This document shows positions 1 to 32,256 of a DNA stretch of 32,256 nt, in pieces. Below the pieces are notes generated by a model, which saw nothing but the letters and a program-made list of their open reading frames with translations, had not been told where the DNA came from and did not search any database. Origin of the DNA: a virus. The stretch covers positions 1 to 32,256 of IMG/VR virus record IMGVR_UViG_3300036782_000079; one strand, written 5' to 3'. Position 1 is the first letter of the stretch. Every line of letters begins with the position of its first letter. The position numbers and the translations under genes are program-made.

Positions 1-2
1 TG

Positions 3-497
3 GAGCGGCTCGCCGATCTTCATCCTGCGATGTACACCGGCAGCGAGAGCCCGGCCGGCAAGGAGCGCCAGAAGAACGCGTTCCTGAACGGCGAAACCGA
101 TGTGCTGATCCTTTCGCTGCGCGCCGGCGCCGGTCTCGACGGCCTGCAGAAGCGCTGCTCGACCATCATCTTCGGCGAACTCGACTGGTCGCCCGGCGTG
201 CACCATCAATGCATCGGGCGGCTGGATCGCGAAGGGCAGGAGAATTACCCGGTCACTGCGATCTTCCTTGTCACCGACGAGGGTTCCGATCCGCCGATGA
301 TCGAAGTGCTCGGCCTCAAGGCGTCCGAGGCGGCGCAGGTGGTCGATCCCTCTCTCGGCGTGCAGACGGTGCACACCGATGCGTCGCACATCCAGCGGCT
401 TGTCGCGCGCTATCTGCAAAACCGGCGCGCGAACCGCGTGACCGCGATCCGCTGCCGCCGAAACAGATGGCCTGGGCCGTTGGGAACGGCGGCATGA
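3..497 (+). CDS. SNF2/DEAD-type helicase, C-terminal part (5' end cut by window)
   Basis: The frame is open from the left edge, so this is the C-terminal end of a longer protein. It shows the second RecA-like domain of SF2 helicases: a motif V-like stretch (RAGAGLDGLQ) and a motif VI stretch (HQCIGRLDREGQ), with the arginine finger pattern GRxxRxGQ. Such SNF2-like proteins are common in phage replication modules, where they remodel or unwind DNA using ATP. The last 40 or so residues are arginine-rich and look poorly conserved. Its TGA stop overlaps the ATG of the primase gene (ATGA, 494-497), so the two are probably translationally coupled. Helicase class is clear; the exact substrate is not. 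Confidence 0.8.
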   Translation, partial: ERLADLHPAMYTGSESPAGKERQKNAFLNGETDVLILSLRAGAGLDGLQKRCSTIIFGELDWSPGVHHQCIGRLDREGQENYPVTAIFLVTDEGSDPPMIEVLGLKASEAAQVVDPSLGVQTVHTDASHIQRLVARYLQNRRANRVTAIRCRRNRWPGPLGTAA

Positions 498-2011
498 GCG
501 AGCACGATCCTTTTGCCGAGGAGGATTTCCCGCCGGTTGCGCCGGCGAAGAGGGGCCGCAAATCGGCGCGCGATCCCGACGAAGCGGAAGCCGGAATCGA
601 GGGCTCCGACGATATCACGCTCGCCTTCAAGCCGCGCAACGATCTCGGCAATGCCGTGCGCCTGCAGGCGCGGTTCGGCGACGATCTGATGTATGTCGAG
701 AACATCGGCTGGTTCACCTGGGACGGTGCGCGCTGGGATCGCGAGGGCGGCCAAGCCGAGGCGATCAAGCGCGGCCACGAGGTCAGCCAGAAGATCGTCG
801 CCGAGGCGAAAGCGATCGAGGAACGCTACGGCAAGAAATACGAGGAATTCGCCGGCAAGCTCTACGCCTGGGCGACGCAGACCGGCAACATGGCGCGCGT
901 GCACGGCATGCTCGCCGCGGCCGCGCCGTATCTGATGCAGAAAGTCGAGGCGCTGGACGCCGATCCGTTCCTGCTGGCGGCGCCGAACGGCACCATCGAG
1001 CTGCGCCTGCATTGCGATCTGCGCGAAAGCCGCCGCGAGGATCGCATGACGCGCGTGCTGGGCGTGGCCTACAATCCGCGCGCCACCTGTCCGCGCTTCG
1101 AGGCGTTCCTCGAGCAGATTTTGCCGGATCCGGAGATGCGCGCCTTCGTGCAGCGCATCGCCGGCTATTGCGCCACCGGCTCGACGCGCGAGCAGGCGTT
1201 CTTCATTTTCTACGGCGTCGGCAACAACGGAAAATCCACCTTCATGAATTTGCTGCGCCACGTGCTCGACAGCTATGCGATGAACTCGCCGGTGTCGACG
1301 TTCCTTGCCAAGCGCGAAGGATTTGGCGGCAGCGAAGCTTCGCCGGATCTGGCGCGGTTGCCGGGCGCGCGTCTGGTGTCGGCTGCGGAGCCGCCCGAAG
1401 GCGCGCGCCTCGACGAAGCACGGGTGAAGGAAATGGCGAGCGGCGAGCCGATGACGGTGCGCCACCTGAATCAGGGCTTCTTCGAATTCCGCCCCGTGTT
1501 CAAGGCGATCATCTCCACCAATCACCGGCCGGTGATCCGCGGCACGGACCGCGGCATCTGGCGGCGCATTCGCCTGGTGCCGTTCACGGTGGAAATTCCC
1601 GCCGACCGGATCGATCTCGCGCTGGAATCGAAGCTGATGGAAGAAGCCGAGGGCATCCTGCAATGGATTCTGACCGGCGCAGAGGAATGGTTCGACGGCG
1701 GCTTGCGGCCGCCGGAGCGCGCGATCGCGGCGGTGGAAGATTATCGCGCCGATGAAGATCAGGTCGGCGAGTTCCTGAAAGCCCGCTGCGGTGTCGATGT
1801 GGCGATGATCAACCCGTCCAGCGCGCGGCCGTACGAAGTGAGCGCCAAGGATTTGCGCGCGGCTTACGTCGATTGGTGCAAGGAGGAAGGGCTCGATCCG
1901 TTGGCCGGCAAAACGTTCGGATCGAAGCTGACGGGGCGTGGAATTCAGCGGCGCAAGACGGGCGGCAATACAGTCTATGTGGGCGTGTGGTTGAAAGCGG
2001 GTCTCGCGTGA
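494..2011 (+). CDS. Phage/plasmid primase-helicase, D5/P4 family
   Basis: A 505-residue protein with the SF3 helicase core of the P4 alpha / D5 family, which loads at phage origins and unwinds DNA for replication. Walker A is GVGNNGKST at residues 241-249, with Lys247 contacting ATP. After it come the D5-typical segments around EPPEGARLDEARVKEMASGE and STNHRPVIRGTDRGIWRRI (sensor/arginine region), and a winged-helix-like tail near residues 440-500. The N-terminus (residues 1-30) is acidic and basic low-complexity, and a D5_N-like region precedes the ATPase. No catalytic primase (AEP or TOPRIM) motif is obvious, so helicase activity is the safer call. The ATG at 494 was chosen because it overlaps the stop of the upstream helicase; a longer open frame upstream is out of register with gene order. 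Confidence 0.88.
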   Translation: MSEHDPFAEEDFPPVAPAKRGRKSARDPDEAEAGIEGSDDITLAFKPRNDLGNAVRLQARFGDDLMYVENIGWFTWDGARWDREGGQAEAIKRGHEVSQKIVAEAKAIEERYGKKYEEFAGKLYAWATQTGNMARVHGMLAAAAPYLMQKVEALDADPFLLAAPNGTIELRLHCDLRESRREDRMTRVLGVAYNPRATCPRFEAFLEQILPDPEMRAFVQRIAGYCATGSTREQAFFIFYGVGNNGKSTFMNLLRHVLDSYAMNSPVSTFLAKREGFGGSEASPDLARLPGARLVSAAEPPEGARLDEARVKEMASGEPMTVRHLNQGFFEFRPVFKAIISTNHRPVIRGTDRGIWRRIRLVPFTVEIPADRIDLALESKLMEEAEGILQWILTGAEEWFDGGLRPPERAIAAVEDYRADEDQVGEFLKARCGVDVAMINPSSARPYEVSAKDLRAAYVDWCKEEGLDPLAGKTFGSKLTGRGIQRRKTGGNTVYVGVWLKAGLA

Positions 2012-2039
2012 TGACCGCTTCAAAGCCGGTGCGAATGAC

Positions 2040-2170
2040 AGGGAGGGTGAGGGAGCAAGGGATGATGATTGATTGCAAAAGGCGCGCGTGCGTGAGTCGT
2101 TTCTTGTGGTCGCGCGCGGCCTACATACAAGCGCGTCCGCCTGATCGTCCCTTGCTCCCCGATCCTCCCT
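2040..2170. repeat. Long inverted repeat unit 1 behind primase gene
   Basis: The left arm is AGGGAGG (2040-2046), four bases, then GGGAGCAAGGGA (2051-2062). The right arm is TCCCTTGCTCCC (2148-2159), four bases, then CCTCCCT (2164-2170). The arms are symmetrical including the spacing of the two blocks. The 85-base centre is rich in alternating purine-pyrimidine GCGCGCG/TGCGTG tracts. No coding frame fits. It could be a replication or regulatory structure. Confidence 0.7.
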
Positions 2171-2215
2171 CTATTGCGGCGAGGCGAAAATGGCGATGAA
2201 AGAACGGGTTGCGAT

Positions 2216-2305
2216 GCCGGGGAGGGACGGGGAGCGTTCACAGGCTTTGTGCGAGCGCGCGCGCCCACACACGAAGCCTGTAGATATATCCCTTTGTCCC
2301 TCACC
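2216..2305. repeat. Inverted repeat unit 2, related in plan to unit 1
   Basis: An 8-bp stem ACAGGCTT (2240-2247) / AAGCCTGT (2274-2281) continues inward as TGTG/CACA after a CG bulge and encloses a GCGCGCGCG core. The outer flanks are purine-rich GGGGAGGGACGGGGAG on the left and TCCCTTTGTCCCTCACC (2289-2305) on the right. The reverse complement of the right flank closely matches 2046-2062 of unit 1. Together with unit 1 this fills the gap between the primase gene and the next gene. Confidence 0.6.
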
Positions 2306-2327
2306 TTCGGATGAAGGTCTGAAGTCT

Positions 2328-2861
2328 GTGACCGTGGAGTGGTTGTTGAATTGGGCGTACGCGCGCGAGAAGGTGCATCTGGCGCGGCCGCAAGGATCGG
2401 AACCGGCGCCGCGGTCGCGCGCGCCGCGGGCAGGATGCGCGGATTCGAGCGACCGATGCGGCGCGATGATCTCGACGTCGTTGAACTTGGGCTTTGAAGC
2501 GCCGGCCGATGCGTACGCGGTGGCATGGGCGGTTGAGAGCGTCGGCCGGATGGCGCGTGTTGTCCGTGAGTACGGGTTGATCGGATCGCGCCCCGATTGG
2601 ACACCGCGGCCGGTCATCACGGTGGAGCGAGGCAAGACCGGATACACGCTGGAGATCGTGAACCGGAAGCGGCGGCCGTGCGCCTTCCGCATGGTGCGGT
2701 TCGCCGGCGATCTTCCGGCGATTGTCGAAGAGCGGCGGCGTGCCTATTCGGCGTGGGCGCGCGCGATCGCTCTCGTGCATGCGAGGCTGGCCGAGCCGGG
2801 CGCGCTGGCTGCGCACAATCTGTCGGGCGATCTGCCGCCGATTTCTCCTTGGGCGGGTTGA
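2328..2861 (+). CDS. Hypothetical phage protein between primase and terminase
   Basis: A 177-residue protein if translation begins at GTG 2328, preceded by GAAGG about 12 bases upstream. The same frame is open back to an ATG at 2190, but those extra residues would cover inverted repeat unit 2 and look non-coding. The body has a helical segment (WLLNWAYAREKVHLARP), a central portion resembling a compact domain (residues about 50-115), and a C-terminus with AIVEERRRAYSAWARA. I do not recognise a family. Proteins of this size in this position of temperate phages are often late-gene regulators or Holliday-junction-type nucleases, but no motif here settles that. Confidence 0.55.
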   Translation: MTVEWLLNWAYAREKVHLARPQGSEPAPRSRAPRAGCADSSDRCGAMISTSLNLGFEAPADAYAVAWAVESVGRMARVVREYGLIGSRPDWTPRPVITVERGKTGYTLEIVNRKRRPCAFRMVRFAGDLPAIVEERRRAYSAWARAIALVHARLAEPGALAAHNLSGDLPPISPWAG

Positions 2862-2970
2862 CGGATCGCTGCGAATCATTGACTGATGACCCGGATGGTG
2901 AAATGCGCCCGGCCCGAACAGGTGACCGGTCGCTTCGCTTTTTGGGGTCGCGCTGAGGCGACGCGCGAAG

Positions 2971-2984
2971 CGGCAAATTTGCCG
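2971..2984. promoter_or_regulatory. 14-bp perfect palindrome, possible operator
   Basis: CGGCAAATTTGCCG is a perfect palindrome in the 220-base gap before the small terminase gene (2862-3084). A second, shorter palindrome, GACCGGTC, lies just upstream near 2924. No clear -35/-10 pair was seen. The rest of this gap shows no convincing gene. A regulator binding site is an inference from symmetry and position only. Confidence 0.3.
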
Positions 2985-3084
2985 GATTGCCCGCGCGACA
3001 CGCCCGGCTTGGGTCCTTCCTGGGCGTCGGCGCAATACGGGCAAGCTGCGCGTTTTGGCTTTGCAGTGGAGACTTTTGAAAGTG

Positions 3085-3678
3085 ATGCAACACGTTGCAC
3101 CGGCCGATGCAGCGCGCTGCAACAATGCGGGCCGGGTAAAGCCCGCGGAAGCGGCGCGGAAACTGAAGATCAACCGCAGCTCGCTGTCGCGCTACCTGCA
3201 ACAGTACGACACGCTGCTGGACGATGCTGGCCTGGTCGATCTCGAGGAGCTGCGCCAGCATCGCGCCGACAATCCGCGCATCGCCGATCAATCGGCCGCG
3301 CAAGGCGACGCCGGCGACGCGCCGAAATCGAAATCCGCGGCCACGGCGTCGCGCAAAGGGGCGAAAGGCCGCGTCGATGAAATCCGTGCGTGGGAAGCGG
3401 AACGCGACTGGGCGCAGTCCATCGGACAGCTCATCGATCCGTCGAAGCTGCAGGACGAAGCGCTCGATGCGGTGACCGCCTTGCGCGACAAGCTGATGGC
3501 ACCGGAACAAACGCTGTGCGAACGCCTGGCGGAAGAGCGCGACCCGCTGGTGGTCAAGCAGCTGCTGCGCGAGACCAACCGCGCGCTGATCGACGATCTG
3601 AAAACGGACTTCGCAAAAATATTCGGCGGCGGCGGCGATCAGCCGGAAGCGGGCGATGCAAGCGGCAGCGACGAGTAA
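3085..3678 (+). CDS. Small terminase subunit-like DNA-binding protein
   Basis: A 197-residue protein immediately upstream of the large terminase, the usual place for TerS, which recognises the packaging site and recruits TerL. Residues 18-45 (RVKPAEAARKLKINRSSLSRYL) form a helix-turn-helix like that of Nu1/TerS proteins. The middle is charged and low-complexity (residues 65-105, Ala/Lys/Asp/Ser). The C-terminal half is predicted helical (DEALDAVTALRDKL and ERLAEERDPLVVKQLL), fitting an oligomerisation region, and ends in an acidic tail. Starts considered were ATG 3085 and GTG 3082, with GGAGA at 3068-3072; a TTG at 3055 is less likely. The 3' end overlaps terL by 23 bases and its stop lies within a copy of the 27-bp palindromic repeat. 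TerS is inferred from HTH plus position. Confidence 0.65.
   Translation: MQHVAPADAARCNNAGRVKPAEAARKLKINRSSLSRYLQQYDTLLDDAGLVDLEELRQHRADNPRIADQSAAQGDAGDAPKSKSAATASRKGAKGRVDEIRAWEAERDWAQSIGQLIDPSKLQDEALDAVTALRDKLMAPEQTLCERLAEERDPLVVKQLLRETNRALIDDLKTDFAKIFGGGGDQPEAGDASGSDE
3086..3123. promoter_or_regulatory. TGCAAC/GTTGCA motif cluster at start of terS
   Basis: TGCAAC (3086-3091) and GTTGCA (3094-3099) form an inverted repeat with a 2-base centre, and a third TGCAAC lies at 3118-3123. All fall in the first 13 codons of the small terminase gene. Packaging (pac/cos) recognition sites often lie in or beside terS, so this is a candidate TerS site or an operator controlling the packaging operon. Binding is inferred only. 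Confidence 0.35.
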
Positions 3679-5842
3679 AGCGCGCGGGAGCGCGTTCACC
3701 AGCACGATGCGCTCGAGCGTGTTCGCCCACACCAGCGAAGCACGCGGGAGCGTGTTCGCCAACAACGATCGCCGCGTCGATCTCGGGGCGCCGCATTTCG
3801 CAGGCCTCGGCACCGCCCGCGCGCTGATCGCCGCCACCTTCGAGATCGGGCTGACCGTTCCGCCCGACATCACGGTGTCCGACTGGGCGGAAGAGGAACG
3901 CTACGTCAGCGCCGAGTCCGGCTCGCGCAAGGCGGGCAAATGGCGCAACGCCGTGACGCCCTACGGCGTCGAGCCGATGCAGTGCCTGTCGATCAACGAT
4001 CCCTCGGTCGAGATCACGCTCGTTTGCGCCTCGCAGATGATCAAGACGGAAGTCGGCATCAACTGGGTCGGCTCCGTGATCGACGCGACGCCGGCGGCGA
4101 TGCTGCTGATCCAGCCCTCGATCGACGAGGCGCAGAAGTTCAACCGCGTCAAGTTCCAGCCGACGATCGAAGAGACGCCGTCGCTCAAGCATCGCGTCAA
4201 GGAAGCCAAGAGCCGTGACGAGAACAGCTCGACGGCGAGCTTCAAGCGGTTCCGTGGCGGCTTCGTCCAGATCACGCATGCCGGTTCGTCGAAGGGCTTG
4301 CAGTTCATCACCGTCAAGCATGTGTGGGGCGATGAGATCAGCGAGTATCCGCGCGATGTCGGCGGCCGCGGCGATCCGCTCGACCAGGCGCGGCAGCGCA
4401 ACTCGACCCACATCAGCAGCGGCGGCAAGCGGCTGTGGACCTCGACGCCAAAGCTGAAAGGCTCGTGCAGCATCACCATGCTGTACGAAAAATCCGATCA
4501 GCGGCGGTTCTATTGGCAGTGTCCGGAATGCAGCGACTATTTCGTGTTCCGCTTCGCGCACCTGGAAAGAGATAGCGACAAACCGCCTTATGGCGCTTAT
4601 CTCAAGGCGCCTTGCTGCGGTGGTGTGATCCCGCACTGGCAGAAGCCGGCGCTGCTGGCGAGCGGGATCTGGATCAAGACGTTTCCGGCCGAAGACGATG
4701 GCGACCACTGTCCCGGCGATGTGATCCCCGCGGCCGAAATCGAACAGGCGCGCGCGCGCAAGAGTTTCGGGCGCCAGCCCGGTTTTCATCTGTGGCGCGG
4801 CCAGAGCGCGTTCCACGATTGGGAATCCGTCGTCGGCGAGTATCTCGATGCGAAGGACATCCCGGAAAAGCTCAAGACCTTTACCCAGCAGCAGCTGGCC
4901 GAGGCTTACGAGGAAACCGGCGAGGCGCCCGATCATCTGAAGCTCTACGGCCGCCGCGAGGAGCGCGAGAAAGGTCCGCTGCTGCCCGATGGCGTGCTCG
5001 CCATCACCGGCTTCTGCGACGTGCAGCAATCGCCGGCGCGCCTCGAATGGGCCGTGTACGGATGGGGCGAGAAGCTGACCGCGTGGCTGCTCGATTTCGG
5101 CGTCATCATGGGCGATGCGTTTGCCGACACCACATGGCAGCCGCTCGCCGAGATCATCGCGCGTCCGTACGAGGATGCCTATGGCCGCGCCTGGCCGGTC
5201 GAGGCGTTCGGCGTGGATTCCGGCTACGCCAGTCACGCGGTCTACAATTTCGCGCGCCGCCGCCCGAACGTGTACGCGACGGACGGACGCGACGGCGCCA
5301 CGCGGCCGTTCGTCGGCACGCCGCGCAAGCAGGATGTGAACTGGCGCGGCAAGGTGGTGAAGAAGGGCGTGCTGTTGTGGCCGCTCGGCACGCATCCGCT
5401 GAAGAGCGCGCTCTATGCCAGCCTCGCCAAGACGATCGAAGGTCCGAGCGAGCTGACGGGATTGTGGCCGGCCGGCTGCACGCGCTTTCCGAAGAACTGC
5501 GACGAGGCGTTCTTCGCGCAGATCACGGCGGAGTTTCTGGAAACCGTCGAAACGCGCGACGGCATTGCGCGGCGCATCTGGAAGAGGCGCGCCGGCCAGG
5601 CGAACGAGCAGCTCGACATCTGGGTCGGCGCCCGCGCCATGGCCTCGCATCTGGGGCTCGACCGCTACACGCCGGCCAAGTGGGCCGCGCGTGCAGCCTT
5701 GCATGCACCGCCCGATCAGGGCGGCGCCGACGACCTGCTGGCACATGCCAGCCGGATCGGTGAAGCCCCGCAGAAAGCGGTGAGGCCGGAGGTGGCAACG
5801 AAGCCGCCCATCAAGGTGCGGCCGAAATTCTGGCTGCGCTGA
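3656..5842 (+). CDS. terL: Terminase large subunit, GpA family
   Basis: A 728-residue packaging motor of the lambda gpA type: an N-terminal ATPase drives DNA into the prohead and a C-terminal nuclease cuts the concatemer. The ATPase region has CASQMIKTEVG (about residues 123-133, the variant Walker A of GpA proteins), the family stretch VKFQPTIEETPSLKHRVKEAKSRD, and a Walker B-like VWGDEISEYP near 222-231. A cysteine cluster follows (CPECSDY and APCCGGVIPHW, about 285-330). The nuclease half has ITGFCDVQQ (about 449) and FGVDSGYAS (about 517), with the expected acidic residues. ATG 3656 has GGAAG eight bases upstream. Its first 35 residues are odd: they are encoded by three in-frame copies of the 27-bp palindromic repeat, and clear homology begins only near NNDRRVDLGAPHF. 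Confidence 0.93.
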   Translation: MQAAATSKARGSAFTSTMRSSVFAHTSEARGSVFANNDRRVDLGAPHFAGLGTARALIAATFEIGLTVPPDITVSDWAEEERYVSAESGSRKAGKWRNAVTPYGVEPMQCLSINDPSVEITLVCASQMIKTEVGINWVGSVIDATPAAMLLIQPSIDEAQKFNRVKFQPTIEETPSLKHRVKEAKSRDENSSTASFKRFRGGFVQITHAGSSKGLQFITVKHVWGDEISEYPRDVGGRGDPLDQARQRNSTHISSGGKRLWTSTPKLKGSCSITMLYEKSDQRRFYWQCPECSDYFVFRFAHLERDSDKPPYGAYLKAPCCGGVIPHWQKPALLASGIWIKTFPAEDDGDHCPGDVIPAAEIEQARARKSFGRQPGFHLWRGQSAFHDWESVVGEYLDAKDIPEKLKTFTQQQLAEAYEETGEAPDHLKLYGRREEREKGPLLPDGVLAITGFCDVQQSPARLEWAVYGWGEKLTAWLLDFGVIMGDAFADTTWQPLAEIIARPYEDAYGRAWPVEAFGVDSGYASHAVYNFARRRPNVYATDGRDGATRPFVGTPRKQDVNWRGKVVKKGVLLWPLGTHPLKSALYASLAKTIEGPSELTGLWPAGCTRFPKNCDEAFFAQITAEFLETVETRDGIARRIWKRRAGQANEQLDIWVGARAMASHLGLDRYTPAKWAARAALHAPPDQGGADDLLAHASRIGEAPQKAVRPEVATKPPIKVRPKFWLR
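3674..3760 (+). repeat. Three consecutive copies of the 27-bp palindromic repeat, inside terL 5' end
   Basis: Copies lie at 3674-3700, 3701-3727 (degenerate left arm) and 3734-3760. Each is 27 bases and each starts on a terL codon boundary, giving the peptides SKARGSAFT, STMRSSVFA and SEARGSVFA. The first copy also contains the TAA stop of the small terminase gene (3676-3678). The consensus has a left arm GCGAAGCACGC, a GAGA-type loop, and a right arm GCGTGTTCGC, forming a hairpin with one bulged G. Confidence 0.8.
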
Positions 5843-5866
5843 ATCACACGTGAAAAGGAAAAGGCG

Positions 5867-6058
5867 ATGTTCCTGGTCGGACAGTTTCGGAAGCAGACGG
5901 CCGATGGCGCGATCTGGGATTTCCAGGGCGTGTTCGCGACACGCGACAGCGCCATCGCCGCATGCCGCAATCGAAACTATTTCTTCAAGCCCGTCAGGCT
6001 CGACGAGGAATTGCCCGACGAGATGATCCCAGGGGAAGTGATTTACCCGTTGGCCTGA
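5867..6058 (+). CDS. Small hypothetical protein after terminase
   Basis: A 63-residue protein starting MFLVGQFRKQTADG, with an AAGGAAAAGG purine tract just before ATG 5867. The sequence alternates hydrophobic and charged residues typical of a small folded domain (FLVGQFR, WDFQGVFATRDSAIAACR, FFKPVRLDEELP). There are no membrane segments or known motifs. It sits 24 bases behind terL in the late operon. Its strong ribosome-binding site and codon use argue that it is real; function unknown. Confidence 0.65.
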   Translation: MFLVGQFRKQTADGAIWDFQGVFATRDSAIAACRNRNYFFKPVRLDEELPDEMIPGEVIYPLA

Positions 6059-6090
6059 ATTTCCGGCGCCGGCGACACGCGCGTCTGCCC

Positions 6091-6117
6091 AGCGAAGCAC
6101 GCGAGAGCGTGTTCGCC
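6091..6117 (+). repeat. 27-bp palindromic repeat, intergenic copy
   Basis: A full consensus copy (left arm GCGAAGCACGC, loop GAGA, right arm GCGTGTTCGC) between the small gene ending at 6058 and the membrane peptide gene at 6264. If translated it would also read SEARESVFA. Confidence 0.8.
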
Positions 6118-6176
6118 GAGGACTGGCGCGCGGAGGGCGGCGATTGGTGCGCGGACGGCATGTCGCGCGCCCAAAC

Positions 6177-6203
6177 AGCGAAGCGCGCGAGAGCGTGTTC
6201 GCC
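6177..6203 (+). repeat. 27-bp palindromic repeat, second intergenic copy
   Basis: The left arm is GCGAAGCGCGC and the right arm GCGTGTTCGC. It lies 59 bases after the 6091 copy in the same orientation. A separate GC-rich hairpin follows at 6209. Confidence 0.8.
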
Positions 6204-6208
6204 AAAGA

Positions 6209-6236
6209 GACGGCGGCAAAGTCGCGTGCCGCCGTC
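6209..6236 (+). terminator. GC-rich hairpin, possible weak terminator
   Basis: A perfect 10-bp stem GACGGCGGCA (6209-6218) / TGCCGCCGTC (6227-6236) with an 8-base loop, followed by a short GTTTC. The weak U-tract makes it an attenuator or processing hairpin rather than a firm terminator. Confidence 0.4.
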
Positions 6237-6263
6237 GTTTCATTGCTCCGAAAGGAACTGGCG

Positions 6264-6389
6264 ATGCTGACGGCGATCCTTCTCGGGCTGGCCCTGATCG
6301 CCGGCGTGCTCATCGGTGTGTTCGGGATCGCGTTCGCCATTTTGGCAGCGCTCGACACGATCACGCGACCAGGTCGCAGAAAGAAGTGA
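6264..6389 (+). CDS. 41-residue single-span membrane peptide
   Basis: It starts MLTAILLGLALIAGVLIGVFG, one long hydrophobic helix (residues 2-31), followed by a short basic tail TRPGRRKK, which predicts a cytoplasmic C-terminus. AAAGGAA lies nine bases before ATG 6264. Small membrane peptides between terminase and portal genes occur in several temperate phages with unknown role; holin-like activity is possible but the gene is far from other lysis genes. Longer in-frame reading upstream would run through the palindromic repeat and is not favoured. Confidence 0.65.
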   Translation: MLTAILLGLALIAGVLIGVFGIAFAILAALDTITRPGRRKK

Positions 6390-6394
6390 ATCAT

Positions 6395-6604
6395 ATGACC
6401 TTCACGCAAGCGCAGATCGACGCGCTCACCAACGCGATCGCGTCCGGCGTCACGCAGGTCGACTACGGCGACAAGCGCGTCACTTATGGCTCGATTCCGG
6501 AAATGCTCGCCCTGCGCGACCGCATGATCAAGGAGGTGCAGAACCAGTCCGTCACCGGCCGCAAGCGGCCGCTCTATCACCCGACCGTGTTCCTTCGCCG
6601 CTGA
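6395..6604 (+). CDS. gpW-like head-tail joining protein
   Basis: A 69-residue protein, MTFTQAQIDALTNAI, close to the length of lambda gpW (68). It has the expected plan: N-terminal helix, a short beta hairpin around QVDYGDKRVTYGS, a second helix EMLALRDRMIKEV, and a basic tail. gpW plugs into the portal and prepares the head for the tail, which fits its place directly before the portal gene. A GTG nine bases upstream is also in frame; ATG 6395 is preferred. The stop overlaps the portal start (TGATG). Confidence 0.72.
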   Translation: MTFTQAQIDALTNAIASGVTQVDYGDKRVTYGSIPEMLALRDRMIKEVQNQSVTGRKRPLYHPTVFLRR

Positions 6605-8211
6605 TGGCCTCGCTTCTCGAAAGGGCCATCGAGGCCATCAGCCCGCGCGCCGCGCTGAAGCGCGAAGCCGCACGCCAGCTCCTGCAGCTGCGCCGCTACG
6701 AAGCTGCGCGCCATTCGCGCGCCACCTATGGCTGGCTGGCTGCCTCGACCTCCGCCAACGCCGAGATCTATGGCGACCTGGTCACCCTGCGCAATCGCTC
6801 GCGCGATCTCGTGCGCGGTCACGGCATGGCGCGCAAAGCGGTGCGCGTGCTCAAGAACAACGTCATCGGGACCGGCATCATTCCGCAGCCGCAGACCGGC
6901 GACCAGCTTCTCAACAAGAAGATCGCCGATCTGTGGCAGCGCTTCGCCGACGAGTGCGACTACGCCGGCCAACTCGACATCTACGGGCTGCAGGCGCTCG
7001 CCTATCGCTCGATGATCGAGGGCGGCGAAGAGCTCACGCGGTTGCGCATCGTAAGCCGCGGCCGCGCGCGCAAGATTCCGCTAGAGCTGCAGTTGCTGGA
7101 AGGCGACTTCCTCGATCACCGCAAGAACGAGCGGCTGGACAACGGCCGCATCGTGCAGGGCGTCGAGCTGCAGGATGGCAAGCGCGCCGGCTATTGGCTG
7201 TTCCGCGAGCATCCCGGCGAATTCATTCCGGGATCGCTGCAGTCGTACGAGACCGATCGCATCGACGCGAAGTCGGTGCTGCATCTTTACGAGGTCGAGC
7301 GCATCGGCCAGGTGCGCGGCGTGCCGTGGCTTACGCCCGGCATGATCGATGCCAGGCACGGACAGGACTATTGGATGTCCGAGCTGATGCGCAAACGCCT
7401 CCAGGCCTGTCAGGTCGCCGTGGTGTTGGGCGCGGACGATGAAGACGAAGCCGGTATTGCCGGATCGACGCAGACCGCCGATGGCAAGCCGTCGCCGGAT
7501 ATCGGTCCGAACGGGCCCGTGGTCGAGGACGCCGCAGGCAACCGCATCGAGGCGTTCGAGCCCGGGATGATTGCCATCGCGCGCGGCGGCAAGAAGGTCG
7601 AGTTCACCCCCATCGCAACGGACAACACCTATTCCGCCGTGCGCGCGGTCAATGCGCGTGACCTCGCCGCGGCCTGGGACGTGATGTACGAGCAGATCAC
7701 CGGCGATCTGTCGCAGGGAAATTTCTCATCGCTCAAGGCCGGCGCCAACGAGTTCCGCCGCTCTTGCGAAACCATGCAATGGCTCACCTTCATCCCGATG
7801 TGGGCGACGCCCGTTTATCGCGCCTTCATCGATGCGTGCGTGGTCGCCGGCGAGCTTCCGCGCGGCGTTCCGTACACGGTCGATCACACCGTGCCGATGT
7901 TCGAGTCGGTGGACCGGCTGAAAGATACGCAGGACGACGTGGCATCGATCCGCGCACTGCTGACATCGCCGCAGGAGCGCATCCGGCGTCGCGGCGGCGA
8001 TCCGGAGCGCGTGCTGGCCGAAGCCATCGATTGGCACAACGCGCTCGTGAAGGGCGGCGTCGTGTCCGATGCCGACGCCGCGCTGGTGAGCAAGCCCGGC
8101 GCCGCCACGTCGCCGGGGCTGCGTCCTGAAGGCGCCGGCGACGGCGCTACCGAAACGCCGGCCGGCGAGGAAGACGCCAGCCAGTCCTCTGAAGGAGAAA
8201 ATCCGAAATGA
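6604..8211 (+). CDS. Portal protein, lambda family
   Basis: A 535-residue portal of the lambda gpB type, the dodecameric ring through which DNA enters and leaves the head. Diagnostic stretches include the N-terminal DLVRGHGMARKAVRVLKNNVIGTG (about 75-100), LQLLEGDFLDHRKN, WLTPGMIDARHGQDYWMSELMRKRLQA (about 240-265) and the late-conserved YEQITGDLSQGNFSSLKAGANEFRR (about 362-386). The C-terminal 60 residues are low-complexity (Ala/Gly/Glu/Ser) as in many portals. Start and stop both overlap neighbours, placing it firmly in the head operon. Confidence 0.93.
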   Translation: MASLLERAIEAISPRAALKREAARQLLQLRRYEAARHSRATYGWLAASTSANAEIYGDLVTLRNRSRDLVRGHGMARKAVRVLKNNVIGTGIIPQPQTGDQLLNKKIADLWQRFADECDYAGQLDIYGLQALAYRSMIEGGEELTRLRIVSRGRARKIPLELQLLEGDFLDHRKNERLDNGRIVQGVELQDGKRAGYWLFREHPGEFIPGSLQSYETDRIDAKSVLHLYEVERIGQVRGVPWLTPGMIDARHGQDYWMSELMRKRLQACQVAVVLGADDEDEAGIAGSTQTADGKPSPDIGPNGPVVEDAAGNRIEAFEPGMIAIARGGKKVEFTPIATDNTYSAVRAVNARDLAAAWDVMYEQITGDLSQGNFSSLKAGANEFRRSCETMQWLTFIPMWATPVYRAFIDACVVAGELPRGVPYTVDHTVPMFESVDRLKDTQDDVASIRALLTSPQERIRRRGGDPERVLAEAIDWHNALVKGGVVSDADAALVSKPGAATSPGLRPEGAGDGATETPAGEEDASQSSEGENPK

Positions 8212-10508
8212 CGCTTGTTCTGAACAAGGCGGGCGAGCGCCACGCCTCGCAGCTGATCGCCAATGGCGACGACAACGATTCCGATCCGTGGAGCTTCGAC
8301 GCGTCCGACGAAGACGCGCTGCTCGGCGAAGGCGGCGACAATTGGGACGCCTACACGAAGTGGTTTCTCGGCGAAGACACTGATGCCACCGAGCGGACCA
8401 AGGAGCGCTTCAAGTACCCGTTCGGCAAGAACGGCAAGGTCTATCGCTCCGCGCTGCGAGCCATCCGTTCGCGATCGGCACAACAGAACGACACGGACGT
8501 CTATGACGCCGCCGGCCGCCTCATGGACGAGATGAACCAGAAAAGCGAAGACGGAAAGAAGACATCGCAGGAAGGCCTGGAGACGCGCGACATCGTGGCG
8601 CCGCGCCTCTGCTACCGCGCGGCCTCGGTGCAGCTCGTGCCCGGCACGATCAATCATGCCGAGCGAACCATCGATTGCATCTTCTCGACGGAAACGCCTG
8701 TCCAGCGCTCGAGCTGGAGCGACGGCGATTACGTCGAGGTGCTGAAGCACGATCCGAAATCCGTCCGTCTCGACCGCATGAACAAGGGCGCGGCGATGCT
8801 CGACAGCCATGATTACTACAGCGGTTTGCGCGCGATGATCGGCGCCGTGGTGCCAGGCAGCGCCCGCATCGAAAATCGCCAGCTCGCAGGCACCGTCCGC
8901 TTCTCGCGCAATCCTGGCGGCGACGCAGCATTCCAGGACGCCTGCGACGGCATCCTGACGGGGCTTTCCGTCGGCTACGCCACGCACAAGGTCGAGATCG
9001 ACGACACGCAGACGCCATCCGTTCACACGGTCACCGATTGGGAGCCTTACGAGGTCTCCGGGTGCCCGATGCCTGCCGATGTGGTTGCCGGATTCCGGTC
9101 CGCGCAACCGCACGGTTCAACCCGCGGGACTCCGCCCGCCATTTCCGAAAGGGAAACCACCACCATGAAAGAGACTACCGCGCCGGCGGGCGCTGTTGCC
9201 GCCGAACTCGATGCCAACACGCGCTCCGCCATTCAGGCGGGCGTGCAGTTCGGCATCAAGGCCGAACAGGAACGCCGCGACGGCATCGCCGATATCGCCA
9301 AGAAGCTCGGTCTTGCGGATGAACTCGCTGCCGAGCACGTCCGCAAGGAAACGCCGCTCGATGCGTTCCGTACCCTGGCGATCGACGAAGCGGCCAAGCT
9401 CGACCGCGCATCGCCGCAGACGGACGCCAGCAATCCGTTCGCCAGCAATCCAAATGTGATCCGCGGCGGCATCAAGCGCGATCCGGAAAAAGGCGAGATG
9501 GCCGCGCGCATGCTGCGCTGCCTGGCGTTCGCCAAGCGCAGCGGATTTTCGCCGCTCGACATCTCGGGCCGGATGTGGGGCGATCCGCTGCTCACCCGCG
9601 CCATGGCGGCCGGGGTCGGCGCGTCCGGCGGCTTCCTCGTGCCAGAGCAGTATGCGGCCGAGGTGATCGAGTTCCTGCGTCCGGCTTCTGCTGTGCGCAA
9701 GCTGAATCCGATCATTCTCCCCATGCCGGGCGGCAACACCTCTATGCCGCGTCTCGCTTCCGGGGCAAACGCTGGTTATGTCGGCGAAAACAAGCCAATC
9801 GTCGGACAGGATCTCGGAACGGCGCAGGTGAAGTTCAGCGCCAAGAAACTTGCGGCGCTGGTGCCGATTTCCAACGATCTGCTCGCGTTCGCGAGCCCGC
9901 AGGCCGATCAGGTCGTCCGGGACGACATGGTGACGGCGATTGCCCAAGCCGAAGACGTGGCGTTCATTCGCGGTTCTGGCACCGAGTACACACCACGCGG
10001 CATGCGCAATGCAGCACCCAGCTCCAACGTCATCGCCGCTAATGGCACCGTCAGCGCTACCAATACCAACGACGACCTGAAGAAGCTGCAGAACGCGCTC
10101 ACCAATTCGAATTGCCGGATGCTACGTCCCGGCTGGATGTTCGCGTGGCGCTCGCGCAACTACCTCTACAATCTGCAGAATGCGAACAACCAATACATCT
10201 ATCGGGACGAGATGAACCAGGGCAAGCTGAATGGCTTTGCCTATGCGGTCACCAATAACATTCCGATCAACCTCGGCTCTGGATCGGATTCTGAAATCTA
10301 CCTTACCGACTTCGCCGATGCTGTTATCGCCGAGGTTCCTGGTCTGCGCATCGATGTGTCGAACGAGGCGGCATACAACACCGATAGCAATACGGTGGTG
10401 TCGGCGTTCTCGAACGACCAAACGGTGATCCGCGTCATCGAGGAGCATGACTTCAACATGCGCCACGATCCCTCGACCGCTGTGCTGACGGGCGTGACCT
10501 GGTCGTAA
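8208..10508 (+). CDS. Prohead protease-major capsid protein fusion
   Basis: One 766-residue frame joins three parts. Residues 1-110 are an acidic leader with the KYPFGKNGKVYRSALRAIRSR block seen in some phage protease proteins. Residues about 125-300 resemble an HK97-type prohead protease with candidate catalytic His201 (MLDSHDYYSG) and Ser254 (GILTGLSVGY). Residues about 320-766 are a scaffold-like helical segment (about 325-400) followed by an HK97-fold major capsid protein (AAGVGASGGFLVPEQYAAEVIEFLR, then NANNQYIYRDEMNQGKLNGFAYAVTNNIP). GGAG lies before ATG 8208, which overlaps the portal stop. Protease-capsid fusions are known in HK97-like phages and are self-cleaved. An internal in-frame ATG at 9165 has its own AAAGGGAAA tract and could also yield a separate 447-residue capsid chain. 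Confidence 0.92.
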   Translation: MTLVLNKAGERHASQLIANGDDNDSDPWSFDASDEDALLGEGGDNWDAYTKWFLGEDTDATERTKERFKYPFGKNGKVYRSALRAIRSRSAQQNDTDVYDAAGRLMDEMNQKSEDGKKTSQEGLETRDIVAPRLCYRAASVQLVPGTINHAERTIDCIFSTETPVQRSSWSDGDYVEVLKHDPKSVRLDRMNKGAAMLDSHDYYSGLRAMIGAVVPGSARIENRQLAGTVRFSRNPGGDAAFQDACDGILTGLSVGYATHKVEIDDTQTPSVHTVTDWEPYEVSGCPMPADVVAGFRSAQPHGSTRGTPPAISERETTTMKETTAPAGAVAAELDANTRSAIQAGVQFGIKAEQERRDGIADIAKKLGLADELAAEHVRKETPLDAFRTLAIDEAAKLDRASPQTDASNPFASNPNVIRGGIKRDPEKGEMAARMLRCLAFAKRSGFSPLDISGRMWGDPLLTRAMAAGVGASGGFLVPEQYAAEVIEFLRPASAVRKLNPIILPMPGGNTSMPRLASGANAGYVGENKPIVGQDLGTAQVKFSAKKLAALVPISNDLLAFASPQADQVVRDDMVTAIAQAEDVAFIRGSGTEYTPRGMRNAAPSSNVIAANGTVSATNTNDDLKKLQNALTNSNCRMLRPGWMFAWRSRNYLYNLQNANNQYIYRDEMNQGKLNGFAYAVTNNIPINLGSGSDSEIYLTDFADAVIAEVPGLRIDVSNEAAYNTDSNTVVSAFSNDQTVIRVIEEHDFNMRHDPSTAVLTGVTWS

Positions 10509-10548
10509 GCCGATTCTCGCCAAAGCAAATCCCAAGAACCTGTGAATT

Positions 10549-10577
10549 GCGCGTCCCGCGTGAAAGCGCGGGGGCGC
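10549..10577 (+). other. Hairpin in capsid/decoration intergenic gap
   Basis: CCCGCG (10555-10560) pairs with CGCGGG (10567-10572) around a TGAAAG loop, with further outer GCG/CGC pairing across an internal loop. It lies between the capsid stop and the start at 10607. There is no U-tract, so it is more likely an mRNA-processing or stability hairpin than a terminator. Confidence 0.4.
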
Positions 10578-10606
10578 ACTCGCACCTCAAATCGGAGACG
10601 AAGACA

Positions 10607-11020
10607 ATGGACCCGCTTTCCAACAACATCGGGGCCTTCATCAAAGGCAAGCCCGGTGTCGCACCGCAGGCCTCTTCGGCCGGCACTGTTAATGGCGGCT
10701 GGACTGACCGCCTCGGCTATCAGAGCTGCCTGCTGTTCGCGCAGACCGGCGCGGCATCCGGCTCGCCCAGCACGCAGACGCTCGATTGCAAGCTTCAGTC
10801 GGCGGACGACAATTCCGGCACCAACGCCGCCGATATCGACGGCGCGGCGATCAGCCAGATCACGGCGGTGAATAGCAATGCGTCGGCCAGCGTCGATCTG
10901 CTCGGCGCCAAGCGCTGGATTCGCGCGGTGAGCACGGTCGCCTTCACCGGCGGCACATCCCCCACCCTGCTGCACTCCGCCGCGATCGTTCTCGGCGGCG
11001 CGCAGGAGCTGCCGGCGTAA
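10607..11020 (+). CDS. Probable head decoration or structural protein
   Basis: A 137-residue protein starting MDPLSNNIGAFIKGKPG, with GGAG 11 bases before ATG 10607. It is rich in Ala/Ser/Thr/Gly and alternates short beta strands (LDCKLQSADDNSGTNAADIDGAAISQITAVN, RWIRAVSTVAFTGG), as in small beta-rich capsid or tail proteins. Its place directly after the major capsid gene is that of decoration proteins (gpD-like) in many phages. No specific family is recognised, so the role is inferred from position and composition. Confidence 0.6.
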   Translation: MDPLSNNIGAFIKGKPGVAPQASSAGTVNGGWTDRLGYQSCLLFAQTGAASGSPSTQTLDCKLQSADDNSGTNAADIDGAAISQITAVNSNASASVDLLGAKRWIRAVSTVAFTGGTSPTLLHSAAIVLGGAQELPA

Positions 11021-11083
11021 TCGAACGACTCCGGCCAGGCGGGACGCGCGACTGATGTTGCGGGCGCCCGCTTCTCTCCTTTT

Positions 11084-11110
11084 TGCGAACAGGCTCGCGC
11101 CTGCTTCGTT
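11084..11110 (-). repeat. 27-bp palindromic repeat, compensatory variant
   Basis: On the + strand GCGAACAGGC, TCGC, then GCCTGCTTCG. Compared with the consensus, both arms carry a change (C to G on one side, G to C on the other) that keeps the pairing. T-runs flank both sides (TTTTT before, TTTT after), so this copy could act as a bidirectional terminator between 11020 and 11141. Confidence 0.7.
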
Positions 11111-11140
11111 TTCCATCACTCTGTGGAGGGCACACGCCCC

Positions 11141-11407
11141 ATGAAACACGTCAAGTTCAAGAAGCACAATTCGCCCTACAATGCCGGTGAGCATGCCGGG
11201 TTCGCGGATCATGAGTTCGCAGACCGCCTCGTGAAGCTCGGCGTTGCCGACTACTGCGACAAGAACGGTAAGCTGCTCGGGCCATCGGCCGCGGAAAAGG
11301 AAGCGGCCGCGAAAGCTGCAGCCGAAAAGGAAGCGGCCGCGAAAGCTGCAGCCGAAAAGGAAGCGGCGGAAAAAGAAGCGGCCGCCGGGAACGGTGGTCG
11401 TCGTTAG
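11141..11407 (+). CDS. Small head-tail region protein with Ala/Lys/Glu repeats
   Basis: An 88-residue protein. The N-terminal 50 residues (MKHVKFKKHNSPYNAGEHAGF, then ADRLVKLGVADY) form a small conserved-looking domain found in short phage proteins next to connector genes. The C-terminal 35 residues are a repetitive, strongly helical AEKEAAAKAA tract encoded by a 30-bp tandem repeat. ATG 11141 has GTGGAGGG 12-19 bases upstream. No function is assigned; connector-associated by position. Confidence 0.65.
   Translation: MKHVKFKKHNSPYNAGEHAGFADHEFADRLVKLGVADYCDKNGKLLGPSAAEKEAAAKAAAEKEAAAKAAAEKEAAEKEAAAGNGGRR
11294..11366 (+). repeat. 30-bp tandem repeat within coding sequence
   Basis: Two identical 30-base units (11294-11323 and 11324-11353) and a partial third encode EKEAAAKAAA. 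Unit number could vary by slippage without changing frame. Confidence 0.85.
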
Positions 11408-11410
11408 CCC

Positions 11411-11695
11411 GTGACCATTCTCGCCTTCCCGGATCTGGTGAAAGCGCCGGCCGATATCGAGACGGTTGCGCTCGACTGGTCGGCGTTTGCGCCGTCCGGG
11501 CAAAGCAGCATTGCCACGCATTCCGTCGCCGTGAAATGCGGCGACGTGGGCGCCGCGGACGCTGGGGTGAGCGCGCTCACGCAGAAGGTCACGCTGTCGG
11601 GTGGCACCTGCGGCCTGCGCAGCATCGTGGAGGCGACGGTTGCGTTCGCAGACGGCACATCGCTCACCCGCGGCTTTGACGTTGTCGTGAAATGA
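11411..11695 (+). CDS. Hypothetical beta-rich phage protein
   Basis: A 94-residue protein starting at GTG 11411 (MTILAFPDLVKAPADIE), three bases after the preceding stop and overlapping the next start (ATGA at 11692). The sequence alternates strands (TVALDWSAF, QKVTLSGGTCGLRSIVEATVAFADG, RGFDVVVK) and resembles a small immunoglobulin-like fold, often used in structural phage proteins. No clear ribosome-binding site; translation is probably coupled to the gene upstream. Family not recognised. Confidence 0.6.
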   Translation: MTILAFPDLVKAPADIETVALDWSAFAPSGQSSIATHSVAVKCGDVGAADAGVSALTQKVTLSGGTCGLRSIVEATVAFADGTSLTRGFDVVVK

Positions 11696-12015
11696 GTGAC
11701 CCCTTTTCCATCGGGCTGGATTCGCTGTTTGCCACCGCGATGGCGATCGACGTGCTCTATACGCCGCAGGGCGGACAGGCCGTCGCCGTGCGCGCGCTGC
11801 TGGCGGAGCCCGACACCGACGTTGTGATCGGAGGCCAGGCGAAGCTCACCGATCACAAGCGTGTGCTCGAAATCCGCAAGAGCGAATTGGTAGCCGCATC
11901 GAAGGACGATGTGATCGAGATTCCCAGAGGTTCGGGACAGAATTTTCGCGTCATGCAGGCGCTGTCGAGAGATACCGATCGCCTGCTGTGGCGCATCGAG
12001 GCGGCATCGGCATGA
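11692..12015 (+). CDS. Head-tail connector protein, FII-like
   Basis: A 107-residue protein. Its late segment (VAASKDDVIEIPRGSGQNFRVMQALSRDTDRLLWRIEA) fits the pattern of lambda gpFII-type head-tail attachment proteins: a charged turn, a short strand with the modified value, then a strand ending in a basic/aromatic pair. Length (gpFII is 117) and location between connector genes agree. The ATG overlaps the previous stop, and its own stop overlaps the next ATG. Confidence 0.6.
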   Translation: MSDPFSIGLDSLFATAMAIDVLYTPQGGQAVAVRALLAEPDTDVVIGGQAKLTDHKRVLEIRKSELVAASKDDVIEIPRGSGQNFRVMQALSRDTDRLLWRIEAASA

Positions 12016-12446
12016 CCTTCCAAACGAGGGCGGGGGCGCTCGATGCGCTGGAATCCGTCATGGCAGCCGCGCTCGCATCACCGGTCACCTTCGAACGCGA
12101 TCCGGAAAAGAACGTGCCGGCGAGCCACGACGGCGTGGTGATCATGCGGCACGGCGATCCCGGCGACCCGGAAGTCATCCTGTCGCCGCTGTCGTTTGCC
12201 TTCGAGCACCAGGTGGAATTCGAGATCACCGCAAGCGGACCGGATCGCGCCACAACGGTCGAAAGCATCATCGGGCGCATCGATCCGGCGCTTGCGGTGG
12301 ACCGTACTCTCGGCGGCGCGGTGGACGATGCGCGCGTGATGACGGCGCCCGACATCAACGAATACGAGGCGGATGGCGTCGAGACCGAGCGCTCTGCCGT
12401 TCTGCACGTGCAGCTGTCCTATACGACGGCCAGCGCTGCAGGGTAG
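12012..12446 (+). CDS. Tail completion/terminator-like protein (gpU position)
   Basis: A 144-residue protein, MTFQTRAGALDALESVMAAAL. The blocks VVIMRHGDPGDPEVILSPLSFAFEHQVEFEI and DPALAVDRTLGGAVDD are typical of small minor tail proteins in Rhizobiales and Rhodobacterales prophages. Relatives are sometimes labelled acyl-CoA transferase, which has no support here. By order (after the FII-like gene, before a tail-completion gene and the tail tube) it is probably the tail terminator that caps the tube. Confidence 0.6.
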   Translation: MTFQTRAGALDALESVMAAALASPVTFERDPEKNVPASHDGVVIMRHGDPGDPEVILSPLSFAFEHQVEFEITASGPDRATTVESIIGRIDPALAVDRTLGGAVDDARVMTAPDINEYEADGVETERSAVLHVQLSYTTASAAG

Positions 12447-12479
12447 ATTGCGCGAGCCATGTTACGGGACGGGAAAGCG

Positions 12480-12839
12480 ATGTGGACCTTTTCGCAAGAG
12501 ACCGGCCAGTTGATCCATGACGGACAGCTGGTCGGCGTCGGCTACAGCGGAACCGGCAGGGGTCGATGCAATCCGGCGATGCAGAACGTCGCCAATGTCG
12601 GCCCGATCCCGCAAGGCAGCTATCGCATCGGGCCAGCCAGCTACAGCCATCCCAAGCTCGGGCCCTGCGTCATGGCGCTGACGCCGTTGCCGGGCACCAA
12701 CACCTTCGGCCGCTCGGCGTTCTTCATCCATGGCAACAACCAGGCGAACGATGCCAGCCATGGCTGCGTGATCCTGGGACCGTCCTTCCGCCAGATGATC
12801 GCGAACAGCGACGATCGCAGTCTCACCGTTACGGCATGA
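12480..12839 (+). CDS. DUF2778 peptidoglycan-acting enzyme
   Basis: A 119-residue single-domain protein. The L,D-transpeptidase-like signature is intact: His84 in FFIHGNN, then His94 and Cys96 in ASHGCVIL, the catalytic Cys of this fold. The N-terminal half (TFSQETGQLIHDGQLVGVGYSG, VGPIPQGSYRIG) matches the DUF2778 pattern, also seen in the Tlde1 class of secreted cell-wall toxins. No signal peptide. ATG 12480 is chosen because GGGAAAG sits eight bases before it; an in-frame ATG at 12459 lacks one. Its stop overlaps the next start. In a tail operon it may locally open peptidoglycan during DNA entry or assist lysis; this role is inferred. Confidence 0.82.
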   Translation: MWTFSQETGQLIHDGQLVGVGYSGTGRGRCNPAMQNVANVGPIPQGSYRIGPASYSHPKLGPCVMALTPLPGTNTFGRSAFFIHGNNQANDASHGCVILGPSFRQMIANSDDRSLTVTA

Positions 12840-13510
12840 CGCGCGGCTTTCGCTTCACGGCGCCGAAATGGAAGCCGGTCACCGATGGCCTCGGCGACGA
12901 CATGGCGAAGGCGGCCGCCGCCGCCGCCGATGAGATCACGCAAGGCCTCAAGCTCGAGCTGCGCGCCCAAGTCGAAGCGGCCGGCCTCGGCGCCCGCGTG
13001 GCGAACACCTGGCAGGGGCGGCGCTATCCGTCCACGGCGGCGAGCATCAATGCCGCCGCGTATGTGTGGTCGAAGGCGCCGGCGATCATCGACGCGTTCG
13101 ATCGCGGTCCGGTGATTCACACGGTCAACGGCCGGCGCTATCTCGCCATTCCGTGGCCGAACGTCCCGCGCACGGCGGGAGCGCGCGGCGGCGGGGGCCG
13201 CATGACGCCGGCGCAAGTTGAAACCTATTTCAACCAGGACCTGAAATTCGCCCGCGCCGGCAATGGCCGGCTCGTCGCCTATGTCGATGTCGTCGGCACC
13301 GCGGCGGGATCGTTCAAGCGCGCCACCGGCAAGCAGCTCGGCCGCCTGTACCGTCAGGGCAAGGCGCCGCCGCACCATGTGCAGGTGCCGATGTTTACGC
13401 TCACGCCGACGGCGCGGATGCCGAAGCGGTTGAGCGTCGATCAGGCGGCCGAGCACTGGGCCGCGCAGGTGCCCGACATTCTGGAGAGCAAGTTCGAAGC
13501 TCTCGGTTAG
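12836..13510 (+). CDS. Minor tail protein, DUF6441-like
   Basis: A 224-residue protein starting MTRGFRFTAPKWKPVTDGLG, the ATG overlapping the DUF2778 stop. The blocks AGLGARVANTWQGRRYPS, INAAAYVWSKAPAIIDAFDRG and GRRYLAIPWPNVPR, and a basic C-terminal part VPMFTLTPTARMPKRL, resemble the DUF6441 phage tail family. By position it corresponds to tail completion proteins such as gpZ/HK97 gp10. The final bases run directly into a copy of the palindromic repeat, whose first base is the last base of its TAG stop. Confidence 0.7.
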   Translation: MTRGFRFTAPKWKPVTDGLGDDMAKAAAAAADEITQGLKLELRAQVEAAGLGARVANTWQGRRYPSTAASINAAAYVWSKAPAIIDAFDRGPVIHTVNGRRYLAIPWPNVPRTAGARGGGGRMTPAQVETYFNQDLKFARAGNGRLVAYVDVVGTAAGSFKRATGKQLGRLYRQGKAPPHHVQVPMFTLTPTARMPKRLSVDQAAEHWAAQVPDILESKFEALG

Positions 13511-13536
13511 AGCGAAGCGCGCGCGAGCGTGTTCGC
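13510..13536 (+). repeat. 27-bp palindromic repeat after DUF6441-like gene
   Basis: The left arm is GCGAAGCGCGC and the right arm GCGTGTTCGC. It shares its first base with the upstream stop codon. It lies in the 89-base gap before the tail tube gene. Confidence 0.8.
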
Positions 13537-13554
13537 AAAATAACGAAAATCTTC

Positions 13555-13570
13555 CGGGCGCGCTCGCGCC
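13555..13570 (+). terminator. Compact GC hairpin before tail tube gene
   Basis: GGGCGCG (13555-13561) and CGCGCCC (13564-13570) form a perfect stem. There is no U-run afterwards, so terminator activity is doubtful; it may stabilise the tail-tube mRNA 5' end. Confidence 0.3.
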
Positions 13571-13599
13571 CTCAATCCGACAACACGAGGAGAAACATC

Positions 13600-14889
13600 A
13601 TGGCTCGCGCACGCGGCGCCAACGCACAGCTGTGCGTGGCGTATGAATCCACTTACGGCACGCCGCCGGGCTCCGGCTTCTACAAGGTGCCGTTCGTCTC
13701 GGCGAACATCGGTGACGAACAGGATCTGATCGCCAGCGATCTGCTCGGCCAGGGCCGCGATCCCGCCGATCCGGCGCAGGATGTGATCAACAACGCCGGC
13801 GACATCGTCGTCCCCGTCGACCTTCGCAATTTCGGCCTGTGGCTCAAGGGATTGCTCGGCGCGCCCACCACGGTGGAAGGCGTTGCGGCGACCGCCAGCT
13901 GGGTGTTCTCCGCGCAGCCCGCGACCAGCGCCACCATCTCGCCCAACGGCGTCGATTTCACCTTCGTGGCGTCCGATCCGGGCGATGGCGACATCCTCAT
14001 CGGCGCGACGCTCTACGACACCGTCGTCAATGCCGTGCAGGCGCTCAACGCCAGCACCGATACGGATGTGAATGTCGCGACCTACAGCATGGACCTCAAG
14101 GGCACGACGATCTTCGCCACCTACGACACGGTCGGCACCGGCGGCAATGCTTTCACCCTGGCGGCGTCCACGTCGCCCGCGTCGCACGCCACGGTCTCCG
14201 GCGCCACCATGTCCGGCGGCGCGGCGAGCGGCGGCTATCAGCACACCTTCGCGTCCGGTGCGCTCACCTTGCCGTCGCTGTCGGGCGAGATCGGCAATGT
14301 CGACATCGCCTCCTACGCGATGAACTACGGCATCGGCATCGACAAGATCGCCATCAATCTGGCGCGCTCCGGCCTGCTCAACGCGACCGTCAGCACGATC
14401 AACCAGGGCGAGAGCGCGCGCACCGGGTCGTCCGCCGCCGGCTCGCCGACCGTGCTGCAGTTGCTGCGCTTCGCCCAGTTCACCGGCAGCGTCACGCGCC
14501 TTGGCGCGACCCTGGGCGATGTGGTGTCGGGCAATTTCACCGCCGCCAACAATCTCGACAAGGTCGAAGTGATCCGCCCCGATGGCCGCATTGCCGGTGT
14601 CGATCCGGCGGAGGCGTCGTACACCGGGCAGGTGGTGATCCGCTTCAAGGACACCGCACTGATGGCGCTGGCAACCGCCGGCGAGCCGGTCGATCTCACC
14701 TACAGCTGGCAGATCGCCGCCAACCAGACGCTGGAGTTCATCTTCCACCGCGTCTTCCTGCCCAAGCCGAAAGTGCCGATCACCGGCCCTGGCGCGGTGC
14801 AGGCGACCTTCGACTGGCAGGGCGCCAAAGACCCGACGGTCGGCCGGGCGTGCACGGTCGTCCTGTGCAACGACGTGTCGAGCTACTAA
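13600..14889 (+). CDS. Major tail (tube) protein with inserted domain
   Basis: A 429-residue protein, MARARGANAQLCVAYESTYGTPP, the characteristic start of tail tube proteins in this phage class; rings of it form the tail tube. Residues 1-95 and about 215-429 form the tube core (LSGEIGNVDIASYAMNYGIGIDKIAINLARSG, EVIRPDGRIAGVDP, and the final FDWQGAKDPTVGRACTVVLCND). Between them, about residues 110-210, is a Thr/Ala/Gly-rich module (SPNGVDFTFVASDPGDGDIL, YDTVGTGGNAFTLAAS, TVSGATMSGGA) that looks like a separate beta domain inserted in a loop. AGGAG lies before ATG 13600. Length exceeds a plain tube protein because of this insert. Confidence 0.87.
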   Translation: MARARGANAQLCVAYESTYGTPPGSGFYKVPFVSANIGDEQDLIASDLLGQGRDPADPAQDVINNAGDIVVPVDLRNFGLWLKGLLGAPTTVEGVAATASWVFSAQPATSATISPNGVDFTFVASDPGDGDILIGATLYDTVVNAVQALNASTDTDVNVATYSMDLKGTTIFATYDTVGTGGNAFTLAASTSPASHATVSGATMSGGAASGGYQHTFASGALTLPSLSGEIGNVDIASYAMNYGIGIDKIAINLARSGLLNATVSTINQGESARTGSSAAGSPTVLQLLRFAQFTGSVTRLGATLGDVVSGNFTAANNLDKVEVIRPDGRIAGVDPAEASYTGQVVIRFKDTALMALATAGEPVDLTYSWQIAANQTLEFIFHRVFLPKPKVPITGPGAVQATFDWQGAKDPTVGRACTVVLCNDVSSY

Positions 14890-14949
14890 CCGCACTCAAG
14901 CGGTAGCGAAAAACCTCTCACTTTAGAAACCAGCCGAAGGAGAACGACG

Positions 14950-15195
14950 ATGCACTACAGAAACGGCAGAGAAGCAAAGAACGGCGATAAGATCGTGAAG
15001 CTGGGCGAGAGTGGAAAGGTCGTAGCTTTCGGCGTGCTGCACAGCGCCACGCCGGGAAACGACTACTGCAACGGCAACATCGCGACCATTCAGCCGCCCA
15101 ACGACTACGCCTGCATGGTGGACTGCCTGCACATCGATGACGTGGCCGACGTGTTGGCAGAAAAGGGATTGAGCAAACGGCCGGACGGCAAATAG
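14950..15195 (+). CDS. Small hypothetical protein after tail tube
   Basis: An 81-residue protein, MHYRNGREAKNGDKIVKLGE, with a strong GAAGGAG ribosome-binding site before ATG 14950. It looks like a small beta-barrel-like domain (GDKIVKLGESGKVVAFGVLH, GNIATIQPPNDYACMVDCLHIDDV) with four cysteines. Similar short genes, often not conserved, interrupt phage tail operons; it may be a moron-like accessory gene since it is followed by its own terminator at 15228. No function recognised. Confidence 0.65.
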   Translation: MHYRNGREAKNGDKIVKLGESGKVVAFGVLHSATPGNDYCNGNIATIQPPNDYACMVDCLHIDDVADVLAEKGLSKRPDGK

Positions 15196-15227
15196 TTCGC
15201 TGCAAAGAGGCCTGAATCCATCGCCAC

Positions 15228-15262
15228 GGCGTGCTGGGAAACCGGCACGCCCTTTTGTTTTT
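15228..15262 (+). terminator. Rho-independent terminator
   Basis: The stem GGCGTGC (15228-15234) / GCACGCC (15245-15251) has a 10-base loop and is followed by CTTTTGTTTTT. It lies between the 81-residue gene and the tail chaperone gene, 19 bases before the latter's ATG, so it probably sets expression of the upstream gene apart from the tail operon. Confidence 0.72.
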
Positions 15263-15281
15263 CGCTCTGAGAGAAAAACCC

Positions 15282-15749
15282 ATGCTCCATCTCGATCTGA
15301 ACGCCGAGCCGTTCTGGCTCGAAGTCCTGCCCGGACAGCGCACGCAATTCCGTCCGATCACGACCAAGACGATCCTGGTCGCGCGCAACGCCGGCGCGCT
15401 TGCCGCCAAGGCCGATCCCGAACATGCCGAAGAGGCAAGCAGCGAGGCGTTCACCCGCTCCTGCGCGCAACAGGGCATCGTCGCGTGGGAAGGCGTCGGC
15501 GACACGTCCGATAACCCGCTGCCGGTCACGCCGGAAGCGATCGCGGCCTATCTCTCCAACTGGCGCATCTACGATGCCATCGACAAGCGCTATGTGATTC
15601 CGGCGCTGGTGCGGGGCGACGAAAAAAACGCATTCGCGCCCTCGCAGAGTGGCACTACGGGGGCGAAAATTCCGGCGAAGGGTTCTGCCGATACTGCACC
15701 CTCCGCCAGCCGCAGGAAGCGCACTGCAAAGAGTGCGCCTACAGCATAA
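15282..15749 (+). CDS. Tail assembly chaperone, G form
   Basis: A 155-residue protein, MLHLDLNAEPFWLEVLPGQR, the zero-frame product of a lambda G/GT-type pair that coats the tape measure during tail assembly. The first 115 residues are conserved-looking (TILVARNAGALAAKADPEHAEE, VTPEAIAAYLSNWRIYDAIDKRYVIPAL). After the slippery site at 15623 the zero frame becomes low-complexity (PSQSGTTGAKIPAKGS, then a basic tail), as is usual for the G form. ATG 15282 has GAGAGAAAAA upstream; a GTG at 15231 lies inside the terminator hairpin and is rejected. Confidence 0.8.
   Translation: MLHLDLNAEPFWLEVLPGQRTQFRPITTKTILVARNAGALAAKADPEHAEEASSEAFTRSCAQQGIVAWEGVGDTSDNPLPVTPEAIAAYLSNWRIYDAIDKRYVIPALVRGDEKNAFAPSQSGTTGAKIPAKGSADTAPSASRRKRTAKSAPTA
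15623..15665 (+). promoter_or_regulatory. -1 programmed ribosomal frameshift signal
   Basis: The slippery heptamer A AAA AAC (15623-15629) is in the correct phase of the G frame (GAA AAA AAC). Seven bases later, CGCCCTCG (15637-15644) pairs with CGGGGGCG (15658-15665), with one G-U pair and a 13-base loop. Heptamer, spacing and stem match known bacterial and phage -1 frameshift sites. Confidence 0.85.
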
Positions 15750-16009
15750 ACGCTCCCGAAACGCCGGACGGCATCGCGGCGTGGGAGCTGATCAAGCGGT
15801 GCACCGGCCAGCTGCGCGTCGCCATCGACGCGCTGGCGCATCCGGACGGCACCGTTCAGATCATCCGCATTGCCACCGGGCTCGACTTCACCGCGGTGCT
15901 GTCGCTCGCGCGCAGCATGGATGCCGAAAGCCCGCTTCTCTGTGACCTCCTCCCCGAAATCGAAGCCTTCGCCGTGCGCGCCTTCAACGCCTCCAATTCC
16001 GAAAGCTGA
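15629..16009 (+). CDS. Tail assembly chaperone, T extension made by -1 frameshift
   Basis: This frame has no usable start codon but is open and well coded from the slippery site to TGA 16007-16009, adding 126 residues (RIRALAEWHYGGENSGEGFC onward) to the first 116 of the G protein, for a 242-residue GT product. It begins with a zinc-ribbon-like pair, CRYC and CKEC (residues 136-152 of the fusion), then AWELIKRCTGQLRVAIDALAH, DFTAVLSLARSMDAESPLLCDLLPEIEAF. GT proteins bind the tape measure through T and recruit tube protein. It ends six bases before the tape measure start. The zinc pair is unusual for a chaperone and could stabilise the T domain. Confidence 0.83.
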   Translation, partial: RIRALAEWHYGGENSGEGFCRYCTLRQPQEAHCKECAYSINAPETPDGIAAWELIKRCTGQLRVAIDALAHPDGTVQIIRIATGLDFTAVLSLARSMDAESPLLCDLLPEIEAFAVRAFNASNSES

Positions 16010-16015
16010 TCCTGC

Positions 16016-19000
16016 ATGACGATCCGACAGATGGCTGTCCGCATCGCGATGGACGGCAAGGCCGACATCCAGCGCGATCTCGACGATATCGCCCAATCCG
16101 GCGATGCTGCGTTCGCGCAGGTCGGCAAGGCCATCGATCAGGGCACGGCCGCCATCCAGCGTCAGCACGCCGCCTTCGATCAGCTCACCGAGGCGCAGAA
16201 GAACGCGCAGGTGGCGCAGGCGAACCAGAGCTCGTTCAACCAGCTGCTCGGCGTCAACGACAACCAGGCCGGCTCGGCGCGCGATGCGGCCTCGACGTTC
16301 CAGGCGGCATTCTCCGGCATGGAACAGCGCGCCGCCGCGTTGCGCGCGCAGATCGACCCGCTCGGCACAGTGCAAGGCAAGATGAACGATGCGCTCGCCG
16401 ATGCCAACATGCTGCTGGCGAGCGGCACCATCAACCAGACGGAGCATGCGGCCGCGGTTGCGCTCGCGCGCAAGGCTTACGACGACGCCAGGAAGAGCAT
16501 CGTCGACCTCTCCTCCGGCGAAGAACTCAACGCCACCAAGGCGCGCGAGCTGACGGAAGTCTTCGTGCATCTCGGCGAGGGCGCGACCGCCGGCGGCCTG
16601 TCGCTGCGCCAGTTGGGAATGGCCGCCGGCGATCTGCTGCGCGCGTCGTCGGGCGAAGGCATCGGGGCAGCCATCGGTGCCATCGTCACCAATCCGGCCG
16701 TCGATTCCATTGCCGCCATCGTGGCAGGCGGGGCGGCCATCGTGCTGGCCTACAACCGCGCCGAGGATGCCGAGAACCAGCTCACCCAGGCAACCGAGCT
16801 GTCCGCGCGCGGTGTCGGTGCGACCAAGGATCAGATCGAGGCATACGCGGAAGCGGCTGCTGCGGCCGACAACATTTCGGTGCGCACGGCGCGCGACATG
16901 GCGGCGGGTTTCGCCAAGACCGGACAGATCGGCGGCCAGCAGCTCCAGGGCCTGATCGATCTCACCGTCGATTACGCGCGCAAGACCGGCACCAGCATGG
17001 ACGACGCGCAGGCCGAAATGATCAAGGCCTTCACCGCGCCGCAGACGGCCGGCGAAGCATTGCTCAAGCAGCTTGGCGGTCTCGACGACAACACGGCGCA
17101 GCTGATCGAGCGAATGATGCAAGCCGGCGATGAAACCGGCGCGCAGACGGTTCTCACCACCGCGCTCATCAAGGCGCTCAAGGACGCGACCGACCAGACC
17201 ACTTGGTACGGCAACGCCTGGCAGTGGGTGAAGAATCAATACAACGGCGTCGTCGAGGCGATGAGCAAGCCGTTCAAGCCGCCGTCGCTGAAGGATACGC
17301 AGGCGCAGCTGCAGCAGGAATTGGCGCTGGCGCAACAGGGCATCGGCCTTCCAACCTACGATCCGGAAAAGCGACTCGGCGGCAGTGCCACCACCGCGCC
17401 GGCGCGCTCCATTGCCGACATCGAAGCCGATCTGGCGCGCGTCAACGCAGCCATCGACGCGACCAATGCCAAGGCGAAACAGTCGGCGTCCGATGCGGCG
17501 GCACAGGCCCTGTCGCTGCGTGCCGGGCCGCTGGTGCGCGGCGCCAGCGAAGAGTCGCAGTCCGATTCCGCGCTCGCGTCGCTCAAGGCAAACCAGGCCC
17601 AGGTCGATGCGCTCGGCGCCAGCCAGGCGGCGATGGCGAAGTCTGGCGTCACGACGCAGCAGGTGACAGAAGCGCAGGATGCCTACACGCGGGCCATCCA
17701 GACCTACATCGATCCGGCGACGAAGCAGCATGAGCTGGAGCAGCTCGCGGCGCAAGCGATCAGCGCCAAGACGGTGGCGCAGAAGGTGGCGATCGCCGAA
17801 CAGCAGAAATCGGTCGAGCTTGCCGGCAAGGTCGTCACCACGGCCGAAGCGCAGCGCGAGATCGACGATGCCGGCGCCAAGGCGCGGGCACAGGCCACCG
17901 CCTCCGTCAAGCAGCAGACGACGGCGGTCAAGCAGAACGTCGATGCGTGGATCGATGTCGCCGCGGCGTACCTCAAAGGCTCGGCCGCCGGCGCCATGGC
18001 GGAGGACAGCGGCAAGAAGCTCGAGGAAAGCCTCGGCCACACGGCCATCACTGGCGCCAAGCAGGCGGCGCAGCTCGCCGACGAAACGGCGGCACGCAAG
18101 GCGCTCAACGATCAGGTTGCTGCCGGCAGCATAACCTCCGAGCAGTCGGCGCAGGCGATGGCGACGGAGAACGCGCTGGCGCCGTTGCGCATCGCTTACG
18201 ACATCGCCGAGGGCAAGGCGAAGCAGGAACTGGGAGCAATCCTCGACGCGCTCACCAGGGCGCGGGCGAACGACAATGCGGAAGCGACGCGCACCAAGGC
18301 GCTGGCGCTGGTGCAGACGGGAAACCAGAACATCGACCTGCTCAAGAAGGAGCTGGCGATCGCCAACGACAACGACAGCGCGCGCGAAGTCGAGATCGCC
18401 GTGCTGCAGGCCAAGCAGCAGCTGATCAAGGACAACATCTCGGCCGACAGCGAGGAAGGCCGCCAGATTCTCGCCAATGCCGCGGCGTCGACGCAGCTTA
18501 ATCAACAGCTCAAGCTGGCGCAGGAATCGCGTCAGGAACTGGAAGGCATGTTCGACACGCTGGCGACCGACGCGTCCAACTTCCTCACCAACGGCAAGTT
18601 CAGCTGGAACGACTGGAAGCAGCTGGGTTTGTCCGCCAGCAAGGAAATCGAAACGGAACTCGTCAAGCTCGCGGCCATCGACCCGCTAAAGAACGACATC
18701 TTCGGCACCAACACGCCGACCTTGGAATCCGTGTTCAGCGCCGCCGGCGGCCTCGGCAAGCCGGACGGCACGCCAACCAATCCGATCTATGTCGTGATGT
18801 CGCCGCTGAGTTCCGGCTTCAATCTCAGCGGCGGTTCGTCCTCTGGCGGCGGCGGATTGCTCGGCTGGTTCACCAGCCTGTTCGGCGGCAGCAGCCTCAA
18901 CAGCGACGCGGCTGTCAGTATTGCCGGTGTGTTCCATGCCGGCAGCATGGTGAGCCCCGGCAGCGGCGACAAGCGCGCGCTGCCGTCGAACGTGCTGCGC

Positions 19001-19249
19001 TTCGCGCCGCGGTTTCACGATGGGGTGTATCTCGGCCCCGACGAAGTGCCGTCCATTCTGCAAACGGGAGAGCGGGTGCTCAACCGCACCGAGACCAAGG
19101 CCTACAACCGGGGCCACGCCGGCGGCGTCACCATCATGCCCGGCGCGATCGTGATCCAGACGCCAAACCCGGGAGCCTTCCACGCTTCCAGCGGACAGAC
19201 GATGGCGAAGCTCGCCGGCGCCGTGCGCAACGGCTCGCGGCGGTACTGA
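16016..19249 (+). CDS. Tail tape measure protein
   Basis: A 1077-residue protein, the longest helical gene of the operon; its length sets tail length and its ejection helps DNA cross the membrane. Residues 1-200 are a charged coiled-coil-like region (IRQMAVRIAMDGKADIQRDL, FDQLTEAQKNAQVAQANQ). About 218-245 is a hydrophobic stretch (AAIGAIVTNPAVDSIAAIVAGGAAIVLAY) that could insert in a membrane. Then comes a TMP_2-like region (SARGVGATKDQIEAYAEAAA) and long Ala/Gln/Lys-rich helices to about 900. The last 120 residues are Gly/Ser-rich and then resemble the conserved TMP tail (FHDGVYLGPDEVPSILQTGERVLNRTE). It follows the G/GT gene as in lambda. Confidence 0.92.
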   Translation: MTIRQMAVRIAMDGKADIQRDLDDIAQSGDAAFAQVGKAIDQGTAAIQRQHAAFDQLTEAQKNAQVAQANQSSFNQLLGVNDNQAGSARDAASTFQAAFSGMEQRAAALRAQIDPLGTVQGKMNDALADANMLLASGTINQTEHAAAVALARKAYDDARKSIVDLSSGEELNATKARELTEVFVHLGEGATAGGLSLRQLGMAAGDLLRASSGEGIGAAIGAIVTNPAVDSIAAIVAGGAAIVLAYNRAEDAENQLTQATELSARGVGATKDQIEAYAEAAAAADNISVRTARDMAAGFAKTGQIGGQQLQGLIDLTVDYARKTGTSMDDAQAEMIKAFTAPQTAGEALLKQLGGLDDNTAQLIERMMQAGDETGAQTVLTTALIKALKDATDQTTWYGNAWQWVKNQYNGVVEAMSKPFKPPSLKDTQAQLQQELALAQQGIGLPTYDPEKRLGGSATTAPARSIADIEADLARVNAAIDATNAKAKQSASDAAAQALSLRAGPLVRGASEESQSDSALASLKANQAQVDALGASQAAMAKSGVTTQQVTEAQDAYTRAIQTYIDPATKQHELEQLAAQAISAKTVAQKVAIAEQQKSVELAGKVVTTAEAQREIDDAGAKARAQATASVKQQTTAVKQNVDAWIDVAAAYLKGSAAGAMAEDSGKKLEESLGHTAITGAKQAAQLADETAARKALNDQVAAGSITSEQSAQAMATENALAPLRIAYDIAEGKAKQELGAILDALTRARANDNAEATRTKALALVQTGNQNIDLLKKELAIANDNDSAREVEIAVLQAKQQLIKDNISADSEEGRQILANAAASTQLNQQLKLAQESRQELEGMFDTLATDASNFLTNGKFSWNDWKQLGLSASKEIETELVKLAAIDPLKNDIFGTNTPTLESVFSAAGGLGKPDGTPTNPIYVVMSPLSSGFNLSGGSSSGGGGLLGWFTSLFGGSSLNSDAAVSIAGVFHAGSMVSPGSGDKRALPSNVLRFAPRFHDGVYLGPDEVPSILQTGERVLNRTETKAYNRGHAGGVTIMPGAIVIQTPNPGAFHASSGQTMAKLAGAVRNGSRRY

Positions 19250-19285
19250 TGTCCTCAAGTAGCGAAGCGGTAGGACAACAATAGC

Positions 19286-19879
19286 ATGGCCTATTTGAGC
19301 GATGCACCCTTTCCGGACGCGGTGGCGCGCGGCGCAACGGGCGGCCCCGGCTTCCTGACGGATGTTGTGGCGCTCGGCTCCGGCGGCGAGCAGCGCAACA
19401 TCCGCTGGAGCCAGGCTCGGGCGAAATACAACATCTCCACCGGCGTGCGCACGCGCGCCCAGATGGCGGATGTTATCGCGCACTTCCGCAATGTCTTCGG
19501 GCGCGGCCATTCGTTCCCGTTCAAGGACTGGACGGATTTCGATTCCGGCGGCGACAATGCGACCGTCCAGCTGACGAGCACCACATTTCAGATCGTCAAG
19601 AACTACGCCGTCGGCGCCAACACCTTCGTCCGCACGATCCTGAGGCCGGTGAACGGAACGGTGGTGGTGAAGGTCAGCGGCAGCATCGTCACGCCGGCGT
19701 CCATCGATTATCTCACCGGCATCATCACCTTTGCATCCGCGCCGTCCGCCACGCCGACCGCCGCGTTTCAGTTCAACGTGCCCGTGCGCTACGACATCGA
19801 CCAGCTGCCGGTGCAGGCGAACTCCTACGACAACCAGATCGTGACGCAGATCGATCTCATCGAGGTCACCGACGAATGA
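19286..19879 (+). CDS. Distal tail protein, DUF2460 (GTA type)
   Basis: A 197-residue protein, AYLSDAPFPDAVARGATGGPGF. The blocks RNIRWSQARAKYNIS, HFRNVFGRGHSFPFKDWTDF, and YLTGIITFASAP with VPVRYDIDQL are diagnostic of DUF2460, which in Rhodobacter gene transfer agents forms the distal tail ring joining tube to baseplate hub. It starts the four-gene GTA-like tip cassette (19286-25203). The ATG of the next gene overlaps its stop. Confidence 0.9.
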   Translation: MAYLSDAPFPDAVARGATGGPGFLTDVVALGSGGEQRNIRWSQARAKYNISTGVRTRAQMADVIAHFRNVFGRGHSFPFKDWTDFDSGGDNATVQLTSTTFQIVKNYAVGANTFVRTILRPVNGTVVVKVSGSIVTPASIDYLTGIITFASAPSATPTAAFQFNVPVRYDIDQLPVQANSYDNQIVTQIDLIEVTDE

Positions 19880-20778
19880 AGACTCTCGATTCCGGTTTGG
19901 CCGCGCACATCGCGCAGACAGTCACCACGCTCGCGTGGTGCTGGAAGCTCACCCGCAATGACGATGTGGTGCAGGGCTTCACCGATCACGACCGCGACCT
20001 TTCCTTCGATGGCGTGACCTATGCCGCGGCAACCGGCTTCACCGCGTCGCAGATGCAGGGATCGCTCGGGCTGCAGGTGGACAACCTCGAAGCCTCCGGC
20101 GCGCTATCGTCCGGCGATCTCAACGAGGACGATCTCGGAGCCGGGCTGTACGACAGCGCCGAGATCGAGATCTGGCGCGTCAACTGGGCGGACACCTCGC
20201 AGCGCGTACTGATGCGCAAGGGCACGCTCGGCGAAGTCAAACGCGGCAAGGCGGCGTTTCAGGCGGAAATCCGCGGGCTGGCGCAAGCGCTCAACCAGCC
20301 GCAAGGGCGCGCCTTCGGCTATGCCTGTGATGCCGATCTCGGCGATTCCCGCTGCTCGCCAAATGGCGAAGTCGATCTCACCGATCCAGCGTTTCTCGGC
20401 AACGGCACGGTGGCGGCGTTGACCGACAACCGCCGCTTCACCGCGACCGGTTTGAGCTTTGTCGATACATGGTGCGGCGGCGGCAAGCTCACCTGGCTGA
20501 CGGGCGCCAATGCTGGCCTGGCGATGGAAGTGAAGCGCTATTCCGTGGTCGCCGGCGTGACGACCATCGAGCTGTGGCAGCCGATGAGCCGGGATGTGGC
20601 GGTCGCCGATACGTTCAAGATCACGGCCGGATGCGACAAGCAGTTTCCGACCTGCAAGGCGAAGTTCGCCAACGTGAAGAATTACCGCGGCTTTCCCTAC
20701 ATGCCGGGCAACGATTCGATCACGTCCTATCCGAACTCCAATCAGGACATGGACGGCGGGAGCTATTATGGAAACTGA
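19876..20778 (+). CDS. Baseplate hub protein, DUF2163/phage BR0599 family
   Basis: A 300-residue protein. The N-terminal DUF2163 part has TLAWCWKLTRNDDVVQGFTDHDRDLSFDGVTY, and a central part QAEIRGLAQALNQPQGRAFGYACDADLGDSRC is followed by the C-terminal BR0599 part ending CDKQFPTCKAKFANVKNYRGFPYMPGND. In gene transfer agents this protein forms the hub and has an iron-binding or cysteine-rich C-terminal region. Six cysteines lie at the expected places. It overlaps the next gene by 11 bases. Confidence 0.9.
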   Translation: MKTLDSGLAAHIAQTVTTLAWCWKLTRNDDVVQGFTDHDRDLSFDGVTYAAATGFTASQMQGSLGLQVDNLEASGALSSGDLNEDDLGAGLYDSAEIEIWRVNWADTSQRVLMRKGTLGEVKRGKAAFQAEIRGLAQALNQPQGRAFGYACDADLGDSRCSPNGEVDLTDPAFLGNGTVAALTDNRRFTATGLSFVDTWCGGGKLTWLTGANAGLAMEVKRYSVVAGVTTIELWQPMSRDVAVADTFKITAGCDKQFPTCKAKFANVKNYRGFPYMPGNDSITSYPNSNQDMDGGSYYGN

Positions 20779-21211
20779 AATTGTCGCCGCCGCGCGCGCA
20801 TGGCTCGGCACGCCGTACATCCATCAGGCGAGCGTCAAGGGCGTGGGCTGCGATTGTCTCGGCCTGTTGCGCGGCATCTGGCGCGAATTGGTCGGCCCCG
20901 AGCCGGAAGGCTTGCCGGCCTATTCCGCTGACTGGGCCGAGGCGAAGCGGCAGGAGACCTTGCGCGATGCGCTGGCGCGCCATCTGGCGCCAGTCGCGCT
21001 GCATGCGATTGCGCCGGGCAACATCGTTCTGTTCCGCATGTTGACCCACGGTCCGGCAAAGCATTGCGGCATCGTCGGTCAGATGGACGGTCGGCGCACG
21101 CTGATTCACGCCCGTCAGAACAAGCGCGTGAGTGAGGAGATGTTCACGGGCGCGTGGTTGCGCAAGCTCGCCTACGCCTTCGCCATGCCCTCTGGCGGCC
21201 AAGCGCGCTAA
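20768..21211 (+). CDS. NlpC/P60-family tail-associated peptidase
   Basis: A 147-residue protein of the phage cell-wall peptidase family that cleaves peptidoglycan peptides when the tail penetrates the envelope. The catalytic Cys30 is in GVGCDCLGLLRG and His99 in AKHCGIVGQM, with a third residue likely in LIHARQ. Start METEIVAAARAWLGTPYIHQ is typical. It is the third gene of the tip cassette, as in gene transfer agents, and its stop overlaps the next start (TAATG). Confidence 0.91.
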   Translation: METEIVAAARAWLGTPYIHQASVKGVGCDCLGLLRGIWRELVGPEPEGLPAYSADWAEAKRQETLRDALARHLAPVALHAIAPGNIVLFRMLTHGPAKHCGIVGQMDGRRTLIHARQNKRVSEEMFTGAWLRKLAYAFAMPSGGQAR

Positions 21212-24200
21212 TGGCATCGCTGGTCTTGGGACTGGCCGGCTCCGCCCTCGGCGCCGGCCTCGGCAGCTTTTCGCTGTTCGGCGTGGCTGTCTCCGGCGCG
21301 GAGATCGGCGGCTTCATCGGCACGGCGGTTGGCGGCATCGTCGATCAGATGCTGTTCGGCCAGACCACCTCGCAGAAGGGCCCGCGGCTCACCGACACCA
21401 ACATCACGACGTCGACCGAAGGGACGCCGATTCCGCGCATCGACGGCTATATCCGTATCGCCGGGCAGCTGATCTGGCGCACGAAGTACAAGGAAAAGAA
21501 GAAGACCGAGAGCTCCGGCGGCAAAGGGTTCGGCGGTGGCACGCAAACCACGACCTACAGCTACTCGATCTCCATCGCGATCGGGCTGTGCGAAGGCGTC
21601 GTCCACAAGCTGGGCCGCATTTGGGCGGACGGGCAACTGATCGATGCCAGCAAGCTCACCTTGCGCTTTTATCAGGGCACGGAAGATCAGCTGCCCGATC
21701 CGCTGACGGAAGAGATCGAGGGCGACGGCAACAATCCCGCCTATCGCGGGCATTGCTATGTCGTGTTCGAGGATTTGGACCTCACCCCGTTCGGCAATCG
21801 AATCCCGCAACTGCAATTCGAGCTGGTGCGCTCGATCACGGCGGACCGCGCCGACGCGCTGGAGAACGTGCTGGTCGGCGTCAACCTGATCCCCGGCGCC
21901 GGCGAGTTCGTCTACCAGACCGACGTCATCTCGACGGACGATGGCGCCGGCACCACCTCGACGCAGAACAAGAACAATTCGGACGGCATCGCAGACTACG
22001 TGTCGTCGATGAACGATCTGCAGGCGATCGCGCCGAACGTGCAGACGGTTTCGCTGGTGGTGGGATGGTTCGGCAGCGACGAGCGCGCCGGCTCCTGCCT
22101 GATCAAGCCGAAGGTCGAGACGCACGACAAGCAGACCTATCCGAAGAGCTGGACGGTCAACGGCCTCTCGCGCGGCGATGCCGAGGAAGTCTCGCAAGTT
22201 GGCGGCCGCCCGAGCTATGGCGGAACGCCCTCGGATGACGGCGTGGTGCAGGCGATTGCGGATTTGAAGTCGCGCGGCTATCGCGTGACGTTCTATCCCT
22301 TCCTCTTCATGGACATCGCGAGCGGCAATTCGCTGCCCGATCCCTATTCCGACAATGCGAGCACGACGGGACAGCCGGCGTTTCCCTGGCGCGGGCGCAT
22401 CACCTGCTCGCCGGCGGCCGGGTTCGCGGGCACGGTCGATCAAACGTCCACGGCCACAACCCAGGTCGATGCCTTCTTCGGCAACGCCTCGTCTTCCGAT
22501 TACTCCGTGAGCGGAACAAGTGTAAGCTGGACCGGCGGCGACGACTGGGGCTGGCGCCGCATGGTGCTGCACTACGCCAAGCTGTGCGTGGCGGCCGGCG
22601 GCGTCGAGACCTTCATCATCGGCTCCGAGTTGCGCGGGCTCACGCGTGTGCGCAGCGACGCCACGACCTATCCCGCCGTCGCCGCGCTCAAGACCCTGGC
22701 CGCGGATGTGAAGGCGATTGTCGGTTCCGGCTGCAAGGTGTCCTACGCGGCGGACTGGAGCGAGTACAACAACCATCAGACGGGCGATGCCGCCGGCGCG
22801 GTGCTGTTCAACCTCGATCCCTTGTGGAGCGATTCCCACATCGATTTCGTCGGCATCGACAATTACATGCCGCTGGCGGATTGGCGCGACGGCGGCGGCC
22901 TCGATTACGACGCGGTCAACGGCCCCACATCGATCTACGGCCGCGCTTATCTGCAAGCCAACATCAAGGGCGGCGAAGGCTACGACTGGTATTACCCGTC
23001 GTCCGGCGCCACCGGAAACGAAGCCTCGCCGGAACGCATCGCGCAGACGCGCACCGCGATCACCGATGGCGTGGCGGACAAGCCCTGGGTGTTCCGCCCC
23101 AAAGATCTGTGGAACTGGTGGAGCAACGCGCACTATGACCGTCCGGATGGTTCGGAGAGCGGAACGGCCACCGATTGGGTTTCCGAATCCAAGCCGATCC
23201 GTTTCACCGAGCTCGGTTGCCCGGCCGTCAACAAGGGCGCCAATCAGCCCAACGTCTTCGTCGATCCGAAAAGCTCCGAAAGCTTCCTGCCCTATTTCTC
23301 GACCGGCGAGCGCGACGATCTCATGCAGCGCGCCTTCCTCGAGGCGCATCTGAACTATTGGCCGCTGTCGGCGAACAATCCGACCTCGACGGTCTACGGC
23401 GCGCCGATGCTCGACTTCGACAGCACCAGCGTATGGTGCTGGGATGCGCGCCCGTTCCCGTTCTTCCCGCAGCGGTCCGATCTGTGGGCGGATTGCGCGA
23501 ACTACGATCTCGGCCATTGGCTCAACGGACGCCTCGGCGCCGTGCTGCTGTCCGATCTGGTCGCGGAGATTTGCGACTACAACGGCTTCGAAGATTACGA
23601 CGTGTCGAACCTGTCCGGCATCGTGACCGGCTTCATGCGCAACAGCACGATGAGCGGGCGCGACGAGATCAGCCCGCTGATGACGGCGTTCTTTTTCGAT
23701 GCGGTGGAAAGCCAGGGCCTAATCAAGTTCGTCATGCGCGGACAGCCGAACGTCACCGAGATCGACGAGGGCGATCTGGTGGTCGATCCCGAATCCGACC
23801 AGAATTTCAGCTTCACCTTCACCGATGCGCAGACGGACGATCTGCCGCTGGCGTGGCGTTTCACCTTCATCGATGCCGGCAACGATTATCAGCAGGGCGT
23901 GTATCAGGCGAAGCGCCTGGTCGGAAACTCGAACCGCATCGATCAAGTCTCGCTGCCCTTCGTGATGGACCGTTCGCAGATGGGCGGCATCGGCGACCGG
24001 TTGATCCAGGAAGCATGGACGTCGCGCGGCACCGGCGCGTTCTCGCTGCCGCCGCTGTTCACCGCGCTCGATCCGGCCGATGAAATCGTGATCACGGCGG
24101 GCACCCGCACCCGCCGCATGCGCGTGACGGAAATCAACGACACGGCTTCGCGTGCCATCTCGGCGACGGTGACCGATCCGTCGATCTACGAAGCCTTCAC

Positions 24201-25203
24201 CGGCCCGGCGCGCTCGACGCATCCCGTCATCCTGCCGCTCGACACCGGCCGCGACCTGGTCGTGTTCGCCGACCTGCCGATGCTGACGGACGATGCGGTT
24301 GCGTGGTCGCCCTACGTGGGCGCGTTCGGCGCACCGTGGCCGGGCCAGGTGCTGATCTTCCGGAGCGCCACCGACACGAACTACCAGCTCGACACGGCCA
24401 TTCCGACGGCCGCCAGCATCGGCGTGACCTTGCTCGATTTCTATTCCGGGCCCGCCTGGCGCTGGGACCGCGTGAACGAACTGAACGTCGAGCTGTACGA
24501 CGGAACGCTGTCTTCCGCTTCCGACGACATCACCGTGTTCGGCGGCGCGAATGCGCTGGCCATCGAGAATGCCGATGGCCGCTGGGAGATCGTGCAGTTC
24601 GAGACGGCGGAGTTGATCGGCTCCGGGCAATGGAAACTCACCAACCTGTTGCGCGGCCAGCGCGGCACGGAAGCCCAGATGCGCGATCCCGTGGCCGCCG
24701 GCGCGCGCGTGCTGGTGCTGGATACCACGCTGCTGCAGCTCGATCTCGCGCAGAACGAGTTCAACCTCGCCTTCAATTATCTGTGGGGGCCGCAGGACAA
24801 GGACATCTCCGATCCCGCGTATCAGAGCGGCGCGTTTACTTTCGCGGGCGTTGGCTTGCGGCCATTCTCGCCGTGCCAGCTCGACGCCGTCTACGACGCG
24901 AGCGGCGATCTCCTGCTGACGTGGCTCAGGCGCGATCGCTCGCCCGATGCGGATTCGTGGGATCAGACCGAGATCCCGATGAGCGAGCAGAGCGAGAGCT
25001 ACGATGTCGATATTCTCGATGGTGCCGGCGCCGTGAAGCGCACCTTCGCCGCGCTCTCGTCGGCCGCCGCGACCTACACGGCGGGCGAGATCGCGAGCGA
25101 TTTCCCGAGCGGGCTGCCGTCGCCGTTCCGCTTCACCGTGTACCAGAACTCCTCGAAAATTGGCCGCGGCACGCCAGCGTCCGCCTCCATCCTCTTTTCC
25201 TGA
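21211..25203 (+). CDS. Tail hub/fibre protein with GTA TIM-barrel
   Basis: A 1330-residue protein. The N-terminus is Gly/Ala-rich and hydrophobic (about 1-48, GLAGSALGAGLGSFS, GGFIGTAVGGIVDQ). Residues about 430-760 form a glycosidase-like TIM barrel (MVLHYAKLCVAAGGVETFII, CKVSYAADWSEYNNHQTG, HIDFVGIDNYMPLADW), which in gene transfer agents may process surface glycans. A Phage-tail_3-like part follows near 840-1000 (EIDEGDLVVDPESDQNFSF), then C-terminal beta domains with NLLRGQRGTEAQMRD. It is the last gene of the tip cassette, comparable to GTA gp15. ATG 21211 is used because it overlaps the peptidase stop; upstream in-frame starts fall inside that gene. Confidence 0.92.
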   Translation: MASLVLGLAGSALGAGLGSFSLFGVAVSGAEIGGFIGTAVGGIVDQMLFGQTTSQKGPRLTDTNITTSTEGTPIPRIDGYIRIAGQLIWRTKYKEKKKTESSGGKGFGGGTQTTTYSYSISIAIGLCEGVVHKLGRIWADGQLIDASKLTLRFYQGTEDQLPDPLTEEIEGDGNNPAYRGHCYVVFEDLDLTPFGNRIPQLQFELVRSITADRADALENVLVGVNLIPGAGEFVYQTDVISTDDGAGTTSTQNKNNSDGIADYVSSMNDLQAIAPNVQTVSLVVGWFGSDERAGSCLIKPKVETHDKQTYPKSWTVNGLSRGDAEEVSQVGGRPSYGGTPSDDGVVQAIADLKSRGYRVTFYPFLFMDIASGNSLPDPYSDNASTTGQPAFPWRGRITCSPAAGFAGTVDQTSTATTQVDAFFGNASSSDYSVSGTSVSWTGGDDWGWRRMVLHYAKLCVAAGGVETFIIGSELRGLTRVRSDATTYPAVAALKTLAADVKAIVGSGCKVSYAADWSEYNNHQTGDAAGAVLFNLDPLWSDSHIDFVGIDNYMPLADWRDGGGLDYDAVNGPTSIYGRAYLQANIKGGEGYDWYYPSSGATGNEASPERIAQTRTAITDGVADKPWVFRPKDLWNWWSNAHYDRPDGSESGTATDWVSESKPIRFTELGCPAVNKGANQPNVFVDPKSSESFLPYFSTGERDDLMQRAFLEAHLNYWPLSANNPTSTVYGAPMLDFDSTSVWCWDARPFPFFPQRSDLWADCANYDLGHWLNGRLGAVLLSDLVAEICDYNGFEDYDVSNLSGIVTGFMRNSTMSGRDEISPLMTAFFFDAVESQGLIKFVMRGQPNVTEIDEGDLVVDPESDQNFSFTFTDAQTDDLPLAWRFTFIDAGNDYQQGVYQAKRLVGNSNRIDQVSLPFVMDRSQMGGIGDRLIQEAWTSRGTGAFSLPPLFTALDPADEIVITAGTRTRRMRVTEINDTASRAISATVTDPSIYEAFTGPARSTHPVILPLDTGRDLVVFADLPMLTDDAVAWSPYVGAFGAPWPGQVLIFRSATDTNYQLDTAIPTAASIGVTLLDFYSGPAWRWDRVNELNVELYDGTLSSASDDITVFGGANALAIENADGRWEIVQFETAELIGSGQWKLTNLLRGQRGTEAQMRDPVAAGARVLVLDTTLLQLDLAQNEFNLAFNYLWGPQDKDISDPAYQSGAFTFAGVGLRPFSPCQLDAVYDASGDLLLTWLRRDRSPDADSWDQTEIPMSEQSESYDVDILDGAGAVKRTFAALSSAAATYTAGEIASDFPSGLPSPFRFTVYQNSSKIGRGTPASASILFS

Positions 25204-25216
25204 AAGGACAGAGACC

Positions 25217-26953
25217 ATGACAGACGAAACGCCTCGCATGGCGTTGCCCGAGCTCGCGGCATCGCAATCGCAGAAACATGTCACGCACAACGAAGCGCTG
25301 CTGCAGCTCGATGCGTTGGTGTGTTGCGGCATTCTCGATCGCGACCTGTCGACGCCGCCGGGCTCGCCTTCCGATGGCGACACCTATCTGGTGAAGGCGA
25401 CGGGCACGGGCGCCTGGGCCGGTCAGGACGGCAAGATTGCCTTCTCCGTCGACGGCGCGTGGCGCTTCTACGCGCCGTTCAACGGGCTGGCCGCGTATGT
25501 GTCCGACGAATCCGTGCTGCTCGTCTACAACGGCTCGGCCTGGGTGGATTACGCCAGCATCATCAGCTTGCAGAATGTGCCGATGGTGGGCGTCAACACG
25601 ACGGCGGATTCCACCAACAAGCTCGCGGTAAAATCGGCGGCGCTGCTGTTCGACAACATCGGCAACGGCGTCCAGGCCAAGCTGAACAAGCATGCTAGCG
25701 GCGACACCGCTTCGATCCTCTACCAGGACAATTACTCCGGCCGTGCCGAAGTTGGCCTCACCGGCGACGACAATTTCCACTTCAAGGTCTCGCCAGACGG
25801 CTCGACCTTCTATGAGGCGCTGATCCTCAATCGCAACACCGGCTCGCAGCTGCTCAAGCATGTCGATGTGACGGGCGCCACGACCGTGGGCGCCACGCAT
25901 CTCGGCCGCCTGGTGCGGGCGGATGCCAGCGGCGGTGCCTTCGTCGTGACCTTGCCCGCAAGCGCCGATGCCGACGATTGGGTGATCGTTCGCAAGAAGG
26001 ATTCCGGCAGCAACCGCGTCAAGGTGCAGGACAGCTCCGCCAACGATCTGGCGTGGCTGTCGGCGCAATACGACGAGGTGCTGTTTGCGTTCTGGGACAG
26101 CGCCTGGACGCCGGTGCGCTGGAAGATCGCGCCGATCATCGATGTCTTCACTTCCTCCGGCACCTGGACGCGGCCGCCGCTGGTGACGCGTGCGGACCTG
26201 CTGTGTGTCGGCGCCGGTGGTGGCGGCGGCAGCGGACGACAGGGCGCGGCCGCATCGGCGCGCGCCGGCGGCATCGGCGGCACCGCCGGCAGCGTCAATC
26301 TCGCTAGCGTCGTCGCGTCGCAGCTTTCGTCCACCGCCGCGGTGACGGTCGGCGCTGGTGGCAATGGAGGCACCGCTCAAACATCGAGCAGCAGCAACGG
26401 CAATGCCGGCAGCGCCGGCGGCACATCGTCCTTCGGTTCCGTCATCCAGGCCAATGGCGGATCGGCCGGCCCGGGTGGAACGACAAGCGCCGTCAATGGC
26501 ACGGGCACCAACAGCCAGACATCCTCCTTCGTCAGCCCGGCGACGCAAGGAGCGAATTCCGTCACGTCCACCGGCACGGCGCCCGTGAGTTCGACCGGGC
26601 CGACCTGCGGCGGCGTTGGCGGCGGGATCAGCACCGCCGACGCGGCTTTCGATGGCACCGCGAGTGGCGCGGCCTCGCGCGGCGCGAATCCCATCGCCAG
26701 CGCCGGAAGCGCCGGAACATCCGGCGGCGCTGGCGGGGCCGGCAACGCGATCGCGTCGAGTGCCGCCCCCTATTACGGCGGCTCGGGTGGCGGCGGCGGC
26801 GGAGCGTCGATCACGGCCGCGGCTGGTGCCGGCGGCGCCGGTGGTGCGCCTGGCGGTGGCGGCGGCGGCGGTGGTGCCAGCCTCAACGGCAACAATTCCG
26901 GCGCGGGCGGCGCTGGCGCGCGCGGCGAAGTGCGCGTGACCAGCTACTTCTAA
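25217..26953 (+). CDS. Tail fibre with DUF2793 head and polyglycine tip
   Basis: A 578-residue protein. Residues 5-115 are a DUF2793 domain (MALPELAASQSQKHVTHNEA, PPGSPSDGDTYLVKATGTGAWAG), which attaches fibres to the tail tip in alphaproteobacterial phages. A beta-rich shaft follows (about 115-325). From about 333 to the end it is glycine-rich, with runs such as GAGGGGGSG and GGSGGGGGGAS, finishing GGAGARGEVRVTSYF. Such glycine-rich tips can form polyglycine-II sandwiches that expose receptor-binding loops, as in S16/T4-like adhesins. AAAGGA precedes ATG 25217. Likely the receptor-binding protein. Confidence 0.85.
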   Translation: MTDETPRMALPELAASQSQKHVTHNEALLQLDALVCCGILDRDLSTPPGSPSDGDTYLVKATGTGAWAGQDGKIAFSVDGAWRFYAPFNGLAAYVSDESVLLVYNGSAWVDYASIISLQNVPMVGVNTTADSTNKLAVKSAALLFDNIGNGVQAKLNKHASGDTASILYQDNYSGRAEVGLTGDDNFHFKVSPDGSTFYEALILNRNTGSQLLKHVDVTGATTVGATHLGRLVRADASGGAFVVTLPASADADDWVIVRKKDSGSNRVKVQDSSANDLAWLSAQYDEVLFAFWDSAWTPVRWKIAPIIDVFTSSGTWTRPPLVTRADLLCVGAGGGGGSGRQGAAASARAGGIGGTAGSVNLASVVASQLSSTAAVTVGAGGNGGTAQTSSSSNGNAGSAGGTSSFGSVIQANGGSAGPGGTTSAVNGTGTNSQTSSFVSPATQGANSVTSTGTAPVSSTGPTCGGVGGGISTADAAFDGTASGAASRGANPIASAGSAGTSGGAGGAGNAIASSAAPYYGGSGGGGGGASITAAAGAGGAGGAPGGGGGGGGASLNGNNSGAGGAGARGEVRVTSYF

Positions 26954-26965
26954 AGAGGAAATCCC

Positions 26966-27154
26966 ATGGCCGCGAAGTATGCGCTGCTCGATGCGATCGG
27001 CACGGTCACAAACGTTGTCGAGTGGGATGGCGTCACGCCCTACGACCCGGGCGCCGGCCTCACGATAGAAGTGCTGCCGGACGGCGTGTGGATCGGCTGG
27101 ACGAAGAACGCCGGCGGCACCTGGTCGCCACCGCGGAACGAGGCAGATCAGTGA
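26966..27154 (+). CDS. Small hypothetical protein after tail fibre
   Basis: A 62-residue protein, MAAKYALLDAIGTVTNVVEW, with AGAGGA ten bases upstream. It resembles short tail-fibre companion proteins (VTNVVEWDGVTPYDPGAGLTIEVLPDG, then IGWTKNAGGTWSPP), a W-rich beta module often found just after fibre genes. It may cap or help fold the fibre; the function is inferred from position. Confidence 0.65.
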   Translation: MAAKYALLDAIGTVTNVVEWDGVTPYDPGAGLTIEVLPDGVWIGWTKNAGGTWSPPRNEADQ

Positions 27155-27205
27155 GCGGGCGCGCGAAGCTCGCCGTCGAACACCGCGACCGCTGACATTC
27201 CGCAG

Positions 27206-27439
27206 ATGTCCGGAATTGCGGCTGCGCTGATGGCGCTCGGCCTGACGGTTGCCGATGTGAACTGCGATCAGTGGGAGCGCACCAACGACGGCGTGTGGCG
27301 CACGGAATCCACCGCCACGATCCTATTCACCAATGGCAGCACGGCAACGCTCAGCCGCGCCGATGTGCGCGAGCGCAGGAGCGATCTCTATCAGTCGCTC
27401 GAATATCTCTGCCGCATGGAAATCCATGGCGGCGTGTGA
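27206..27439 (+). CDS. Hypothetical protein
   Basis: A 77-residue protein, MSGIAAALMALGLTVADVNC, with an amphipathic N-terminal helix and a beta-rich middle (GVWRTESTATILFTNGSTATLSRADVRER). No good ribosome-binding site is seen before ATG 27206, and the 51-base gap upstream shows nothing else. No family recognised. Its stop overlaps a palindromic repeat copy at 27439. Confidence 0.5.
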   Translation: MSGIAAALMALGLTVADVNCDQWERTNDGVWRTESTATILFTNGSTATLSRADVRERRSDLYQSLEYLCRMEIHGGV

Positions 27440-27463
27440 GCGAAGCACGCAGAGCGTGCTCGC
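27439..27463 (+). repeat. Palindromic repeat, 25-bp copy
   Basis: The left arm is GCGAAGCACGC, the loop AGA, and the right arm GCGTGCTCGC. It is two bases shorter than the consensus, with the right arm changed (TTCGC to CTCGC). It lies in the 113-base gap before the next gene. Confidence 0.75.
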
Positions 27464-27552
27464 AAGAATCAATCGCACGTCGCCGGATGAACCGGCCCGG
27501 CCGCCCCCGGAAAACCGCGCGGTCATTTCACGACAACAACGGAGAAGATCAC

Positions 27553-27795
27553 ATGAAAATCTGGCCTATCCTGCAAAGCTTTCTCGCCCCCGTCGAACAG
27601 ACGGCGATGGAAACCGCCGTGCCGATTGCAGAGACCGCTGTCGACACGGTGCTCGCAAGCAATCCGGCGCTGTCGCCTTTCGCAGCGATCGCCAACGCCC
27701 TGATCGAAGGGGCGGAGAAATTCGCGGCGGCAAATATCCACCCCAACGCTGCGGTCGCGGCCGTGACGCATACGGTGAACGCGCGCGGCAGCTGA
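27553..27795 (+). CDS. Hypothetical late protein in lysis-side region
   Basis: An 80-residue, Ala-rich helical protein, MKIWPILQSFLAPVEQTAME, with GGAGA seven bases upstream. It includes TAVDTVLASNPALSPFAAIANALIEGAEKFAAANI. No clear transmembrane span or motif. Genes of this sort are common just before holin genes in Rhizobiales prophages; function unknown. A terminator follows at 27814. Confidence 0.6.
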   Translation: MKIWPILQSFLAPVEQTAMETAVPIAETAVDTVLASNPALSPFAAIANALIEGAEKFAAANIHPNAAVAAVTHTVNARGS

Positions 27796-27813
27796 ACGCC
27801 CGTGAATAACGAA

Positions 27814-27849
27814 GAGCGCGCCCGGTGCCGGAGCGGGCGCGCTCTTTTT
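27814..27849 (+). terminator. Strong rho-independent terminator
   Basis: The stem GAGCGCGCCCG (27814-27824) / CGGGCGCGCTC (27834-27844) is a perfect 11-bp hairpin with a 9-base loop, followed at once by TTTTT. It closes the tail transcription unit ahead of the holin-like gene. Confidence 0.88.
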
Positions 27850-27891
27850 CCTGTTGCGTATTCCGGCGAACACTTCGATGGGGCGCGTGCC

Positions 27892-28236
27892 ATGGCAGAA
27901 ACAAATTCCGACAACATGCGAAGCCTTTCGCAGCGCGCCTACGCGTTCGCGACCAACGGCGGGGGTGCCATCACCTATCGCCTGGTGTTGGTCGCGGCGG
28001 CAACGATCCTGCTTGCCCTGGTGCGGTGGATCGGCAACGAGCAAACCGCCACGCTTCGTTCGATCGATAGCAGACTTCAGCACGTGGAGCAGTCTCTCCC
28101 GAGCTACGACGTACGCATCCTCGGCAACGCCCAGGCGATCCAGCAGGAGCGCGATGACCAGACGCGGCTATGGAGCAGCGAGACCGACCACGAGCATCGC
28201 ATCACGGTGCTGGAGTCCCGCCTGCCGCCGCGGTGA
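27892..28236 (+). CDS. Holin-like membrane protein with coiled coil
   Basis: A 114-residue protein, MAETNSDNMRSLSQRAYAFA, with one transmembrane segment (about residues 28-43, YRLVLVAAATILLALV) followed by a polar helical region with a coiled-coil-like pattern (ATLRSIDSRLQHVEQSL and HEHRITVLESRLPPR). It lacks a signal peptide. Size and layout fit holin or spanin-like lysis proteins, but no specific family is recognised and no dedicated endolysin is seen beside it. It is the last rightward gene; the next genes are on the opposite strand and converge 18 bases later. Confidence 0.5.
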   Translation: MAETNSDNMRSLSQRAYAFATNGGGAITYRLVLVAAATILLALVRWIGNEQTATLRSIDSRLQHVEQSLPSYDVRILGNAQAIQQERDDQTRLWSSETDHEHRITVLESRLPPR

Positions 28237-28254
28237 ACAGGGTGCGCTCGGCGA

Positions 28255-28650
28255 TCAGGTGCGTTGCGCGACGAACCGCCGGATATTCGCCAACAGCTGG
28301 CGACGGTCTTTCAGTTCCGGAAGACGGCCCAATTCGGCCAGGAATTCTGCCTCGGTAGGACTTTTGCCGCCAAGCTCGGGTTGCGAACCGGGTTCCGCAT
28401 AGAAGAATAGAACGCTCACGCCGAACAATCTCGCGACGTCGAATAGCCGTCCGGCGCCGATGCGGTTGATCCCACGCTCGTATTTTTGAACCTGCTGGAA
28501 GGTGAGGCCGAGTTGCTTGCCGAGCTGCTGTTGAGAAAGCCCGCGTGCGACGCGGAGCGCGCGCAGGTTTTGACCGACACGAATGTCGGTGTCGCCTGGC
28601 CGCTTGACTGACGGGCTATCGCGGTTCAGTTCCGTCGCTCGCTGGGAAAT
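28255..28650 (-). CDS. XRE-family repressor-like protein with no ordinary start codon
   Basis: The minus-strand frame from 28683 to the stop at 28255-28257 is open and encodes a clear XRE/Cro HTH: IRVGQNLRALRVARGLSQQQ then LGLTFQQVQKYERGINRIGA, followed by LFDVARLFGVSVLFFYAEPG and a C-terminal helical part PTEAEFLAELGRLPELKDRR. It looks like the short cI-like or Rhizobiales family of such regulators. No ATG, GTG or TTG is in frame before the HTH. Candidates are ATT 28650 (used here) and CTG 28629. An ATG close to the promoter start is out of frame and reads only 12 codons. So this is either non-canonical initiation, a frameshifted gene, or a sequence error. Confidence 0.72.
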   Translation of the reverse strand: MSQRATELNRDSPSVKRPGDTDIRVGQNLRALRVARGLSQQQLGKQLGLTFQQVQKYERGINRIGAGRLFDVARLFGVSVLFFYAEPGSQPELGGKSPTEAEFLAELGRLPELKDRRQLLANIRRFVAQRT

Positions 28651-28667
28651 GTCGCCTGCTTCATAGA

Positions 28668-28696
28668 AGATTCTGTCACGCCGTCACAAATGTCAA
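28668..28696 (-). promoter_or_regulatory. Possible promoter of the XRE gene
   Basis: On the minus strand TTGACA (28696-28691), 17 bases, then GAATCT (28673-28668). Direct GTCAC/GTCAA repeats lie within this stretch. A transcript would begin near the out-of-frame ATG, so it could be leaderless. The -10 is a poor match. Confidence 0.35.
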
Positions 28697-28702
28697 ACAC
28701 CC

Positions 28703-28975
28703 TCAAATCAACCCCGAGCGCTGCCGATTGGAATCGTTGCCTGCGGAGGCTCGCTGAGAGCGCTTTCCGTGATCGTAGACGATCTTCATCAGGGCGTCGA
28801 CGTAGGGCTCGGCTTCGTCAGCCAAACCCAACTCCTTCATCGACAACAGGAGTGCCAGCAACTGCTCCATGACGGCCTCGGAGCGCGGATCGAGCGGTGA
28901 ATCGCGTCGGCCGGAGACCGCGCTTGTGCGGACGAGAGGTTTGGCGTCGCGGATTTTTGGTGACCGAGTGTTCAT
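28703..28975 (-). CDS. Small protein translationally coupled to LuxI-PhyH gene
   Basis: A 90-residue protein, MNTRSPKIRDAKPLVRTS, whose ATG overlaps the stop of the LuxI-PhyH gene (ATGA, 28972-28975). The middle is a leucine-rich helix (EAVMEQLLALLLSMKELGLA) followed by DEAEPYVDALMKIVYDHGKR and a basic/Ser tail. No known motif. Coupling suggests equimolar production with the signal synthase. Small helical partners in QS operons can be antiactivators (as TraM or QseM), but there is no sequence similarity that I recognise to support that. Confidence 0.6.
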   Translation of the reverse strand: MNTRSPKIRDAKPLVRTSAVSGRRDSPLDPRSEAVMEQLLALLLSMKELGLADEAEPYVDALMKIVYDHGKRSQRASAGNDSNRQRSGLI

Positions 28976-30615
28976 TGTGCAGAGCCGGAATAGAGGGAGG
29001 AGATGCGGAATTCCGGGAACGGGCGGGGCCACACGACCGGAAACTGCCTGCTGTCCAGGCGGTCGCCATCGCGCAACGAATGACGGTGGTGCGGCTGCTC
29101 CGGCGCGCCAGGCCGTCTTCGGAACCGCATGTCCTCGCCGGCATAGCGCAAGGATAGCGCACGCCTTGGATGATCCGAGAGATTGCCGCCAGCCCCATGC
29201 ACCGTGCGGAAGTGATGGACGATCACGTCACCAGGATGCGTTTCGAATGTGATCGTATCGAAGGCCGATAGCCGTTCCTCGATGTCGTCGAGATCGTCGC
29301 CAGCGCTTCCCGGAAGCCGGGTTTGCGCCATGAACACGTTCGGCGCGAACTCGCGGCCCCAGCGATGCGAGCCGCGCAGGTAGAACGGCGCGCCGGATTT
29401 CGCATCTGCGTCGTCGACGCAAATCCACATGACGCAGCCTTGCTCGCCGTCGAGATGGAAATAGGTGCAGTCCTGATGCACCGCCGTGCGGTCGATCGTG
29501 TGCGGCGATTTCAGAAAAATCTGATCGTCGCAGAAATTAACCTTCGAGGCGCGGAGGAGCGCGGCGGCGATATTCGGCAGGGGCGAATCCAGCGCGATCC
29601 GGCGAACGGCCGCATTTCGCATCCACGTCGTCGTGTCGAGCACAAAATGACCTGCACACTGCTCGTGGAGCGGCTCGGTCAGCGCGCGTTTGCCGGACGC
29701 GCGTATGACGCTCGTAAGCGAGGTCACGTCGTGTTGCGTCGCGCCGCCTGCGGCCGCGGCGGCATTTCCGCCGTCGAAGATTGCCGTGCGCAAGACGGTC
29801 AGGTCATAACCAGTCGCCGTTTTGCCGACGTCGCGGCCAAGCTCGTCGAGCGCGTCGCGCAGCTCCTCAATCGCCTGGCCGGATAGCGAGTTCCGGATGG
29901 CGATCACGCCGTCCCGCTCGAATTGTTCCACCTGTTCCTTGCTGACGTGATCGCCGCGCCGAACTTCCTCGGCAGCAAGAAGCTGCTTCAGCGGCGTGTC
30001 GCCGCCGCGATACACCACGATGTCGCCGTCAATGCCGTACGCGTGCCGGGCGGCGGCAAGCGCCGCTGGGCTGACGGCATACGAAACCGCAACGTAGGTC
30101 TCGCCGTCGTCCATCCGGCGCGGAATGCCCAAAGGACGAATGTTCCAGCCGATCCGGAGGTAGCGGCTCATGACGGAAATCGGGTTGATGCCGGTGAAGC
30201 CTGTGGCGCCGGCTCGCAGGCAGAACTCCATGACCCCAGTCATCAGGACGTGGCGCGCGATTCTGGCTTCTGCCCGCGTAAGGCGCTCCTCGTCGATGCA
30301 GGTCCGGCCGCACTCGACGATTCCCGGACCGCGCTGCACGCCGCGGACGTCGCAGAAGTCGGAAAACACCTCGGATATGAGGTGCGGCTTGACCGTCGGT
30401 ATGATGCGGTGACAGCCGACCACACGCGCGCCGTCAGTCACCAGCAGGTAGATGGCATCGCTGTTGTCGAATTCGTCCAGTTCGCGGCCGTCGGCCTTTT
30501 GCAGCGCCTTCCATCCAAGCCGGTCAACAAAGACGCGGTGGCGCAGCCGATGCATCTGCTCGATCTGGTCCTGATAACCATCGCGGTTTTCACGCGACAC
30601 GACTTCCATCAGCAC
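28972..30615 (-). CDS. Acyl-homoserine-lactone synthase (LuxI) fused to PhyH-type dioxygenase
   Basis: A 547-residue protein. Residues 1-200 are a full LuxI domain: Arg25 and Phe29 (RHRVF), Trp35 (RLGW), Asp47/Asp50 (DEFD), Arg70 (GCHRIIPT), Phe84, Glu101 and Arg104 (ECGRT) occupy the conserved LuxI positions, so the synthase looks intact. From about 222 (VSKEQVEQFERDGVIAIRN) to about 500 is a phytanoyl-CoA-dioxygenase-like Fe(II)/2-oxoglutarate oxygenase with metal ligands His380, Asp382 (AVHQDCTYF) and His473 (RTVHGAG), a likely 2OG Arg484 (PRRALSLRY), and LRGSHRWG near 413-420. It begins at GTG 30615, seven bases after GGAGG; an ATG two codons on is less well spaced. An 18-bp palindrome lies 55 bases upstream. 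LuxI makes AHL from SAM and acyl carrier; PhyH hydroxylates acyl chains, so a hydroxylated AHL is a reasonable inference. Confidence 0.9.
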   Translation of the reverse strand: MLMEVVSRENRDGYQDQIEQMHRLRHRVFVDRLGWKALQKADGRELDEFDNSDAIYLLVTDGARVVGCHRIIPTVKPHLISEVFSDFCDVRGVQRGPGIVECGRTCIDEERLTRAEARIARHVLMTGVMEFCLRAGATGFTGINPISVMSRYLRIGWNIRPLGIPRRMDDGETYVAVSYAVSPAALAAARHAYGIDGDIVVYRGGDTPLKQLLAAEEVRRGDHVSKEQVEQFERDGVIAIRNSLSGQAIEELRDALDELGRDVGKTATGYDLTVLRTAIFDGGNAAAAAGGATQHDVTSLTSVIRASGKRALTEPLHEQCAGHFVLDTTTWMRNAAVRRIALDSPLPNIAAALLRASKVNFCDDQIFLKSPHTIDRTAVHQDCTYFHLDGEQGCVMWICVDDADAKSGAPFYLRGSHRWGREFAPNVFMAQTRLPGSAGDDLDDIEERLSAFDTITFETHPGDVIVHHFRTVHGAGGNLSDHPRRALSLRYAGEDMRFRRRPGAPEQPHHRHSLRDGDRLDSRQFPVVWPRPFPEFRISSLYSGSAQ

Positions 30616-30669
30616 GGCGGTTCCTCCCCGAAGTGCCGGAACGGAGCCATGGTCAACGCGGGCTGTGCC

Positions 30670-30687
30670 ATCCCGAGGATTCGGGAT
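30670..30687. promoter_or_regulatory. lux-box-like 18-bp inverted repeat upstream of luxI fusion
   Basis: ATCCCGA, GGAT, TCGGGAT: perfect 7-base arms around four bases, 18 bp in all, the size of alphaproteobacterial lux/tra boxes. It is 55 bases from the luxI-phyH start and 10 bases past the luxR stop. With no T-run nearby it does not look like a terminator. LuxR binding is inferred. Confidence 0.5.
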
Positions 30688-30696
30688 TGACGGCTG

Positions 30697-31422
30697 CTAA
30701 GGCCGGATCAGGGCGTGTGCCATGCAGATTGCGACGGCATGCGTGCGATTCATCGCGTCCAGCTTTCGCAGCGCATTTCTGACGTGCGAATGAACCGTCT
30801 GCTCGGCTATCGACAGGATTTGGCCGATTTCCCAGTCGGTCTTGCCAGCCGCGGCCCACGCGATGCAATCCCGCTCACGGGTCGTAAGGCCGTGTTTCTG
30901 CTTGACCGGCCTTGGTGCCGCGGCGCGCAGTTTCTCGAGGCGTGCCTGGAAGTAGATCGCGGCCATATGGAGCGATCCCTTGTCCCGCTCGCTCAGGTCG
31001 CACTGTTCGCCGGCGATGGTGATGCCGATTGTCTGGCCGTGCCGAATAACGGGGATGCCGAGCCCATCCCGCATCCGGAAATCACAGGCCGCGACGTCCA
31101 TCACTTCGGCACCGGATTCGTCGGCCCGTTGTCGTACGTCGCTCCATCGAAACGGCACCGAGGTCGCGAGCAACTGGTACACGACCGGATCGACCGCCGC
31201 GAAGTTCTTCTGCTGCCAGACCGAGGCCCAGCCATCCGGCCAGGTGGCGCACCAAACGCGATCCTCAACGGCGAGCTTTGGTGCGGTGGCATTCCCGACG
31301 CAATATGCTCCGAACCCGTACTGGCCGATCAGGCCCTGAAAGGCGGCGACGAGTTCCTCGACGGTGTCGATCTCTTTGACGCGATCGATGAAGTCGAACG
31401 CTGCCAGAAATTTCTCGGCCAC
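30697..31422 (-). CDS. LuxR-family autoinducer-binding transcription factor
   Basis: A 241-residue protein. Residues 10-160 are an autoinducer-binding domain. Aligned to TraR, Trp65 matches W57, Asp78-Pro79 (KNFAAVDPVV) match D70-P71, Trp93 matches W85, and Gly120 matches G113; Tyr61 is replaced by Trp69, which could alter acyl-chain fit. Residues 175-235 are a LuxR/GerE HTH (GLTTRERDCIAWAAAGKTDW then EIGQILSIAEQTVHSHVRNALRKL). It starts at GTG 31422 behind GGGGAG. It lies just upstream of luxI-phyH on the same strand, so the pair forms a circuit in which AHL-bound LuxR probably activates luxI-phyH. Confidence 0.93.
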   Translation of the reverse strand: MAEKFLAAFDFIDRVKEIDTVEELVAAFQGLIGQYGFGAYCVGNATAPKLAVEDRVWCATWPDGWASVWQQKNFAAVDPVVYQLLATSVPFRWSDVRQRADESGAEVMDVAACDFRMRDGLGIPVIRHGQTIGITIAGEQCDLSERDKGSLHMAAIYFQARLEKLRAAAPRPVKQKHGLTTRERDCIAWAAAGKTDWEIGQILSIAEQTVHSHVRNALRKLDAMNRTHAVAICMAHALIRP

Positions 31423-31486
31423 CCCGCTCCCCCCGGATCGCCGGGCAGACTAGAGCAACGCGACAGGAGGCAAAAGCGGGCGTAGG

Positions 31487-31669
31487 TCAGAGGTGCCCGA
31501 ACATCCAGAGCGCGCAGTAGGCCAGCCAGGCGGTCATCGTGAGCGCTACGCCGGCACTGAGCCAATAGGCGTGCTTTCGAGTTGCCGCCGCAAGCCCGGC
31601 GCTCCTGCGCGCGCCCAGAAGCGACGTGGCGGCAGCAAATGCGAGGGTCAGCGCGATCGCGAGATGCAT
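31487..31669 (-). CDS. Small two-span membrane protein upstream of luxR
   Basis: A 60-residue protein, MHLAIALTLAFAAATSLLGA, with two hydrophobic segments (residues 2-20 and about 36-57, LSAGVALTMTAWLAYCALWM) separated by a basic loop (RRSAGLAAATRKHAY), predicting a hairpin in the membrane with the loop in the cytoplasm. The ribosome-binding site is weak and the start is uncertain; the frame is open further upstream. Function unknown, no family recognised. Confidence 0.5.
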   Translation of the reverse strand: MHLAIALTLAFAAATSLLGARRSAGLAAATRKHAYWLSAGVALTMTAWLAYCALWMFGHL

Positions 31670-31709
31670 GGCGTGATGGTCGCGCCATGCGGTCTCGCGC
31701 GCAACAGCA

Positions 31710-31949
31710 TCAGGCGTCGCAAAGTGTGCGTCGAACCTCGGAAGCGAGGCGCGCCGCCGCCCAGATCGCGCCGGTGATCGCGGCAGGCACGGTTGCCTCG
31801 GCGTGGCAGGCGGCCAGGGCGCACACCAGCACGCCGTCCAGCTGCTCGACCGTCGAGGTAATATTCTCCCGTTCGGCGCGATCGCTCGCGCGTGATTCTG
31901 CTTTTGCGAACACGCTCTCGCGCGCTTCGCATTGATCGTTTCTCGCCAT
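31710..31949 (-). CDS. Hypothetical protein containing an in-frame palindromic repeat
   Basis: A 79-residue protein, MARNDQCEARESVFAKAESR, whose residues 7-15 come from the palindromic repeat at 31905-31931 read in the SEARESVFA-type frame. The remainder is a mixed helical sequence (EQLDGVLVCALAACHAEATV, then PAAITGAIWAAARLASEVRR) with a hydrophobic patch. A GGGAG lies 14 bases before ATG 31949, rather far. It could be a real small gene with an inserted element or a chance frame. Confidence 0.4.
   Translation of the reverse strand: MARNDQCEARESVFAKAESRASDRAERENITSTVEQLDGVLVCALAACHAEATVPAAITGAIWAAARLASEVRRTLCDA
31905..31931 (-). repeat. 27-bp palindromic repeat in minus-strand gene
   Basis: Minus-strand orientation with left arm GCGAAGCGCGC, loop GAGA and right arm GCGTGTTCGC. 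It falls on codon boundaries of the 31710-31949 frame, giving CEARESVFA (first residue varied). Confidence 0.8.
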
Positions 31950-32018
31950 TGGAAAAGACAAAGCTCCCGTTTCGTTTTCGACACGCCAACGCCCGTGGAG
32001 CTGTTTTCCCGAACCCTC

Positions 32019-32034
32019 CCGGCTGGTGCCGGGA
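32019..32034. terminator. Stem-loop next to the inverted-repeat element
   Basis: CTCCCGGC and GCCGGGAG flank a loop of about four bases, near 32015-32035. There is no T-run in either direction, so it is a hairpin of uncertain function. Confidence 0.3.
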
Positions 32035-32203
32035 GCTGAGAACCTGATGTGAGTCAGGCCCGCTAATTTCCCTCGCGGGTGTTGTATTCGCGGACTCCCG
32101 ACCAAGCGGGCATTTCCGCGGCGTGGGTTTTGTCCGGCGAACACGCTCTCGCGTGCTTCGCGCTGCCACGCGCATCGGCTCACATCAGGAGTTCTCAGGC
32201 TCC
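32032..32203. repeat. 172-bp element with 22-bp terminal inverted repeats
   Basis: The left end is GGAG CTGAGAAC CTGATGTGAG (32032-32053). The right end is CTCACATCAG (32179-32188), GA, GTTCTCAG (32191-32198), G, CTCC (32200-32203). The arms match apart from three extra bases. Inside is one copy of the 27-bp palindrome (32136-32162) and smaller hairpins. It could be a MITE-like element or one long RNA stem between two minus-strand genes. Confidence 0.55.
32136..32162 (-). repeat. 27-bp palindromic repeat near right edge
   Basis: Reverse orientation, consensus arms, inside the 172-bp inverted-repeat element. On the minus strand it reads EARESVFAG if translated. Confidence 0.78.
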
Positions 32204-32256
32204 GGATACATCTCGCGCATAATGGCGCGCGTCCGGCAATCCCCTCCCGACGGCGA
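32185..32256 (-). CDS. C-terminal end of a minus-strand gene cut by window
   Basis: The frame is open from the right edge to TGA at 32185-32187 and ends MREMYPEPENS, a plausible protein C-terminus. Only 23 residues are visible, so no family can be assigned. The right terminal inverted repeat overlaps its final codons. Reality as a gene is uncertain. Confidence 0.3.
   Translation of the reverse strand, partial: SPSGGDCRTRAIMREMYPEPENS

Follow-up and report, generated by a model that had tools for sequence, protein, structure and literature searches.

A 32,256-nt viral contig (the whole stretch of DNA that was analysed, hereafter the window) carries, at the right end of a lambda-type phage, a small leftward cassette in which a LuxI-type AHL synthase and a PhyH-type Fe(II)/2-oxoglutarate oxygenase are encoded by a single reading frame. 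The order of the genes, the intact catalytic residues of both domains, an unfused version of the same cassette in a bacterial genome (G410) and the membership of the oxygenase half in a PhyH clade whose other members all adjoin luxI are the observations from which we argue. We propose that this is a phage-borne quorum-sensing cassette in which one protein both makes and oxidises an AHL, a reading to which we assign a probability slightly above even (about 0.55).

Two enzyme domains in one frame

The minus-strand frame was translated through 547 codons with zero internal stops, in agreement with the earlier note, which had described one continuous AHL synthase–oxygenase frame, and its GTG start agrees with that of the nearest LuxI (MLMEVV). 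The Pfam search that the note had advised matched both families: Autoind_synth (PF00765) at residues 14–175 (E=8e-31; 107 bits, with a cut-off of 24) and PhyH (PF05721) at residues 232–486 (E=2.4e-28), the latter over the full length of its profile (positions 1–213 of 213). Every catalytic residue that had been named from the translation is present in both domains, and the oxygenase domain is complete. In an alignment of the fusion LuxI with five other LuxI proteins, Arg25, Asp47, Asp50, Arg70, Glu101 and Arg104 are invariant, and Phe29 and Trp35 vary in one distant row; the seven luxI-linked PhyH proteins compared all have His380, Asp382, His473 and Arg484. Because homology to LuxI can be traced up to about residue 217 and homology to PhyH from 223–224 onwards, both domains are whole and the join spans about 6 residues. 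With 547 residues and a second complete enzyme domain, the protein departs from the single-domain size of about 200 residues that is usual, if not strictly defining, for LuxI proteins. AlphaFold with a shallow alignment modelled the LuxI half only, the PhyH half having pLDDT values mostly below 50. A C-terminal ...AAE is frequent in the alignments of both LuxI and luxI-linked PhyH proteins and is absent from the fusion at both places.

The two halves of the protein differ in lineage. In the LuxI tree, the fusion LuxI is sister to the LuxI of G410 (support 100/99), within a clade that lacks this PhyH and apart from the phyH-linked LuxIs. In the PhyH tree, the oxygenase half lies inside the luxI-linked clade (95/94; 96% of bootstrap trees) as sister to four luxI-linked members from the host order of the phage (99/97), and PhyH proteins without a luxI neighbour branch elsewhere (95/94). 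Over the full domain, the closest PhyH proteins share 37–46% identity with the fusion, and luxI lies directly upstream of their genes in 17 of 17 genomes (G471, G468, G472, G388, G127, G478 and 11 more), as part of separate adjacent luxR, luxI and phyH genes that run in the same direction; a PraR-like xre gene is found close by in 6 of the 11 further genomes. The fusion keeps the order of these loci, save that luxI and phyH are joined. As judged from the two trees, the protein is a mosaic, with a LuxI from the G410 lineage and a PhyH from the luxI-linked clade, and it is therefore not an ordinary luxI-phyH pair that has lost a stop codon. Tandem luxR-luxI-phyH-like-luxR-luxI arrays were also seen in G005 (L063), G435 (L090) and G448 (L094), in which a second, different PhyH-like subfamily adjoins luxI; in G005 and G435 the array is followed by a ketoacyl-synthase III-like gene.

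The fusion has been seen once, in one assembled metagenomic contig. The search for other proteins with both domains, also advised in the earlier note, returned no comparable fusion from the phage, plasmid and IMG/VR collections or from about 1,200 genome scans (sets of 385, 96, 6, 398, 1 and 347, with some genomes counted twice). Scanning for close relatives with the fusion itself gave no match in IMG/VR and only separate LuxI or PhyH proteins in genome contigs; tblastn against phage and plasmid records gave no match covering 80% of the query, and scans of IMG/VR in which alignments of LuxI and of PhyH were used one at a time gave no confirmed match. Apparent full-length matches in genomes were rejected as read-through across the stops of adjacent luxI and phyH genes. 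No relevant report of a multidomain LuxI fusion, nor of a LuxI-PhyH fusion, was among the papers that the literature search listed. LuxI-like genes do occur in other phage records (MT835580, OQ572407 and Acinetobacter phage MD-2021a), and in MT835580 a luxR-like gene adjoins the LuxI-like gene.

The phage, its relatives and the cassette

The position of the fusion beside late phage genes, as claimed in the earlier note, was confirmed: the window is an IMG/VR virus record with terminase, portal, capsid and tail genes (Table 1), and is a lambda-type phage with the cassette at its right end. Of the "prophage setting" proposed there, the viral part stands, whereas integration is not directly visible in a contig that is linear and whose left end cuts into the primase gene.

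Table 1. Features of the window and of one related prophage (positions refer to the window unless another contig is named)
Feature	Position	Strand	Remarks
Phage early (primase) and late genes	2..28236	+	Domain searches
Terminase	3656-5842	+	
Portal, lambda-type	6316-8211	+	
Capsid	8208-10508	+	
Tape measure	16016-19249	+	
Tail genes	21154-25203	+	
Fibre	25160-26953	+	
Small genes	up to 28236	+	
XRE-family repressor frame, PraR-like	28255..28683	-	HTH_3, E=4e-14
Small ORF, 90 aa	28703..28975	-	ATG overlaps the fusion stop (ATGA); positional analogue of CinS/MmaP
luxI::phyH fusion	28972..30615	-	547 aa, GTG start; LuxI residues 1-217, PhyH about 223-532
18-bp perfect dyad ATCCCGA-N4-TCGGGAT	30670..30687	.	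Between luxR and fusion; candidate lux box
luxR	30697..31422	-	241 aa; autoinducer-binding domain and GerE HTH; directly upstream of fusion
up1, small membrane-protein ORF	31487..31669	-	Upstream of luxR; size and place like a G403 prophage-end gene, weak pairwise E=0.002
up2, small ORF	31710..31901	-	37% identical to first gene of the G403 prophage-end pair
S24/cI-cro-like region of G403 prophage	L174 14833-15924 = G403:C56:102832-103923		

Related prophages were selected by terminase matches and not by tail matches. Relatives of the terminase at 63–74% identity are found in an IMG/VR contig (L141) and in prophages of G403, G404 and G005, the G404:C20 prophage terminase being 57–67% identical to that of the window. 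These three genomes belong to one alphaproteobacterial order and, because terminase-related prophages sit in it, this order is probably the host range of the phage. The 1349-aa tail protein of the window (21154–25203) has relatives in 40 of 96 genomes of the host order, at up to 63% identity; as a mark of related prophages these matches were partly dropped, since some lie at loci that resemble gene transfer agents (GTAs) more than prophages, with regulators and cytochrome genes after the fibre gene.

The cassette reads luxR, luxI::phyH, the small ORF and a PraR-type XRE gene, all leftward and opposed to the late genes. An unfused luxR-luxI-ORF-xre cassette with the same gene order and direction is present in a genome of the same order of bacteria (G410:C29; L085). 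Its LuxR and LuxI are each 65% identical to those of the window and its XRE 41%; the small ORF follows luxI with the same ATGA overlap, whereas its LuxI ends at 231 aa, and no PhyH was found in the region of G410:C29 examined. The G410 contig opens with a holin gene, about 4.6 kb before luxR, that has 93% DNA identity to the holin gene of the G404:C20 prophage; beyond the cassette lie a tRNA-Thr and a metG-like gene. Because it is placed between a phage holin and tRNA-Thr/metG, the G410 cassette, which lacks PhyH, likewise lies at the right end of a prophage that belongs to the same family. In G404:C20 itself, the holin is followed by accessory genes that include a putative DNA methyltransferase (L107 2151–6194), and the right end of phages of this type looks like a cargo site.

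Within the cassette, the perfect dyad between luxR and the fusion occurs once in the window, in the 81-nt gap between these genes, where about 0.06 such dyads would be expected at the window's own rate. The small ORF had no Pfam match, and its sequence was not significantly similar to that of the G410 small ORF. The XRE frame, which is 46–48% identical to the xre genes near luxR-luxI-phyH in six genomes, was missed by the list of open reading frames because it contains no in-frame ATG, GTG or TTG start; a perfect 7-bp dyad (ACCGACA-N4-TGTCGGT, 28573–28590) lies in its start region and is a possible operator. Upstream of luxR, two 25-bp repeats that are 96% identical (31906–31930 and 32137–32161) have GCGAA/TTCGC ends, and inverted arms occupy 32043–32053 and 32179–32189. 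Also upstream, up2 and, more weakly, up1 resemble a gene pair that the G403 prophage carries, with matching orientation, near its right end and close to its border; an IMG/VR scan gave no confirmed relative of up2. In its early region, about 9 kb beyond the primase gene, the G403 prophage carries an S24-type repressor gene and a small opposed gene, an arrangement like that of cI and cro.

Signal chemistry and the use of the cassette

The earlier note suggested that the acyl chain might come from acyl-CoA, which our comparison does not favour. The solved synthases that best match the fusion LuxI domain in sequence are 5w8a (BjaI) and 6wn0 (RpaI), both acyl-CoA-dependent enzymes in which a Trp-Trp "indole platform" is credited with the preference for CoA (PMC8188788). 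The fusion differs from them in having Ser147-Val148 at the aligned positions and, because the Trp-Trp platform is thus replaced, acyl-ACP would be the more likely donor. For the oxygenase, profile searches place MysH and SnoK as the nearest solved relatives of the luxI-linked PhyH set, well ahead of human phytanoyl-CoA dioxygenase; as these match far better than the human enzyme, alpha-hydroxylation of an acyl-CoA cannot be read from the name of the PhyH family. From linkage and fusion we infer that the AHL or its acyl donor is the substrate of the oxygenase. Action of the oxygenase in the signal pathway is made more plausible by the closest phyH genes, which are directly downstream of luxI in 17 of 17 genomes, and the fusion suggests that it works on the signal itself, as in ordinary bacteria the two are separate neighbouring genes whose partnership has had no explanation. 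Searches for biochemical work on luxI-linked PhyH proteins found none, which counts against our reading. For NovI of Novosphingobium Rr2-17, from a locus of the luxI-phyH type, an assay of the synthase showed 3-OH and unsubstituted AHLs (PMC11674143); such ordinary AHLs lend no support to modification by PhyH, yet are compatible with its action at a later step.

We envisage that a temperate alphaproteobacterial phage carries at its right end a self-contained quorum-sensing cassette, in which the LuxI domain would condense SAM with acyl-ACP to give an AHL, and the tethered PhyH domain would then oxidise that AHL or its acyl donor. The simplest such oxidation would be hydroxylation of the acyl chain, at a position that we leave unspecified. 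Synthesis and modification would come from one polypeptide at a fixed 1:1 ratio. The cognate LuxR would bind the product and act at the dyad before the fusion, resulting in autoinduction and in higher expression of the small ORF, whose product, by analogy with CinS and MmaP, may bind and disarm the XRE repressor. The outcome would be a private signal among those that carry the cassette, with the phage cargo re-tuning host or prophage genes according to the density of lysogens. Points against this scheme are that it comes from a single contig, that the small ORF is dissimilar to its G410 counterpart and that the XRE frame lacks a usual start codon.

Several known systems resemble the cassette in part. 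In the novR-novI-phyH loci of the Sphingomonadaceae, whose synteny has been published (PMC3704786, PMC4288048, PMC5012321), luxR and luxI are directly followed by a gene of the phytanoyl-CoA-dioxygenase family, as here, but these are separate bacterial genes rather than one phage-borne protein. CinS of Rhizobium leguminosarum and MmaP of Methylobacterium are small proteins that are made with an AHL synthase and bind the XRE protein PraR (PMC4149787, PMC10790750). The cinR-cinI-cinS and mmaI-mmaP systems share with the window an AHL synthase, a coupled small protein and an XRE/HipB-type PraR; in contrast, they have no PhyH and their xre gene lies elsewhere in the genome, whereas that of the window is within the cassette. 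The small ORF matches CinS and MmaP in position and kind, and homology to them is not recognisable from the Pfam search, which gave it no match. In the Phaeobacter inhibens prophages Phage A and Phage B, xre-luxR-luxI modules set the choice between lysis and lysogeny (PMC13345283). These Roseobacter modules are likewise phage-borne, operon-like cassettes of LuxI, LuxR and an XRE regulator, but they begin with xre, have a divergent hth gene and a single-domain LuxI, lack PhyH and belong to other phage families; moreover, they replace cI/cro, whereas the G403 relative of the window phage keeps a cI-type repressor.

The last of these precedents raises the possibility that the cassette is the phage's own lysis–lysogeny switch, with AHL-bound LuxR driving the operon and the XRE protein silencing lytic genes when lysogens are abundant. 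Such a switch is a matter of how the signal is used and is compatible with the chemistry proposed above. The same three gene types are present in a leftward cassette opposed to the late genes, and such prophage switches have been published (PMC13345283). However, xre is last rather than first, no divergent hth gene was found upstream of luxR, the cassette is at the right end and not by the early genes, and the early region of G403, of which the matching part is absent from the window contig, has its own S24-type cI and small opposed gene. We consider a switch somewhat unlikely. Because a related prophage has this cI-like repressor, and gene order and position also differ from those of the Phaeobacter modules, cargo is at least as likely as a role in phage control. 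The phage-encoded density sensing raised in the earlier note is thus plausible and has been demonstrated elsewhere (PMC13345283), but the cI/cro-type pair of G403 allows that the cassette is cargo instead. It is more doubtful still that the contig runs at its right end into the host DNA beside an integrated prophage, and that its quorum-sensing genes are chromosomal. Although the module sits where the contig stops, luxR-luxI-phyH operons usually belong to chromosomes and no attachment site was identified in the window, the homologous cassette of G410 sits at a prophage end between holin and tRNA-Thr/metG, up2 and up1 resemble the right-end pair of the G403 prophage in the same orientation (albeit near that border), and composition is uniform across the window; we regard host origin as quite improbable.

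Another explanation holds that PhyH does not modify the signal, but oxidises some other metabolite or a breakdown product of the signal, or inactivates the AHL as a quencher built into the synthase, the fusion serving co-expression only. The substrates of the PhyH superfamily are very varied, as the resemblance to MysH and SnoK illustrates, and an output or clean-up enzyme would fit equally well with the separate downstream phyH gene of chromosomes. Nevertheless, the tight one-to-one linkage with luxI and the covalent fusion suggest that PhyH and LuxI have a substrate or product in common, and a quencher fused to a synthase would be self-defeating unless regulated; we judge this explanation unlikely. 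Least credible to us is an artefactual origin of the fusion, through misassembly or sequencing error, or a recent deletion that merged two genes into a dead one. The fusion is known from a single metagenomic contig, the xre frame beside it, which has no usual start, makes a local indel error possible, and luxI and phyH are only 15–41 nt apart in several chromosomes, such that loss of a stop could join them. However, the join keeps the frame and falls at the borders of the domains, neither catalytic set has lost a residue, and a mosaic of two lineages would not arise from an overlooked stop in one ordinary luxI-phyH operon.

Meaning for luxI-phyH signalling

Neighbouring luxI and phyH genes and prophage-borne LuxI/LuxR have already been published; the new part is the LuxI-PhyH fusion. 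What the PhyH enzymes encoded next to luxI catalyse has been an unanswered question since 2013 or earlier, and in 2016 was explicitly described so (PMC5012321). The covalent joining of LuxI and PhyH suggests that they have a substrate or product in common, and offers a single gene with which the PhyH reaction can be tested. More tentatively, and at somewhat less than even odds, we suggest that a bifunctional AHL synthase–oxygenase would produce oxidised AHLs of a new class that the cassette's own LuxR alone can read, a private chemical channel for the phage, and that the many chromosomal luxI-phyH pairs would make such signals too. If so, routine AHL screens would be overlooking the oxidised AHLs of these chromosomal pairs. 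Should the product prove to be an oxidised AHL, the chemistry of a widespread branch of alphaproteobacterial signalling would have been wrongly described, and a phage would have taken over that branch for a signal of its own.
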